In this document: one piece after another, positions 1 to 64,000 of the stretch
How positions within the stretch are numbered: the stretch's first letter is position 1
How the letters are laid out: every line of letters starts with the position of its first letter
Assembly (NCBI GenBank): GCA_022784465.1
Contig: JALFUR010000006.1
Span: forward strand, 30,921-94,920
Direction: 5' to 3'
Source: Christensenella sp.
GTDB taxonomy: Bacteria > Bacillota > Clostridia > Christensenellales > UBA3700
Length of the DNA: 64,000 bases
Notes under the pieces: model-generated
Seen by the model: only the letters and a program-made list of their open reading frames with translations
Database searches by the model: none
What the model was told of the DNA's origin: nothing
Made by a program: the position numbers and the translations under genes

Positions 1-255
1 CAAAAACTCAATGTTATCTAATTCGCTATTTATAACTTCAATAGCTTCTTGCTTGCTAGAACAATTCTCAAGTTTTTTGGATAAATATGTAACAACTTCA
101 TTTTTAACTTGCATCTTTATTGCCTGATCTAATTCACTATTAGAATTTGCTCTAATATGAATTCTCAAATATTCTTCGTTACTTTTTCTTTCGCACCCGC
201 AAAAGATTCCTAATAATAAAAATATAAGCAAAAAAACAATCAATACTCTCTTCAT
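1..255 (-). CDS. spoIIR: Stage II sporulation protein R, 5' part only (runs off the window)
   Basis: This is not in the ORF track because the 3' end lies outside the window. Reading back from ATG at 255 gives a hydrophobic N-terminus ending in a lipobox-like GIFCGC. It is followed by EEYLRIHIRANSNSELDQAI and then KMQVKNEVVTYL, the signature opening of the SpoIIR family (I-A-N-S-x-S-x-x-D-Q). SpoIIR is the forespore-made signal that triggers SpoIIGA to process pro-sigma-E in the mother cell. It is the last visible gene of the veg - SPOCS - ispE - spoIIR run, an order familiar in Clostridia. The gene is partial, so its length and C-terminus cannot be judged. The Cys after the signal could mean lipid anchoring; that is inference. 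Confidence 0.85.
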   Translation of the reverse strand, partial: MKRVLIVFLLIFLLLGIFCGCERKSNEEYLRIHIRANSNSELDQAIKMQVKNEVVTYLSKKLENCSSKQEAIEVINSELDNIEFL

Positions 256-297
256 GAATAACCTCACAATTTCAAGTATTGACCAAATATACAGATT

Positions 298-1116
298 TTA
301 TTCTTCTGAAATTATTTCTATTCCACTAGGAAGAAGTTTTACAGCTTTTGCAAATTTATAATCGCTTAGTTTCTTTACGCACTCCTGCGCTTTTTCAAAA
401 CTTTCAAAAATTCCAATAAAAGCACTTCCTGACCCTGTCATTAATACCTTGTCGGTGAATTTTAATAAATCTTGTTTTGCCTTTACAATTCCTGGAGCAC
501 AAACTTGTGCAGGATGAGATAAAACATTATATAATACTAATTCTTCACTTACACAAATATGCTCTATTTGTTTTTCATGATTATCAAACTCTTTGTAAAC
601 ATCTTTAGTGCTAGCCCCATATTCTTTTTGAGCAACGACCAAATTTAGATTAATCTCTCTGTGATCAGGAATTACTATTTCTCCTCTACATTTTACTTTT
701 GCCAATCCGCCTTTAAGCATATATGGAACATCGCTGCCTATTTGAAGAGCAAGTTTTGTCATGTCTTCTAATTTAATCCCATATAGTTTCCCATACGCAA
801 AAAATACTCCGGCTGCATCCGCACTTGATCCTCCAAGTCCTGCATTCATAGGAATATGTTTTTCAATTTCTACTTTAACTGAATAACCATATGCTTGTTT
901 TAATAATTGAGCGGCTTTAGTTGCAGTATTTGTTTCATCTTGAATTTGGTTGTCCATAAAAACTTCAACGCAATCAGACTTTGATACTTTAACAATATCA
1001 TATATATCAACTGACGCCTCAAGCATGTCCAATGAATGATATCCGTCGTCAAAAACACCACGGATATCAAGTATAAGATTTATCTTTCCATTGACCTTTA
1101 GTGATATACTCTCCAT
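298..1116 (-). CDS. ispE: 4-diphosphocytidyl-2-C-methyl-D-erythritol kinase
   Basis: This is a GHMP-family kinase of the MEP isoprenoid pathway that phosphorylates the 2-hydroxyl of CDP-ME using ATP. Its 272 residues are a normal to slightly short length. The N-terminus KVNGKINLILDI and the ATP loop PMNAGLGGSSADAAG (about residues 90-104) are diagnostic, as is the C-terminal GHMP motif LMTGSGSAFIGIF (about 224-236). It lies between the SPOCS-LysM gene and spoIIR on the same strand, so it is probably cotranscribed with sporulation-linked neighbours, an arrangement common in Clostridia. The start ATG at 1116 is the only plausible one. Confidence 0.95.
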   Translation of the reverse strand: MESISLKVNGKINLILDIRGVFDDGYHSLDMLEASVDIYDIVKVSKSDCVEVFMDNQIQDETNTATKAAQLLKQAYGYSVKVEIEKHIPMNAGLGGSSADAAGVFFAYGKLYGIKLEDMTKLALQIGSDVPYMLKGGLAKVKCRGEIVIPDHREINLNLVVAQKEYGASTKDVYKEFDNHEKQIEHICVSEELVLYNVLSHPAQVCAPGIVKAKQDLLKFTDKVLMTGSGSAFIGIFESFEKAQECVKKLSDYKFAKAVKLLPSGIEIISEE

Positions 1117-1154
1117 ATTTTTATTATATCACTAGTTGAACAATTTTGAATAGG

Positions 1155-2654
1155 CTAGTAAGATGTGCCTATTTCTTTAAATACCAAAATATTCTCATTT
1201 CCATCCATAACATCTTTTATGTCATTGTTTTGTTTAGATATCTCATCCATTCCTACGCCAATTCTTTTTGCAACGTCCCACAAAGATTCTCCTTTTTGCG
1301 GTTTATATATTCTAATTGCGCAGTGACATTCCTTTTTCTCTTCTTTGATCACAACTTCGCTAATTCCATTTAGATCTATCTTCTTACAATTACACAATCC
1401 TGACACGACATTTACAATCAATTCTACTTCATTTGCAGATTTTATCTTTGAATATATTCCTAAAACCAATACTTCTGGATATACATCACAATTGATTAAC
1501 TCTTTTGAATTATTCACCTCAAAAGCATACGGCATCTCTACTATATGCGAATTGGTTTCGTCATTATCGTTTATATAGATAATTGATGCGTATATAATTC
1601 CTTCTGAAACGAATATCCCATCTTGCTCTACAATTGGCACAATATCTTCTTTTGTTATGCTTATTGAGATAATCTTCTTTATGTTATCTTCCATCTTTGC
1701 CGTGGCATTTAATCTGCTTTCATTTATAGTTAATCCTACTTTTGAAAAATATTCATAATTATTTTTAGTTGTCTCAATGTTGACTGATGGAGAATATAAA
1801 TCCTCTATTATTTCTTTTTGCTCAATGTTAAACAATGCGCCTTTTATAAATGTGTCAAGCTCTAATCGAATCTGCCCCTTCATATCTGAAGGAATAATCA
1901 ATCTAGAATCGTTAATTAAAATATATGGACAAACAACAGGTTTTGAACCAATTGAATCAATTTCTTTAGAGAATGTAAAATCTTCAATTTTTTGCTCAAT
2001 CTCGTTATTTGATTTATATAAAATATCTACGCTAATTTGCCCGACAATATTTACTTTATTCTCCATTGACTCAACGCTTATTATCGCGCTTTTTGGAGTA
2101 TACAAAATTACCTCATCAATTGGTTTTTCTATTGATATGTCTTGAGTTATTGTTTCAAATTCATTTAAATATCTTTCAAATGTCTGTATTGTTGCTTCTT
2201 GTGTTTTATATATAGCACCATCAATTTGAGTTAATAGTTTTTGCTCATTAGATACAATTTTATATCCCCATAATTGAATCACGTTTTGTACTCTTATTTC
2301 TTCCCCTATAATAGTAGCAATGCTATCTATAACATTGCTTTTAAAATCAATAGTTTCATCTTTTAACAAATCATTTGTTAAAACGCTTTCTGTAAAATCT
2401 ATAACATAATCCAATCCTTTTATATTGTTTTCATTGTCGCAATAGCAAACCTTAACAAAAGTCTTTCCCTGGATTTTTATTTGTTTTCCTATAATTTGCG
2501 TCTTTACAATAACGCTATTTGCTTCATTAAATAGGATTTTACTTATTTCCCCTTTTTGAGAAACATCTATATTGCTTTGTGTTATTACTTGTTTTTGACA
2601 AAATAGTTCTTCTCCTGAAATTGTATAGTCTTCATAATTTGTTTTTATATCCAT
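1155..2654 (-). CDS. SPOCS (DUF3794) and LysM protein, SipL-like spore coat morphogen
   Basis: The protein has 499 residues. Most of it is beta-rich repeats of the SPOCS/DUF3794 type (for example SKILFNEANSVIVKTQIIGK near 38-57 and later analogous blocks). It ends in a LysM domain (about 447-495, IRIYKPQKGESLWDVAKRIG), which binds peptidoglycan-like glycan. This architecture matches SipL, which in Clostridioides difficile docks SpoIVA to build the spore coat. Assigning that exact role here is inference from architecture and from the sporulation neighbour spoIIR. No signal peptide is seen, as expected for a mother-cell coat protein. It sits 52 bp after veg. Confidence 0.85.
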   Translation of the reverse strand: MDIKTNYEDYTISGEELFCQKQVITQSNIDVSQKGEISKILFNEANSVIVKTQIIGKQIKIQGKTFVKVCYCDNENNIKGLDYVIDFTESVLTNDLLKDETIDFKSNVIDSIATIIGEEIRVQNVIQLWGYKIVSNEQKLLTQIDGAIYKTQEATIQTFERYLNEFETITQDISIEKPIDEVILYTPKSAIISVESMENKVNIVGQISVDILYKSNNEIEQKIEDFTFSKEIDSIGSKPVVCPYILINDSRLIIPSDMKGQIRLELDTFIKGALFNIEQKEIIEDLYSPSVNIETTKNNYEYFSKVGLTINESRLNATAKMEDNIKKIISISITKEDIVPIVEQDGIFVSEGIIYASIIYINDNDETNSHIVEMPYAFEVNNSKELINCDVYPEVLVLGIYSKIKSANEVELIVNVVSGLCNCKKIDLNGISEVVIKEEKKECHCAIRIYKPQKGESLWDVAKRIGVGMDEISKQNNDIKDVMDGNENILVFKEIGTSY

Positions 2655-2706
2655 TGCGCCTCGCTCCTTAATACATTTTATTAAGAAGACGCTTTAAATA
2701 TACCTA

Positions 2707-2940
2707 TTATGCATAACCAATTAGTACAATATCTTTTGTTATTAAATCGGTAAAAGAGTAACTTTGAGTAATTTTAGTTTCATCTAAAGGAACAATAGTA
2801 AATATATTGTTATATACACCATTTATAATCCCTTTAAATTTTTTATATTTCTTCCTTCCCTTATGAACTTGAATAACAATTGGAATGTCTTTTATCTTAC
2901 ATAACATATCGAAAATTTTTATAGATAATTCTTGTTGCAT
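2707..2940 (-). CDS. veg: Veg family protein
   Basis: The protein has 77 residues and matches the small Veg family (DUF1021), with the core VQVHKGRKKYKKFKGIINGVYNNIF forming an SH3-like beta barrel. In Bacillus, Veg stimulates biofilm gene expression; its biochemical role is not settled. Its position upstream of a SPOCS/LysM gene and ispE supports the call. No strong Shine-Dalgarno sequence is visible before the ATG at 2940. Confidence 0.9.
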   Translation of the reverse strand: MQQELSIKIFDMLCKIKDIPIVIQVHKGRKKYKKFKGIINGVYNNIFTIVPLDETKITQSYSFTDLITKDIVLIGYA

Positions 2941-3044
2941 ATTATTAGTTTTGACACATTTTATTTAATTAAAACAATTAAGTAAAAAAAATAAAAACAA
3001 CTATTGTATCAACAATCGCATAGTGATAATATAATTAATAATAT

Positions 3045-4214
3045 ATGGAATTAATAGCAAAATTATTTATAAAAGATTATAAAGATACAAAAAATCCTAC
3101 AGTTCGTTTTAGATATGGAACAACTGCAGGAATAATTGGAATTGTCGTAAATGCCATTTTATTCGCCTTTAAACTTTTGATTGGTATCATTGGTAATAGC
3201 ATTACAATAATTGCCGATGCTATAAACAATTTATCTGACACATCAAGTAGTGCCGTTACACTATTTGGATTTAAAATCGCAGCAAAACCTGCAGATAAGG
3301 AACATCCATATGGTCATGCTAGATTTGAATATATTGCTGCTTTTATGGTAACAATGCTTATTTTTGCTGTTGGAGCAATGCTATTAAAATCTTCAATTGA
3401 AAAAATAATCTCACCAAGTGTTACAACTGTTACTATCTATACATATATAATTCTTGCGGCTTCTATTTTAATGAAAGTCTTTTTGCTTTTCTTATATAGA
3501 AATTTTGCAAATAAAATTGATTCATCTTCTCTAAAAGCGTCATCTCAAGACAGTCTAAACGATATAATTACAACTACTATTGTTTTAATCTCAACAATTG
3601 TAATAGATATAGTTGGACCAACAAAAGTAAGTATAGACGGAATATTTGGTGTAATAATTTCAATTTACATTATTTTATCTATAGTTAAATTAACTAAAGA
3701 GATTATTAATTCTCTAATAGGAGCAAAGCCAGATCCTGAACTTGTAAAATCAATTGTAGATGCTATTATGTCTTATGATAAAGTACTTGGAATTCACGAT
3801 TTAATGCTTCACAACTATGGAGTAGGAATAAACATTCTAATGGTACACGTTGAAGTCGATGCAAATATGTCTATAATGGATAGCCATTCTCTTGCAGATG
3901 AAATTGAGGTGAAATTAGAAAAAGATTTTAATATAAAAGCTTCTATCCATATTGATCCAATTGTTGTAGATAATCCTGAAGTTAATAGGCTAAAGGAAAA
4001 GGTTATAGATTGTTTAAATAGCTTTGATGAGCAACTTAAAATTCACGATTTTAGAGTTGTATTTTGTGCAAATTCAAATAATATAATCTTTGATGTAGTT
4101 GTTCCTTTCTCAGATCAAACAACGCTTCAAAGTATTAATGAAGCGTTGAATAAATCTTTTGAAAACGAATCTAAATTAAATAATTTCGTTATTAAAGTAG
4201 ATAGAGGAGAATAA
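3045..4214 (+). CDS. Cation diffusion facilitator (CDF) metal exporter
   Basis: The protein has 389 residues with about six N-terminal membrane segments and a cytosolic domain. The metal-site motif ADAINNLSDTSSS (TM2, D-x-x-x-x-x-x-D spacing) and the HPYGHARFEY motif after TM2-TM3 are typical CDF signatures. Such proteins exchange Zn, Mn, Fe or Co for protons across the inner membrane. The C-terminal half contains a CDF dimerisation domain (about 230-300) plus an extra roughly 85-residue repeat-like extension (INRLKEKVIDCL onward), so the protein is longer than the usual 300. No clear ribosome-binding site precedes the ATG, and a -10-like TATAAT lies just upstream, so leaderless translation is possible. 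Metal specificity cannot be read from the sequence. Confidence 0.9.
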   Translation: MELIAKLFIKDYKDTKNPTVRFRYGTTAGIIGIVVNAILFAFKLLIGIIGNSITIIADAINNLSDTSSSAVTLFGFKIAAKPADKEHPYGHARFEYIAAFMVTMLIFAVGAMLLKSSIEKIISPSVTTVTIYTYIILAASILMKVFLLFLYRNFANKIDSSSLKASSQDSLNDIITTTIVLISTIVIDIVGPTKVSIDGIFGVIISIYIILSIVKLTKEIINSLIGAKPDPELVKSIVDAIMSYDKVLGIHDLMLHNYGVGINILMVHVEVDANMSIMDSHSLADEIEVKLEKDFNIKASIHIDPIVVDNPEVNRLKEKVIDCLNSFDEQLKIHDFRVVFCANSNNIIFDVVVPFSDQTTLQSINEALNKSFENESKLNNFVIKVDRGE

Positions 4215-4217
4215 GTA

Positions 4218-5798
4218 TTATTTTCCTGATTCCCCATAGTTAGATAATACTCTAGCGGATGGATCGTTAACATCACAACCTTTCCACTTTTTGTTTGGCA
4301 TCCAGAAATCTTTTATCATTTCTGCTTGTCCAGGATAATATTTTTCAAATATTTCTCTATACAATAAACTTTCTTTTGTAAATGGCATTGCATGGTATGC
4401 ATATTTTTTTCTCTTTTCTTCAAATTCTTCATCTGAATACAAACTCTCTGCATATTCTTTTAAATCATCAACCATTGAGTGTCCTACGGCATCTGAAAAC
4501 GCTGCTTTTTCTCTATATAAAATAGAATCAGGAAGATAGTCTCCTTCAAAAGCTTTTCTAAGCAAGAACTTACCCTTGCCATATGTGTTCATTTTCTTTT
4601 TAGGATCAATGCTCATAACGTATTTGACAAAATCTAAATCTCCAAAAGGAACACGAGCTTCAATTGAGTTTGCAGAGATGCATCTATCTGCTCTTAATAC
4701 GTCATACATATAAAGCTCAGATATTCTCTTTTCTGCTTCTTTTTGGAACTCTTCTGCACTTGGAGCAAAATCTGTATATTTATATCCAAAAAGTTCATCA
4801 GATATTTCACCTGTCAACAAAACTCTTATATCGCTTTGTTCATGTATTGCTTTACATATTAAATACATACCCATGGAAGCTCTAATTGTCGTTATATCAA
4901 ACGTTTCTAATACTTTAATAACTTCTTCTAGGCTAGACAATACATCTTCTCTAGTCATTATTATTTCTTTATGATCTGAACCAATATAATCAGCTACTTC
5001 TTTAGCATATTTTAAATCAATAGCATCTTTTTTCATTCCAATAGCATAAGTTCTTATTGGCTTTTTTAACATTTTTTGTGCTACAGCACAAACTAGTGAA
5101 GAATCCAATCCGCCACTTAACAAGAATCCAAGTGGCGCGTCAGCATCTAGTCTCTTTTCTATACCATATGTTAATTTATCATGGATTTTCTTATAAATTG
5201 TGTCTAAATCATCATCTACATATGATTTAGCAGTAGCAATATCATTGTAGCAAATGAACTTTCCATCTTTATAATAATGTCCTGGTGGGAATGGCATAAT
5301 TTTATCTGAAAAAGCTAAAAGGTTTTTAGCTTCAGATGCAAACATTATTTTACCCTCTTTAGAATAAGCATAGAATAAAGGTCTAATACCAATTGGATCT
5401 CTTGCTGCAATAAATGAATCTGTTTTTGAATCATAGATAATCATTGCAAACTCAGCATCTAATTCCTTAAACATTTCTACGCCTTTTTCTTTATATAAAG
5501 GCAAGATAATTTCACAATCGCTATCTGATTTAAACTTATATTTTTTAGACAACTCTTCTTTTATTGGTCTAAAACAATAAATCTCTCCATTGCATACAAC
5601 AAAGTCCCCATCTAAACTAAATGGTTGCATACCTTCATCTGTTAAACCCATAATGGCTAATCTGTTGAAACCAATATAACCCGACTTTAATTGAATAGTC
5701 CTTGTCATATCTGGACCACGTTTACTAGTTTTAGACAAACTATCTTTAAATTCTTCTAAGCTGATATCCAAACCAGCATAACTCATAATTGAACACAT
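4218..5798 (-). CDS. asnB: Asparagine synthase (glutamine-hydrolysing)
   Basis: This class-II amidotransferase/ATP-PPi synthetase makes asparagine from aspartate, ATP and glutamine. I place the start at 5798, not 5813, because Cys must be residue 2 (MCSIMSYAG) to act as the N-terminal nucleophile. The amidotransferase covers about residues 1-185 and the AsnA/B domain follows with the PP-loop LLSGGLDSSLV (about 223-233). The length is normal for AsnB. Expression is controlled by the T-box leader upstream, whose apparent specifier is an Asn codon, which independently supports the product. The 3' end converges on the CDF gene with a 3-bp gap. Confidence 0.95.
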   Translation of the reverse strand: MCSIMSYAGLDISLEEFKDSLSKTSKRGPDMTRTIQLKSGYIGFNRLAIMGLTDEGMQPFSLDGDFVVCNGEIYCFRPIKEELSKKYKFKSDSDCEIILPLYKEKGVEMFKELDAEFAMIIYDSKTDSFIAARDPIGIRPLFYAYSKEGKIMFASEAKNLLAFSDKIMPFPPGHYYKDGKFICYNDIATAKSYVDDDLDTIYKKIHDKLTYGIEKRLDADAPLGFLLSGGLDSSLVCAVAQKMLKKPIRTYAIGMKKDAIDLKYAKEVADYIGSDHKEIIMTREDVLSSLEEVIKVLETFDITTIRASMGMYLICKAIHEQSDIRVLLTGEISDELFGYKYTDFAPSAEEFQKEAEKRISELYMYDVLRADRCISANSIEARVPFGDLDFVKYVMSIDPKKKMNTYGKGKFLLRKAFEGDYLPDSILYREKAAFSDAVGHSMVDDLKEYAESLYSDEEFEEKRKKYAYHAMPFTKESLLYREIFEKYYPGQAEMIKDFWMPNKKWKGCDVNDPSARVLSNYGESGK

Positions 5799-5821
5799 TG
5801 TGTACCTCCACAAATAAAATA

Positions 5822-6092
5822 CAGCTACTCGACCTAATTATTTTAGGGCGAATAGCTGCTGCTTCGCGGTACCACCTAATTTCACTCATAAAGAGCCTCT
5901 TTTCACTTCACGTCATTGTAAAGCTAACACCTGTAACGGGCTGTACCCGGATTCCCTACTCTCTTGCGATTTCAGTTCACAACTTCTGAGTGTTATTCAA
6001 TTTAGGCTATCGATGGTTTTTCACTATCACCAACTCACTGTGCATAGTTGACTAAATCTACTTGTCTCAGTCACCGTCTTTATTTAATATGG
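5822..6092 (-). promoter_or_regulatory. T-box riboswitch, asparagine type, upstream of asnB
   Basis: On the minus strand the leader contains the T-box core TTAGGTGGTACCGCG (about 5867-5881). This is followed by a terminator whose arms, CAGCTATTCG...TTAG and its partner, lie in 5822-5860 and end in a T-rich tract. The 5' part has Stem I elements (GACGGTGACTGAGACAAGTA near 6060-6080). Between them the segment GAATAACACTC offers AAC (Asn) as the specifier codon. Uncharged tRNA-Asn would stabilise the antiterminator and switch asnB on. The T-box core is certain; the specifier assignment is by eye. Confidence 0.93.
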
Positions 6093-6096
6093 CTTG

Positions 6097-6125
6097 ATTA
6101 TAATTCCATTTTTTATACTTGTCAA
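6097..6125 (-). promoter_or_regulatory. Sigma-A-type promoter of the T-box-asnB unit
   Basis: A perfect TTGACA (6120-6125, read on minus) and a perfect TATAAT (6097-6102) are separated by 17 bp. Together they place the transcript start just before the T-box Stem I. Confidence 0.9.
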
Positions 6126-6187
6126 TAATCTTTTTTTACAATTTTTACATTTTTTTAAACTTCCTAAATGCAGTAAAATGCATTCAT

Positions 6188-6217
6188 TAAAAAAGCAACT
6201 ATGTTGCAAGTTGCCCT
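6188..6217 (-). terminator. Intrinsic terminator after pyrG
   Basis: Read on minus, GGGCAACT...AGTTGC is followed by TTTTTTAAT. It closes the long glt-gln-car-pyr transcription unit just before the asnB promoter. Confidence 0.75.
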
Positions 6218-6253
6218 TTTATTTATTATCAAATAATATTGTTTATTTTAACT

Positions 6254-7867
<1,614 letters not shown>

Positions 7868-10800
7868 TTATACCTCGATTTCTCCATTATATACAGTTTC
7901 AGCGCTACCGGTCATATATACAACATCGTCATCTGTATATCTTATTGTAAGATCTCCACCAAGTAGTTTGACTGTTATGTCCTCATTTCTCTTACAATAT
8001 CCATTTAAAACGGCAGCTACAGCACTAGCACATGCGCCAGTTCCGCAAGCCCAAGTTTCGCCACTTCCTCTTTCCCAAACTCTCATTTTTAAAGTATGGT
8101 CATCAACCACTTTAATAAATTCTGTATTTACTCTCTCTGGGAATAGTGGATCGTTCTCGAAAATTGGTCCTATTTTTTCAATGTCCAGATTATCTACGTT
8201 GCTTACAAATGTTACACAATGAGGATTCCCCATAGAAACACATGTAATCTTGTAATCTTTTCCATTGATTGTGTATAGTTCATTTATCATAGATTTTCCA
8301 TTGAACTTTATTGGAATCTTCTTTGGATCAAGTTCTGCCTTTCCCATGTTTACAGTTACTGCATTAACTTCTCCATAAACAGTCTGAACTTTTACATCTT
8401 TAATTCCTGATAAAGTTTCAATTTTAAATTCTTTTTTATGAACAATATTGTTATCATAGCAATATTTTGCTACGCATCTTATACCATTTCCACACATTTT
8501 TCCTTCAGAGCCATCAAGGTTAAACATTCTCATTTTTGCATCAGCAACATCTGAATCGCAAATTAAGATAACTCCATCTCCTCCAATTCCAATGTGTCTA
8601 TCTGATAATCTTACAGATAATTCTTCTGGATTATCTAGCACGTTGTTATTTGTACAATCAAAATAGATGTAGTCATTTCCGCAACCTTGCATCTTTGTAA
8701 ATGGTCTTTTTTGTTTGTGCTTATGAAGCTTATTGATATCAATAAGTTCTGTATTGTATTCTGTATATCTACTCAATAGACTATTAGCAACAGCAGCAGC
8801 TGTATCAATAGAAGTTAAGCAAGGAATTGCTCTTTCTACAGCTTTTCTTCTAATCTTTACACTGTCTCTTGTTGGAAGTTTACCTTTCGATGATGTGGAT
8901 ATAATATAGTTAATTTTTCCTGTTTCAAGTAATGTTAAGGAATTGTGTATAGGATCTTCGTGAATCTTATTTACTATATTTACTTCAAGCCCAATATCTC
9001 TAAGAATTCTTGCTGTTCCTTCTGTTGCATAGATGTTGTAACCTAAATCAGAGAACTTTTGTGCGATTTCTCCAATTTCAGCTTTATCTGTTTGTCTAAC
9101 AGTAATAAATACACCGCCCTTTTTCTCAAGTTTATATCCAGCAGCGATTAGTCCCTTATAAATTGCCTCTTCTTGAGTTGTAGCAATACCAAGTACTTCT
9201 CCAGTAGACTTCATCTCTGGTCCTAAATGAGTATCTACATTTATTAATTTTTCAAAGCTAAATACTGGAATCTTTACAGCAACATATGGAGAGTTTGGAT
9301 ACAATCCTGTTCCAAATCCTAAATCTTTTAATTTTTCACCTAAGATACATTTTGTTGCCAAATCTACCATTGGAACACCTGTAACTTTAGAAATGTATGG
9401 AACTGTTCTTGAAGATCTTGGATTTACTTCAATAATGTATAACTCATTTTTATAAATTAAATATTGGATATTTACAAGACCAATTGTATGAAGTTCAAGT
9501 GCCAAACTCTTTGAGCATTCGATTATTCTATTTATCATTTCGTCTGTAAGACCAAATGCAGGATAAACAGCAATACTATCACCTGAGTGAACACCAGTTC
9601 TTTCAACGTGTCTCATAATACCTGGGATTAAAATGTCCTCTCCATCGCAAATAGCATCAACCTCAAGTTCTGCTCCCATTAAATATTGGTCAATAAGTAC
9701 TGGGTTTTCAATTCCTTGCGACAAAATTACGTCCATGTATTCAATTACGTCTTCATCGCTGTTACAAATGGTCATGTTTTGACCACCAAGTACATATGAA
9801 GGTCTAAGCAATGTTGGATAGCCAATTTCATTTGCAACTTTTAAAGCTTCTTCTTTCGTCATAACTGTATATCCTACAGGACGCTTTATCTTCAACTTCT
9901 CTAAAAGTTCATCAAACAATTCTCTATCTTCAGCCATATCGATGTATTCTATTTGAGTACCAAGAATTTTAACATCCATATTCTTTAGCATTTTTGTTAA
10001 CTTAATTGCTGTTTGTCCACCAAAAGCAACAACAACGCCATATGGCTTTTCCGTTTCAAGAATATTTATTACATCCTCATTTGTTAATGGCTCAAAATAC
10101 AATCTATCTGCTGTGTCAAAATCTGTAGATACTGTTTCTGGGTTATTATTTACAATAACAACCTCGTATCCTGCTTTCTTTAACGACCAAACACAGTGAA
10201 CTGAAGCATAGTCAAACTCGATTCCTTGGCCAATTCTTATTGGGCCAGCACCAAATACTATTACTTTTTTCTTGTCAGATTTCCTTTTTTCTATAAACTC
10301 TGCTGCTTCATTTTCATCATCATATGTTGAATAGAAATATGGAGTTTGAGCTTCAAACTCTGCAGCACAAGTATCTACCATTTTATATACTGCATGTCTC
10401 TTGTTCTTAATTTTTTGATTAGAAAACTCTTCTATTGTTTTATCTAAAAAGCCTAATTTCTTTGCTTCTAGATATAATTCATCTGTTAGTTCCTCTTTTT
10501 GCAATCTATTTTGCATTTGAACTAATTTCGAAAGTTTTGCTATAAACCATTTATCTATTTTTGTCTTTCTATTAATCTTCTCAATAGAAACTCCTCTTTT
10601 TAAGCTCTCATATACACAGAAGATTCTCTCATCGTCTACATCGTACAACTTTTGTGCTAATTCTACATCATCCATTGCCATAAACTTTGGATCATTAAAT
10701 GTGTCATGAGAAATTTCAGCTCCACGAACAGCTTTCATAATAGCCTGTTCAAAAGTAGGAGCTATGGCCATAACTTCTCCTGTTGCCTTCATTTGTGTTC

Positions 10801-11917
10801 CAAGTTTTCTACTTGCATAGAAGAACTTATCAAAAGGCCATTTTGGATACTTTACAACCACATAGTCTAATGCTGGTTCAAAACAAGCATATGTTGTTCC
10901 TGTTACGGCATTTTTAATTTCGTCAAGTGTATATCCTATTGAAATTTTTGTAGCTACTTTAGCAATTGGATATCCTGTTGCTTTTGATGCTAAAGCGGAA
11001 GATCTACTAACACGTGGGTTTACTTCAATAACTGCATATTCAAACGAATCTGGATTTAATGCAAATTGACAGTTACATCCACCCTCTATCTTTAAAGCAT
11101 CAATTATGCTTAAAGCAGCAGATCTTAGCATTTGGTATTCCCTATCTGCTAAAGTAACAGCTGGAGCAATTACTATACTATCTCCTGTATGCACACCAAC
11201 AGGGTCAAAGTTTTCCATTGAACAAATAGTAATAACATTACCAGCGCTATCTCTCATTACTTCAAATTCTATTTCTTTCCAACCTGATATACATTTTTCA
11301 ACAAGAATTTGATGTATTGGAGAACTTCTTAATCCGTTTTGTGCAATCTCTATAAATTGATCTTCATCATTACAAATTCCACCACCAGTTCCTCCTAGTG
11401 TAAATGCTGGACGAACTATAACTGGATAGCCAAGTTTTCTTGCAACTTCAATTGCTGAATCAATATCGTTAACAACCTCTGATGGAATTGTTGGTTGATT
11501 TATAGATGCAAGTGTATCTTTGAATAATTGTCTATCTTCTGCCTTATCAATGGTGTCTGGTCTTGCTCCTAAAAGCTTAACTCCCATTTTGTCTAAAAAT
11601 CCTTCTTTTGCAAGCTGCATAGAAAGAGTTAATCCAATTTGTCCTCCCATTGTTGAAAGTAAACTATCTGGTCTTTCTTTTTCAATTATTCTCTTTATTG
11701 TTGTAATTGTTAAAGGTTCAATATAAATTCTATCTGCAACCGCATGATCGGTCATAATTGTAGCAGGATTTGAGTTTACAAGAACAACTTCAAGTCCGTC
11801 TTCTTTTAAAGCTTTACAAGCCTGTGTTCCAGCATAGTCAAACTCTGCTGCTTGTCCTATAATAATTGGGCCGGAGCCAATAACCATAACTTTTTGAATA
11901 TCTTTTCTTAGTGGCAT
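7868..11917 (-). CDS. carB-dapF: Fusion of carbamoyl-phosphate synthase large subunit and diaminopimelate epimerase
   Basis: This is a single uninterrupted 1349-residue frame. Residues 1 to about 1070 are a complete CarB: two ATP-grasp halves (SGPIIIGQAAEFDYAG and GAGPIRIGQGIEFDYA starts), an oligomerisation domain and a C-terminal MGS-like allosteric domain ending near YTEYNTELIDINKLHK. Residues about 1071-1349 (DNA about 7868-8707) are a full-length DapF beginning RPFTKMQGCGNDYIYF. Both epimerase cysteines are present (KMCGNGIRC and TWACGTGAC). There is no stop, start or ribosome-binding site at the joint. CarB makes carbamoyl phosphate with CarA; DapF makes meso-DAP for lysine and peptidoglycan. 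The pathways share no step, so this is an unusual fusion. The start overlaps the carA stop (TAATG). Confidence 0.93.
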   Translation of the reverse strand: MPLRKDIQKVMVIGSGPIIIGQAAEFDYAGTQACKALKEDGLEVVLVNSNPATIMTDHAVADRIYIEPLTITTIKRIIEKERPDSLLSTMGGQIGLTLSMQLAKEGFLDKMGVKLLGARPDTIDKAEDRQLFKDTLASINQPTIPSEVVNDIDSAIEVARKLGYPVIVRPAFTLGGTGGGICNDEDQFIEIAQNGLRSSPIHQILVEKCISGWKEIEFEVMRDSAGNVITICSMENFDPVGVHTGDSIVIAPAVTLADREYQMLRSAALSIIDALKIEGGCNCQFALNPDSFEYAVIEVNPRVSRSSALASKATGYPIAKVATKISIGYTLDEIKNAVTGTTYACFEPALDYVVVKYPKWPFDKFFYASRKLGTQMKATGEVMAIAPTFEQAIMKAVRGAEISHDTFNDPKFMAMDDVELAQKLYDVDDERIFCVYESLKRGVSIEKINRKTKIDKWFIAKLSKLVQMQNRLQKEELTDELYLEAKKLGFLDKTIEEFSNQKIKNKRHAVYKMVDTCAAEFEAQTPYFYSTYDDENEAAEFIEKRKSDKKKVIVFGAGPIRIGQGIEFDYASVHCVWSLKKAGYEVVIVNNNPETVSTDFDTADRLYFEPLTNEDVINILETEKPYGVVVAFGGQTAIKLTKMLKNMDVKILGTQIEYIDMAEDRELFDELLEKLKIKRPVGYTVMTKEEALKVANEIGYPTLLRPSYVLGGQNMTICNSDEDVIEYMDVILSQGIENPVLIDQYLMGAELEVDAICDGEDILIPGIMRHVERTGVHSGDSIAVYPAFGLTDEMINRIIECSKSLALELHTIGLVNIQYLIYKNELYIIEVNPRSSRTVPYISKVTGVPMVDLATKCILGEKLKDLGFGTGLYPNSPYVAVKIPVFSFEKLINVDTHLGPEMKSTGEVLGIATTQEEAIYKGLIAAGYKLEKKGGVFITVRQTDKAEIGEIAQKFSDLGYNIYATEGTARILRDIGLEVNIVNKIHEDPIHNSLTLLETGKINYIISTSSKGKLPTRDSVKIRRKAVERAIPCLTSIDTAAAVANSLLSRYTEYNTELIDINKLHKHKQKRPFTKMQGCGNDYIYFDCTNNNVLDNPEELSVRLSDRHIGIGGDGVILICDSDVADAKMRMFNLDGSEGKMCGNGIRCVAKYCYDNNIVHKKEFKIETLSGIKDVKVQTVYGEVNAVTVNMGKAELDPKKIPIKFNGKSMINELYTINGKDYKITCVSMGNPHCVTFVSNVDNLDIEKIGPIFENDPLFPERVNTEFIKVVDDHTLKMRVWERGSGETWACGTGACASAVAAVLNGYCKRNEDITVKLLGGDLTIRYTDDDVVYMTGSAETVYNGEIEV

Positions 11918-12996
11918 TATCTTACTCCTCCCATTCTTTGTATAAATTGATCAAACAAGAATCTTGTATCTAGTGGACCAGCACATGCTTCTGGATGGAA
12001 TTGAACAGAAAATGCATTAGTCTTTAAATAATTAACACCTTCCACTGTTCCATCGTTTGCGTTTATAAAACTAATTTGTGCAACATCACTTGCTAAAGAT
12101 TCTGGGTCAACTGCATATCCATGATTTTGTGTTGTTATATATACTCTAGATGTAGACAAATCTTTTACAGGTTGATTTGCTCCTCTATGACCATATTTCA
12201 ATTTATAAGTGTCTCCTCCATGAGCTAATGCTAACAATTGATTTCCTAAGCAAATACCAAATACGCTCAAGTTTGTATTTAATAGTTTTTTAATTTGTTC
12301 AATTTCATAAACGTTTTCTTTAGGATCTCCTGGGCCATTAGACAACATTACCCCATCTGGATTAACTTTCATAATATCTTCAAAGGAAGTATTATGAGGC
12401 ATTATATAAACTTGGCAATTTCTCTTTAAAAGTTCTTTTGCAATGTTTCCTTTAACACCATAGTCCATTAATACAACTTTTTTATCTACTTTTTCTGGAG
12501 TTAATATTTCAACTTCTTTGCACGAAGTTGCGGCAACTGCGCCTAAAACTTTATAATCACGAAGCTTTTGCATTTTTTCTTCGGTTATATCCTTAGTGAA
12601 AGAAACCATACCATTCATTACGCCGTGATCTCTAACAATTTTTGTTAATTTACGAACATCAATGCCTTGAATTCCTATTACATTGTTTTCTTTTAAGAAA
12701 GTATCTAAGTCGCCTTGGCTTCTGAAATTCGAAGGAAAATCACATACATCGCGAACGATATATGCTTTGTGGTAAACTTTTTTGCTTTCAAAATCTGATG
12801 GGATTACACCATAGTTGCCAATTAATGGGAATGTCTGAACTACAATTTGACCATAATAACTTGGATCTGTAAGGGTCTCTAAATAACCAGTCATTGCTGT
12901 GGTAAAAACAACTTCGCCAATTACTTCTCCCTCTACTCCAAAGCTTTGGCCTTCAAAGATTTCTCCGTTTTCAAGAATTAAATAAACTTTTTTCAT
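11917..12996 (-). CDS. carA: Carbamoyl-phosphate synthase small (glutaminase) subunit
   Basis: The protein has 359 residues. The N-terminal CPSase small-chain domain (LILENGEIFEGQSFG) is followed by a class-I glutamine amidotransferase with nucleophile motif SVFGICLGNQ (about 241-250) and FHPEACAGP (about 334-342) for the His-Glu pair. It hydrolyses glutamine and channels ammonia to CarB, feeding pyrimidine and arginine synthesis. It lies 18 bp downstream of the ANTAR gene and overlaps carB by one base. Confidence 0.97.
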   Translation of the reverse strand: MKKVYLILENGEIFEGQSFGVEGEVIGEVVFTTAMTGYLETLTDPSYYGQIVVQTFPLIGNYGVIPSDFESKKVYHKAYIVRDVCDFPSNFRSQGDLDTFLKENNVIGIQGIDVRKLTKIVRDHGVMNGMVSFTKDITEEKMQKLRDYKVLGAVAATSCKEVEILTPEKVDKKVVLMDYGVKGNIAKELLKRNCQVYIMPHNTSFEDIMKVNPDGVMLSNGPGDPKENVYEIEQIKKLLNTNLSVFGICLGNQLLALAHGGDTYKLKYGHRGANQPVKDLSTSRVYITTQNHGYAVDPESLASDVAQISFINANDGTVEGVNYLKTNAFSVQFHPEACAGPLDTRFLFDQFIQRMGGVR

Positions 12997-13014
12997 TTGG
13001 CCCTCTTGTTAAAA

Positions 13015-13581
13015 TTATTCATATATGTCTAAAACGGCCTTCGCGATTTCTTTTCTTGTTCGTCTTTGATTCATCGCAGTTTTTTCAATATGCTTATGCG
13101 CATCTTCCTCGCTCATATGTTCGTGAATAATAAGTGCACATTTTGCCCTATCTACTAGTTTTAGTTCCTCAATCTTGTCTTCTAACTTCCTGTTTTTCTT
13201 TAAAAGATTTTCAAATCTTTCGTTCATTGCTCTAAAAATTGATAGACTTTTCATTAACAATAATAGTGATACAGGTTTTGGTAAAACTAGAACTCCGTTA
13301 CTCTCCAACTTTGACTCGACAGCCTCACGAATATCCGATTTTACTAATAGTATCACATTAGTGATATTATTATCAAGCGCGAAAAGGGATAAATCACTGC
13401 CAAATTCGTCCTCAAGTGGAGCATTAATTATAACCATCGAAAAAGGTTGCGCGCCAAGCATTCTTCTCGCTTCACTTCCATTTGTAACTCTTTGGATGTT
13501 TAAAAATCCAGCAGACTTAATAACCTGCGTGATTTCTTGTGGAATCTCTCCTTTTGAAACGAAAAGTAACGTGTCTAGCAT
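13015..13581 (-). CDS. ANTAR-domain RNA-binding regulator with degenerate receiver domain
   Basis: The protein has 188 residues. The C-terminal part (about 125-186, DRAKCALIIHEHMSEEDAHKHI and AMNQRRTRKEIAKAVLD) is a clear ANTAR domain, a three-helix RNA-binding module that prevents transcription termination at leader terminators. A coiled-coil linker precedes it. The N-terminal 115 residues fold like a response-regulator receiver, but the phospho-acceptor Asp is Asn (MVIINAPLEDEFG), the acidic pair after strand 1 is absent (LLFVSKG), and the conserved Thr/Ser is Val. Only the Lys (LPKPVS) remains. Phosphorylation control is therefore unlikely. It sits 4 bp after the GS-like gene, so the two are probably translated together. 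Likely targets are the terminator leaders at 19914, 20240 and 22435 (inference). Confidence 0.88.
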   Translation of the reverse strand: MLDTLLFVSKGEIPQEITQVIKSAGFLNIQRVTNGSEARRMLGAQPFSMVIINAPLEDEFGSDLSLFALDNNITNVILLVKSDIREAVESKLESNGVLVLPKPVSLLLLMKSLSIFRAMNERFENLLKKNRKLEDKIEELKLVDRAKCALIIHEHMSEEDAHKHIEKTAMNQRRTRKEIAKAVLDIYE

Positions 13582-13585
13582 TTAA

Positions 13586-14860
13586 TTAAACTCTACCAAA
13601 ATATCTTTCTGTTAAATATTTGTGCTTGTCTCCAGATGACTCAACATCTTCAATTTCTTTCTTCTTATATGCAATTATTTGTTTAAACAACGAATCAGGA
13701 AGTACACTCTTAACAAATTCGCTGTTTTCTGCCAATTCTATTGCTTCATGTAAATCTTGAGGTAAAGATAAAGCTCCATCACTTTCATCTAATTTATGTT
13801 CGATTTTGTTTTCTAAAACCATATTTTGTTTTAGACCCTCAAGACCTGCCATCAAAAGTAATGCGTATACAATGTAAGGATTACATGATGGATCTGCAGA
13901 ATTAATTGTTGCTTTGTATTTTCCAATTTTTATAACTTGGTTAAATCTTTGAGATGCCCAAGCTACATATTTTGGAGAACTTTCTGATTGGAATCTTTCA
14001 TAAGAATTTGGCATTGGATTCATAAACAATGCAATTTCTCTCAATCTATTCAATATTCCAGCTAAGAAGGATTTTACTTCTACACTATCTATATCGCAAA
14101 TTTCTAATCCCTTTAGTAAAGATATATTTATCTTTAAACCGCTTCCTTCTTTGTCTTTTAATGGCTTAGGTAAAAATGATGCATATAAGCCATTAGATGC
14201 AGAAATTGACTTAACTGTTGTCTTAAATGTCATTACGTCATCTGCAGCTTTTAGCGCATCATTATAATTAAATCTAATTTCGTTTTGTCCTGGACCTTTT
14301 TCGTGATGTGATGAGGTAGGTTTTAGTCCTAATCTTTCAAGAGTAAAACAGATCTCTCTTCTAACATTTTCACCTTTATCTAATGGAGCTACATCTAAAT
14401 AGCCTGCTCTATCAAAAGGAATATTAGTTGGTTGACCTTTTTCGTCTAATTCAAATAAATAAAATTCGCAATCTGAGCCAATTGTACACTTATATCCTAA
14501 TTTCTTTAATTCCTTTTCTGCTTGTTGAAGCAAACTTCTTGAATCGCATTCAGCAACTGTACCATCAGGGTATTTTAAATTGGAATATAATCTTATAACA
14601 GAACCATGTTGTGGTCTCCATGGTAGTACTTGTATTGTTGATGGATCTGGGAATAATCTTATATCTCCTTTGTCATAAGAAGCAATTCCATCAAAAGCTT
14701 CAGCATCAATGGATATGCCCTTTTCAAAAACATCTTCGATTTCAGAAGCAAGAACAGAAATATTCTTTAAATTTCCCAAAATATCGCAGAATGTTAATTT
14801 GACAAACTTAACATCATTCTCCTGAATAAAATCCATAACTTCTCTAATTGTTTGATTCAT
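13586..14860 (-). CDS. Glutamine synthetase-like protein, probably catalytically inactive
   Basis: The protein has 424 residues and the type I GS fold (beta-grasp N-terminus, then catalytic barrel with DPSCNPYI and NSYERF). Aligned by eye to E. coli GlnA, key residues are changed. Glu129 is Asp130 (SDCEFYLF). His269 and His271 are Lys243 and Asn245 (GSGLKINISL, usually GSGMHxHxSL). Glu357 and Arg359 are Thr318 and Asn320 (KATINSADPS). The Glu327 flap is lost (QSESSPKY). The n1 metal ligands (Glu132, Glu187, Glu194) and Arg289 remain. Loss of the n2 metal site and flap argues against synthesis of glutamine; the cell has a complete type III GS at 20321. I infer a substrate-sensing role paired with the ANTAR gene 4 bp downstream. 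Confidence 0.75.
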   Translation of the reverse strand: MNQTIREVMDFIQENDVKFVKLTFCDILGNLKNISVLASEIEDVFEKGISIDAEAFDGIASYDKGDIRLFPDPSTIQVLPWRPQHGSVIRLYSNLKYPDGTVAECDSRSLLQQAEKELKKLGYKCTIGSDCEFYLFELDEKGQPTNIPFDRAGYLDVAPLDKGENVRREICFTLERLGLKPTSSHHEKGPGQNEIRFNYNDALKAADDVMTFKTTVKSISASNGLYASFLPKPLKDKEGSGLKINISLLKGLEICDIDSVEVKSFLAGILNRLREIALFMNPMPNSYERFQSESSPKYVAWASQRFNQVIKIGKYKATINSADPSCNPYIVYALLLMAGLEGLKQNMVLENKIEHKLDESDGALSLPQDLHEAIELAENSEFVKSVLPDSLFKQIIAYKKKEIEDVESSGDKHKYLTERYFGRV

Positions 14861-14902
14861 TTTTCTACCTCATTTTACATATAAACGTACTTAGATTTAT
14901 TT

Positions 14903-15625
14903 TTAATTACTTACATATAATTGTTTATACGGATTTTTACTATTAGCTTCAAGAACATAAAAGCTCTTTTTCATAATATCCGATTTTTTTGCTCCAAAAT
15001 AATCACAATATTCTGAAACATATTTTTCAATTTCTACTATATCTTTTTCATTTGCCTTATGGCAAACGATTTGACTTGGAAGTTCCGGAACAGTATCACA
15101 TCTTAATATAATTTTTCCACCATGCATTCCATTTCCAGTAAAATAACCGACTATTTTATCGTTTTCAACACCAATGCCTAGAACTATTATAACACCACCA
15201 GCTTGATATTCGCCCAAGAAACTTCCCGCTTTTCCGCCTATTACTAAAATAGGATATTTTTCCTTATAAGCTTTCATGTGAATTCCTGCTCTATATCCAG
15301 CATTTCCTTCAATGAAAATCTTTCCGCCTCTCATAGCATATCCAGTAGCATCACCTGAATTTCCTCTGATTATTATTACTCCATCATTCATTGTATCGCC
15401 AACAGCATCTTGCGCAGAACCCATAACCTCGATTCTGCAACCATTTAAATACGAGCCAAGAGCGTTTCCAGGAGTTCCTTCAATAACAACATTCTTGCCA
15501 CCAACACCAGAACATATGTATCTATGTCCCATACAATTAATAATTTTTATGTTCTTTTCTTCAGATTCTCTTACTTCTTTACAAATTTCCTGAAAATCCT
15601 TTCCGTTGCAATCAATAATTTTCAT
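14903..15625 (-). CDS. Glutamate synthase GXGXG (alpha-subunit C-terminal) domain protein
   Basis: The 240-residue protein has tandem beta-helix turns rich in G-x-x-x-G (GTPGNALGSYLNGCRIEVMG, MRGGKIFIEGNAGYRAGIHM). This is the GXGXG structural domain that forms the C-terminus of large glutamate synthases. Here it is a free-standing polypeptide, part of the split archaeal-type glutamate synthase encoded in this operon. It overlaps the FAD gene stop by one base (TAATG). A C-terminal stretch (about 200-240) beyond the helix is of unknown role. Confidence 0.88.
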   Translation of the reverse strand: MKIIDCNGKDFQEICKEVRESEEKNIKIINCMGHRYICSGVGGKNVVIEGTPGNALGSYLNGCRIEVMGSAQDAVGDTMNDGVIIIRGNSGDATGYAMRGGKIFIEGNAGYRAGIHMKAYKEKYPILVIGGKAGSFLGEYQAGGVIIVLGIGVENDKIVGYFTGNGMHGGKIILRCDTVPELPSQIVCHKANEKDIVEIEKYVSEYCDYFGAKKSDIMKKSFYVLEANSKNPYKQLYVSN

Positions 15626-16860
15626 TAATGCGACCTCCCAAGAATGTATTCTCTCTTTTCCTTTTTAAATGCCATCAATTGAGGAGCAACTCTAATCAAT
15701 GAATAATCAAGTTCTTTTAAATCTGTCTTGCTCCTAACTAGCGATGTATATATACCAGCTCTTGATATATCTCCAATCATAATGAAACCTTTAAGAACAT
15801 TATCTTTTGTAAATAATACCTTATAATTTTTTCCATCATCGCACACAACGTCTTTATCTCCAATATAACTACCAGCGGTAACTACATGTAGATTAAAAAA
15901 TCCAATTGAGTTCATAGGTAGCCCCTGATCAAAACTGCTTTCTACCCCTGCCATTGTTCTACCTGCTGCGCGACCTAAAAAATATGCATTTGGTAGTATT
16001 GCAACAATTCTATCTGTATCGCAAGAGATATCATGACAAACACAATTATCTCCGCCAGCATAAATGTCTTTTATAGACGTTCTAGAGCAATTATCTATAA
16101 CTATACCTTTTTCAACTTTTCCTCCGATATCGCTTAGAAGCTGAACGTTTGGTCTAACTCCTACCGCCGTTACAAGAATGTCAAAATCAACCTTCTTTTC
16201 AGATTTTAATATCGCAGTATTTTTGTCAAACTTTGCAACGCTGTCAGATAAAATAAATTCAACGCCCAAAGATTCTAGATAAGTTTTTATATACTCGCTA
16301 CCTCTTGAATCTAATATGCTTGGCAACACTCTATCTGCTAAATCTACAACAGTAATTTTGTCTACTCTATCTTTAATACCCTCTACACATTTTAATCCTA
16401 TCAAACCGGCACCAACTACTAGCACCTTTGAATCTTTAGTTAACACTTTCTCTAGCGAAAGAGCATCATCAAGCGTCATAAAAGAAAATCTATTTTTAAC
16501 ATTTTCAATGCCTTCCATTTTTGGTAAAAAAGGAACAGAACCAGTTGCTAACATTAATTTTTCATAAGGAATAATTTGATTATTACTCAATACAACTTCC
16601 TTTTTTTCTTTATTTATTGCAGTTGCTCTTACTCCTAATATCGTTTCAACTTTATTGTTTATATAATAGTCTTTATCTCTATAATCAATCTTGTCTAATG
16701 AAGTCTTTCCCATTAATAAATAAGAAATTAATGGACGTCCATAGACAAAATGATTTTCCTCCCCAATTACAGTAATTGAGCCTTCTTTGTCTATTTCTCT
16801 TATACCCTCAATACAACCACATGCAGCAATTGAATTTCCAATAATAACATACTTTGCCAT
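15625..16860 (-). CDS. FAD-dependent pyridine nucleotide oxidoreductase of the split glutamate synthase
   Basis: I start at 16860 (MAKYVIIGNSIAACGC), which has GGAGAG upstream; the ORF track starts 24 bp earlier. The protein has about 411 residues. The N-terminal FAD-binding motif GNSIAACGCIEG, an NAD(P)-binding motif VVGAGLIGLKCVEG (about 143-156) and the DIYAGGDNC motif (about 270) mark a nitrite reductase/NADH oxidase-like flavoprotein. In this operon it most plausibly passes electrons from NAD(P)H to the ferredoxin and FMN subunits of glutamate synthase. It replaces the usual GltD beta subunit; this is inference from context. Confidence 0.85.
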   Translation of the reverse strand: MAKYVIIGNSIAACGCIEGIREIDKEGSITVIGEENHFVYGRPLISYLLMGKTSLDKIDYRDKDYYINNKVETILGVRATAINKEKKEVVLSNNQIIPYEKLMLATGSVPFLPKMEGIENVKNRFSFMTLDDALSLEKVLTKDSKVLVVGAGLIGLKCVEGIKDRVDKITVVDLADRVLPSILDSRGSEYIKTYLESLGVEFILSDSVAKFDKNTAILKSEKKVDFDILVTAVGVRPNVQLLSDIGGKVEKGIVIDNCSRTSIKDIYAGGDNCVCHDISCDTDRIVAILPNAYFLGRAAGRTMAGVESSFDQGLPMNSIGFFNLHVVTAGSYIGDKDVVCDDGKNYKVLFTKDNVLKGFIMIGDISRAGIYTSLVRSKTDLKELDYSLIRVAPQLMAFKKEKREYILGRSH

Positions 16861-16864
16861 ATCT

Positions 16865-17293
16865 TTATCTCTCCTCATATACAATTGCTCTATTTGGGCA
16901 ACCCTTTACACAAGCTGGTTCACCGCAAGCATTTTTGGTGCATAGTTCACACTTTTGCATTGGGCCCTCATCGCTTGGCATTATAGCTCCAGCAGGGCAT
17001 GCCATTACACAACTAAAACAACCAACACATTTTTCTTTATCTATGCAAATTAGTCCATCTTTAATACTAAGCGCTCCTGCAATACATGAACGAACACATA
17101 CTGGGTCTTCGCACTGTCTACATTGAACAGCAAAAGACACTCCGTTTAAAGTTTCAACTCTAACTCTAGGATTTATCTTTACCCCTTTTAAAGCTTTAAC
17201 CATATCTTCTTTACCTGAATTTGCAAATGCACAATTGTATTCACAAAGTCTACATCCTAAACACCATTTTTCATTTACATAAATTCTTTTCAT
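16865..17293 (-). CDS. Multi-cluster 4Fe-4S ferredoxin subunit
   Basis: I start at 17293 (MKRIYVNEKWCLGC), preceded by AGGTGA at good spacing; the ORF track starts 15 bp upstream. The protein has 142 residues and four Cys clusters (CLGCRLCEYNC, CRQCEDPVCVRSC, CVGCFSCVMAC, CELCTKNACGEPACVKGC). It resembles the HycB/CooF-type electron-transfer subunits. It likely relays electrons between the FAD subunit and the FMN/Fe-S synthase. Its stop is followed 4 bp later by the FAD gene start, and it overlaps the upstream FMN subunit gene only at the alternative start. Confidence 0.88.
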   Translation of the reverse strand: MKRIYVNEKWCLGCRLCEYNCAFANSGKEDMVKALKGVKINPRVRVETLNGVSFAVQCRQCEDPVCVRSCIAGALSIKDGLICIDKEKCVGCFSCVMACPAGAIMPSDEGPMQKCELCTKNACGEPACVKGCPNRAIVYEER

Positions 17294-17294
17294 A

Positions 17295-18800
<1,506 letters not shown>

Positions 18801-18801
18801 A

Positions 18802-19896
18802 TTAACGATCCTCCTTTTTGTTCAAATTAACAATTACTGGTTCTCCACCTCTTGGAGCCCAAATATTTTTAATATTTGGCTCTAGCACTCTTATAGCACA
18901 TTCTTCTGATGCAATATATGTCGTATTTCCCTTTTCGCCTACAACCATACTTCTTAATTTCAATCTGTCGTTTAGTGCCATAAGTCCGCCGTTATATCCT
19001 ACAATAATAGAAAATGGACCAGTGATTAACAAGCTTGAAAACATGTTTCTTAAGTATTCAAACTTTTCTCTTTCCTTTTCTGGCTTTGATGCAATTGTAG
19101 ACCAGAATGGTGCAGCAATAACTGATGCCATTTCTTCCATAGACAATTTTTGACGTCTAACTAAATAATCTACAATGTAGGCAATAACTTCTGTATCTGT
19201 CATTAAAGTGCATTTATAGCCAAACATTTCAATAAATCTTCTGTTTGCATCATAAGAAGATATTTCTCCATTATGAACAACTGAGTAGTCTAATATGCCG
19301 AATGGATGAGCGCCTCCCCACCAACCAGGAGTGTTTGTTGGATATCTTCCATGCGCAGTCCAGCAATATCCTTCATATTCGTCTAAGCGATAATACTCGC
19401 CAACGTCTTCTGGGAAACCAACAGCTTTAAAAATGCCCATATTCTTTCCGCTAGAAAAAACATATGCGCCTTTTATTTGTGTATTAATTTTCATAACGCT
19501 TCTAGCAACGAATTCCTTTTCTTCTAAATTAGTTTCAAGCAATCTAGCGTCCAAAGGATTAACGAAATATCTATAAATTAGAGGCTCATCTGTAATCCCT
19601 TTAGTTTTTCTTGTTGGAATCATAGACATATTTATAATTGCATAGTTTTGATATAAATATTGTTCACATTCTTGTCTAGATATATTTGAATCAAAGAAAA
19701 TGTGAAATGCATATAAATCTTTGTATTGGGGATATATTCCATATCCTGCAAAACCACCGCCAAGACCATTGGATCTATCGTGCATAGTAGCAATAGATTT
19801 TATAATTGCTGAACCATTAATAGCTTCTCCATCTTTATTAATGATTCCACAAATTGCACAACCTGATGGTATTCTTACTTCTCCTTCTTTTAACAT
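18802..19896 (-). CDS. Glutamate synthase amidotransferase (class II, GltB N-terminal-type) subunit
   Basis: I start at 19896 (MLKEGEVRIPSG), with AAAGGAG upstream; the track's extra 27 residues would translate the leader terminator. The class-II nucleophile is probably the Cys of CGIINKDG, so a short propeptide of about 15 residues would have to be removed, as in other Ntn enzymes. Later motifs (HGRYPTNTPGWWGGAHPFG, VVHNGEISSYDANR) are typical of the GltB1 glutaminase. It releases ammonia for the FMN subunit encoded next. First gene of the nitrogen operon, behind the leader terminator at 19914-19973. Confidence 0.92.
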   Translation of the reverse strand: MLKEGEVRIPSGCAICGIINKDGEAINGSAIIKSIATMHDRSNGLGGGFAGYGIYPQYKDLYAFHIFFDSNISRQECEQYLYQNYAIINMSMIPTRKTKGITDEPLIYRYFVNPLDARLLETNLEEKEFVARSVMKINTQIKGAYVFSSGKNMGIFKAVGFPEDVGEYYRLDEYEGYCWTAHGRYPTNTPGWWGGAHPFGILDYSVVHNGEISSYDANRRFIEMFGYKCTLMTDTEVIAYIVDYLVRRQKLSMEEMASVIAAPFWSTIASKPEKEREKFEYLRNMFSSLLITGPFSIIVGYNGGLMALNDRLKLRSMVVGEKGNTTYIASEECAIRVLEPNIKNIWAPRGGEPVIVNLNKKEDR

Positions 19897-19913
19897 ACCA
19901 TTTACTCCTTTAA

Positions 19914-19973
19914 ACAACAAAAAAAGGAAAAGGTGCCAAATCGCACATACGACTTGAACACCTTTGTCCTTTT
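19914..19973 (-). promoter_or_regulatory. Leader terminator with alternative hexaloop hairpin (glt operon)
   Basis: On minus, AAAAGGACAAAGGTG pairs with CACCTTTTCC and is followed by a long T tract: an intrinsic terminator between promoter and first gene. Its 5' arm can instead form GGAC-AAAGGT-GTTC, a hairpin with a six-base loop having A at position 1 and G at position 4. Those are the loop bases ANTAR proteins recognise. A second small hairpin (TCG-TATGTG-CGA) lies inside the terminator loop. Terminator: seen. ANTAR control: inference. Confidence 0.7.
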
Positions 19974-19978
19974 GCATT

Positions 19979-20008
19979 AGTGTAATTTAAATCCTTTTGT
20001 CATGTCAA
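19979..20008 (-). promoter_or_regulatory. Probable promoter of the glt-gln-car-pyr operon
   Basis: TTGACA (20003-20008, minus) lies 18 bp from TACACT (19979-19984). A start about 6-7 bp downstream would begin almost directly at the leader terminator. The -10 match is imperfect. Confidence 0.6.
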
Positions 20009-20187
20009 TATTTTTTTACAAAAATTATTTGAAAAAATCCTACTTTTGCAAATTAATATTGATTAAATTCTTAAGTCTTTTTTATATAATTTTTATTAAA
20101 AAAATTTTATCTATATAGAGCTTTAAAAAGATTTTTTTAGCTCATTTTTCCAAGAAAAATTTTTTTTGAAAAACTTGTATTTTAATA

Positions 20188-20216
20188 TTGACAACAAAAA
20201 AATATGTTCGTATAAT
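20188..20216 (+). promoter_or_regulatory. Sigma-A-type promoter of glnN
   Basis: TTGACA (20188-20193) and TATAAT (20211-20216) are both perfect with a 17-bp spacer. It is divergent from the glt operon promoter about 180 bp away. The rest of the intergenic stretch is very AT-rich and I see no further signal in it. Confidence 0.9.
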
Positions 20217-20239
20217 GATGCCATAAATTATAAATGAAT

Positions 20240-20280
20240 TGCAAAGGCGCGTTTAGTGTTGATCTAAATGGCGCCTTTTT
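20240..20280 (+). promoter_or_regulatory. Leader terminator with alternative hexaloop hairpin (glnN)
   Basis: AAAGGCGC (20243-20250) pairs with GCGCCTTT and is followed by TTTTT, forming a terminator about 40 bp before the glnN start codon. The 5' arm can refold as TGC-AAAGGC-GCG (20240-20251), again a hexaloop with A1 and G4. The loop of the terminator contains TTTAG...CTAAA. Readthrough must occur for glnN to be made, so regulated antitermination is likely. Confidence 0.7.
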
Positions 20281-20320
20281 CATTTGTTGAAGAATAAACA
20301 AAGAAAGGAGAATATATTAA

Positions 20321-22408
20321 ATGAGTACATCAGAAATTTTTGGTAGCAACGTTTTTAACGATGCGGTTATGCAAGAAAAGTTGCCAAAAGCAACATATAA
20401 AGAATTAAAACAATGTATAGCAAATAATAAGTCTATACCTTTAGATCTTGCTCAAGTTGTTGCCAATGCAATGAAGGACTGGGCAATTGAAAAAGGTTGC
20501 ACACACTACACTCACTGGTTCCAACCAATGACAGGTATTACTGCAGAGAAACATGATGCATTTATTCAGCCTTCAAGTGATGGAAAAGTAATTATGGAAT
20601 TTTCCGGTAAAGAATTAGTTAAAGGTGAGCCTGATGCTTCTTCTTTCCCTTCTGGCGGAATTCGTGCTACTTTCGAAGCAAGAGGTTATACAGCATGGGA
20701 CCCTACAGCTTTTGCATTTGTAAAAGATTCATCTTTATACATTCCTACAGTATTTTGTTCATATACTGGAGAAGTTTTAGATAAGAAGACTCCACTTTTA
20801 AAATCTATGCAAGCTGTTTCTACGCAAGCATGTAGAATACTAAAATTATTTGGAAAAGATGTAGATAAAGTTACATCAGAAGTAGGACCTGAACAAGAAT
20901 ATTTCTTAGTAGATAAATCAGTATATGAAAAAAGACCAGATTTAGTTTTCACTGGAAGAACACTATTTGGTGCTCCAGCTCCAAAAGGACAAGAACTTGA
21001 AGATCACTATTTTGGTGCAATTAAGGAAAGAGTTGCTTCATACATGAAAGAACTTGATGAAGAACTATGGAAACTTGGAATTTATGCTAAGACAAAACAC
21101 AACGAAGTTGCTCCAGCTCAACATGAGCTTGCTCCAATTTATGGAGATTCAAACACAGCAACAGATCATAACCAATTAACAATGGAGATTATGAAAAAAG
21201 TTGCTTCAAGACATGATATGGTTTGTCTATTACATGAAAAACCATTTAAAGGAGTAAATGGATCTGGTAAACATAACAACTGGTCTATGTCAACATCATC
21301 AGGTGAAGGATTATTTAAACCAGGCGACACACCAGAAGAAAACTTACAATTCTTATTATTCTTAGCTGCAACAATTAAAGGTGTAGATGAATATCAAGAT
21401 TTATTGAGAGTATCTGTAGCAACAGCAGGCAATGATCATAGATTAGGCGCAAACGAAGCCCCTCCTGCTATTGTATCTATGTTCTTAGGTGATGAATTAG
21501 CTGGTATTGTTGATGCTATTGCTGAAGGTAGAAGTTATTCAAAACGTGCAAAATGCGCTTTTGAATTAGGCGTAGATGTACTTCCTACATTCATTAAGGA
21601 TACAACAGATAGAAATAGAACATCTCCATTTGCTTTTACTGGAAACAAATTTGAATTCAGAATGCTAGGTTCTTCCCTATCTATTGCTGGTCCAAACATT
21701 ATTCTAAATACAATGATGGCAGAAGAATTAGAAGAATTTGCTGATATACTTGAAAAAGCAAGTGACTTTACAAGTGCTGTTAAAGATTTAATCAAGAAGA
21801 CTATTATTGAACATAGAAGAATAATCTTCAATGGAAACGGTTATTCTGATGAATGGGTTAAAGAAGCTGAAAAACGTGGCTTACTAAACATTAAGTCTAC
21901 TCCTGAAGCAATTCCTCTATTTAAGGCAGAGAAGAATATTAAACTATTTGAAAAACATGGTGTATTTACTCCAGCTGAAGTCATTTCAAGAACAGAGATT
22001 CTTTTAGAGAACTATTCAAAGATTATTGATATTGAAGCAAATACAATGATTGAAATGACAAAGAAAGAAGTATTACCTGCTGAACTTGAATACATAAAAG
22101 AATTAGCTAAGACAATTTCTAAAGCAACAAGCATTTGTGATTGCATTGATATGTCTAGTGAAAAAGAACAATTAAAAACTGTAACTGATTTATATAACAA
22201 GGCCTATAAAGCAGTAAATGAATTAATTGCAGCTGTTGATGAAGCACAAGGCATTAGCGATGGCGAAGCTCAAGCACTAGCATTTAGAAAGAGTGTATTT
22301 GAGAAGATGGAAGAATTAAGAACTTATGTTGACGCAATGGAAGTTAATACTGCAAAGAAGTATTGGCCATATCCAAGTTATGGTGACATGTTGTTCTCTG
22401 TTAAATAA
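20321..22408 (+). CDS. glnN: Type III glutamine synthetase
   Basis: The 695-residue length is characteristic of GSIII. Conserved blocks are present, including EVGPEQEYFLVD (about 187-198), KHNEVAPAQHELAPIYGDSN (about 264-283), GVNGSGKHNNWSMSTS (about 311-326) and RNRTSPFAFTGNKFEFR (about 428-444). It fixes ammonium into glutamine with ATP and, unlike the GS-like gene at 13586, keeps its catalytic motifs. It has a strong promoter, a leader terminator and an AAGGAG ribosome-binding site. It is followed by amt-PII, so ammonium import and fixation are adjacent. Confidence 0.97.
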   Translation: MSTSEIFGSNVFNDAVMQEKLPKATYKELKQCIANNKSIPLDLAQVVANAMKDWAIEKGCTHYTHWFQPMTGITAEKHDAFIQPSSDGKVIMEFSGKELVKGEPDASSFPSGGIRATFEARGYTAWDPTAFAFVKDSSLYIPTVFCSYTGEVLDKKTPLLKSMQAVSTQACRILKLFGKDVDKVTSEVGPEQEYFLVDKSVYEKRPDLVFTGRTLFGAPAPKGQELEDHYFGAIKERVASYMKELDEELWKLGIYAKTKHNEVAPAQHELAPIYGDSNTATDHNQLTMEIMKKVASRHDMVCLLHEKPFKGVNGSGKHNNWSMSTSSGEGLFKPGDTPEENLQFLLFLAATIKGVDEYQDLLRVSVATAGNDHRLGANEAPPAIVSMFLGDELAGIVDAIAEGRSYSKRAKCAFELGVDVLPTFIKDTTDRNRTSPFAFTGNKFEFRMLGSSLSIAGPNIILNTMMAEELEEFADILEKASDFTSAVKDLIKKTIIEHRRIIFNGNGYSDEWVKEAEKRGLLNIKSTPEAIPLFKAEKNIKLFEKHGVFTPAEVISRTEILLENYSKIIDIEANTMIEMTKKEVLPAELEYIKELAKTISKATSICDCIDMSSEKEQLKTVTDLYNKAYKAVNELIAAVDEAQGISDGEAQALAFRKSVFEKMEELRTYVDAMEVNTAKKYWPYPSYGDMLFSVK

Positions 22409-22434
22409 AACATTATTACTTATCATATTATAAA

Positions 22435-22477
22435 CACAAAGATGTGCTCTTACCTTTAGGGCACATCTTTCTTTTTC
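22435..22477 (+). promoter_or_regulatory. Intergenic terminator with alternative hexaloop hairpin before amt
   Basis: AAAGATGTGC pairs perfectly over 10 bp with GCACATCTTT, followed by CTTTTT, 27 bp before the amt start codon. The 5' arm can form CAC-AAAGAT-GTG with a six-base A1/G4 loop, the same design as in the glt and glnN leaders. It both ends glnN and gates readthrough into amt. Confidence 0.7.
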
Positions 22478-22503
22478 GAATTAAAATTTTGGAGGATAAA
22501 TAT

Positions 22504-24303
22504 ATGGAAGAATTATTGCAAGCTTTTCCTGCACTAAGTGAGATTACTGGTTCATTAGATGCGACTTGGATCTTAGTTGGAATCACTTTAGTATTTTTCA
22601 TGCAATGTGGATTCGCAATGGTAGAAACTGGTTTCACACGTGCAAAGAATGCAGGAAACATTATTATGAAAAACTTGATGGATTTTTGTCTTGGTGCAAT
22701 CGCATTCTGGTTAATTGGATACTCAATTATGATTGGCCATCTTATAAATCCTATTACTATGACATATGTTGTAGATGGTGTTACTGAGAATGTTGACATG
22801 CTACACTTTATGTTCTTCTTAGTCTTCTGTGCTACAACAGCTACTATTGTATCTGGAGCTATGGCAGAAAGAACAAGATTTATTACATATTGTGTATATA
22901 GTGTTTGCATTTCAGCCTTCATCTTCCCTGTTACAGGTAACTGGATTTGGAATGGTGGATTCTTATCTCAATGGGGCTTCCATGATTTTGCAGGATCTAC
23001 AGCAGTTCATATGATTGGTGGTATCCTTGCTTTAATCGGTGCATGGATGCTAGGCCCAAGAATTGGTAAATATAAGAAATTAGAAAATGGAAAATTAGAA
23101 TCTAAAGCTATTCCTGGACACAGTTTAACTCTTGGTGCATTAGGTGTATTCATCCTATTCTACGGATGGTATGGATTCAATGGTGCAAGTGAATATGCTA
23201 TTGTTGGTGCAGAAACAGCAGCAAATGTATCTTTAGTATTTGTTACTACAACTATGGCACCAGCCGTTGCTACAACTACTGTTATGATCATTACATGGAT
23301 TAGATATAAAAAGCCTGATGTTTCTATGACATTAAATGGAACACTTGCTGGTCTTGTTGCTATTACAGCAGGATGTGATCAAGTTTCTGTATTTGGTGCA
23401 GTATGTATTGGTTTATTAGCCGGTTTTGTCGTTGTATTTGGTATTGAATTTTTGGATCAAAAATTGCATGTTGATGACCCAGTAGGTGCTGTTGGTGTTC
23501 ACTGCTTCAATGGTGCTTTAGGAACAGTGCTAACAGGCGTATTTAGTATAAATGGTATATATGGTGCTATTACAAAAAATGTAACAGTTAGCGAAGGATT
23601 TAAATTTTTTGGAATTCAAGTAGCTGGTGTTGCTATATGTGCTGTCTTCACTATTGCTTGTGGTTTAGTATTATTCTTCATTTTAAAGAAGACATTAAAA
23701 CTAAGAGTTACAAAGGAAGAAGAAATTTTAGGTCTAGATTTAACAGAGCATGGTCTTGTAAGTTCTTATGCAGACTTTATGCCTACAGTTGCTGGTGAAT
23801 CATTAACTGGTTCAATGGATAAAGGTGAAATGGCTACACAAGAGGTTGTTAAATCTAAAGATGAAGTATTTGATGTTAATAAGCCTTTAACAGTTGATGA
23901 ATCTGTTCCTGTTAAGAAGGTTACTACTTCAATTGGAAAAGAAGGTCCAAAGATGAGTAAAATTGTAATTTTAGCAAACCCAGCTAAATTTGAAGATTTG
24001 AAAAAAGCTATGGATGGAATTGGAATTACAGGTATGACAGTTACTAATGTAACAGGATGCGGATTACAAAAAGGTGATACAAACAATTACTATCGTGGTG
24101 TTAAAGTTGATATTTCATTACGTCCAAAGATAAAGATGGAACTTGTTGTATCAAAGATCCCTGTAGAAACAGTAATTATGGCAGCAAAAAATGCTCTTTA
24201 TACAGGTAACTATGGTGATGGAAAAATATTTGTCTACGATGTTGATAATGTCTATAAAGTTCGTACTGGCGAATGGGACTATGCAGCATTGCAAGATGAA
24301 TAG
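22504..24303 (+). CDS. Ammonium transporter fused to a PII signalling domain
   Basis: I start at 22504 (MEELLQAFPALSE), with GGAGGA upstream; the track start at 22444 would lie inside the terminator hairpin. Of about 599 residues, roughly 1-410 form an 11-helix Amt/AmtB channel (VETGFTRAKNAGNIIMKN, DFAGSTAVHMIGG). After an acidic linker of about 75 residues, residues about 490-599 form a PII (GlnB) domain (MSKIVILANPAKFEDLKKAM, NYYRGVKVDISLRPKIK, GDGKIFVYDVDNVYKVRTGE). In separate systems PII plugs AmtB under nitrogen sufficiency; here gate and sensor are covalently joined. The T-loop lacks the uridylylated Tyr of E. coli GlnB (VKV in place of EYM). Confidence 0.93.
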   Translation: MEELLQAFPALSEITGSLDATWILVGITLVFFMQCGFAMVETGFTRAKNAGNIIMKNLMDFCLGAIAFWLIGYSIMIGHLINPITMTYVVDGVTENVDMLHFMFFLVFCATTATIVSGAMAERTRFITYCVYSVCISAFIFPVTGNWIWNGGFLSQWGFHDFAGSTAVHMIGGILALIGAWMLGPRIGKYKKLENGKLESKAIPGHSLTLGALGVFILFYGWYGFNGASEYAIVGAETAANVSLVFVTTTMAPAVATTTVMIITWIRYKKPDVSMTLNGTLAGLVAITAGCDQVSVFGAVCIGLLAGFVVVFGIEFLDQKLHVDDPVGAVGVHCFNGALGTVLTGVFSINGIYGAITKNVTVSEGFKFFGIQVAGVAICAVFTIACGLVLFFILKKTLKLRVTKEEEILGLDLTEHGLVSSYADFMPTVAGESLTGSMDKGEMATQEVVKSKDEVFDVNKPLTVDESVPVKKVTTSIGKEGPKMSKIVILANPAKFEDLKKAMDGIGITGMTVTNVTGCGLQKGDTNNYYRGVKVDISLRPKIKMELVVSKIPVETVIMAAKNALYTGNYGDGKIFVYDVDNVYKVRTGEWDYAALQDE

Positions 24304-24308
24304 TCATA

Positions 24309-24343
24309 ATAAGGGAGAGACAATAGGGTCTCTCCCCTTTATT
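24309..24343 (+). terminator. Intrinsic terminator between amt-PII and purF
   Basis: GGGAGAGAC-AATAGG-GTCTCTCCC followed by CTTTTATTA. The nine-bp stem is strong. It lies directly before the purF start, so purF needs readthrough or a promoter I cannot see. Its loop has A at position 4, so it does not fit the A1/G4 pattern. Confidence 0.85.
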
Positions 24344-24355
24344 ACTTGAGGAATT

Positions 24356-25744
24356 ATGCAGACAAAACAATTAAAAGAAGAATGTGGAATATTTGGAATT
24401 TATAATAAAGAGAATATTCCATGTATTGGTAACTTAGTATACTATGGTCTATTTGCCTTGCAGCATAGAGGCCAAGAAGCAGCAGGTATTGCTGTAAATA
24501 TTAATAGAGATATTTATCTTAAAAAGAATCTGGGGCTCGTTAGTGAAGTTTTCGCTAGCGATAATTCATTTTTAGAACAAACTGGAAATATTGCTGTTGG
24601 ACACGTAAGATATTCAACTTGCGGTGGTAATATTTTGGAAAATGCACAGCCTATTAGCGTTAGATATGCTAAAGGCAATTTAACTATTTGTCATAATGGA
24701 AATATATATAACGCTCAGGAGTTAAGACAAAACCTAGAAAACGAAGGCGCAATATTTCATACCACATCAGATAGTGAAGTAATATGTTATTTAATAGCAA
24801 GAGAAAGGCTTCACTGCTCTACTGTTGAGGAGGCTGTTAAAAATATTTTGCCTAAATTAAAAGGCTCTTTTTCGCTTTTAGTTATGTCCCCAGAAAAACT
24901 AATCGCTTTACGTGATCCTTATGGCTTTAGACCATTATGCATGGGCGAACTTGATAATAGCATTGTATTTTCAAGTGAATCATGTGCGCTTGAGACAATA
25001 GGAGCAACATATAAAAGAGATGTAAAACCTGGAGAAATTATAGTAGTTTCAAAAAATGGAATATCCTATGATACTTCATTAGCATGGAATCAAACTGGTT
25101 TATGCATTTTTGAGCACATATATTTTGCAAGACCAGATAGTATAATAGATGGTCAGAGCGTTCAAGAAGCAAGAACGAATGCTGGTAAACTACTTGCTCG
25201 TCAATATCCAATAGATGCAGATATAGTAATTGGCGTTCCAGACTCTGGACTAGCAGCAGCGCAAGGATATGCTGAAGAGAGTGGGATAAAATATGGCGTT
25301 GGACTAATAAAAAACAGATACATTGGAAGAACGTTTATTCAGCCTACTCAAGCATTAAGAGAAAAGTCTGTTGCTTTAAAGTTAAACACTTTATCTATGA
25401 ATATAAAAGATAAGAAAGTAGTAATGATAGATGATTCAATAGTCCGTGGTACAACGCTAGCAAATATAATTAAACTATTAAAAAAATCTGGCGCAAAAGA
25501 AGTACATGTAAGAGTTGCATCTCCAAAGTTTATGTATCCTTGTTATTTTGGAACAGATATTCCTAGTCGTGATCAACTTGCTTGTAACAAATGGAGTGAA
25601 GAGGAGTTAAGAAAGAAAATTGGAGCTGATTCATTAGGTTTTTTAAAACTTGAAACAGTCAAGCAAATTGCCCCAAATTCAAAAGTTGATTTTTGTACTG
25701 GTTGTTTTAGTGGTATATATCCAGGAAAAATATATAGTGAATAA
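24356..25744 (+). CDS. purF: Amidophosphoribosyltransferase
   Basis: First step of purine synthesis: PRPP plus glutamine to phosphoribosylamine. The 462 residues begin with a short propeptide (MQTKQLKEE) before CGIFGIYN, whose Cys becomes the N-terminal nucleophile. The PRPP loop is VVMIDDSIVRGTTLANI (about 358-374). Cys residues at CIFEHIYFARPDS, YPCYFGTD and FCTGCFSGIYP fit the [4Fe-4S] cluster of the Bacillus-type enzyme. It follows amt-PII and is another glutamine user, placed apart from other pur genes. Confidence 0.96.
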   Translation: MQTKQLKEECGIFGIYNKENIPCIGNLVYYGLFALQHRGQEAAGIAVNINRDIYLKKNLGLVSEVFASDNSFLEQTGNIAVGHVRYSTCGGNILENAQPISVRYAKGNLTICHNGNIYNAQELRQNLENEGAIFHTTSDSEVICYLIARERLHCSTVEEAVKNILPKLKGSFSLLVMSPEKLIALRDPYGFRPLCMGELDNSIVFSSESCALETIGATYKRDVKPGEIIVVSKNGISYDTSLAWNQTGLCIFEHIYFARPDSIIDGQSVQEARTNAGKLLARQYPIDADIVIGVPDSGLAAAQGYAEESGIKYGVGLIKNRYIGRTFIQPTQALREKSVALKLNTLSMNIKDKKVVMIDDSIVRGTTLANIIKLLKKSGAKEVHVRVASPKFMYPCYFGTDIPSRDQLACNKWSEEELRKKIGADSLGFLKLETVKQIAPNSKVDFCTGCFSGIYPGKIYSE

Positions 25745-25769
25745 AAATGGTCTGAAAAAGACCATTTTT
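25743..25769. terminator. Bidirectional intrinsic terminator between convergent purF and the metal ATPase
   Basis: AAAAATGGTCT-gaaaa-AGACCATTTTT is symmetric, with A/T tracts on both sides, so it can serve both converging genes. Confidence 0.85.
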
Positions 25770-25781
25770 ACTACACTTATA

Positions 25782-27695
25782 TTAATTATTTATCTTTTTA
25801 TTTGCTCTCATGGCATTAATTATGGCAATGAACGCAACGCCAACATCTCCAAATATTGCCATCCACATTCCTATGCTTCCAAATACGCCTAGTGCTGTTA
25901 ATATTAAAATTAAAGCTTTTACTCCTAGAGCAAAATATATATTTTCATGAACAATTCTCATTGTTCTTTTGCATACTTTTTTTGCTTTGATTAAGTCGGA
26001 TATATTATCCTTCATTAGAACAATATCTGAAGCTTCTATTGCGGCATCAGAGCCAACTCCGCCCATTGCGATACCAATATCTGAACGCATCAATACTGGC
26101 GCATCATTTATTCCATCTCCTACGAAACATAACACATCATCTTTTTTCTTATTGTTAAGTAACGCTTCTACTTCTTCTACTTTGTTTTGTGGTAACAATG
26201 AAGCCTTATATTGAGTTAATCCAATTTCGCTTGCTACGCTTTTTGCAATTGTTTCGTTATCCCCTGTCAACATAATTGTTTTAGCATTTAGTTTGTTTAA
26301 CTCGCTTATTGTGATTTTGCTCTCTTTTTTAATTTCGTCGCTTATTAAAATATATCCAAGATACTCATCATCTTTTGCTACATAAACGCACGTTCCAACA
26401 CCATCCGCTTGCACGTATTCAATGTTTCTTTTTTTCATCAATTTTTCATTGCCGCATATTATAGTAGATTCTCCTTTTGCAATAATTCCGAATCCTTGAA
26501 CATCTTCAATTACATAATCTGTATCTATTTTTTTACCATAGCATGCAACGATTGATTTAGCTATTGGATGATTTGAACCGCTCTCGGCAATAGCTGCATA
26601 ATGCAATATTTCGTCTTTTTTATCTTCTGGAAACACTTTAGTAACAACGAAGTTTCCTTTTGTTAAAGTTCCTGTTTTATCAAAGACAAAGATATTAGCT
26701 TTATTATACATTTCCAAATAATTTGAGCCTTTAACTAATATACCATTTTTTGAAGCGCCGCCTATTCCCGCGAAAAATGTTAGTGGAATAGAAATTACTA
26801 AAGCGCATGGACAAGAGACAACTAAAAACGTCAATGCTCTATATATCCAAATAGCTGGATTTTTAGTAATAATACTTGGAATTAAAGCAAGCAAAAACGC
26901 AGAAATTACAACAATTGGCGTATAATACTTTGAAAATTTTGTAATAAAATTTTCCGCTCTAGATTTTTGAGAAGATGCATTTTCAACTAAATCCAAAATC
27001 TTTGAGACAGTTGAATCGTAAAAGGCTTTTTTTACTTTAATCTCAATTGTACTAGACATATTTACTGAGCCTGAAATTACATTTGCTCCTTCTCCTACTT
27101 CTAAAGGAATAGCTTCTCCTGTTAATGCTTTTGTATCTAGAGTTGTCATACCTTTAACAACGACCCCATCTAGAGGAACCTTTTCTCCTGGCTTAACTAA
27201 AATGACATCGTCAACATTAACTTCTGACGGATCCACCATTTCTTCTAGAACTCCATCTTTGTATACATTGGCATAATCTGGTCTAATATCCATTAATGAA
27301 GATATATCTTTTCTAGACTTACCCACAGCATATGCTTGGAACCATTCCCCAACTTGATAAAACAAAAGTACCGCACACGCTTCATCAAATCCTTCAACTT
27401 CCATATTGTTTAATGCTCTAAAAATAGCCAAAGCAAATGCACCTATAGTTGCTATACACATCAAAAAGTTTTCGTCGAGCAATTGACCATGAGCAATATT
27501 TCGAGCTGCTTTGTAAAGGATATCGTAACCAATATATAAATATATAGATAAATATAATGCAAAAGCTAAAAGCCAACCATATTGCCCTGGAATTACTGTT
27601 GCCAATACAAGTATTTTATCTAGAACAAATAAAACAATAAAAGCTGTTAATGCGATTAATATTCTTATTAATCTTTTCTTTAATTTTTTACTCAT
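25782..27695 (-). CDS. Heavy-metal P1B-type ATPase (Zn/Cd/Pb exporter, ZntA/CadA-like)
   Basis: I prefer the start at 27695 (MSKKLKK), coupled to the upstream HMA stop; the track start at 27713 is the alternative. About 637 residues contain membrane helices, TGEA phosphatase motif (TGEAIPLE), the intramembrane SCPCALVIS metal site, phosphorylation motif DKTGTLTKG, SGSNHPIAKS and GDGINDAP. The CPC motif and Asp/Lys-containing last helix region suit Zn, Cd or Pb export. It has no N-terminal metal-binding domain; that function is supplied by the separate 71-residue HMA protein upstream. Confidence 0.93.
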   Translation of the reverse strand: MSKKLKKRLIRILIALTAFIVLFVLDKILVLATVIPGQYGWLLAFALYLSIYLYIGYDILYKAARNIAHGQLLDENFLMCIATIGAFALAIFRALNNMEVEGFDEACAVLLFYQVGEWFQAYAVGKSRKDISSLMDIRPDYANVYKDGVLEEMVDPSEVNVDDVILVKPGEKVPLDGVVVKGMTTLDTKALTGEAIPLEVGEGANVISGSVNMSSTIEIKVKKAFYDSTVSKILDLVENASSQKSRAENFITKFSKYYTPIVVISAFLLALIPSIITKNPAIWIYRALTFLVVSCPCALVISIPLTFFAGIGGASKNGILVKGSNYLEMYNKANIFVFDKTGTLTKGNFVVTKVFPEDKKDEILHYAAIAESGSNHPIAKSIVACYGKKIDTDYVIEDVQGFGIIAKGESTIICGNEKLMKKRNIEYVQADGVGTCVYVAKDDEYLGYILISDEIKKESKITISELNKLNAKTIMLTGDNETIAKSVASEIGLTQYKASLLPQNKVEEVEALLNNKKKDDVLCFVGDGINDAPVLMRSDIGIAMGGVGSDAAIEASDIVLMKDNISDLIKAKKVCKRTMRIVHENIYFALGVKALILILTALGVFGSIGMWMAIFGDVGVAFIAIINAMRANKKINN

Positions 27696-27696
27696 A

Positions 27697-27912
27697 TTAA
27701 TATTCCATTTCAAAATCAGGTTCTATTTTTCTTGCTGCTTTATGAGCTTGTTTTAATATTTCAGAAAATTGATCATCTTTAGCCTGTATAATCATTTTTT
27801 GTGTCATAAAATTAATTGAACATGACTCAACACCTTCAATTTTTTTTATTGCTTCTTCACATTTTTGTGCACATACTGCGCAATCTACTTCAATTTTTAT
27901 TACTTTTTTCAT
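27697..27912 (-). CDS. Heavy-metal-associated (HMA) domain protein
   Basis: A free-standing 71-residue ferredoxin-like HMA domain: KIEVDCAVCAQKCEEAIKKIEGVES carries C-x2-C-x3-C, slightly richer than the usual MxCxxC. It probably binds Zn or Cd and hands it to the ATPase encoded immediately downstream, with essentially no gap between the genes. It looks like the detached N-terminal domain of a CadA/ZntA ATPase. Confidence 0.87.
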   Translation of the reverse strand: MKKVIKIEVDCAVCAQKCEEAIKKIEGVESCSINFMTQKMIIQAKDDQFSEILKQAHKAARKIEPDFEMEY

Positions 27913-27928
27913 ATATACTCTGCTCCTT

Positions 27929-28282
27929 TTATTTTTCTAATAAATGCGATAAACCACACTCAAAAATCTTTGAAACGTGGTCATCGTCTAATGAATAAAA
28001 CACTTCCTTTCCGCTCTTTCTTGCTTTTACAAGTTTAGATTGTCTTAGTATTCTAAGCTGATGAGATACTGCAGATTTTGTCATATTTAAGCATTCACAA
28101 ATATCGCAAACACATAATTCACTTATCTCAAGCGAAGATAAAATCTTTGCTCTTGTAGAATCACCGAAAACCTTAAATAATTCTGCTAAATCATAAATTA
28201 AATCATCATCAGGCATTTTCTCTTTTACAATACTTACTATATTCTCATGAACATGGTTTTCGCTACATACTAAATCTTTCAT
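27929..28282 (-). CDS. ArsR/SmtB-family metal-sensing repressor (CadC/CzrA-like)
   Basis: I choose ATG at 28282, four to five bases after GGAGGGG; the track's TTG start at 28294 overlaps that site. The protein has about 117 residues and winged helix SELCVCDICECLNMTKSAVSHQLRILR. The ELCVCDI cysteines match the CadC alpha-3 metal site, and His residues near the C-terminus (DDDHVSKIFECGLSHLLEK) match the alpha-5 zinc site of SmtB/CzrA. Metal binding would release it from the palindrome in its own promoter and induce the HMA and ATPase genes. Confidence 0.92.
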   Translation of the reverse strand: MKDLVCSENHVHENIVSIVKEKMPDDDLIYDLAELFKVFGDSTRAKILSSLEISELCVCDICECLNMTKSAVSHQLRILRQSKLVKARKSGKEVFYSLDDDHVSKIFECGLSHLLEK

Positions 28283-28296
28283 ATACCCCTCCAATG

Positions 28297-28314
28297 GTTG
28301 AACAATTATTCAAC
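28297..28314 (-). promoter_or_regulatory. Predicted ArsR-family operator
   Basis: The inverted repeat GTTGAA-CAATTA-TTCAAC lies between the start codon of the ArsR gene and a -10-like TATAAT (28321-28326). The sequence and position fit an autoregulatory SmtB/CadC-type operator. Confidence 0.75.
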
Positions 28315-28381
28315 TATTATATTATACAAGTTTACATGCGCTGTCAATAATAATGATTTAAAATATTTAAAAAAATCTTAT

Positions 28382-28412
28382 AAAAAAAAGTGTTGCTAAA
28401 TTCGCAACACTT
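28382..28412 (-). terminator. Intrinsic terminator after the G3E GTPase pair
   Basis: On minus, AAGTGTTGC-gaattta-GCAACACTT is followed by eight T residues, six bases past the stop of the 28418 gene. Confidence 0.9.
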
Positions 28413-28417
28413 AATGA

Positions 28418-29341
28418 TTAAAACTTTGTTATTGGCTCTTCAATAGGATACGCCATTCCAATATCTATTACGTGCATCATTGGGCCTTCTTCAATGCTAT
28501 CTACATATTCTAATTTAGCAGTGATTTTAACCCACTCCCCTTCCTTAACTTTCTTTTTTGTCTCGTTAATCGCAGGAAATCCAAGAACTGTTAAATCGTT
28601 TGAACAACAAGTCATAGCTACTCTTCCAGGAATAAAGAACTCTTCAGGTATTCCCTTTGGTTTATATACTTGAGCAGTAAATTTAACTATTTTATTAGCA
28701 TATCTATCTCTTAGTTCCATTGCATCGAAAAACCAAATGCCGAAATCTTCATCGTTAATTTCAATTATGCTTTTATGAACATCATATGGTAAATCTTCTT
28801 CAAAAGAAGAATTTATTGGACCATTTTCACCTTCAAACATTATTTGAGTATTTGGATTGGCAAGCTTTGAGTTTCTTTTCATTGATAGCAAATTCATACT
28901 CTCATTTGCTCTATTAAAGATCATTGCATCGCTTGCTTGTATCATGGTAACCATTTTTTGACGCATATTGTTAAAATACATATCAAAAGTTGAAGCATCT
29001 ACCATCATAACAATTTGACCAATGTTTATATAGCTTGGCAAATCAACTTCATTTATATCCCACATTCCATTAAATTCTATAATCAATCTATCTGGCTTAT
29101 GAGCTTGAATTAGTCTATCAATATTAGTAGGATTAAAATCCTCAATTTTTTCAATGTATTCAACAGCTGTATAGGCTGTTCCCATTTGAATAGGATCATA
29201 TTCTTCAATGCCTTCTTCACAAACTATTACTAAAGTATTACCTTTTTCTGAAAAACCATCTTGAGTAACAGTTTCTCTAATTAAAGAAGTTTTTCCTGAT
29301 TCTAAAAATCCTAATACTATAAATGCGCTTAATTGTTCCAT
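28418..29341 (-). CDS. G3E-like GTPase with C-terminal YcgQ/TIGR03943-like domain
   Basis: The 307-residue protein begins with a P-loop FIVLGFLESGKTSLIRET typical of CobW-like P-loop NTPases, though without the CxCC metal motif of its neighbour. The last roughly 100 residues (about 205-300; IVKFTAQVYKPKGIPEEFFI, GRVAMTCCSNDLTVLGFPA) resemble the C-terminal domain of YcgQ/TIGR03943 proteins, which occur in operons with G3E GTPases and YcgR-type permeases. Its start lies directly at the stop of the His-rich GTPase gene, so the two are an operon. A role in metal allocation is likely; the substrate is unknown. Confidence 0.72.
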   Translation of the reverse strand: MEQLSAFIVLGFLESGKTSLIRETVTQDGFSEKGNTLVIVCEEGIEEYDPIQMGTAYTAVEYIEKIEDFNPTNIDRLIQAHKPDRLIIEFNGMWDINEVDLPSYINIGQIVMMVDASTFDMYFNNMRQKMVTMIQASDAMIFNRANESMNLLSMKRNSKLANPNTQIMFEGENGPINSSFEEDLPYDVHKSIIEINDEDFGIWFFDAMELRDRYANKIVKFTAQVYKPKGIPEEFFIPGRVAMTCCSNDLTVLGFPAINETKKKVKEGEWVKITAKLEYVDSIEEGPMMHVIDIGMAYPIEEPITKF

Positions 29342-29342
29342 A

Positions 29343-30650
29343 TTACTTAAATAATTCTCTTATTTTATCTTCATTAAGGTTTGAACCAATTACACATAGT
29401 CTTCCTGTATAATCTGGATCACCTTTTCTAATTTCATATTCGTCTACAGTTAAATCAAAATAAAACCATGTTTCTTCTCCCTTTAAAATACCCTTAGCTC
29501 TAAGAATTGTTCCATAGCCATTGTCTTCTTTAGATAAAGTCTCAAGAATTTCTTTTAAATGGTCTTCTGTAAACACTTTTGTTGTTTCAATACCGATTGA
29601 AGTAAAGACCTCATCTGCATCATGACCGTGATGGTGATGATGATGGTGATGATGTTCGTGATCTTCGTCCTCTTCATCGTCATCGTGGTGATGATGTCCG
29701 CAGCAACACTCTCCATCCTCGTCATGGTGATGGTGATGATGTTCGTGTTCTTCTTCCTCTTCGTCGTCATCGTGGTGATGATGCCCGCAGCAACATTCTC
29801 CATCCTCGTCATGGTGATGGTGATGTTCGTGCTCTTCGTCCTCTTCGTCGTCATCGTGGTGATGATGTCCACAGCAACATTCTCCATCCTCGTCATGGTG
29901 ATGGTGATGATGCTCATGTTCGTGCTCTTCGTCCTCTTCGTCGTCATCGTGATGATGATGTCCGCAGCAACATTCTCCATCCTCGTCATGGTGATGGTGA
30001 TGATGCTCATGTTCTTCACTGTTAAATTCTAGATTTAACTCTTGAGCAAGATCTCTATGATTTCCTTCCATTACTTTTAATATCTCTTCTGCAGATAATA
30101 AAGAAATAGGTGTTGTAATAATTCTTGCATGAGGATTAATCTTCTTTATTTCCTCTACAACAGTTTCCATTTTATCTGAAGTCATTTTATCTGCTCTTGA
30201 AACAATAACTGTTGTAGCAGCTTCTATTTGATTGTTGAAAAACTCTCCAAAGTTTTTGATATACATTTTGCATTTAATTCCATCAACAACAGTTGTTAAA
30301 GAATTAATTGTCAAATCTAACGATTTTTGAGCCTTTTGTATAGCAACGATTATGTCTGATAATTTGCCAACACCAGATGGTTCAATAATAATTCTTTCTG
30401 GACTATATTTTGTAATTAATTCCCCAAGAGACTTTTCAAAATCTCCAACTAATGAACAACAAATACATCCTGAATTGATTTCTTTAATTTCAATTCCAGA
30501 ATCCTTCAAGAAAGAGCCATCTACTCCAATCTCACCAAACTCGTTTTCTATTAAAACTGTCTTATCTTTTATAGTTTCACTAAGCAACTTTTTAATTAAT
30601 GTTGTTTTTCCAGAACCTAAAAAACCTGAAATTACATCAACTTTAACCAT
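29343..30650 (-). CDS. CobW/COG0523 G3E GTPase with extended His/Cys/Asp-rich repeat insert
   Basis: I start at 30650 (MVKVDVISGFLGSG), six bases after GAGGTG; the track start is 15 bp earlier. About 435 residues contain the P-loop GFLGSGKTTLIKKL, the metal-binding NSGCICCSLVGD (CxCC) and a C-terminal CobW domain (VFTSIGIETTKVF onward). Between the GTPase and CobW domains lie about 130 residues made of four near-identical blocks of His, Asp, Glu and a CCC triplet. COG0523 proteins load or store metals, often zinc. The insert would add great metal-binding capacity. It neighbours the zinc/cadmium export genes. Confidence 0.9.
   Translation of the reverse strand: MVKVDVISGFLGSGKTTLIKKLLSETIKDKTVLIENEFGEIGVDGSFLKDSGIEIKEINSGCICCSLVGDFEKSLGELITKYSPERIIIEPSGVGKLSDIIVAIQKAQKSLDLTINSLTTVVDGIKCKMYIKNFGEFFNNQIEAATTVIVSRADKMTSDKMETVVEEIKKINPHARIITTPISLLSAEEILKVMEGNHRDLAQELNLEFNSEEHEHHHHHHDEDGECCCGHHHHDDDEEDEEHEHEHHHHHHDEDGECCCGHHHHDDDEEDEEHEHHHHHDEDGECCCGHHHHDDDEEEEEHEHHHHHHDEDGECCCGHHHHDDDEEDEDHEHHHHHHHHHGHDADEVFTSIGIETTKVFTEDHLKEILETLSKEDNGYGTILRAKGILKGEETWFYFDLTVDEYEIRKGDPDYTGRLCVIGSNLNEDKIRELFK
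29626..30015 (-). repeat. Four tandem in-frame repeats encoding His/Asp/Cys-rich metal-binding blocks
   Basis: Units of about 84-96 bp, each encoding a run like HHHHHHDEDGECCCGHHHH followed by DDDEEDEE and HEH. Copy lengths differ by a few codons in the His and Glu runs, a sign of slippage or unequal recombination. Long shadow ORFs in other frames here are by-products of the low-complexity sequence. Confidence 0.92.
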
Positions 30651-30771
30651 TTTTTCACCTCGCATTTAAATCATATAGTATTTTAGACCTTTTTTTTGTC
30701 TTTTACAACTTTTAATAATAAATATATATTCTTGCTAATATTCTATTTCTATTGATATACTTGTTCATGCT

Positions 30772-31461
30772 ATGAAAATAAAAAACATTTTTAAATCATT
30801 ATCTATTTTTGAGATTTGCTTGTGGTCAATATCTAGCCTAGTAATAATTATATCATCAATAGTTACTAAAGGTGATATTTTCGCAACTATAACGTCTCTT
30901 ATTGGAGCAGCTTCTCTAATCTTCATAGCGAAAGGTTATCCGCTTGGACAAATCTTGGGAATAGCTTTCATGATTATGTATTCATACATTTCATATAAGT
31001 CAAAATATTACGGCGAATTAATATGCTCTCTTCTTTTAAGCCTGCCAATGGCTGTATATACTTTAATAGTTTGGCTTAAGCATCCTTTTGATAAAAAAAC
31101 TTCTCAAGTACAAGTTGGCAAAAGCGAAAAAAAATCAATACTTGTTATTGTTTTTTTAGCTATTTCTTTTTCTATAATATGTTATTTTATTCTAAAAATA
31201 TTTAACACTCCAAATATATTTGTTAGCACATTATCTATCACAACCAGTTTCATTGCCGTATCGTTTATGGCAATAAGATCACCTTATTATGCAATAGGTT
31301 ATGCCCTAAATGATATTGTTCTTATTGTTCTATGGTCAATGGAAACAATAACCAATATTATGTGCTTGCCTGTTCTAATAAACTTTATTGTGTTTTTAGC
31401 AAATGATATTTATGGATTTTTTAACTGGATTAAAATTAGAAAAAACCAAACTAATCTGTAA
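30772..31461 (+). CDS. pnuC: PnuC-family nicotinamide riboside transporter
   Basis: A 229-residue membrane protein with about seven to eight hydrophobic segments. The pattern SLIGAASLIFIAKGYPLGQILG and ending NDIYGFFNWIKI are typical of PnuC (the N-D-x-Y-G-x-x-N-W motif is near diagnostic). It imports nicotinamide riboside by facilitated diffusion for NAD synthesis. It stands alone with no NAD genes around. Its last 11 bases overlap the convergent ybaK gene. Confidence 0.9.
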   Translation: MKIKNIFKSLSIFEICLWSISSLVIIISSIVTKGDIFATITSLIGAASLIFIAKGYPLGQILGIAFMIMYSYISYKSKYYGELICSLLLSLPMAVYTLIVWLKHPFDKKTSQVQVGKSEKKSILVIVFLAISFSIICYFILKIFNTPNIFVSTLSITTSFIAVSFMAIRSPYYAIGYALNDIVLIVLWSMETITNIMCLPVLINFIVFLANDIYGFFNWIKIRKNQTNL

Positions 31462-31912
31462 TGTCTTCAAAGCCTGCCTTGACATATAAACAAAGGTCAT
31501 TTGGATTTAATTCTATCTGAACTCCTACTTTGCCTGCAGAAACACATATCGTATCAAATAGCATCGCTGTTTCATCGATTACTGTTTTGAATTGTTTTTT
31601 CATTCCAATTGGAGAACATCCGCCGTGTATATATCCCGTTAATGGCAATAATTCTTTTTGATGAATCATCGCTATTGATTTTACCCCAACAGCCTTTGCT
31701 GCTTTTTTCAAATTTAAGCTGTTACATACCGGAACACAAAACACAAAGTGCTCATTTGTGTTTGCTATTGTAACAAGCGTTTTAAATACCTGATGGGGAT
31801 CTTGATTTAAAAGTTGTGCCACCTTCTCTCCATCAGTAGTGTTATTGTCATATTCGTGAATATTATATTTAATTTTCGCTACATCAAGTAGCCTTGTAAC
31901 ATTTGTTTTCAT
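31451..31912 (-). CDS. ybaK: Cys-tRNA(Pro)/Cys-tRNA(Cys) deacylase, YbaK/EbsC family
   Basis: The 153-residue protein has the full YbaK-like fold. Motifs include KTLVTIANTNEHFVFCVPVC, the family Lys in NLKKAAKAVG, and TGYIHGGCSPIGMKK (G-x-x-P-x-G). It hydrolyses mischarged Cys-tRNA(Pro) in trans. Length is typical. It overlaps pnuC tail to tail by 11 bp. Confidence 0.93.
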   Translation of the reverse strand: MKTNVTRLLDVAKIKYNIHEYDNNTTDGEKVAQLLNQDPHQVFKTLVTIANTNEHFVFCVPVCNSLNLKKAAKAVGVKSIAMIHQKELLPLTGYIHGGCSPIGMKKQFKTVIDETAMLFDTICVSAGKVGVQIELNPNDLCLYVKAGFEDITD

Positions 31913-31952
31913 TGCTTAATTTCTCTACCATTGCTGTATAATGTATATATAT

Positions 31953-32450
31953 ATGATAACACATTGCTCTCACTTACTAAAACCAATAATAAACAAAGAA
32001 TCTCAAATATTAATATTAGGTTCTTTCCCTTCTGTTATGTCTAGAAAAAGTTTCTATTATGGACACAAAAGCAATAGATTTTGGAAAGTGTTAGAAGCTA
32101 TTTTAAATATTGAATTGTACTCAAAATCTCCAAATGAAAAAGCAAAAATTTTATTAGATAATAAAATTGCTTTATATGATGTAATTGAAGAATGCGATAT
32201 TTCATTATCTAGTGATTCTTCAATTAAAAATGTCACTCCCGCTCCCTTGCAAGAGCTAATAAGCTCGGCAAACATTAAACTAATACTCTTAAATGGAAAG
32301 AAAGCAACTTCGCTATTTTACAAATTCTTTCCAGATATTACATTAAATGTTATATCGCTTCCATCTACAAGTTCAGCAAACGCGGCTTGTTCATTAGATA
32401 ATTTGATAAAAAAATGGAGAGATGCGCTCTCTCCATATATAGTCAAATAA
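31953..32450 (+). CDS. DNA-deoxyinosine glycosylase (uracil-DNA glycosylase superfamily)
   Basis: About 165 residues. ILILGSFPSVMSRKSFYYGHKSNRFWKVL is the motif of the hypoxanthine/deoxyinosine glycosylase family (G-S-F-P-S with Y-Y-G-H-x-x-N-x-F-W), which removes deaminated adenine from DNA. C-terminal LPSTSSANAA matches the second catalytic loop. I use the ATG at 31953 because TATAAT at 31935-31940 is too close for the first ATG to be used easily. The coding end overlaps a terminator serving the opposite strand. Confidence 0.87.
   Translation: MITHCSHLLKPIINKESQILILGSFPSVMSRKSFYYGHKSNRFWKVLEAILNIELYSKSPNEKAKILLDNKIALYDVIEECDISLSSDSSIKNVTPAPLQELISSANIKLILLNGKKATSLFYKFFPDITLNVISLPSTSSANAACSLDNLIKKWRDALSPYIVK
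32408..32436 (-). terminator. Terminator of the PurF-like gene, embedded in the glycosylase coding sequence
   Basis: On minus, GGAGAGA-gcgca-TCTCTCC followed by ATTTTTTTATC, 21 bases beyond the stop at 32457. It lies inside the last codons of the convergent glycosylase gene. Confidence 0.8.
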
Positions 32451-32456
32451 TATTGA

Positions 32457-33863
32457 TTATTCTTCGCCGGTCCAACAATAAGTGCATAATTTGTCTGGAT
32501 CAATCTCGCATGCTTTTTTAAGATCATCTAATCTATTGAACCCTAAAGATGTAAAGTTTAATTCTTTGCATATGCCATCAACCATAGCTTTGTATTTTGC
32601 TCCATCTGGGTCAACATATTGTTTTACTTCTTCTCTTGTTGCATCTTTTCCTTCCAATTTATTAATTACTCTTCTAGCAACAAGTTCATTCTCCGAAGTA
32701 GATCTTGAGAAATTTAAATATTTGCATCCAAAAAGAAGCGGTGGACAAGCTGCACGTATATGAACTTCTTTAGCTCCGCTTTTATATAAAAATTCTGTTG
32801 TTTCTCTCATTTGAGTTCCTCTAACAATTGAATCGTCTATTAAAAGCAATCTCTTTCCTTTAATTAAATCATGTACAGGAACTAGCTTCATTTTAGCTAT
32901 AAGATTTCTCATGCTTTGAACTGGTGGCATAAAACTTCTTGGCCATGTTGGCGTATATTTTATAAATGGACGTTGAAATGGAACTCCTGATTCATTAGCA
33001 TAACCAACAGCATGCGCAATTCCCGAATCTGGAACACCTGCAACTGAATCTACCTCTACATTATCTCTTTGTGCCATATAGCGGCCACAGTTACATCTCA
33101 TTTTTTCAACACTTAATCCTTCATACGATGTTGGTGGATATCCATAATAAACCCATAAGAATGTACATATTTTCATTTTATTGCCAGGCTTAACTAGTGT
33201 AGTTACTTTTTCATTATCTACAACACATATTTCTCCTGGTCCTAATTCTTTATATTGAGAAAATCCTAAATTTAAAAAAGCAAAAGATTCAAAGGATAAA
33301 CAATAACCATCTTCTCTTTTACCTACAACAATAGGAGTTCTTCCATATTTATCTCTAGCAGCATAAATTCCTTTTTCATTTAATATAAGTAAACTCAAAG
33401 AGCCCTCAACTGAGTCTAAAGCATACTTAATACCGTCAATTAGGTTTTCTTTTTGATTTATAAGCGATGCTACTAATTCTGTAGGATTTACATCACCACC
33501 ACTCATTTCTAAGAAATGAGAATGGCCATTTTTAAATAATTCCTCTTCAAGCTCTTTTGCGTTATTAATCTTGCTAACAGTCGTTATTGCATATGTTCCA
33601 TGATGAGATTTTATTAATAATGGCTGTGGTTCATAATCTGATATACAACCAATCGCCATGTTGCCATGCATTTTCTCTATATCTTTTTGGAATTTTGATC
33701 TAAAAGGTGCTGTCTCAATATTATGGATGGCTCTATTGAAAGATTTGCCATCATATATTGCAATACCTGCTCTTCTTGTTCCTAAATGCGAATGGTAATC
33801 TGTTCCAAAAAATACATCATTAAAACAATCTTCTTTTGTTGCTACACCAAAAATGCCGCTCAT
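32457..33863 (-). CDS. PurF paralog lacking the catalytic N-terminal Cys
   Basis: The 468-residue protein aligns with amidophosphoribosyltransferase over its full length. It starts MSGIFGVATKEDC where PurF has CGIFG: Ser replaces the nucleophile and there is no propeptide. The PRPP loop is retained (LLLIDDSIVRGTQMRET, about 319-335), as are cluster-type cysteines (MKICTFLWVYYG, FGCKYLNFSRS, LCTYCWTGEE). Such paralogs occur in Clostridia and Bacteroidetes. Glutaminase activity is unlikely; the PRTase half may use free ammonia or another amine, or act as a regulator. A true PurF is at 24356. It is preceded by GGAG and followed by its own terminator. Confidence 0.83.
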   Translation of the reverse strand: MSGIFGVATKEDCFNDVFFGTDYHSHLGTRRAGIAIYDGKSFNRAIHNIETAPFRSKFQKDIEKMHGNMAIGCISDYEPQPLLIKSHHGTYAITTVSKINNAKELEEELFKNGHSHFLEMSGGDVNPTELVASLINQKENLIDGIKYALDSVEGSLSLLILNEKGIYAARDKYGRTPIVVGKREDGYCLSFESFAFLNLGFSQYKELGPGEICVVDNEKVTTLVKPGNKMKICTFLWVYYGYPPTSYEGLSVEKMRCNCGRYMAQRDNVEVDSVAGVPDSGIAHAVGYANESGVPFQRPFIKYTPTWPRSFMPPVQSMRNLIAKMKLVPVHDLIKGKRLLLIDDSIVRGTQMRETTEFLYKSGAKEVHIRAACPPLLFGCKYLNFSRSTSENELVARRVINKLEGKDATREEVKQYVDPDGAKYKAMVDGICKELNFTSLGFNRLDDLKKACEIDPDKLCTYCWTGEE

Positions 33864-33957
33864 AAAAAACTCCTTTTGTCTATGTATGCATATAATAGCA
33901 CAATTATACTTTTTGCATAACCAAATTAATATATATTTTCTTAATTTATTTACATAT

Positions 33958-33999
33958 AAAATAAACGCCCAAAGTTTTTTTATCTTGGGCGTTTATGTT
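33958..33999 (-). terminator. Intrinsic terminator after the metallophosphoesterase gene
   Basis: On minus, ATAAACGCCCAAG...CTTTGGGCGTTTAT followed by TTTTATATG, immediately after the stop at 34003. Confidence 0.82.
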
Positions 34000-34002
34000 T
34001 TA

Positions 34003-37000
34003 TTATTCTTGTTTGTCTACCAACTCAACTGATTCGTTTTGAGATTCTTCCTTATCGCTAGTTTTATCTTCAATTGTGTCGCTTTGAAGTATTACTTGCT
34101 CAGGAGTAAGTTTTTTCTTCTTTTGAACAAAATATATTGCTAATCCAACTCCTACAGCCACTACAACACATGCTGCTGTTATGACAATCCACCAATATTT
34201 AAATCCACCATCTAAATACTTTTTATACTCTTCTATAGTCATAAGCGAATCTGTATCTTTATTATAAGCGTATGTACTTACAACAATAGCCCCATTATCA
34301 TTAAATGATATGTTTGTCATCATAGGAGCATTAATTTGACTATAAATAGTATAATCATCATTTAACAAAGCTTCTGTTTCTGCAACTTGTCTATATTCAT
34401 AGTATTTGTCAGAAATTGTTCCTAAAGTCATATAGACAACTCCGCCCTCATTGTTAGATATTGTGAAAGCATTATCCTTATTAGATAAATCTTTAACTAC
34501 TTTTCCATTTGCATCAATAACTTGAGTTGTATTATAAACATGGTCATGTCCTTGAAGAACTAAATCTACACCATATTCAGCAAATATTGGAGTTAATTGT
34601 TTTTTCATTGCAATTACTTCTTTATCTGACACATGAGATCCAACTGAATACAATCCTTTATGCATTGCTACAACAATATTTGTTATATTAGTATTCTCAT
34701 TTGCAGCTTGTAAATCTTCTTTTAACCATGTTAATTGTTTATCTGCTAAACCTGTTTTATAATCATTTGTGTTTAGTACAACAAAATGAGTTTTACCATA
34801 ATTAAAGCTATAATATACACCTGTATCTGTTTTTTGAGATGAAGCATTTCCAAGATTACCAAAGTTATAATATGCAGCTAAAGCACCAGATGAAGCTTCA
34901 TGATTTCCTGCAGCGATAACTGTAGTTGTGTTTCCTAAAATAGTAGAAAGTTTATTTTGAGCATAACTCCATTGTTTGATATTTGATCCACTATCTGTAA
35001 CATCTCCACAATTTATTATAAAATCGTAACTAAATGTATCAGCGCTAGCTTGCAATGCTTTTTTAGCAAGTTCATATGATGATTCTATTGTTCCTTGTAA
35101 ATCTGAGATTGCTAAAAGTGTAAAGTCATTTGATTCACCTTCTTTGATTGCTGTTTTAAATGAATATGCCTTACCTTTTTCCCAATCCTCAATATAATCT
35201 TGCAAGCAATATTCGTCACCTTTATATGTACCATATACTTTAAATTCGTATTCAGTGTTTGCTTCTAAGTTAGTCAAAAAGACTTCATGAACATTAGCAA
35301 GTTTTACAGAAGAAGTAACATTATGTCTTTCTCTATCTATAAAGAATTGCTCCTCTGTTGTATATACAATATCTTTCTTTTTGTCAACACTGAAACTATC
35401 TGCTGTAACGGTAACTGGTTTATATTGAGTAGCAGTTTTTGTTGCAAATAATCCTAAATCAATTAGTGGTATTTCCACTATTTGTCTCGTCGTAGTAACT
35501 GTTGCTTCAATCCACTGTGTTTCTCCAACTTTTCTATAAAGCAATTTTCCACCAACTTTATAATCTGTATACCACTTAAAGTTTTGAGAAGAAGCTGCAT
35601 CATCACCAAATGTTGATGTAAATATTGAAGGAAGTCTTCCATCTTTAAATGTTGGTGGATTTAATTCTATAGATAAAGCCTTGCCATTATATGTATAAGA
35701 AGAATCGTAGCCTTCAACATCAGGAATAATCGCAGTTCCAACCCAATCTGACTCTTCTATTCCGCTAGATTTATACAAAATAATCTTTCCATCATTATAT
35801 TCATCAATTGAGAATGACATAATTGCTTCAGCAAGCAAGCCGCCTATTCCTGTATAAAAACTATCCGTCAAGTACTTATCCAAAAAATCATCCGCCCAAT
35901 TAATTACGCCTACATTCAATACTTCATTAATCATATCTGTAATCGTAGAAGATAGCTTTAATAAAGGTAGAACTATTTTTAAAATCTTTGCATCTGAACG
36001 CAACAAACTATTAATTGTTAGCTTTCCGCCATTATTTACAGGATGAGTAGGATCTGTATCTGGAATCAATAATGACACTAAAGCAATAAAATTATTTCTC
36101 TTTTCTGTATCTTCGCTATAAACCAAAGAAGACACATTAAACTCATGAGTAAACAATTGCTTTAAAATTGAATTGTCTGCATAGAATAATGGGTCTAATA
36201 AATCGCTAAACAATTGCCTTACTAAAGTTCCATCTTCCATCATACTTATCATCTTTTGAGCAGCTCTGCCTCTTGTTGTATTTAAATCATAAGTAGATCC
36301 TTCTTCTCCAGCAAGATGAGATGTATATGCCCATAATACCATTTGTTCTAATGTATATGACTCTCCATCTTCTTGATATATAACCATATTCAAAGACTCG
36401 CCTTCTTTATCTAATAAATTCATTACATAATCAGCCAAGTTTTCTCCACTAACACCATCAATATTGAAATCAAAATCGTAGAAAATTTCATGAATAAGAA
36501 TTGGAGCTAAATCTTTTATTGAGTTGATTGGCTTAACTAAAGATGTAATTGAAGACAAATCCAAATTAGCAACTAAATCATTTAATGTATCTACCAATTT
36601 TTCATTTAATAATCCACCTAACATTCTATCTACAATATTATAGAAAATGTCTTCTCTTGTGGCTTTGTTTAAATATAAAATGTTTTGGAACAAATACAAA
36701 GAAGCATCGTTTGCAGATGGATCATCTATTTTCAATCCTTTAACCCCTTCTAACGATTCTAGTTTAACAACCAATGATTCAACAATTTCGTTTACTGTGT
36801 CTGATTCTAAATATCTAGACACCTTTGTAAATCTAGAAGGATTTCCTACAGAAATAACGCTTCCTGTTTCAAAATCTTGAAGGATATTTCCCTCATATGA
36901 TATAAATTGAGCTCTATCTGTTGAATGCATATGTCCAGTAAAGCCATATCTAATTCCCAATTCATCTGTAAGGAATGATGCAGCATCTTGCCAGTTATAT

Positions 37001-38100
37001 ACCACAAAGTCTTTTGTAAAGTTCTCTTCTAAAGAATAATGAGGAACAAAATTATGATGGGCAACAGCAATAGTAGTATCCTTTGCTGCTATGCTTGTAG
37101 CTGCAACAGTTTTCATCCATTGTTGAACTGCTACTCCTACTCTTCCTCCAGTCAATTCTTCATAGTATGAATATGTATTATTTAAAGTGTTATGTTTTCC
37201 TTCAGGATAATCTTCTAAAATGTATTCTCTTTCTGTAGTATCAAAACATGCAAACGAGTAGTTATTATCTGCTTGAACAAAATATGATAAGCATCCTTGT
37301 CGTCTATCATATCTATTAGGATACCAATCTGCACCTAGAGTATCTTTATAATAACTAATTGTTAAATTATCAGCATTATTTGAAGCATGATATTGAGTTG
37401 TAAAAGCATATTCTGCACTTGCTTGATCATCATAATATGACATCATGTGAGAGCCTATTGCTGTAGATCTAAGTTCAGCTTCTGTTAAATCAGGATAACC
37501 TAATCCGTGATAAATGATAGCAAAAGCTTCAGCAGTTGTAATATTATCAGCTATCTTAATTTCATCTCCAGCTTTATACGATACGCCATCGATAACACAA
37601 TCACTATCAGCATAATATGATGCTCTTGAGTTATATAAATCATGGTTACCAGGAACAACTAAGACCTGAAAGTTTGGTTTTCCATTTGCTCTAATTTTCT
37701 CTTGCATCCATCTTAAAGCATTTGCAACATCATAATGACCTAACAATTCTCCATTTGATGTGATATCTCCACTAACCAATAAATAATCAGGGCTTTCTTT
37801 TATAATCCCTTGAATTGTTTCTGCAAACAAAGAAGTTGACTCATGTTTCATTTGTGTTGCTGATTGCATATCTGAATAAAACTCTGTATTTTTGTAATCT
37901 GCAGAATTTGGATCTCCGTGATAACAAGAAGCAAACGAATAATAGTGCAAATCTGTTATGTGAGCAATTTCTATTTCGCCAACCTTTACACTTTCTGCCT
38001 CTACACTTGTAGCAATTGAAACAAGAAAAACTGCTATTGTAAGCAATATTAGTAATAATGTTACAAACAGCGTTGCCTTATTTTGTTTTATTAAATTCAT
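34003..38100 (-). CDS. Large membrane-anchored protein with two metallophosphoesterase domains
   Basis: I start at 38100 (MNLIKQNKATLF) with GGAG eight bases upstream; about 1365 residues. An N-terminal hydrophobic segment (about 8-30) is signal or anchor. The first calcineurin-like domain follows (about 40-400; HITDLHYYSF, VSGDITSNGE, VPGNHDLYN, GHMHS). A long middle region of unknown fold comes next. A fibronectin/purple-acid-phosphatase-like segment (LTNLEANTEYEFKVYG, about 950) leads into a second phosphoesterase (about 990-1240; ISDLQGTIES, NCGDVTDSGS, AAGNHEAS, GHDHVYN). A C-terminal TM (WWIVITAACVVVAVGVGLAI) and Lys-rich tail end the protein. No LPxTG is seen. It is probably an extracytoplasmic phosphatase or nucleotidase; the substrate is unknown. 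Confidence 0.88.
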   Translation of the reverse strand: MNLIKQNKATLFVTLLLILLTIAVFLVSIATSVEAESVKVGEIEIAHITDLHYYSFASCYHGDPNSADYKNTEFYSDMQSATQMKHESTSLFAETIQGIIKESPDYLLVSGDITSNGELLGHYDVANALRWMQEKIRANGKPNFQVLVVPGNHDLYNSRASYYADSDCVIDGVSYKAGDEIKIADNITTAEAFAIIYHGLGYPDLTEAELRSTAIGSHMMSYYDDQASAEYAFTTQYHASNNADNLTISYYKDTLGADWYPNRYDRRQGCLSYFVQADNNYSFACFDTTEREYILEDYPEGKHNTLNNTYSYYEELTGGRVGVAVQQWMKTVAATSIAAKDTTIAVAHHNFVPHYSLEENFTKDFVVYNWQDAASFLTDELGIRYGFTGHMHSTDRAQFISYEGNILQDFETGSVISVGNPSRFTKVSRYLESDTVNEIVESLVVKLESLEGVKGLKIDDPSANDASLYLFQNILYLNKATREDIFYNIVDRMLGGLLNEKLVDTLNDLVANLDLSSITSLVKPINSIKDLAPILIHEIFYDFDFNIDGVSGENLADYVMNLLDKEGESLNMVIYQEDGESYTLEQMVLWAYTSHLAGEEGSTYDLNTTRGRAAQKMISMMEDGTLVRQLFSDLLDPLFYADNSILKQLFTHEFNVSSLVYSEDTEKRNNFIALVSLLIPDTDPTHPVNNGGKLTINSLLRSDAKILKIVLPLLKLSSTITDMINEVLNVGVINWADDFLDKYLTDSFYTGIGGLLAEAIMSFSIDEYNDGKIILYKSSGIEESDWVGTAIIPDVEGYDSSYTYNGKALSIELNPPTFKDGRLPSIFTSTFGDDAASSQNFKWYTDYKVGGKLLYRKVGETQWIEATVTTTRQIVEIPLIDLGLFATKTATQYKPVTVTADSFSVDKKKDIVYTTEEQFFIDRERHNVTSSVKLANVHEVFLTNLEANTEYEFKVYGTYKGDEYCLQDYIEDWEKGKAYSFKTAIKEGESNDFTLLAISDLQGTIESSYELAKKALQASADTFSYDFIINCGDVTDSGSNIKQWSYAQNKLSTILGNTTTVIAAGNHEASSGALAAYYNFGNLGNASSQKTDTGVYYSFNYGKTHFVVLNTNDYKTGLADKQLTWLKEDLQAANENTNITNIVVAMHKGLYSVGSHVSDKEVIAMKKQLTPIFAEYGVDLVLQGHDHVYNTTQVIDANGKVVKDLSNKDNAFTISNNEGGVVYMTLGTISDKYYEYRQVAETEALLNDDYTIYSQINAPMMTNISFNDNGAIVVSTYAYNKDTDSLMTIEEYKKYLDGGFKYWWIVITAACVVVAVGVGLAIYFVQKKKKLTPEQVILQSDTIEDKTSDKEESQNESVELVDKQE

Positions 38101-38378
38101 ATTTTTTCTCCAAAAAGTCATTATTAATAAATTGTATTTATAATTGTTAAATAGAATAAACTTTATTTATAATATAAATATTTACTAACACAATCATAAT
38201 ATAATGACTCAAATCTTTTTTTCAAGTTAGATTTTAAAATAATTGCTTATTTTCCTAAAAATATACACTTTCATTATATGAAAATATAATTCATTACAAT
38301 TCCTTTACAATTCTATATTTGACAAAATTCGACAAAGAGAATTAAGATAAACTTATCTACGACAAATACTAAGGTGGT

Positions 38379-39089
38379 ATGAAAGTGAAAAGTTTAAGAA
38401 TATTTGATCCAAGCAACAAGATGCCTCAATTCATTTTAAAACACCAAAATATATATGAAATCATCCTTGCTCTATATTGCTGCATAGTAGTACCAACTCT
38501 TTGTGCTGTTATTTCTACAAGAGGTGAAGATAGAGCTATATATAAGTCTCTTTCCTATTTAGCATATACGGAAGGACATATGGCAATTGTTCTTATACTT
38601 GGTTTAGCTTTTTTAATTGGATATTTTTTTGCTCTTACCTTCGTTTTGTTTAATGGTGGTTTTACTAAAATTTGGAAAATAATATTTTATTCCCTTGCCA
38701 TAATTAGTAGCATGGTTTTAATTGGGGGAATTTCTGTTCCTTGGCTTCATATTGAAGGAGAAAAAGCAGAATACTATAACAAATTAAGACAAATCCATAA
38801 CAATCTAGCCACAGCAGGATTTGTTCTATTAATTGTAACAACAATATTATTATTTTTATCTACCTTTTTTCGTAACATAAAACATGGGTTATTCTCCCTT
38901 GCCACTATAGGTTATTTCTTCGTTACTGCGTTTTATGCTATGAAAGAAGCAAACATTATTCCTGGACCATGTAAAGTTTCCTCTGTTGCTCAAATATATA
39001 TTTTCTCAGCTTTATCTTTTATTATGTTTTTGCAATATTTGTTTACTCGTTTTATACCAATTAAAACTAATTTAGTTAAAGAAAATTAA
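38379..39089 (+). CDS. Polytopic membrane protein of unknown function
   Basis: The 236-residue protein has about six membrane segments. A charged N-terminus (MKVKSLRIFDPSNKMPQFI) is cytosolic and a loop with ISVPWLHIEGEKAEYYNKLR and QIHNNLATAGFVLL sits mid-protein. The layout resembles DUF998/Frag1-like proteins, but I cannot assign it. A good AAGGTGG site precedes ATG 38379. It is transcribed divergently from the phosphoesterase gene across a 278-bp AT-rich gap. Confidence 0.65.
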   Translation: MKVKSLRIFDPSNKMPQFILKHQNIYEIILALYCCIVVPTLCAVISTRGEDRAIYKSLSYLAYTEGHMAIVLILGLAFLIGYFFALTFVLFNGGFTKIWKIIFYSLAIISSMVLIGGISVPWLHIEGEKAEYYNKLRQIHNNLATAGFVLLIVTTILLFLSTFFRNIKHGLFSLATIGYFFVTAFYAMKEANIIPGPCKVSSVAQIYIFSALSFIMFLQYLFTRFIPIKTNLVKEN

Positions 39090-39487
39090 TTTGATAAATA
39101 CTATTAGAGTGTTGATTGTTATCGATTACAAAAGAATAATAATTTAACTAGAGTTTTTTCATGATTATAAGGATGTTCCTTTGACAAACCTTCCGCGATA
39201 AAAAAGTAGAAGTAAAAAGGAATGGTTAACAATTTCTGCTTATCGTCGAAAGTATAATTGTTTTGCAAGAGTTCAGACGTATTATTTGCACCTTTTTCGG
39301 TGTTTTTTAAAGCATTATTTGCACCTTTTAGAGTATTATTTTATGTATTATTTACACTTTTTAATGTTATTTTGCTAAAAATATATATACTATATTGCTA
39401 ATTTCTACGACCAAAATAAGATGATTTTTGTTTATTTTAACATGGAATAATCACTTGCTTTGGTTTGCCAATACATAAAAATAGCAC
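39090..39487. other. Non-coding stretch at the left edge of the accessory region
   Basis: No convincing gene. It contains the imperfect tandem repeat at 39280-39367 and otherwise AT-rich DNA with many stops in all frames. Confidence 0.6.
39280..39367 (+). repeat. Three imperfect tandem repeats of about 33 bp
   Basis: TATTATTTGCACCTTTT appears at about 39280, then CATTATTTGCACCTTTT at about 39313, then TATTATTTACACTTTTT at about 39346. The unit is short and degenerate. It could be decayed sequence or a binding array at an element border. Confidence 0.6.
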
Positions 39488-39766
39488 TTAAAACTTTTCA
39501 TTTTTGCTGATAAAGTCTATTAGATTCACGTGTTTTATCCCACTACGTTGTTGCAAAAGATAGTCGGTTGTAACAACATATCGCGGATAATCATCTGCAA
39601 TAGATTCAAAAAGTCTTTCAATCTCCGAAACGTCCCAGACGTATTCTCTTTGAATATCGGGCAAGAGAATATTCTTGTCTTTCACAAATTTAAGTGCAGT
39701 CAAAGCACTCATATCTTCATATTTGTTAGCAGTTGGTATAAAACACTCCATTTCTTTTATGTTCAA
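39488..39766 (-). pseudogene. Chimeric remnant: DUF262 N-terminus joined to the tail of an AAA_14/DUF4143 ATPase
   Basis: Of 92 residues, 1 to about 57 (MNIKEMECFIPTANKY, LLPDIQREYVWDVSEIERLF) are the N-terminus of a DUF262/GmrS-like protein, including the D-I-Q-R-x-Y-x-W nucleotide-binding motif. The final 35 residues (YPRYVVTTDYLLQQRSGIKH and onward) are nearly identical to the C-terminus of the ATPase at 56195, with only a few substitutions. The joint falls at a shared ESI-x-x-x-YP, so a deletion or recombination between two unrelated genes explains it. It is unlikely to work as either parent. Confidence 0.8.
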
Positions 39767-39949
39767 GAATCTTTAAAAAGTATAACGCATGAAAGCAAAT
39801 TGTCGATGGTGCATTATCCGAATATTTTAATAAATACAATTCGTCTCTGGAGGGAGAGGGCAATTGTTCTAACACCTATCATTTAAGGCACCAAACATAA
39901 AGTGTTTTTCCATTGTTTTTCTCCCTAATTAAATTATCTTCCCAAACTT

Positions 39950-41674
39950 TCACAGCCCCATCAAGAAACGTTCAACGTTCTTGTACTCAACACCGTCAAT
40001 AGTCGTATCGTCACCACGATACAAAACGCATTTTTGTGTGATTTTTCCGTACTTATGTTCAATGATGTCACATTTATTTTCATCGAGCAAATAGCGCGCT
40101 TGTTCTTTTACAGCTTTGTCGCTATGCTTGATTTCATAAACTTTGCAGGTGTAAGCGGATTTATCGAAGATAACCATATCGAATTCGCCGCCGATATCGA
40201 ACTTGAACTTGAACGCTACTTTGTTTTTCGGTAGTACTTTTGTAACTTCAAGAAGCACGATATCTTCAAGCATTCTGCCTTTTATGTCTTCGAGTATTTT
40301 TGTTATGATGTAATCCTTGTCCTTTTCCGATACCGATTTGAAATATTCGTCTTGTATCAAAGAATAAACTAACGCTTTTGCAATGGAATATCTCATACCC
40401 GGCTGAGAAAAGACGTAATATTCTTCCGTTTTGCCGCTTTCATAACGAATCGGACAATTTACAATCAGGTCAAGCAAAACGAGATACTTTTTAACTTTCT
40501 CGATATGCTCCGGAGTGACTTTTACCCTTGTTTCTTCTTTTTCTTTAACATCGATAATATGCTTTAATCGCTCGATAATGGTTTGTGTGTCGACAGCGTT
40601 CAAAACATAAGCCCTTTCGTTCGGCGCATCGTGCAAGAGAAGATTTTTTACCGAGCCTAAATCGTGAGATTTGAATCTATCTTCGATAACGCTAAGCAAA
40701 AAACGATGCCCCATGTTTTCCACGATGCGATTTATTATATTGGTCAGTTCGCCGTTTTCGTATAGGGCACGCAGTTCGTTAAAATATTCGCCCCCGTTAT
40801 CGTTTTTAAGCGTATGTTGAATGTTACGGCTGATAGCGGTATCGATGTATTTTCTCGTACTCTCGTCATCTCTAAACGAAACGTCGTCTAACATATAGTC
40901 CGGATCGTCAAAACTCATATTTTCCATTTTGAGCGTTCCGCCATACTCGATGTATTTGTCAACCGAACGCAGGCCGAGAAGTCTTGCATACTCCTTAAAC
41001 GAAATAAACGACGTGTGAATCATTATATTTCTATCGTACAATTCATCTCTGTTTGCCATCGCAAAGCCAAGAGAATCCGTTCCCGAAACGACGATTTTCA
41101 TCCCCATCATACTAAAGACATCGGACAGAACCGCTGCTGTATCGATAAAATCGTCAAGCAATGTTATTTCGTCGATAAACACATATTTGCAGCCCATATT
41201 ATGCAATGTCGTCAAATCCTTGGAAAGATCAGACATTGTATCGGTTACTTGCGTTTTGATATACGCCGCTTCGTTTACCTGCAGTTCTCCGAGCATTTGA
41301 AAAAGCAAAGTTGTTTTTCCCGTTCTGCGAAGCCCGTACAGAATACATATTTTGCCGCTATAATCTCCTGTCACAAAGCGTTTTAATTGCTCGAAACACT
41401 TTCTTTTTTTAAATTTTGCAACTGTTTTATAAAACAAGCGGAGAGGCTCGCCCGTAACAACGTTTGTATTAAAAGATGCGGATGCGGAAACGGCTGGTGT
41501 TATATTGTTTGCCGAGTAATTCTCGACTTTTTGGTAAATTGCATTGTAACGTGCCGTACTTACTTTTTGGGCATCGTTTTCATAGTTTTGATAGTTTCGC
41601 ACGGTCATTCCCAAATAATCGGCACATTCTTTTTGCGATAATCCTTTTTGAATTCTCAATTCTTTAAGCATCAT
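39950..41674 (-). CDS. XRE helix-turn-helix fused to an AAA_14/DUF4143-type ATPase
   Basis: I start at 41674 (MMLKELRIQKGLSQ), with GAGGTG six bases before; the track start is 30 bp upstream. About 574 residues: an N-terminal Cro/C1-type HTH (ELRIQKGLSQKECADYLGMTVRNYQNYEND), then an ATPase with Walker A ILYGLRRTGKTTLLFQ (about 96-111) and Walker B YVFIDEITLLDD. The C-terminal part has a DUF4143-like segment with nuclease-like KVYEIKHSDK (about 520), a PD-(D/E)xK-style E-x-K. Such ATPases are abundant and poorly understood in gut anaerobes; the HTH fusion suggests a DNA-associated role. GC content is higher than in the core genes. Confidence 0.82.
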   Translation of the reverse strand: MMLKELRIQKGLSQKECADYLGMTVRNYQNYENDAQKVSTARYNAIYQKVENYSANNITPAVSASASFNTNVVTGEPLRLFYKTVAKFKKRKCFEQLKRFVTGDYSGKICILYGLRRTGKTTLLFQMLGELQVNEAAYIKTQVTDTMSDLSKDLTTLHNMGCKYVFIDEITLLDDFIDTAAVLSDVFSMMGMKIVVSGTDSLGFAMANRDELYDRNIMIHTSFISFKEYARLLGLRSVDKYIEYGGTLKMENMSFDDPDYMLDDVSFRDDESTRKYIDTAISRNIQHTLKNDNGGEYFNELRALYENGELTNIINRIVENMGHRFLLSVIEDRFKSHDLGSVKNLLLHDAPNERAYVLNAVDTQTIIERLKHIIDVKEKEETRVKVTPEHIEKVKKYLVLLDLIVNCPIRYESGKTEEYYVFSQPGMRYSIAKALVYSLIQDEYFKSVSEKDKDYIITKILEDIKGRMLEDIVLLEVTKVLPKNKVAFKFKFDIGGEFDMVIFDKSAYTCKVYEIKHSDKAVKEQARYLLDENKCDIIEHKYGKITQKCVLYRGDDTTIDGVEYKNVERFLMGL

Positions 41675-41704
41675 ATTATTCACCTCGAATATATTGTAGC
41701 ACAC

Positions 41705-42001
41705 CAGTCTGTTAATTCCAACGCTTTTCAGGTAGAATTTCGTGTTTTCTTCGCGTTTTCTTCGCGTTTCTTTCGTATTTCTTCGTGTTTTTCAACAAAA
41801 CACACAGGAAATACACCATAATTATTGGATAATCATACCCGACGTGGTAAAGGAAATGAGAGAATCCGATCCCAAATCGGTGATAACCTATGCCCTAATT
41901 AAAGAGTTAATCTAACAAAAGAAACTCACTGCAATGAAATACGGAAATGTTTGGCTCGTTAACCTTGACGAGCTATATTTTCACTTTCGAGGGAACAAAA
42001 A
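41705..42001 (+). other. Intergenic segment with short repeats and a gene fragment
   Basis: Around 41740-41800 there are tandem TTTTCTTCGCG-like units. From about 41820 to the TAA at 41915 a plus-strand frame encodes WIIIPDVVKEMRESDPKSVI then TYALIKELI. It looks like the C-terminal end of a lost gene; I cannot name the family. Confidence 0.45.
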
Positions 42002-42265
42002 ATGAAAAACCTAATTACTTCCGGTAAGTTGCTAAAACTGTTTCTTGCTGAAGATGCAAACACAATTATTCGTCGACCAAACTGCCGAAAGTTTTGCCTT
42101 AACAACGACATATTTATGGAAATACACGAAAAGGCTTGGTTAATAGACATTGAAAACTTTATGAGAAAAGTCAACCCAAAATCAATGAGCGAACATTACG
42201 AAGTGCCACGTCTGAGAGTTCTTCGTTACTATGTAAATAGTTGGAACAAGCGTTATAAAAGGTGA
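42002..42265 (+). CDS. Small basic protein, possibly excisionase-like DNA binding
   Basis: An 87-residue ORF with GAGGGA eight bases upstream. The order KLFLAEDANTIIRRPNCRKFCLNNDIFMEI then IDIENFMRKV recalls the strand-turn-helix of small HTH_17/Xis-type proteins, but the match is weak. After its TGA stop the same frame continues for QIDKHDIEYLIKKRKDY before the next stop, so the ORF may be a truncated version of a longer one. It lies just outside the tRNA-Arg direct repeat. Confidence 0.4.
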   Translation: MKNLITSGKLLKLFLAEDANTIIRRPNCRKFCLNNDIFMEIHEKAWLIDIENFMRKVNPKSMSEHYEVPRLRVLRYYVNSWNKRYKR

Positions 42266-42537
42266 CAAATTGATAAGCACGACATAGAATATCTAATAAA
42301 AAAACGAAAAGATTATTAGTTTCAAACACGGTAACAGATAGGTGTTAAACTAAGACGAAGTACTAAAAGAATTCAAAATTTACGTCAAAACCTACAAAGG
42401 TCATACGAACGGAAAGAAAAAACGTAAAAAATAGAATTAGTAATGTAATTGGTAATGCGTTTTTTCGCGTTCATCTTTTCTCGTTTTCTATATATTGTGT
42501 CAAATAAAAAGAAAAAACCACAATGTATTGTGGTTTG
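42266..42537 (+). other. Decayed coding remnant next to the attachment repeat
   Basis: A plus-strand frame DEVLKEFKIYVKTYKGHTNG followed by KKKRKK and a stop at about 42434 looks like the basic C-terminus of a protein whose upstream part is broken by stops. No complete gene is seen. Confidence 0.4.
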
Positions 42538-42581
42538 TGGCGCACTCACCGGGAATCGAACCCAGAGCTAACCCTTAGGAG
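42538..42581 (-). repeat. Attachment-site direct repeat: 3' part of tRNA-Arg(CCT)
   Basis: 44 bp identical to 57897-57940, in the same orientation. It covers CCA, the 3' acceptor strand, T arm and variable region up to the anticodon loop (CTCCTAAGGG on minus). After that the sequence diverges from the tRNA. This is the expected distal att scar of an element integrated into tRNA-Arg(CCT). Confidence 0.9.
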
Positions 42582-42625
42582 TTTCAAAAATATGCAAAAA
42601 TGGATTCTAAACCGCAAATATAAGG

Positions 42626-43483
42626 TCAAAACGTGCATTTTGGGCGATAATTTGCATACATTTTGTATAAATACCAAATACCAAGTCCCGAGAAACTCGC
42701 CCAATACTCGTCGCAATCGAGCGCACGTAAAAAAACCTCTTGTGCCATACGATTCTCACCTTTCCATAGATAATAATGATAGAGCCCAAATAGATACATA
42801 ACCCTCGTTAGGTTGTCGGTTTGAGAGTCTTGTTCTAATTCTTCCGGCGATGCGCCCAAAAACAATCGAATCGCCAAGTCATACCCCGCGTGGTGGGTTA
42901 TCTTCATAGGAAAATAAAACCTATTTAGGGCTTGCTCGACATCTTGGTTTAGTCTTACGATACAGCAAATATACCAATATAATGCAGCAATATACATCTC
43001 GTGATTATCCTTGCACATAGCCAAAGTATCGCAAAAGTTCTCTTTTGCTTGCTCGTAATCAGCCATATAAAAATGACATAGGCTTATGCGATAAGCAATA
43101 TCTAATTTGTCGGTGCTCTCGTCTTTCAGACTGACAAATATTTTCAATGCCTTATCGGCTTGCCCTATAGATAAATACCTAATAGCAAGGAGCCTACGTG
43201 CTTCATAACTATTTGGTTTTATCTCAAGCGCCTTATGACAACATACGATAGCTTCTCTATATCTTAACTGCTTGCACAAGTTTTTTGCGAGCGCTAAAAG
43301 GTTGTCAAATGTAGCCCCTTCGATGTCTATCTTTTCTTGGGCATGTCTTACTTCCTCGCTATCCTCTATATTCGATTGCTCCCCAAAAAATTCCGCTTGG
43401 ACAGTAGAGCGAATATCGGCAAGTGCTACGTGGATATGCGTATTATATAATTTATCGTGTTGTTGATTGGTTATCTTGCACAT
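42626..43483 (-). CDS. Tetratricopeptide-repeat protein
   Basis: The 285-residue protein holds several TPR units (about 55-190: LCKQLRYREAIVCCHKALEI, LSIGQADKALKIFVSLKDES, FYMADYEQAKENFCDTLAMC). No signal peptide or enzymatic domain is seen, so a scaffold role is likely. It starts 9 bp after the permease stop and probably ends the ABC transporter transcript. The last residues (MYANYRPKCTF) fall in sequence related to the att flanks, so the true C-terminus may have been replaced at integration. Confidence 0.75.
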   Translation of the reverse strand: MCKITNQQHDKLYNTHIHVALADIRSTVQAEFFGEQSNIEDSEEVRHAQEKIDIEGATFDNLLALAKNLCKQLRYREAIVCCHKALEIKPNSYEARRLLAIRYLSIGQADKALKIFVSLKDESTDKLDIAYRISLCHFYMADYEQAKENFCDTLAMCKDNHEMYIAALYWYICCIVRLNQDVEQALNRFYFPMKITHHAGYDLAIRLFLGASPEELEQDSQTDNLTRVMYLFGLYHYYLWKGENRMAQEVFLRALDCDEYWASFSGLGIWYLYKMYANYRPKCTF

Positions 43484-43491
43484 AATTTCTC

Positions 43492-44307
43492 CTATTTCAC
43501 GCCGTTGATTGTGCTATGTTTTTCCTCTATATAGATGCCGACAAAATAAAATGACAGCGATACGAGCATGATACATACGCAAGGCGCAAGTAGATATTGA
43601 TAAGCCCCAAAAAGAACTGCACCTCTAAGGCGAGCCAAATTGATCATGACTCCCCAAGTAGGATAATATAGGTCGCCAAAACCCAAGAAACTCAAGGTGG
43701 ATTCCATCATTATGCAACTGGTCATCGACGCTAAAAACCTTGACGAAATCACGTCGTACAAGTTGGGTAATACGTGCTTTAGAGCTATATGACCTCTAGA
43801 ATACCCATATATTTTGCACGCTTCTATATATGGTTGAGCATAGATATGCACGACCTTTGCACGCACGGCACGAGCAGTACCAACCCAACCGAAACAAGCA
43901 ATCAGTATTATGAGATTGATCGTCGAACTACCCAAAAACGACGACAATACTATCAATATTATCAGCTTCGGCAACAATACAAACACGTTGATTAATCCGT
44001 TAAATAGCACCCCGACCAAGCCTTTGGCTGTTGCCAATATTCCAACCAGTATGCCAAATACTAGGCTCAACAGACTTGCAGTTATCGCCACCGTCAAGGT
44101 GACGGAAGCACCATAAACTAACTCGGCAAAAATATCGTAACCGAGAGAATTGGTCCCCAATATATGCTCGGCAGAAGGTGGCAACCACGCCCCAAAAGAC
44201 TGCTTGCGGTCAAGAGAACTAAAAAGCTGAGGGAATAATGCCATCAGCACGAAAAAGGCTAGGATAGCAATGCCGATTACAAGAAAAGCGAGGCGAGATT
44301 TTTTCAT
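43492..44307 (-). CDS. ABC transporter permease, DppC/OppC/NikC type
   Basis: The 271-residue protein has one N-terminal helix followed by a BPD_transp_1 domain with about five helices. The coupling motif is in ACKIYGYSRGHIALKHVLPNL (E-A-x-x-x-G, about 163-183). N-terminal LGTNSLGYDIFAELVYGASV matches the family hallmark G-T-D-x-x-G-R-D-x. With the DppB-type permease it forms the channel of a peptide or nickel importer. It overlaps the upstream permease by 4 bp. Confidence 0.92.
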   Translation of the reverse strand: MKKSRLAFLVIGIAILAFFVLMALFPQLFSSLDRKQSFGAWLPPSAEHILGTNSLGYDIFAELVYGASVTLTVAITASLLSLVFGILVGILATAKGLVGVLFNGLINVFVLLPKLIILIVLSSFLGSSTINLIILIACFGWVGTARAVRAKVVHIYAQPYIEACKIYGYSRGHIALKHVLPNLYDVISSRFLASMTSCIMMESTLSFLGFGDLYYPTWGVMINLARLRGAVLFGAYQYLLAPCVCIMLVSLSFYFVGIYIEEKHSTINGVK

Positions 44308-45281
44308 ACTTCTTCCCCCTTTCTCACTTTAGGGTCAATCAAAATGCACACTATATCAGACAGCGTCACACACACGACTATAGACAATGTCGTCACTAAC
44401 AAAATGCCTTGCATAAGCGGATAATCGAGTGTGTACACGGCTTGGTTGAGCAGTCCGCCGATACCCTTGATAGAAAAGACGCTTTCTACTACTATCGCCC
44501 CGCCCACGCAACTGCCTATCGACGAACCGACCATGGTCACGAAAGGTTGCGCGACGTTTTTTAAGACGTAATCTCGCTTGATTTTTCCATTTCCAAGGCC
44601 TCTTTGCTTGGCGTACGTTACGCTTTTGTCGTCTACGAATTTTGCTACCGTGTTACGAACGAGCAAATACTTAGAAGGCAGCGAAGCTAATACCACAGCT
44701 GTAATAGGCAAAATCAAGTGATATATTCTATCTACTAAATACTGCCAAGTTCCTACCTGAACCCAGCTGCTCGAAAGCCCCACGTAAGGGAACCACTTGA
44801 GTTGAACTCCCAATGTTATAGCTAATATCAAAGCTATCGCAAATCCGGGCAAAGCGTTGATTATAACCATAGCCGAGGTAGATATTTTGTCTGCTAAACC
44901 TTCCTTTTTGTAGCCACTGTTTAGTCCCCAGAATAGTCCGATTATTATAGAAATCAATGTGGCGGGAATGGTAATTTGCAAAGAATATCCCAGCTTTTCT
45001 AATATTAAAGTACTGACCGTGGATTGCTGTTGATAAGAGTATCCTAACGTTCCGTCAAAAATCGATAGCAAATAATATTCAAATTGTACCCAGATGCTCT
45101 CGTCCAAATGCAGAGCATGATAATAATACTCGTACTTTTCCGCCGACATCTCTTCTTCTTCAAAGCCCGTCAAATACGCAATAGGGTCACCCGATAGTGC
45201 GCGCGGAAGAACGAAGTTTAGCACGAGTATCAAAAGAAAGCATATCAATGCCACTACGATATGTTTTATGTATTTTTTCAT
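44304..45281 (-). CDS. ABC transporter permease, DppB/OppB/NikB type
   Basis: The 325-residue protein has an N-terminal helix, a periplasmic-side segment (YYHALHLDESIWVQFEYYL) and a BPD_transp_1 domain ending KGIGGLLNQAVYTLDYPLMQGI, typical of DppB. It pairs with the DppC-type permease. The genes are co-directional with the binding protein 18 bp upstream. Confidence 0.93.
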   Translation of the reverse strand: MKKYIKHIVVALICFLLILVLNFVLPRALSGDPIAYLTGFEEEEMSAEKYEYYYHALHLDESIWVQFEYYLLSIFDGTLGYSYQQQSTVSTLILEKLGYSLQITIPATLISIIIGLFWGLNSGYKKEGLADKISTSAMVIINALPGFAIALILAITLGVQLKWFPYVGLSSSWVQVGTWQYLVDRIYHLILPITAVVLASLPSKYLLVRNTVAKFVDDKSVTYAKQRGLGNGKIKRDYVLKNVAQPFVTMVGSSIGSCVGGAIVVESVFSIKGIGGLLNQAVYTLDYPLMQGILLVTTLSIVVCVTLSDIVCILIDPKVRKGEEV

Positions 45282-45299
45282 AGATATGCCCCCCTATAT

Positions 45300-46889
45300 T
45301 TATTTTTTCGTTATAGAAAACCACGTGTTGACGTTGTTCAAACCAAAAGTCGAGTCAACTACTAGATTATTTAACTTTGCCGAGTGAGCCAAAATCATAC
45401 TATCCCAATACAGCGCTATAGCAGGCGTTTGCTCGACGTAAAAGTTTTGCAATTTTGCCGTTGCCGACAAGTATTGATTTAGCGTATCGGCGGACGACAT
45501 CTCTACTCTGATTGCAGTCAAAGTATCGCTAAATACTTGTGCACCTCCTTGCACGGCGTGATTACCGTCAATATACATATCTCCCAAATTTTGCATGCCA
45601 AACGCAGTATATCCCATTATCGCCGCCTCCATCGTGATAACTCCGCTGCCCTTCTCGGTGGCGTACTTGTTGCTTGTCTTGACGTTGTAAGAAGTTGCGT
45701 CCACGCTTTCTAGATTCACCTTGATACCAAATTCCTCTAGTTGTGTCTTGACAAACTCCGCGTAGCCGATATGGTTGGTTTTAGACGCATTGACGGTAAG
45801 CGAAAACTCCGCTACCTTATCCTCCTTCTGCCACCATTTTCCCGACTTGCTATAACCTGCTTTCGACATAAATTGCGAAGCTAGGTTTATATCGTTTTTC
45901 AGTTGCTCGGTTTCTACGTAACCCACTAAAGTAGATGGCGCAAAACTACGATTGGGGGTTGCAGCGTAAGGCGAACCAAAATATTCTTTGAAAGCTTGAT
46001 AATCGAGGGCGTAAGACACGGCAAAACGTAAGTCTTTGTCGGCAAACAAACCTCTTGAATTGTTAAAAACAAGCATTGCGGGACAGTTGGTAGCAGCAAC
46101 GCTCTCAAGCGTTACACTGCTCACACCACCCAATAGTTTTTGATAATTTGCGTCCACACCCATAGAATAGTTCCACACCATATCAACGTCACCGTTCATA
46201 AGAGAAGCGTACAATAGTTCTTCGTTGTCAAATAACTTGTACGTCACTTGCTCAACGTTAGGTCTTTGAGGATAAAACTCATTGATCACGAAAGTCAGTG
46301 TGTTTGCTTGTTTATTAAAGTCGCTGAGCGTATACGGTCCACAACTCACCCTCGCCTCCTGTGTAGTAATTTGAGATACGTCTTTGTTCTCGTAGATATG
46401 TTTCGGACGAATGCGAAAGGTCGTCATATCGTCAAGCGCCTTGACGTTCTTAGATTTCAGCTGCAAAATAACGCTCTTATTATCTTCAGAAACGACCGGA
46501 TTTTGCTGGAATTTTTCTGCTATGCTTTCCTCATAATTTAGCGAAAATACGATATCATTCGCCGTCACCGGCACTCCGTCCGACCACGTCAACCCCTCCT
46601 TGACCGTAAAAGTCCAAGCTTTGCTATCCGTTGTTGCAAAGTCGGCAACTAATGGCAAGTATTCACCCGTAGCGCTTTTTGCAATTAGTGGCATTTCCGA
46701 TACTCCGCTTGCCAAAACGTCGTAAGTGTATTCGTCTCGAATGGCTTTTTCTATCTTAGAGGTAGTACCAATAACCACCGTTGAAATGTTGTCTTCTTCA
46801 TGCACAATCGCGCAACCACTGACGAAAAAACACGCCGTCAAGATAGCTTCAATCATTATTATTACGCCTATTTTTTTCAATACTTTCAT
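45300..46889 (-). CDS. ABC transporter solute-binding lipoprotein, family 5
   Basis: The 529-residue protein has a lipobox FFVSGC (Cys26) after a hydrophobic signal, so it is a lipid-anchored receptor. The SBP_bac_5 core is clear (FTVKEGLTWSDGVPVTANDIVFS, LRFAVSYALDYQAFKEYFGS). Family 5 proteins bind oligopeptides, nickel chelates, heme or other solutes. The hypA and hypB genes nearby make nickel an attractive ligand, but no diagnostic residue shows it. Confidence 0.92.
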   Translation of the reverse strand: MKVLKKIGVIIMIEAILTACFFVSGCAIVHEEDNISTVVIGTTSKIEKAIRDEYTYDVLASGVSEMPLIAKSATGEYLPLVADFATTDSKAWTFTVKEGLTWSDGVPVTANDIVFSLNYEESIAEKFQQNPVVSEDNKSVILQLKSKNVKALDDMTTFRIRPKHIYENKDVSQITTQEARVSCGPYTLSDFNKQANTLTFVINEFYPQRPNVEQVTYKLFDNEELLYASLMNGDVDMVWNYSMGVDANYQKLLGGVSSVTLESVAATNCPAMLVFNNSRGLFADKDLRFAVSYALDYQAFKEYFGSPYAATPNRSFAPSTLVGYVETEQLKNDINLASQFMSKAGYSKSGKWWQKEDKVAEFSLTVNASKTNHIGYAEFVKTQLEEFGIKVNLESVDATSYNVKTSNKYATEKGSGVITMEAAIMGYTAFGMQNLGDMYIDGNHAVQGGAQVFSDTLTAIRVEMSSADTLNQYLSATAKLQNFYVEQTPAIALYWDSMILAHSAKLNNLVVDSTFGLNNVNTWFSITKK

Positions 46890-46890
46890 T

Positions 46891-47562
46891 TTATTTCCTT
46901 TGCATTATTTTGCCGTTATGCAGTTCAAAGACACTATTGCAAATGCAGTCTAACAGTTGCTTATCGTGACTTATTATCAATATAGAGCCGTCATACTTTT
47001 TGGTTTGTTTTTTTATTATTCCTAGCACGTTGGCTTGCGTGGATATGTCAAGCATAGAAGTTGCCTCGTCTAAAATAAGCAAGCGTGGCTCAAACATTAG
47101 ACTCTTGGCTATAGCTATGCGCTGCGCTTCTCCTCCCGATATTTGGTGTGGCAAATGATAAAATATATCCTTATCCAAATCCATTTCCTCGGCTATTCTG
47201 TCAATAAAACTATCTGTTTCGTTGGCTTTGACGATACTGTGATAGCGTATCAATTCCTTAAATCCCTTGATTATCTTTTGAGACGGATCTAGCACGGAAT
47301 AAGGTTGTTGATAGACCATTTGAACACCTAGTCCCAACTTTCTATCGTATTTTTGCTTGTCCGACAAGAGAGGTTTTCCATCCAATTCCACTCTTCCGCC
47401 GTCCGGCACAACTACGCCGCACAAAATTTTGGCAAGGGTGGTCTTACCCTCTCCGCTCTCACCATATAGTCCAACGATTGTGCCCGTGCATATTTGCATA
47501 TCTACCTTGTCAAGCACTTGTTTGTTGCCGTATTTTTTGGATATATTTATAAGTTCTATCAT
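46891..47562 (-). CDS. ABC transporter ATP-binding protein, DppF/NikE type
   Basis: The 223-residue protein is short for DppF (usually about 320) and lacks the C-terminal oligopeptide extension. Walker A is GLYGESGEGKTTLAKIL (Gly replaces the usual Ser/Gly pair), signature ISGGEAQRIAIAKSL, Walker B RLLILDEATSMLD, and H-loop IISHD. It probably forms a heterodimer with the 299-residue ATPase encoded just upstream, overlapping it by 4 bp. Confidence 0.92.
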   Translation of the reverse strand: MIELINISKKYGNKQVLDKVDMQICTGTIVGLYGESGEGKTTLAKILCGVVVPDGGRVELDGKPLLSDKQKYDRKLGLGVQMVYQQPYSVLDPSQKIIKGFKELIRYHSIVKANETDSFIDRIAEEMDLDKDIFYHLPHQISGGEAQRIAIAKSLMFEPRLLILDEATSMLDISTQANVLGIIKKQTKKYDGSILIISHDKQLLDCICNSVFELHNGKIMQRK

Positions 47563-48458
47563 AATTTACAGGTATAAGTTACCCCCTCTTCCTTCTTTGT
47601 GGGGATATTATGCAAGCATTCTTGGCTAGCACTAACACAACGATTATAAAAAGGACATTCTCCTCTTTGCTCTCTCAAGCGAGGAGTTTCTCTCATTCCG
47701 TTTTGTACCAATGCGTCAATCAACGCTTTGGTGTAAGGGTGGCGAGGGTTGTCTAGCACGATACTCGTCTTGCCTCTCTCCATAACCTTGCCTTGGTTGA
47801 GCACTATTACTTCGTCGCATTTCTTAGCTAAGGAAATATCGTGCGTGATAACTAACAACGCCGCCGATGGAAAGAGTTCCTTAAGTAGCAAGAGAATTTC
47901 GCCTTTTCTATCATCCTCAAGACCACCAGTTGGTTCGTCGGCTATTACCAATTTCGCATTGGAACAAGTAGCCAACGCGATCACCACTCTCTGAGCCATT
48001 CCACCCGACAGCTCAAAGGGATATCTTTCCAAAACGTCTTCTGGGGCTTTTAAGCCAACGCTTTTTAGTTTTTGGATAGCGACAGCATAATGGTCGCAAC
48101 GTGGCACACCTATCTTTTTAAGGCTATCATATACGTGGTGCATGACTTTACGCGAAATAGACAGACATTCGTGTCCGTTTTGTGGCACGTACACGATTTG
48201 ATCGCCTAGTAATTTTTGAGTTTTCTCTTTGTTTTTTACTTGTTTTCCCTCAAATTCAAAGCTTAGTCCAGAGCAAACCATGTTGGGTGGCAAAGTATTC
48301 ATAATAGAATAGGCTAGAGTTGTCTTACCCGACCCTGTTTCTCCAATGATTGCCAAACTTTGCCCCTCGTCTAAACAAAAACTTACGCCTTCAACGATGA
48401 GTTTCTTAGTTTTACTAAGTATAGCTTCTATTTTTCCGCTAACATACTTTACTATCAC
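47559..48458 (-). CDS. ABC transporter ATP-binding protein, DppD/NikD type
   Basis: The 299-residue protein has Walker A AIIGETGSGKTTLAYSI, signature LSGGMAQRVVIALATC, Walker B KLVIADEPTGGLED, and the C-terminal oligo_HPY-type extension (RHPYTKALIDALV, GECPFYNRCVSASQECL with cysteines). First gene of the importer operon, divergent from the TetR gene. Confidence 0.93.
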   Translation of the reverse strand: MIVKYVSGKIEAILSKTKKLIVEGVSFCLDEGQSLAIIGETGSGKTTLAYSIMNTLPPNMVCSGLSFEFEGKQVKNKEKTQKLLGDQIVYVPQNGHECLSISRKVMHHVYDSLKKIGVPRCDHYAVAIQKLKSVGLKAPEDVLERYPFELSGGMAQRVVIALATCSNAKLVIADEPTGGLEDDRKGEILLLLKELFPSAALLVITHDISLAKKCDEVIVLNQGKVMERGKTSIVLDNPRHPYTKALIDALVQNGMRETPRLREQRGECPFYNRCVSASQECLHNIPTKKEEGVTYTCKL

Positions 48459-48613
48459 ATATTATTTATAACATTCCACCTCAACCAAGTCAAATAAAGT
48501 GGCTGTTTTTGTATTGTTTATGCAAAATTTTTCGAACAAAATCGAATATAATGTTTTGATATGTAATTGACGCAAAACATCGTGTATGATAAAATGACGA
48601 TAGAGGCAAACTT

Positions 48614-49168
48614 ATGAACAAAAAACTTTCCAAGACCAACGTAAAAATATATAAAGCCTTCGAAACGGTTTTGTATACCAAAAATTACAACGAAATTCGC
48701 ATACAAGACATATTAGACCAATCGGGCATTGCACGTAGCACGTTTTACGCCCATTATAGAACAAAAGAAGACTTGTTACACTCGATATGTATCACTATAT
48801 TTGAGCACGTTTTTTCGCATACTCTCGAAGAAGAAAAAAGCCACGACTTTTCAAAGTCGTCGATATTTGAATACAAGCACTTTATCACCCATATCTTCTA
48901 TCATCTGCACGACGAAAAGCAACTCATGGCGGCAATCTTTCTATCCCAAAGCAAGGATGTCTTTTCAGAATACTTGCGAGAGTCCATTCGTCCGCTTGTC
49001 GTGAGGTGCGTTGAAAGCAATTTCGTACCTATGCAAGATTTGCCTAAGGATATCAAAATCAATAGCATCATCGAAAATTTCTTGGTGATAATTAGATATT
49101 GGATAGATACGGATTTCAAGCAATCGCCAGAACAACTTACGGAATATTTTATCACTATCAATTCGTAG
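48614..49168 (+). CDS. TetR/AcrR-family transcriptional regulator
   Basis: The 184-residue protein has an N-terminal HTH (YNEIRIQDILDQSGIARSTFYAHYRTKEDLL, about 23-53) typical of TetR. The remaining helical part resembles the TetR_C_33/DhaS-like ligand domain. It is divergently transcribed from the ABC importer operon, so it is the natural candidate regulator for it. A terminator follows. Confidence 0.92.
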   Translation: MNKKLSKTNVKIYKAFETVLYTKNYNEIRIQDILDQSGIARSTFYAHYRTKEDLLHSICITIFEHVFSHTLEEEKSHDFSKSSIFEYKHFITHIFYHLHDEKQLMAAIFLSQSKDVFSEYLRESIRPLVVRCVESNFVPMQDLPKDIKINSIIENFLVIIRYWIDTDFKQSPEQLTEYFITINS

Positions 49169-49208
49169 CGATAATTTTTCACAACTCGTATCAGGTTATT
49201 AAACAATT

Positions 49209-49240
49209 TACCCGCAAAGCGTTAGCCTTGCGGGTATTTA
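49209..49240. terminator. Intrinsic terminator between tetR and hypA (convergent)
   Basis: ACCCGCAA-agcgttagcc-TTGCGGGT followed by ATTTATT on plus; the minus side has TAAATTG, so the plus direction is stronger. Confidence 0.8.
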
Positions 49241-49256
49241 TTATTGGTCTAAGACT

Positions 49257-49607
49257 TCAATTGTCCACTACTTCTATTTGTTTGATAGATATTTCATTAC
49301 CCTTCAAAAGATAGGTTTTTTCACTGCCACAATAAGGGCATATTTTGCCGTGAGCCACGGTTGGATAATCCTTGATGCAATTTTCGCAATGCGTGACAGC
49401 TTCAATCTTTTCGATATATAGTTTAGCGTCTTTGAGCACCGTTTCCTTTTTAACAGCCCAATTCCAACAATCTTCGAAATAATAAGGTATTACAGTAGAC
49501 ACTTCGCCTATTTCGACCGTGACGGAGTTCACCCTTTTCACGTTGTTTTCTTCGGCTATTTCATTGACCTGTTTGATACAATGAAACACCACACCCAACT
49601 CGTGCAT
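49257..49607 (-). CDS. hypA: HypA/HybF nickel-delivery metallochaperone
   Basis: A 116-residue protein of family-typical length. The N-terminal MHELGVV holds the His2-Glu3 nickel site, and CENC...CPYCG (about 74-95) is the structural zinc site. HypA passes nickel, with HypB, to the large subunit of NiFe hydrogenase or to urease. No hydrogenase or urease gene is in the window. Its start meets the stop of the oxidoreductase gene. Confidence 0.94.
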   Translation of the reverse strand: MHELGVVFHCIKQVNEIAEENNVKRVNSVTVEIGEVSTVIPYYFEDCWNWAVKKETVLKDAKLYIEKIEAVTHCENCIKDYPTVAHGKICPYCGSEKTYLLKGNEISIKQIEVVDN

Positions 49608-52480
49608 TAGTCCTTATTCTCCTTTTTCTTCTTAAATTCTTCTTTTCTCTTTTTAACGAATTCTTTGTCGGCATCGTCCTTCTTAGAGAAGAGAATCTTA
49701 ACTGCACGCTTTGCGGTATACGGCAAAATGCTCTTAAACTTATCTTCGGCAACCACCATCTTCGAAGCCTCAGGGTGATCGCGGTGGAGCGTAATTGCGT
49801 CAAACTTACATTTAGTAGTGCAGATACCGCAACCGATACATCTGTTTACGTCTACAACGGTTACGCCACAGCCCAAGCATCTTGACGTTTCTGTCTTGAC
49901 TTGCTCCTCGGTGAGCGTCTTGTGAGCGTCTTTGAAGGACTTAGCGTCAATGCTTTCGTCCATGCCTGCTTCTTGACGAGAAGAATTGTCATAGCTCTCT
50001 ACCTTGATATCGTCGGTGTCAATTTGTATAAACTGTCTTCTATTTCTACCAATCGTCATATGACCGTGTTGCACATAACGGTGCAAAGACTCAGCAGCCT
50101 CGTGTCCTTGTGCAATGGCGTCGATGGCAAACTTAGGTCCCGTAAATACGTCACCGCCGACGAAGATATCCTCCTCAGCAGTTTGATATGTCAAGGTGTC
50201 CGCTACAGGTCCGTTACCTCTACCAAATTCAACCTTGCTGCCTTTAAGCAAATCGCCCCATACGATAGTTTGACCTACGGCAAAGATAACATTGTCGCAA
50301 GCTACTGTTTGAGTTTCGTTCTCGTCGTATACAGGATTAAATTTATGATTTTCATCAAATACCGATAGGCACTTTTTGAATACCACGGCTACTGCCTTGC
50401 CGTTTTCAACGACGACTTCTTTTGGACCCCAACCGCAGTTGATAGCAACGCCGTCCTCTTGCGCCTCTGCGATCTCCTCATTGGAAGCAGGCATAATGTC
50501 GCGAGTTTCCAAGCAATACATAGCCACTTCTTTTGCTCCCGAACGAACGGATACTCTAGCTGCGTCGATAGCAACGTTACCGCCACCAACGACTATTGTC
50601 TTGCCCTTCACGGCATAGCCACCGCAATTGGCAACTTTAAGGAAGTCAACGGCAGTCGTTACGCCCTCGGCGTCACTACCGACAACATTAGGTTTTTTTC
50701 CTCCTTGACAACCAATAGCAACGTAGAACGCCTTGTACCCCTCGGCTCGCAATTGGTCAATAGTGATATCCTTGCCCACTTCTACACCGCATTTTATCTC
50801 CACGCCCATTTCTCTCATTATATCTATTTCGGCGTCGATTACGTCCTTTTCAAGTTTATAAGAAGGGATACCGTATGTAAGCATACCACCCGGCTTTTCG
50901 TTCTTTTCAAATACTGTTGGATAATATCCCATTTGTGCTAGATAGTACGCGCACGACAATCCGGCAGGTCCACCGCCGATGATAGCAATCTTTTCTTTCC
51001 AACGTCCCCTATTGGATGCCACTACGATATCGGGCACGTATCTATGCTCGGCATGCAAATCTTGCTCGGCAATAAATTTCTTGACTGCGTCAATCGACAC
51101 TGCTCTATCTATCGTACCACGTGTACAAGCGTCCTCACAGCGACGATTGCATATTCTTCCGCACACTGCAGGGAACGGATTTTCCTTTTTGATGATAGCT
51201 AGCGCCTCTTTGTACTTACCTTGCGAAGCCTTTTTAAGATAGCCTTGTACTGCAATATGCGCAGGGCAAGCCGTCTTACAAGGGGAAGTACCCGTATCGT
51301 GACAGTTGATTCTATTTTTGTCGCGATAGTCCTCGTCCCACATATGTTTGCCCCACTTGAAAGTGTCAGGGAGAGGTTGTTTTGGATAAGTAACTTCACT
51401 GCCGTCGGACTTACATAGCTTTTGTCCAAGTTTCAAAGCTCCAGCAGGACAATATTCTACGCACGCACCGCATGCCACACACTTTTGTTTGTCAACGTGT
51501 GCACGATATGCCGATGCGGACATGTTAGGCGTGTTGAAAAGTTGCGACGTACGCAACGCATTACAAATCTTGACGTTGCAGTTGCAAATTGCAAAAATCT
51601 TATTTTCACCGTCAATGTTGGTAACTTGATGCACAAAACCGTTATCCTCGGCCCTCTTCAATATCTCCATTGCCTCGTCGTAAGTGATATCGTGACCTCT
51701 ACCCGTCTCACGACAGTAGTCAGCCATATCTCCAACGCCGATACACCAATCTTGATAATCATCTGCACAACCTTCGTCTAGCTGTTTTCTACCATAACGG
51801 CAAGAACAAATCGATGCGCCAATGTGTCCTTCGTATTTTTTCAACCAATAGGATATGTGTTCTATATCCATAGTAGTGTTTTCCATAGAGATTGCCTTCT
51901 CGACAGGAATGACGTGCATTCCTATTCCGCCACCCCCAGGTGGAACCATTGCAGTAACGTGCTCAAGTGGCAAAAATGTCATACGCTCAAAGAACATCGC
52001 AAGTTCAGGGTGTTTATCCATAAGCTTGGTGTTCATGTTGGTATATTCGGCAGAACCCGGCACGAAGAGAGGAACCCAATAGTGTCTATCTTCTCGATTG
52101 TATGTAGTGCCAGGGATAGGTCCGTCCTTAGTGTACTTGTCACCGTAATCATATTCTAGCATACCCAAAAATGATAGTTTATCCACGATTTCGTCAAAAG
52201 TCTTGTCATCGTATCCTGCCATTTCTTTCAATTTGGCATAAGGGTACTTTACTCTAGTCTTCATTTTGAGTAATAGGTCTAAAGAGTTGTCGCGCTCTTG
52301 CTCACTCATTTCGTCTTCAAAAATGCACGCAAAGCCCCAATACTCAGGGTCTTTAGCTGTAATTCCCTTCACTTTTCCTGGTAATCTGTCAGTGACCCTT
52401 CTCACGAACTTCAAAAGCTTTGGATTTGGGTCTTTGTCAAACATGTGCGCCGGTACGTACTTACTACTTATCTCAGGCAT
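49607..52480 (-). CDS. Large Fe-S/FAD oxidoreductase (GltD/NfnB-like) with extra N-terminal domain
   Basis: The 957-residue protein has an N-terminal half (1-310) of unassigned type with Cys motifs ASICSCRYGRK and AICNCNVKICNAL. A ferredoxin 4Fe-4S motif (CVACGACVEYCP, about 332-343) follows. Then comes a GltD/NfnB-type module: cluster cysteines (NCHDTGTSPCKTACPAHI, CGRICNRRCEDAC), FAD loop AIIGGGPAGLSCAYYLAQMG, NAD(P) loop VVGGGNVAIDAARVS and FVGGDVFTGPKFAIDAI. A last ferredoxin (CLGCGVTVVDVNRCIGCGIC) and a Lys-rich tail end it. It likely moves electrons between NAD(P)H, ferredoxin and a partner. It is wedged between hypA and hypB with overlaps, so it is tied to nickel-enzyme assembly or to a nickel enzyme elsewhere. 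Confidence 0.85.
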   Translation of the reverse strand: MPEISSKYVPAHMFDKDPNPKLLKFVRRVTDRLPGKVKGITAKDPEYWGFACIFEDEMSEQERDNSLDLLLKMKTRVKYPYAKLKEMAGYDDKTFDEIVDKLSFLGMLEYDYGDKYTKDGPIPGTTYNREDRHYWVPLFVPGSAEYTNMNTKLMDKHPELAMFFERMTFLPLEHVTAMVPPGGGGIGMHVIPVEKAISMENTTMDIEHISYWLKKYEGHIGASICSCRYGRKQLDEGCADDYQDWCIGVGDMADYCRETGRGHDITYDEAMEILKRAEDNGFVHQVTNIDGENKIFAICNCNVKICNALRTSQLFNTPNMSASAYRAHVDKQKCVACGACVEYCPAGALKLGQKLCKSDGSEVTYPKQPLPDTFKWGKHMWDEDYRDKNRINCHDTGTSPCKTACPAHIAVQGYLKKASQGKYKEALAIIKKENPFPAVCGRICNRRCEDACTRGTIDRAVSIDAVKKFIAEQDLHAEHRYVPDIVVASNRGRWKEKIAIIGGGPAGLSCAYYLAQMGYYPTVFEKNEKPGGMLTYGIPSYKLEKDVIDAEIDIMREMGVEIKCGVEVGKDITIDQLRAEGYKAFYVAIGCQGGKKPNVVGSDAEGVTTAVDFLKVANCGGYAVKGKTIVVGGGNVAIDAARVSVRSGAKEVAMYCLETRDIMPASNEEIAEAQEDGVAINCGWGPKEVVVENGKAVAVVFKKCLSVFDENHKFNPVYDENETQTVACDNVIFAVGQTIVWGDLLKGSKVEFGRGNGPVADTLTYQTAEEDIFVGGDVFTGPKFAIDAIAQGHEAAESLHRYVQHGHMTIGRNRRQFIQIDTDDIKVESYDNSSRQEAGMDESIDAKSFKDAHKTLTEEQVKTETSRCLGCGVTVVDVNRCIGCGICTTKCKFDAITLHRDHPEASKMVVAEDKFKSILPYTAKRAVKILFSKKDDADKEFVKKRKEEFKKKKENKD

Positions 52481-53156
52481 TCTCGTTATTCCTCCATTTT
52501 GCTATATTCTTTATTATCCAGTCGGCAAACTTGTCGACTCCTTCGCCCGTCTTGGCACAGATAGGTATTATCTCTGCGTTCGGGTTTCTCATTTTTATAT
52601 ATTGACTGCACTTGTCAAGGTCAAAATCAAAATATGGCGCGACGTCCATTTTGTTGATAAGCACTAGGTCGCATATCGAAAACATCAAAGGATATTTTAG
52701 CGGTTTGTCGTGTCCTTCCGGTACCGACAAAATCATACAGTTCTTGCTTGCACCCGTATCGAACTCGGCAGGACATACAAGGTTGCCCACGTTTTCCAAA
52801 ATAGCTAAATCTACGTCGTTTAGATCAAGCCCTCTCAAGCCTTGACGCGTCATCTCTGCGTCCAAATGGCACATTCCGCCCGTATGCAGCTGTATCGATT
52901 GAACCCCAGTCGCTTCCTTTATCTTAATGGCGTCCACGTCCGAATCAATATCGGCTTCCATAACCGCAATTTTGATTTTGTCTTTCAATGCGTTGATAGT
53001 ACTAATCAGCGTCGTCGTCTTGCCGCTGCCCGGCGAAGACATAAGATTGAGCAAAAATACACCCTTTGCTTTGAGTTCTTCCCTCAATCTGTTAGCATCT
53101 TTGTCGTTGTCATCAAATATACTCTTCTTAATTTCAATAATTCGTACTTCATCCAT
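52473..53156 (-). CDS. hypB: HypB nickel-insertion GTPase
   Basis: The 227-residue protein has GTPase motifs NLMSSPGSGKTTTLIST (P-loop, about 37-53), EADID (switch), ENVGNLVCPAEFDTG (about 120-134) with the family metal-site Cys, and LVINKMDV. The N-terminal His/Cys-rich nickel-storage stretch of some HypB proteins is absent. First gene of hypB - oxidoreductase - hypA; it overlaps the oxidoreductase by 8 bp. Confidence 0.95.
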   Translation of the reverse strand: MDEVRIIEIKKSIFDDNDKDANRLREELKAKGVFLLNLMSSPGSGKTTTLISTINALKDKIKIAVMEADIDSDVDAIKIKEATGVQSIQLHTGGMCHLDAEMTRQGLRGLDLNDVDLAILENVGNLVCPAEFDTGASKNCMILSVPEGHDKPLKYPLMFSICDLVLINKMDVAPYFDFDLDKCSQYIKMRNPNAEIIPICAKTGEGVDKFADWIIKNIAKWRNNENA

Positions 53157-53722
53157 ACTTTATTCACCAAACTATAATAACAATTTAACTTAATTTATAT
53201 TTTTTTGCAATACGTTACACTTGCTAGACAATGTCAATTGTTTTAGCGTCAAATGCTAAACTAAAATACGTTAATGACCATTTTATGTTTTTTTCGCAAA
53301 TTAGTTCTTCTCTCATAAATAAGTATATCATAAAAATAAGTTATGCAATACTGTTCCGGTTTCTAAATTTCCAAAGAGGTATATAAATTATGAATAGGAA
53401 GGAACAAAACATCTAACTTTAGATGAAAAATATCACATATGCTCTGCTTTAAAGCAAGATTTGTCTTGTAAAAGAATAGCTCAAAACTTAGCAAAAGATA
53501 ATCGTACGATCTCTTAGGAGGATATTGCCGCTCCTAATGTAGGGTTTGCAAAATACCTAAAATGCATATTTTGCATCATTTCCGCCGTTTATTCGTCGTA
53601 TTTTGCGTATTTTCTACACCGTTTCATAACTTTTATAGCGTTCAAAAAAACCAAGGCAACCAAATAGGCAGCCAAATCTTGTGACCAAGGTTTATTTACA
53701 CCACGCTTTCGCTATTTTTTAT
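53157..53722. other. Non-coding region upstream of hypB, with att-like core and integrase-tail-like remnant
   Basis: Besides the IS30 fragment it holds an att-like core at 53512-53522 and, on minus, a short frame FGCLFGCLGFFERYKSYETV ending in TAG near 53617. That frame parallels KFGDLFGDHGEKSSPKW near 55800-55855. Both could be the repetitive tails of lost integrase genes. Nothing else is recognised. Confidence 0.4.
53389..53518 (+). pseudogene. IS30-family transposase remnant (N-terminal HTH only)
   Basis: Frame-corrected translation gives MNRKEQ..KHLTLDEKYHIC, then SALKQDLSCKRIAQNLAKDN and RTIS before a TAG. This is the opening helix-turn-helix of IS30-type transposases (x-H-L-T-x-x-E-R-x-x-I). 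A one-base shift near the start and truncation at CTCTTAGGAG make it non-functional. The cut falls on an att-like core. Confidence 0.72.
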
Positions 53723-54448
53723 TTAATCCTTTTTAATGAACTTGCATTTTGGATAATTAGAACAACCCCAGAATTCACCATATTTACCATTTCTTAAAAC
53801 TAAGTTCCCACCGCAACGAGGACAAATTCCAAGTTCTAAATTCTGTTGCTGTTTCCTAATGTTTTGTACATGTTCTTTTGTGGAAATATCAGACTGATTT
53901 GATAATAATAAGTTATAAGCAGTTTGCATTTGTTCAACCGTCAAAATAATTTCACCCGATTGTAGCGCTGTTCTTAATGCAGATAAAGGAATAACGCCTT
54001 TTATATCAATATTATGCGTATTATTTTGAACAAACACTACTAAAGAGTAAACAGGTAGCCTACCAACAATCTTTTTAACATTATAAACATGAGTAGCATT
54101 TTGTTTCAAAGGGTTATAAAGTTTATTTTTAACTTTCCCATAAGCCAAAACCTGTGTCCATTCACGTTGACTCTCAGAACCATAAATTTCGCCTGAATAA
54201 TTTTTCGTCTCAAGAACAAATATACCGTGCGGATTTATAACGATATGGTCAATCTGAGAACTTTTTTCTTCGTTAACGAGAATAAGGTCGTTAATAACAT
54301 ACTGCTCATTTTCAACTGTTTCTCCGATTACCCGACGAACTTTATTTTCACCATACTTGCCTCGTGCTGACGGGTGTTTTAGGTAAACAATTAATATTAT
54401 AAATAATATTATAAAAAGAATCACAGGGATTATTATAAGAAAAGGCAT
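53723..54448 (-). CDS. NERD nuclease-related domain protein with topoisomerase-type zinc finger
   Basis: The 241-residue protein has an N-terminal TM helix (FLIIIPVILFIILFIILIVYL), a NERD domain (about 30-150; GENKVRRVIGETVENEQYVI, QIDHIVINPHGIFVLETKNYSG, with D and E-x-K of a PD-(D/E)xK fold) and a C-terminal zinc finger CPRCGGNLVLRNGKYGEFWGCSNYPKC. NERD proteins are suspected nucleases. A GGAG site overlaps the hipA-fragment stop. Confidence 0.9.
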   Translation of the reverse strand: MPFLIIIPVILFIILFIILIVYLKHPSARGKYGENKVRRVIGETVENEQYVINDLILVNEEKSSQIDHIVINPHGIFVLETKNYSGEIYGSESQREWTQVLAYGKVKNKLYNPLKQNATHVYNVKKIVGRLPVYSLVVFVQNNTHNIDIKGVIPLSALRTALQSGEIILTVEQMQTAYNLLLSNQSDISTKEHVQNIRKQQQNLELGICPRCGGNLVLRNGKYGEFWGCSNYPKCKFIKKD

Positions 54449-54457
54449 AATTTCTCC

Positions 54458-54642
54458 TTAACTTTTACATGTTTTTTCAATGGCATTCATGATGGATTTA
54501 CAATTGGGAACAGACATTCTAAATTCTTTACCTACCGCAAGTAAGTCGCCATTAGTGGGATTGCCGTTGCCGTTAACCATCATTTCGTGCTCATGTTTTT
54601 CGAGCGTATGCGAAAAATCGGTCGTTTTATTTATTCGCTTTC
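54458..54642 (-). pseudogene. HipA-like kinase C-terminal fragment
   Basis: A minus-strand frame ending at TAA 54458-54460 reads FSHTLEKHEHEMMVNGNGNP then TNGDLLAVGKEFRM. This matches the C-terminal end of HipA-type proteins (x-M-x-V-N-G-K-x-x-x-x-x-x-D-L-L-x-x-A). Upstream the frame runs into the DUF4238 gene, so the kinase body and the HipB antitoxin are gone. Family match is by eye. Confidence 0.6.
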
Positions 54643-55650
54643 TTCTTCAAAAAGTTCGTCTTCTAATAGGTGATAGTTTTGTTTAATATCGCCACGCCTA
54701 TTAAAGGCGTAGATTGAATCAGCAATGCGTTCTTCGTCCCTAAACATAACCCCTACACGAGCCTCGTTGAGAAATAAGGCATTTATGTACTCAACGTCAT
54801 CTTGGTAAATTTTTCTCACCCTATAGGTGTACGTGTCACTAGGAAGAAAAGCCGTCGCCATCGCACGCTTGCTTTTAGGCGGTATAATCATATCGCCAGA
54901 TATTTTTGAGAAGGATTTGATTTGTTCAAACAAAGGACTATTAACTTCTCCCTTAAACATAACATGGTTTAATATGAGCATTCTTGTTGGCGATAACGGA
55001 TAAAAGCAATGCATATGCAAATTTATACCAGGTTGTACGGGAAAAATTTCTAAAGTTGGATAAATGTCCGTTAAAAGGAATTCTCCGCCACGTGCATCAA
55101 CAAGAGTCATATACATACCCTTTAAGTCGTTAAAAAAGTCGGTTTTGATAATAGGGTCAACAACTTCATTAGATTGCACGTCTGCGTAAGAACGGCATTT
55201 TGCCAGTTCTTCTACTTCGCGTTTCCATAAATCCTCAAAACCTTCAGTAGAATACTCCTTTAGAATTTTACGAGTACTTTCGTTAAAATTATTATTACGA
55301 TACTGTTCCATTCTAGAATTAGAACGAAAAGACAACAACGACAAGAAAATCCTTAATTTTTCAAGTTCCTCGCGGGTAATCACAACTTCGTTATTGGTCA
55401 AAAACTTTTTATTTATAAGTTCAGCAATTTCCTTTTCAAAAACAGCAAGGGTGCTTTCTATACTAGTGGGGTTGTCCTGATGGTTTATTTCATCTCGGTA
55501 CATATTCATGTTCATAAACACACTTCTAGTATTGCGTTTTTCTAGTTTGCTGTTTTCAATATCCCAGTATGTTACTTGCGAATTCTCGTCTTGGAAATTT
55601 CGCAAAATAAATTGTGGGATATAGTGATGCCTTTTAGGTTCTGGTTTCAT
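54631..55650 (-). CDS. DUF4238 protein
   Basis: The 339-residue protein begins with the family hallmark RHHYIPQFILRNFQDENSQV and continues with VFMNMNMYRDE. DUF4238 proteins are of unknown biochemical function and are common in accessory and defence-rich regions. The end overlaps the hipA fragment by a few bases. Its GC and codon use are lower than in the hyp genes, so it may have arrived separately. Confidence 0.88.
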   Translation of the reverse strand: MKPEPKRHHYIPQFILRNFQDENSQVTYWDIENSKLEKRNTRSVFMNMNMYRDEINHQDNPTSIESTLAVFEKEIAELINKKFLTNNEVVITREELEKLRIFLSLLSFRSNSRMEQYRNNNFNESTRKILKEYSTEGFEDLWKREVEELAKCRSYADVQSNEVVDPIIKTDFFNDLKGMYMTLVDARGGEFLLTDIYPTLEIFPVQPGINLHMHCFYPLSPTRMLILNHVMFKGEVNSPLFEQIKSFSKISGDMIIPPKSKRAMATAFLPSDTYTYRVRKIYQDDVEYINALFLNEARVGVMFRDEERIADSIYAFNRRGDIKQNYHLLEDELFEEESE

Positions 55651-55701
55651 ATATAACTCCTGAGATAAATCAAGGCTACATTATAAATGTACCTCAAATT
55701 T

Positions 55702-55776
55702 TGGTATGCCCGGCGAGAATCGAAGTCACAATAGTGCCTTAGGAGGGCACGGTTATATCCATTTAACTACGGACAC
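55702..55776 (-). tRNA. tRNA-Arg(CCT)-like gene inside the island, imperfect T arm
   Basis: Minus strand from GTGTCCG (5') to CGGGCAT-A-CCA (3'). The anticodon arm GTGCC-CTCCTAA-GGCAC gives CCT (Arg, AGG codon). The acceptor has two G-U pairs and the T stem has a C-C mismatch, so it may be decayed or element-borne. It differs clearly from the tRNA at 57897 outside the anticodon loop. Confidence 0.7.
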
Positions 55777-56194
55777 ATATTCAGTTTTTTACAGGATATA
55801 GCAATACCCACTTTGGAGAACTTTTTTCGCCGTGGTCACCAAATAGGTCACCAAATTTTATTTTAGCAGTCTGCCTTATCGCTAAAATGCACGATTTTGA
55901 GCAGTTTTCGCATTGTTTTGCCCCGTTTTGATGGGTTCATGTCAGGAATAACACCCCCTTAGGAGTTTACTGTCCTTTGCCAAATATCGTGAAAACTGCA
56001 ATTTTGTTGCGTTTTTCACCGTTTTGAGCATTATCTGAAATTGAAAACTGTTTTATGGTTGTAGCCCCGTCGTCAATTTTCTTTTGACTTCCAGTTAATC
56101 TACTATCGGCAGCTATAGCTATTCCTTCAGGTAAATAAACTATACTTACAATTGACTTGTTCTTCTCCTTTTTAACATTAGTACTGAACGCTGC
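55777..56194. other. Non-coding region with att-like core and inverted arm sequence
   Basis: It contains CCCTTAGGAGTTT (55956-55968), identical over 13 bases to 42572-42584. It also holds an inverted near-copy of 42626-42650 (around 55876-55900), and a short minus frame KFGDLFGDHGEKSSPKW ending near 55785. I see no complete gene. Confidence 0.45.
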
Positions 56195-57424
56195 CTAAAA
56201 CTTTTCATTTTTGCTGATAAAGTCTACCATATTCACGTGTTTTATCCCACTACGTTGTTGCAAAAGATAGTCGGTTGTAACAACATATCGCGGATAGTTA
56301 TCTTTTATGCTTTCAAGCGGGCGATATTCACGTTCTTCCGTTTCTTTGCTTAAAGCAATAGTATAGGCGACTTGAATATAAGCATATTGCATATCCGTTC
56401 CGCGAACAATAAAATCACACTCGAACTTGCCGAATCTACCTACGCTTACAGAATAATCGAGCGACTTTGCATAAATATAGACGATATTCTCAAGTACCGG
56501 TCCGTAGTTAATTTTGTTATCCGTATTTTCGGCATAATAAAAACTTAAATCGGCAAGATAGTATTTCTTTTCTCCGGAAAGAGAACGTTTGGATTTCATG
56601 TCAAAACGAGGGCATTCATACAAAATCTTAGCATCGATTAGTGCTTTGACGTATTTTGAAACGGTAGAGATATTGATAGGTGTACCGCTTTTTCTTATTG
56701 CATCGCAAATATTGTTCAGGCTCGTAGTAGCACCAAAGTTGTTGATAACATATTTGCGAATTGTTTCAAAGGTTTCTTTGTTTTTAATTTTCAAACGTTT
56801 TCGAATATCTTTTTCAAAAATTTCCGAAACGACATCTTGAACATATTTTCTTTTATCAGCCGTATCATCAAACAGAACCGCTCTCGGAAAACCGCCTTCA
56901 AGAATATAATTCGTAAGCTCTATCATTGGATTAGGATTTATAGGTTTTCCAAAGAAAGCTTTAATTTCTTCATATTCTTGAAAATTTAACGTAAAAAGTT
57001 CAAACTCGACATATCTACCTGTCAGTTTCGTAACTAATTCACCGCTTAATAGATACGAGTTTGATCCAGTAATAAAAATTGACCAGTTTCCTTCTGTTCT
57101 AAAACCGTTAATAACTGTCTCAAAATCTGTGACATTTTGAACTTCATCGATAAAGAGATATTTCATCTCTTCCGTTTTACATTTTGACATAATCAAAGAT
57201 TCTAATTGATTAGCCGTTACAATTTTTCTATATTCACGTTTGTCGAGGTCGAGATAAATGATTCTCGATTCTGGAATTCCAGCTGCTTTAAGCTCATTTG
57301 CAATCATTTGCATTAAACTTGATTTTCCGCAGCGACGTACACCTGTGATAACCTTAATCAAATCGTCCGCATGGTAGAAACCACGTATTTTTTTTAAGTA
57401 ATTTTCTCTGATATACCAGTCCAT
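56195..57424 (-). CDS. AAA_14/DUF4143 ATPase
   Basis: The 409-residue protein has Walker A GVRRCGKSSLMQMIA (about 27-41), Walker B KYLFIDEVQNV (about 88-98), sensor ITGSNSYLLSGEL and a DUF4143 C-terminal domain (GKFECDFIVR, with D and following strand like a PD-(D/E)xK fold). This family is widespread in gut anaerobes with unknown function. Its last 35 residues are almost identical to those of the chimera at 39488. Complete and intact as far as can be seen. Confidence 0.88.
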   Translation of the reverse strand: MDWYIRENYLKKIRGFYHADDLIKVITGVRRCGKSSLMQMIANELKAAGIPESRIIYLDLDKREYRKIVTANQLESLIMSKCKTEEMKYLFIDEVQNVTDFETVINGFRTEGNWSIFITGSNSYLLSGELVTKLTGRYVEFELFTLNFQEYEEIKAFFGKPINPNPMIELTNYILEGGFPRAVLFDDTADKRKYVQDVVSEIFEKDIRKRLKIKNKETFETIRKYVINNFGATTSLNNICDAIRKSGTPINISTVSKYVKALIDAKILYECPRFDMKSKRSLSGEKKYYLADLSFYYAENTDNKINYGPVLENIVYIYAKSLDYSVSVGRFGKFECDFIVRGTDMQYAYIQVAYTIALSKETEEREYRPLESIKDNYPRYVVTTDYLLQQRSGIKHVNMVDFISKNEKF

Positions 57425-57896
57425 ATTAGAAATCTCCTTTGCGAATACTATATCAAAAAAAAATAAAAAAAGTCAAGTTATGGATAGTGATTTTTAATTT
57501 TTTGCAAAAATGCTATCGATAAAACGCTTCATTTTGTTCTGATATGTCTACTTTCCATATTTAATTGCCTTTAGTTATTTGTTCAAGCATGGTTGTTTTT
57601 CCTACTTCTCCTTGGACCGGCTCTACAAGCACCGCTCCAAAAATTTCGGATAATTTTTTAGCTGATTTTTTCTGCATGTCTTTTGATATACATAACCAAC
57701 CTCCATTTCGGCTAATTCACTTTCCAATATTGTTATAGCCGAAAAAATAAAAGGTCAAGTTAATTTGAATAATGTAAAAATCTTGTTAATTGTAATAGTA
57801 AATTCCAGTTGTATTATTAAGAAAAAAACATAATTGGAAGTTTGAGCTTAACTTTACAATAAAAAAGCGTAAAAATTGTTAGTTTTACGCTCAAAT
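57425..57896. other. Non-coding stretch between the ATPase and tRNA-Arg
   Basis: Apart from the ATPase fragment at 57561-57693 the sequence is AT-rich with no recognisable gene. Confidence 0.6.
57561..57693 (-). pseudogene. N-terminal fragment of a second AAA_14 ATPase
   Basis: From ATG 57693, MYIKRHAEK is followed, after a one-base shift, by KKLSEIFGAVLVEPVQGEVG and KTTMLEQITKGN and a stop. The pattern M-Y-I-x-R-x-x-E...F-x-A-V-L-V-x-G-x-x-x-x-G-K-T-T is the start of AAA_14/DUF4143 ATPases. Frameshift and early stop make it a pseudogene. Confidence 0.7.
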
Positions 57897-57971
57897 TGGC
57901 GCACTCACCGGGAATCGAACCCAGAGCTAACCCTTAGGAGGGGTTTGTTTTATCCGTTAAACTATGAGTGC
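57897..57971 (-). tRNA. tRNA-Arg(CCT), integration target
   Basis: Minus strand. Acceptor GCACTCA/TGAGTGC, discriminator G and encoded CCA. Anticodon arm AACCC-CTCCTAA-GGGTT (anticodon CCT), T arm with GGTTCGAATCC. All stems pair. The first 44 bp of this interval are duplicated at 42538. Confidence 0.95.
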
Positions 57972-58156
57972 TTAAAATTTAACAACATAGCCAACAATTT
58001 TGCTAGTGATTTCACATAGGAGTATAAACTTTTTAAATAAATAAAGTCAACACGTTGATATTTGATTAAAGCTATATAAATATCGAAATTTTTGTATATT
58101 AACAATTATATTTTACATGCTATAATTTAAGTACAAATTAACATAAAGAGGAAATT

Positions 58157-59596
58157 ATGGAAAATACTTTAAAAGCTTCTAAGCCTTTTGGTTGGTCTGA
58201 CAAAATTGGATATGCATTAGGCGATTTCGGATGCAACATGAGTTTTGCATTTATCAACAGTTATTTCATGCTGTTCTTTGTAACTTGCATGCACATCAAG
58301 CCAGAACATTTTGCAATTATTATTTTATTAGCAAAAATCTTCGATGCTATTAACGACCCTATTATTGGTGCTATATGTGATGCTTCTAAACCTGGAAAAG
58401 AAGGAAAATTTAAGACTTGGATTAAATGGGCATCTATTCCTTTACTTTTATCAAGTATAGTTATGTTTATATATGTTCCAGAAGCTCCATATGGATTAAA
58501 AATAGCAATGTGTTTAGTGCTATATTGCATTTGGAGTGTATCTTATACTTCTGTAAACGTTCCTTATGGATCTATGCAATCTGTAATTAGTGCAAATCCT
58601 AAAGAAAGAACTGAATTGTCTTCTTGGAGAAGCATAGGAGCTATGATTGCACAAATACCTATTATGATTCTTTTACCTATGATTATTTATGATAATGACA
58701 AAAATCCTAAAGGAGAAATATTTATTATAATCGTAGCAGTTATGGGCGTTTTAGGTTTTATTGCCTTTATTTTGCTTAGAAAACTTACAACAGAAAGAGT
58801 TGAACCAGTTATCAATGATCAAAAAACAAACTATTTAAAGACATTAATATCATTCTTTAAAAACAAGCATATGCTTGGAGTTACAATATCAAGCGTAGCA
58901 ATGCTTGCCTTAATGATGACAGTTACAACTTCTATTCAATATACATTTATGATATATTTCAAGAACACAGCACTAATATCAATTGCTACAGTAATTTCTG
59001 GACTACCTGTTGTTCTTGGACTTGTACTTGTAAAACCAGCAACAAAAAAATTCACCAAAAAACAACTTTGCACATATCCTTTTGTTGTGTCTATAGTGGC
59101 AAGTGCCATTATGACTTTTATAAAAATATCTAATCCATTTATATGGATGATTTGTGCTGCATTTATGTTGTTTGGAACAAGTTTCTATATGGTTCTTATG
59201 TGGGCACTTGTTGCAGATTGTATCGACTTCCAAGAAACACAATCAGGAAGACGAGAAGAAGGATCTATCTATGCAACATATTCTTTATTTAGAAAAATCG
59301 CACAAGGTGTTGGTGCTTCTGTTGTTGCTTTTGCTCTTGGCTTAACTGGATATAATTCAGCTTTAACTGCTGCTGAACAAGCTGCAGGTGTTGCTGATAA
59401 GATATATTTTATGACTGGATTCTTACCATTATTAGGATCTATTATCGCTTTTGTATCTATGCTTCTTTTATATAAATTAGGTGATGAGAAAATTGTAGAA
59501 AAAGAAATAGACGCATTATTACATAACGATGAAAATACTGCAATAGAACAAGATGAACAAATTGTAAAAGACGAGGTAAACAATGAGAATAATTAA
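58157..59596 (+). CDS. GPH-family sugar:cation symporter
   Basis: The 479-residue protein has about 12 TM helices and the glycoside-pentoside-hexuronide signature (WSDKIGYALGDFGCNMSFAF, INDPIIGAICDASKPGKEGK with K-x-x-W-I). It imports a glycoside or hexuronide with Na or H. It overlaps the GH2 gene by 14 bp, and AGAGGAAAT precedes the start. Specificity is not visible; the neighbour suggests a beta-glucuronide or beta-galactoside. Confidence 0.93.
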   Translation: MENTLKASKPFGWSDKIGYALGDFGCNMSFAFINSYFMLFFVTCMHIKPEHFAIIILLAKIFDAINDPIIGAICDASKPGKEGKFKTWIKWASIPLLLSSIVMFIYVPEAPYGLKIAMCLVLYCIWSVSYTSVNVPYGSMQSVISANPKERTELSSWRSIGAMIAQIPIMILLPMIIYDNDKNPKGEIFIIIVAVMGVLGFIAFILLRKLTTERVEPVINDQKTNYLKTLISFFKNKHMLGVTISSVAMLALMMTVTTSIQYTFMIYFKNTALISIATVISGLPVVLGLVLVKPATKKFTKKQLCTYPFVVSIVASAIMTFIKISNPFIWMICAAFMLFGTSFYMVLMWALVADCIDFQETQSGRREEGSIYATYSLFRKIAQGVGASVVAFALGLTGYNSALTAAEQAAGVADKIYFMTGFLPLLGSIIAFVSMLLLYKLGDEKIVEKEIDALLHNDENTAIEQDEQIVKDEVNNENN

Positions 59597-61865
59597 CAAC
59601 ATTAACAAAGATTGGTTATTTACAAAAAACAATCAGGCAATTCCTACTTCCCTACCAAAAGATTGGGAAAGCATTGATTTGCCATACACATGGAACGGCA
59701 AGGATGGACAAGATGGAGGAAACGACTATTATAGAGGCACTTGCTATTTTGCAAAAGAATTACCAATATCTTCTTTTGAAGAAAACAAAGTGAACTATAT
59801 TCAATTTGATGGAGTAAACTCTTCATGCGATGTGTATTTTAATGGAGAAAAACTATTCTCCCACGATGGAGGATATTCAACATTTAGAGTCCCATTAAAA
59901 GACATCAAAGAATCCAATTTGCTTGTTGTTGCTGTAGACAATTCTGTCAATGATAGAGTCTATCCTCAAACGGCAGATTTTACATTCTATGGAGGAATAT
60001 ATAGAGATGTATCCATTTTATCTGTTGAGAAAAATCACTTTGAACTAGATTATTATGGAACTCCAGGTATTAAAGTAACACCATCAATTAATGGTTCTAA
60101 TGCAAATGTAAATATAGAAGCTTATGCAAATGGAACTGTTCAGTTTAATATCATTGATAAAAAGAAAATAATAGCTACTCAAACAATCACTGGCAATAAT
60201 CCTAGTGTTGATTTAACTATTAACAATGTCCATTTATGGAATGGAACTATAGACCCATATTTATATACAGCAGAAGCAATTTTATTAGATGGAGAAAACG
60301 AAATTGATAAGGTATCAACAAGATTTGGTTGTAGAACATTTAAAATTGACCCTAATAAAGGATTTATTTTAAATGGAAAGGAATACCCTCTTCGCGGCGT
60401 TTGTCGTCACCAAGACAGACCAGAAATTGGAAACGCTCTTTTATATAAGCATCACAAAGAAGATATTGATTTAATTTGTGAAGTTGGAGCAAATACTATA
60501 AGACTTGCACACTATCAACATGCTCAAGCTTTCTATGATTTATGCGATGAGAAAGGTTTAGTTATTTGGGCAGAAATTCCATACATTTCTAGACATATGC
60601 CAAACGGTTTAGATAATACTATTTCTCAAATGAAAGAGTTAATAATCCAAAACTATAACCACCCTTGTATTGTAACTTGGGGCTTATCTAATGAGATTAC
60701 TTTAAATGGAGCTTCTGATGAAAGTATGGTCAACAATCATAGAATCTTAAATGACCTTGTACACAAATTAGACAAAACAAGATTAACAACTATGGCTGTT
60801 GTAACAATGTGCGACCCTTCTTCTGAATATGTACAAATACCTGATGTAGTATCATTTAACCATTATTTTGGATGGTATGGTGGAACCACATCTATGAATG
60901 GAGAATGGTTCGATAAATTCCATAAAGATTATCCAAACATTGCAGTTGGCTTAAGTGAATATGGTTGTGAAGCGCTAAATTGGCATACTTCTACGCCAAC
61001 ACAAGGAGATTATACCGAAGAATACCAAGCATATTATCATGAAGAATTAATTAAACAAATATCAACTAGACAATTTATTTGGGCAACGCATTTATGGAAC
61101 ATGTTTGATTTCGCTGCTGATGCAAGAGCTGAAGGCGGAGAAAACGGAATGAATCATAAAGGCTTAGTCACTTTTGATAGAAAATATAAAAAAGATGCTT
61201 TCTATGCATATAAAGCTTGGTGGTCAAAAGAACCTGTTCTTCATATTTGTTCAAAAAGATATATTGATAGAGTTGAAGATAAAACCAAAGTCACAATCTA
61301 TTCTAATCAAGACGAAGTTGAATTATTTGCAAACGGGGTCAGCGTAGGCAAGCAATCTAAAGGAGAATTCCCTTTCTTCTACTTTGAAGTTAACAATGAA
61401 GGCGAAACAACTCTTCTTGCTAAAGCTGGTGATTTAGAAGACACAGCAACAATTAGAAAAGTAGACAAAATGAATGAATCTTATGTAATGAAAGAAGAAG
61501 GTGCAGTAATTAACTGGTTCGAAATCGAAGCACCAGCCGGATATTTGTCTGTTAATGATACAGTCGGAGAAGTTTGGTCAACATTTAGAGGTAAATTTAC
61601 TCTACTAAAGCTAGCTCTTTCTTTGAAAAAAGCTCTTTCATCAAAAGAATCTAACCAAGATTCAAAAAACAAAAAAGGCAAAAAGAAAATGGAAATTATG
61701 GGAATGCCTGTAACTATGAATTCTTTAAAATCTATGATGAAAATTGCCGCTGGCTTCCCTATTAAAAGAGTCTTCTCTATGATAGGATCAAAAATTCCTA
61801 AAGAAACCATACTTGCATTAAATAAAAAACTAAATAAAATAAGAAAACCAAAGAGTAAATCATAA
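59583..61865 (+). CDS. Glycoside hydrolase family 2 (beta-galactosidase/beta-glucuronidase-like)
   Basis: The 760-residue protein has a sugar-binding domain (about 20-150), Ig-like domain and TIM barrel. The acid/base Glu is in TWGLSNEI (about 361-368) and the nucleophile Glu in GLSEYGCEA (about 456-464). The RGVCRHQDRPEIG motif is typical of the family. Retaining hydrolysis of beta-glycosides in the cytosol is expected (no signal peptide). After a Bacteroides-type C-terminal beta domain it carries a Lys-rich tail of about 90 residues (SKNKKGKKKMEIMG...KPKSKS) not usual in GH2. Confidence 0.93.
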   Translation: MRIINNINKDWLFTKNNQAIPTSLPKDWESIDLPYTWNGKDGQDGGNDYYRGTCYFAKELPISSFEENKVNYIQFDGVNSSCDVYFNGEKLFSHDGGYSTFRVPLKDIKESNLLVVAVDNSVNDRVYPQTADFTFYGGIYRDVSILSVEKNHFELDYYGTPGIKVTPSINGSNANVNIEAYANGTVQFNIIDKKKIIATQTITGNNPSVDLTINNVHLWNGTIDPYLYTAEAILLDGENEIDKVSTRFGCRTFKIDPNKGFILNGKEYPLRGVCRHQDRPEIGNALLYKHHKEDIDLICEVGANTIRLAHYQHAQAFYDLCDEKGLVIWAEIPYISRHMPNGLDNTISQMKELIIQNYNHPCIVTWGLSNEITLNGASDESMVNNHRILNDLVHKLDKTRLTTMAVVTMCDPSSEYVQIPDVVSFNHYFGWYGGTTSMNGEWFDKFHKDYPNIAVGLSEYGCEALNWHTSTPTQGDYTEEYQAYYHEELIKQISTRQFIWATHLWNMFDFAADARAEGGENGMNHKGLVTFDRKYKKDAFYAYKAWWSKEPVLHICSKRYIDRVEDKTKVTIYSNQDEVELFANGVSVGKQSKGEFPFFYFEVNNEGETTLLAKAGDLEDTATIRKVDKMNESYVMKEEGAVINWFEIEAPAGYLSVNDTVGEVWSTFRGKFTLLKLALSLKKALSSKESNQDSKNKKGKKKMEIMGMPVTMNSLKSMMKIAAGFPIKRVFSMIGSKIPKETILALNKKLNKIRKPKSKS

Positions 61866-61872
61866 TATTATT

Positions 61873-61912
61873 ACAAGCGAATAATTATATATTGTTCGCT
61901 TGTTTTTTTATT
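61873..61912 (+). terminator. Intrinsic terminator after the GH2 gene
   Basis: ACAAGCGAA-taattatatattg-TTCGCTTGT followed by TTTTTTTATTT. Confidence 0.9.
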
Positions 61913-61943
61913 TAAGTTATTGAAAGGATAAAGAGGTTAAAAA

Positions 61944-62867
61944 ATGACTTTAGATGTAGTGGTATTTAAATTTATAGATTATGTATATAATTATTTACAA
62001 AATAGAACCAGCAAAATGAGACATTATAAGAAAATCGTTACGGTAGAAAAAGACATTGTTTATGATGAATCTTTGCCAGATGTTTGCAAGTTAGATCTTT
62101 ATCATATTAAAAAAGATACTACTAATAAATACCCTATTGTTTTCATAATACATGGTGGAGGTTTTGTCGCTGGAGATAAAAAATATAGAAGACATCTTAG
62201 TTCATGGTTTGCCGAAGAACTTGGCGCATATGTAATAAATGTAAATTACGGACTTGGCCCAAAGTATTATTTCCCTGAGATAATGAAACATTTTCAAAAA
62301 GCTTTAGATTGGGTTTATGACAATGCTGAAAAATATAATTTTGACTTAGATAATTCCATTATCACTGGCGATTCTGCAGGCGGATATTTTTCCGCTGAAT
62401 TATGCGCTATGCAGGATGATATAAAAATGCAGGAAAAATTCAACTTTACTCCAAAATTTAAATTTAAAGGCATTTTATTAAATTGTGGTATTTACAATTT
62501 AAATAAAGCTTTAAGTGTTAAAATGCCATTTAATTTAACTAATTCCGTATGCAAAAGTTTTACTGGAGTAGGAATTGATGAATTAAAGCAATATGAATTT
62601 ATACATGAAATTTCGCCCGTTGAACATGTCACTAAAAACTTTCCAAAAACTTGTATAGTATATTCTGAGAAAGATATTTTCTGCAATGGACAAGGACAAG
62701 ATTTTATAGAAAAACTTAAAGAAAACAATGTATATTTCGAAGAGTACCATTCTTCAAAAATGTTGGACAATCATACTTTCCCTAGCATCTGGAAAGGAAA
62801 GGCCGCTGTTGAAGCAAACAATTTGTACATAAGTTTTGCCAAACGCCTTTTCGAGAATAAAATATAA
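61944..62867 (+). CDS. Alpha/beta-hydrolase esterase (HSL-like)
   Basis: The 307-residue protein has the oxyanion motif IIHGGGFVAGDK (about 68-79), nucleophile elbow GDSAGGYFS (about 144-152) and a late His (DNHTFPSIW). The HGGG plus GDSAGG pattern fits the hormone-sensitive lipase/acetyl-esterase family. It may deacylate substrates of the GH2 enzyme. A terminator separates it from GH2, so it may have its own promoter or depend on readthrough. Confidence 0.9.
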   Translation: MTLDVVVFKFIDYVYNYLQNRTSKMRHYKKIVTVEKDIVYDESLPDVCKLDLYHIKKDTTNKYPIVFIIHGGGFVAGDKKYRRHLSSWFAEELGAYVINVNYGLGPKYYFPEIMKHFQKALDWVYDNAEKYNFDLDNSIITGDSAGGYFSAELCAMQDDIKMQEKFNFTPKFKFKGILLNCGIYNLNKALSVKMPFNLTNSVCKSFTGVGIDELKQYEFIHEISPVEHVTKNFPKTCIVYSEKDIFCNGQGQDFIEKLKENNVYFEEYHSSKMLDNHTFPSIWKGKAAVEANNLYISFAKRLFENKI

Positions 62868-62907
62868 GCGCAATAGTTTAGTTTTCGGATATATGCTTTG
62901 GACATAG

Positions 62908-62953
62908 TTTAAGAAGCATTTTTAGATTATTTCAATAGACAAATGCTTCTTGT
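62908..62953 (+). terminator. Intrinsic terminator after the esterase gene
   Basis: AAGAAGCATTT...AAATGCTTCTTG with a long loop, followed by a weak T-rich tail. Confidence 0.65.
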
Positions 62954-62983
62954 TATGATATTATTTGAATGCTTTACTTAAAT

Positions 62984-63059
62984 GGCTCCATGGTCAAGCG
63001 GTTTAAGACTCAGCCCTCTCACGGCTGCTACTGGGGTTCGAATCCCCATGGAGTCACCA
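62984..63059 (+). tRNA. tRNA-Glu(CTC)
   Basis: Acceptor GGCTCCA/TGGAGTC with A-CCA. Anticodon arm CAGCC-CTCTCAC-GGCTG gives CTC (Glu, GAG codon). T arm TGGGG-TTCGAAT-CCCCA. All arms pair. Confidence 0.93.
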
Positions 63060-63123
63060 TTATTAAAATCTTTACTAATAATAATATTTTGTGTTATTAT
63101 TTTTGAAGAAACAGATTAACTAC

Positions 63124-63214
63124 GGAGTGATACCCAAGAGGCCGAAGGGGCGCCCCTGCTAAGGGTGTAGTACTGGAAACGGTAGCGAGGGTTCAAATCC
63201 CTCTCACTCCGCCA
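63124..63214 (+). tRNA. tRNA-Ser(GCT)
   Basis: Class II tRNA with acceptor GGAGTGA/TCACTCC, G-CCA end, anticodon loop CTGCTAA (GCT, Ser AGC codon), long variable arm TACTGGAAACGGTAG and T arm with GGTTCAAATCC. Confidence 0.94.
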
Positions 63215-63220
63215 TGCGGT

Positions 63221-63258
63221 CAACAGAAGCACACCTTATATGTTTCTGTTGATTTTTT
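63221..63258 (+). terminator. Terminator after the tRNA pair
   Basis: CAACAGAA...TTCTGTTG followed by ATTTTTTTATTA, seven bases after the tRNA-Ser CCA. Confidence 0.88.
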
Positions 63259-63769
63259 TATTACCAAAGTACAAATTCGTGATTTTTAAATTTTTAAAAA
63301 TTTATTACGCAAATGGCTGAAAAGCGCGATAGAATCGAATCTCAATTTTTTGATAATATGCTCTTTTCCGCCATTTTCCGCCATGTATAGAATTCAACCC
63401 ACCATTTTGTAAATTGAATTTTTATCGTTTGAAAAATAGTATAAAAAAATCTTTATCCACTTTTCCATAAATTTTAAAAGAGTGCGGATAAAGATTTCTT
63501 GGCGGAAAGCAAATGTATTAAAACATATTCTAACAATACATTCCCAGATAAACTAGCTTAAATTACCCCCATATATTTTGCCTTTTCGTTTGGTCCTTTT
63601 TTAGCATATTTTATTCTCATACAAAGGGAAAAAGATTTTGCTTAAACATTTAATTTATTTATCTTTTAAAGACAAAATAATTTTCTTATTCCTTTGTATT
63701 CTTCCCTATTCAAATAAAGCTATGCTGTTTGGTCCCTGCCGAAAGGCAAAATAAAATATATGGAGGTAT
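63259..63769. other. Non-coding region after tRNA-Ser: att-like scar, minus-strand hairpin, structured leader
   Basis: Doubled TTTTCCGCCA (about 63363-63382) repeats the tRNA-Ser 3' end sequence CCGCCATG. A strong hairpin at 63441-63497 (AATCTTTATCCAC / GTG-C-GGATAAAGATT) with a minus-strand T tract looks like a terminator, yet no minus-strand gene precedes it. Near 63577 and 63735 TTTTGCCTTTTCG and CGAAAGGCAAAAT form an inverted pair about 150 bp apart. No complete gene is seen. Confidence 0.5.
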
Positions 63770-64000
63770 ATGAAAATGAAAAAAGTTATTTATTCAGTAA
63801 CTAAAGTAACAAAACAAGAAAACTTTAAAATATCTGGGATAGGATATATCACAGATACAGATCTTATTACTACTTGTATGAGTAAGAAAAATACTCCTTA
63901 CATTAGAGTTTTTGAAGATTGCATCAAAGATTGTCATTTGGTAGACAAAACCACAGACCAATTTAAAGGCTCATATTTTGAATGGGCTGAATACGATGGA
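63770..64000 (+). CDS. Unknown protein, 5' part only
   Basis: The frame opens with ATG at 63770 or, better spaced from GGAGG, at 63776 (MKKVIYSVTKVTKQ). It runs open to the window end, giving about 75 residues rich in charged and Cys residues (FEDCIKDCHLVDKTTDQFKG). No family is recognised. It is absent from the ORF track because it is truncated. Confidence 0.6.
   Translation, partial: MKMKKVIYSVTKVTKQENFKISGIGYITDTDLITTCMSKKNTPYIRVFEDCIKDCHLVDKTTDQFKGSYFEWAEYDG

Follow-up and report, generated by a model that had tools for sequence, protein, structure and literature searches.

A glutamine synthetase-derived pseudoenzyme is the likely sensory partner of an adjacent ANTAR antiterminator in a Christensenella genome

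The stretch of DNA analysed here, referred to below as the window, covers 64,000 nt of contig JALFUR010000006.1 from a Christensenella sp. Its reverse strand encodes a 424-aa protein (13586..14860, -), identified by profile matches, residue alignment and an AF2 model compared with Foldseek as a pseudo-glutamine synthetase derived from GSI-alpha, which we call GSx. The next gene, starting 4 nt past the end of GSx, encodes an ANTAR-domain antiterminator of 188 aa with a degenerate receiver (13015..13581, -). GSx is preceded on the same strand by a split glutamate synthase (glt) operon. The first gene of this operon specifies the class-II amidotransferase-type subunit (GATase_2; 18802..19896, -), its ORF being open to 19977 and its likely start lying at 19896; the remainder (14903..18800, -) was assigned from profile matches to Glu_synthase (17295-18800, -), Fer4 (16865-17308, -), a pyridine nucleotide-disulphide reductase (15625-16884, -) and GXGXG (14903-15625, -). 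On the forward strand lie a type III glutamine synthetase (GSIII; 20321..22408, +; PF12437, PF18318), the candidate catalytic GS, whose presence nearby had been correctly stated in the initial annotation of this DNA, and an ammonium transporter gene, amtB, fused to PII and running from its presumed ATG (22504..24303, +; PF00909, PF00543). Downstream of the GSx-ANTAR pair and in the same orientation come carA, carB(-dapF) and pyrG (6254..12996, -), the last being named from its sequence; car and pyrG genes also follow the pair in many relatives.

The GSx sequence matches PF00120 (4e-72) and PF03951, and scores 285 bits against TIGR00653 (GlnA), far under the cut-off of 429. Its residues were read from an alignment with E. 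coli GlnA (L155), whose numbering is used below, and about 120 relatives. Metal ligands are changed by E129D, H269K and E357T, leaving incomplete the six-ligand set of active GSI-alpha (E129, E131, E212, E220, H269, E357). Further changes are E207T, N264E, H271N, R339F, R344K, R355K and R359N and, in the flap region, P324Q, G325S, Y326E and E327S. Residues D50, E131, E212, E220, G265 and R321 are unchanged, E131, E212 and E220 being the n1 ligands. The catalytic Glu-flap residue E327 and the phosphoryl-transfer arginines R339 and R359 are all missing. The alignment confirmed the initial report of E129D, H269K, E357T and R359N with conserved n1 ligands; R339F, R344K and E207T are losses beyond those listed there. 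The same annotation had counted H271N as a loss and described the E327 flap as absent. The substitution at H271 is real, but canonical GSI-alpha relatives also carry N; E327 is indeed gone, but the flap itself is present, shorter by 1 residue and devoid of the VPGYE sequence (canonical NSYKRLVPGYEAP vs GSx NSYERFQSESSP).

Profile alignment and structure prediction, proposed earlier as checks, left the residue losses standing and returned a confident GSI fold. The AF2 model has a pLDDT of 94 and was matched by Foldseek to subunits of GSI dodecamers with a TM of 0.93, so that GSx is predicted to retain both the GSI fold and the subunit architecture. The two nearest relatives of GSx (65% identical) have also lost E129, H269, E357, R359, R339 and E327. 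Since the losses are common to these relatives and belong to a clade-wide pattern missing from 29 canonical sister GSs, they are more than a chance event. The dN/dS between the two nearest relatives (L034 vs L035) is 0.093, indicating that the GSx lineage is under purifying selection. Judging from its sequence, GSx has very probably lost all GS activity. Its own genome (98% complete) holds two GSIII genes in total and no other GSI.

The distribution of GSx was analysed in 297 genomes of the order, yielding about 120 GSI relatives with their flanks, and a tree was built without the active-site columns. GSx belongs to a clade of 90 members (SH-aLRT 100), in 88 of which an ANTAR gene lies directly downstream, as a rule at a spacing of 0-100 nt. 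The two exceptions are L096, with no ANTAR in the sequence examined, and L150, where the contig breaks off. Of the 90 clade members, 45 have lost one or more metal ligands and a further 33 have lost E327; the remaining 12 retain every catalytic residue scored and may be active enzymes. None of the 29 canonical sister GSs lost any scored residue. The phylogeny of homologs, suggested at the outset as a further check, thereby returned a well-supported clade with widespread losses. The lost ligands vary with the lineage: n2 ligands are gone from the window protein, H269 from other members, and n1 ligands (E131/E212/E220) from the class-level sequences L280, L282 and L283. Different lineages having lost different ligands, the common theme is the loss of activity rather than one special chemistry. 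Seven of the canonical sisters (L113, L116, L120, L132, L138, L148 and L106) are also found directly upstream of an ANTAR gene, which is possibly the ancestral enzyme-regulator state. Among the best relatives outside the order, all 28 testable ones are upstream of an ANTAR gene, and the gene pair is conserved across class Clostridia as far as these sequences reach. In L271 (79-2808), a canonical GS and a GSx stand in tandem before the ANTAR gene, which looks like a preserved duplication.

With variation, the synteny around the pair reads: [GSIII, divergent] [glt operon] GSx-ANTAR [car, pyrG, purF]. Counted by hand, GSIII is present in 73/75 genomes whose only GSI is GSx vs 16/39 genomes with only canonical GSI (Fisher 1e-11). 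The two GSx-only genomes without GSIII are G080 (96% complete) and G117 (69% complete). In G080, neither GSIII nor any GSI other than GSx was found, which is explained either by an assembly gap or by a GSx that must be active. The GSx of this genome (L059) carries E327K with intact metal ligands.

The ANTAR domain of the downstream protein (PF03861; 9e-14, 51 bits) is an RNA-binding domain set on a coiled coil after the receiver. The predicted structure of the protein matches EutV and AmiR, AmiR 1qo0 being among the top matches. The GSx neighbour is the sole ANTAR protein found in its genome. The phospho-acceptor Asp of its receiver is replaced by N; the same position is substituted in 46/46 aligned ANTAR partners, with N in 34. 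Such a loss is expected if control is exerted by protein contact instead of phosphorylation. Mirror-tree partial correlations between the distances of GSx and of its ANTAR partner, beyond a control gene, were equivocal, at 0.56 with gltS but only 0.27 with GSIII as the control.

Likely RNA targets of this protein stand before the nitrogen genes of the window. The leader of the glt-GSx-ANTAR operon has a promoter-like site, TTGACA-18-TACACT (19979..20008, -), immediately followed by an ANTAR-type hexaloop hairpin, ggac[AAAGGU]guuc (19956..19969, -). The 5' arm of an intrinsic terminator (19928..19965, -; z = -5.0) begins at this hexaloop, and the two folds are mutually exclusive. In the GSIII leader, a perfect promoter-like site, TTGACA-17-TATAAT (20188..20216, +), is likewise followed at once by a hairpin, ugc[AAAGGC]gcg (20240..20251, +), whose hexaloop is overlapped by an intrinsic terminator (20243..20280, +; z = -3.9). 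A third hairpin of this type, cac[AAAGAU]gug (22435..22446, +), was read from the sequence of the GSIII-amtB gap, with an architecture as cacAAAGGCgtg in L039, L041 and L043; a terminator-like hairpin before amtB (22438..22470, +) overlaps its hexaloop. The amtB-PII fusion gene has in this way an ANTAR-type leader of its own. ANTAR proteins recognise a hexaloop with A1 and G4, and such motifs upstream of nitrogen genes were already described (PMC3369931). All three hexaloops of the window fit this rule and each forms the 5' arm of a terminator. Searches with Rfam, over the window at the gathering threshold and over 19850-22520 at E <= 1, placed no family on these leaders.

Across the sampled loci, 102 hexaloop hairpins were detected, whereas Markov shuffles gave 12-23. 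Of the 102, 76 lie no more than 400 nt ahead of a nitrogen or amidotransferase gene (glt, GSIII, amtB, pyrG, asnB, car or GSx), a nearness partly built in since the loci were chosen around GSx; 70 of these 76 overlap a terminator. Stem pairs 4, 5 and 6, not demanded by the search, are paired in 57, 50 and 41 of 68 hairpins, respectively, with several, compensatory pair types. A cleaner test than gene proximity is the comparison of GSIII leaders. With the strict motif, 12/30 leaders were positive in genomes encoding ANTAR vs 0/29 in genomes without it (p = 1e-4), and with a looser rule 17/30 vs 2/29 (p = 5e-5), both p values being optimistic because related genomes are not independent. The strict motif is missing from 18/30 GSIII leaders of the ANTAR genomes. 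Counting the regulon with the pattern CAAAGGCG...CGYYYTTTT over the 297 genomes was too noisy and was dropped for the GSIII-leader comparison. According to Walshe et al., the minimal ANTAR site consists of one hexaloop, yet two are held necessary for antitermination (PMC8934654). In the leaders inspected, there is no room for a second hexaloop (P1) between promoter and terminator and one hairpin fits; a scan for dual hairpins (P1+P2) returned mostly chance pairs. Control by a single hexaloop would here be a variant of ANTAR antitermination.

The strongest evidence for a regulatory role of GSx is the neighbouring ANTAR antiterminator together with its likely RNA targets, both missed by the initial annotation. 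We consider it likely that GSx is a GSI-alpha-derived pseudoenzyme and that it is the sensory partner of the ANTAR protein specified by the next gene. GSx is probably a sensor of nitrogen status rather than an enzyme, since its catalytic residues were lost and it was kept beside an ANTAR protein with likely targets before nitrogen genes. The earlier proposal of a dead GS kept and tied to regulation is supported by the purifying selection and by the neighbouring gene.

As to the ligand, the GS of M. thermolithotrophicus (MtGS) and GlnA1 of M. mazei bind 2-oxoglutarate (2-OG) at F18, R20, R88, R174, R175 and S191 (MtGS numbering), a motif not present in B. subtilis GS (PMC10799026, PMC11957540). 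The corresponding pocket of GSx reads F19, K21, R82, R167, R168 and S184, with K in place of R20. In the clade (n = 90), F18 is found in 90 members, R or K at position 20 in 87, R88 in 90, R174 in 90, R175 in 89 and S191 in 88, the three exceptions at position 20 carrying I. At the class level, all positions are conserved in 29/29 sequences except R20 (28/29). In members that have lost metal ligands, the pocket columns other than R20 are all among the 9% most conserved, and those of the active site are scattered between the 13th and the 92nd percentile. The pocket residues sit at the subunit interface and most are conserved in canonical GSs too; only R88 discriminates, being present in 7/7 canonical GSs linked to ANTAR vs 10/22 unlinked ones. 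The ANTAR-linked canonical GSIs, in other words, all have the 2-OG pocket arginine.

GSx could instead be the partner of the regulator while sensing glutamine, or glutamate, in its old active-site cleft, in the manner of the feedback-inhibited B. subtilis GS with GlnR and TnrA. This precedent is established (PMC9249791) and the corresponding complexes are among the Foldseek matches of GSx; the window protein moreover keeps the substrate-site residues R321 and G265 together with the n1 ligands, all fairly well conserved in dead members. Against this, the window protein has lost E304/E327 and R62, which hold the feedback glutamine in B. subtilis GS (PMC9249791), and its N264, H269 and R359 are altered as well; the feedback arginine (B. 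subtilis R62, M. mazei R66) has disappeared from 89/90 clade members and from 29/29 sequences at the class level. We regard sensing in the cleft as unlikely. The "glutamine or ATP sensor" put forward initially fares poorly for the same reason, the phosphate-handling arginines and E207 of GSx being changed in addition. Because the 2-OG pocket is almost invariant while the glutamine-feedback arginine is lost, we prefer 2-OG to glutamine, and the ligand of GSx is probably 2-OG, with a confidence kept moderate by the fact that most pocket residues are interface residues as well.

The circuit we propose for the GSx-ANTAR pair would work as follows. 2-OG, which rises at low nitrogen, would occupy the inter-subunit allosteric pocket of GSx, known from the methanogen GS, as a signal of nitrogen shortage. 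GSx would bind the ANTAR protein and hold or release it depending on its ligand state, as AmiC does with AmiR and NasS with NasT, so that 2-OG would lead to its release or activation. Once freed, the ANTAR protein would stabilise the 5'-terminal hexaloop hairpin of the transcripts of glt, GSIII and amtB; the overlapping terminator would then be blocked and ammonium assimilation increased. We infer the contact between the two proteins, the ligand binding and the RNA binding from the sequences. The direction of control follows NitR, which is reported to switch on GS/GOGAT genes when nitrogen is limiting (PMC6316151). A broader formulation, to which we give slightly less than an even chance, is that a class-wide family of Clostridia pseudo-GSs senses 2-OG and gates ANTAR antiterminators acting on single-hexaloop leaders of GSIII, glutamate synthase, amtB, pyrG, asnB and car, the old allosteric site having become the sensor once catalysis had passed to GSIII.

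Alternatively, GSx might still ligate another amine, like GlnA3/GlnA4 or PuuA, its adjacency to ANTAR being mere co-regulation. The 12 clade members with a full residue set would agree with such an activity, and GS-like gamma-glutamylamine ligases exist (PMC5403932, PMC6529630). In the window, however, the n2 ligands, R339, R359 and E327 are missing together; the ANTAR partner was retained while lineages lost different metal ligands, and no substrate-pathway genes adjoin GSx except glt, car and pyrG. We hold this activity to be improbable and reject it as main explanation. GSx might also mainly form complexes with active GSIII or with PII, tuning enzyme activity independently of the ANTAR protein. 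GSIII and the amtB-PII fusion do adjoin GSx, and archaeal GS is bound by PII-type proteins (8tge), but across almost the whole clade it is the ANTAR gene, rather than GSIII or PII, that is linked to GSx, and the architecture of GSIII is different, making such complexes a very improbable main function. Decay into a pseudogene relic, to which the lost catalytic residues could point, is hardly credible and was refuted by the intact ORF, the dN/dS of 0.09 (L034-L035), the class-wide conservation and the confident fold.

The pairing of a sensor with an ANTAR protein is already known in kind; a pseudo-GS as the sensor would be new. In the Pseudomonas amidase operon, the small-molecule sensor AmiC is encoded with AmiR, an ANTAR protein bearing a pseudo-receiver, but AmiC has a periplasmic-binding-protein fold and the putative sensor described here a GS fold. 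Similarly, the nitrogen sensor NasS forms with the ANTAR antiterminator NasT a complex that is dissociated by ligand and controls nitrogen assimilation (PMC3795266), but NasS originates from a nitrate-binding protein and responds to nitrate/nitrite, whereas the putative sensor GSx originates from GS. For the present pair, this likeness is seen in the gene pairing and the pseudo-receiver. In B. subtilis, FBI-GS with GlnR and GS with TnrA also provide a GSI-alpha protein controlling a transcription regulator by direct contact. There, the GS is active and senses glutamine, and its partner is a MerR-type DNA-binding protein, whereas GSx appears dead and is paired with an RNA-binding antiterminator. 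The analogy with TnrA/GlnR drawn initially thus holds for a GS-type protein controlling a regulator and not for the type of partner, AmiC-AmiR and NasS-NasT being closer.

Other related regulators are NitR, an ANTAR antiterminator of the glnA-nitR-glt cluster of Clostridium saccharobutylicum, reported as an inducer of this cluster under nitrogen limitation (Stutz 2007, cited in PMC6316151), and Clo1313_2030 of C. thermocellum, encoded with the GS Clo1313_2031 in a GS-ANTAR-glt cluster (PMC4676874). Both are ANTAR antiterminators within a GS/GOGAT cluster and probably belong to the same regulator lineage, but the GS is treated there as an enzyme. Our literature search, whose scope did not extend to the original NitR study (Stutz 2007), found no description of a pseudo-GS/ANTAR sensor or of a pseudoenzyme role for the linked GS. 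EutV antitermination relies, as here, on A1 and G4 hexaloops over an intrinsic terminator and on nitrogen genes, but with dual hexaloops (PMC3369931, PMC8934654); our leaders have one hexaloop right behind the promoter and no P1, and the receiver has no usual phosphorylation site. Finally, the 2-OG-activated GSs of M. thermolithotrophicus and M. mazei share the inter-subunit pocket residues but are enzymes, whereas GSx has the pocket without the active site.

If correct, a dead GS acting as sensor would be a testable answer to how nitrogen status is sensed for the NitR-like ANTAR regulators of Clostridia. It would extend ANTAR control to a new sensor fold, and would mean that an enzyme became a sensor in several lineages by keeping its allosteric site and losing its active site. 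It would also be a caution that many Clostridia proteins annotated as glutamine synthetase are probably non-enzymes.

Elsewhere in the window, CarB (7868-11917, -) has an unusual C-terminal fusion to a diaminopimelate epimerase (PF01678, behind the MGS domain), and a T-box leader (Rfam RF00230) precedes asnB at 5841-6083 (-). The G+C content is 0.37-0.43 at 40001-56000 vs about 0.32 in the rest of the window.
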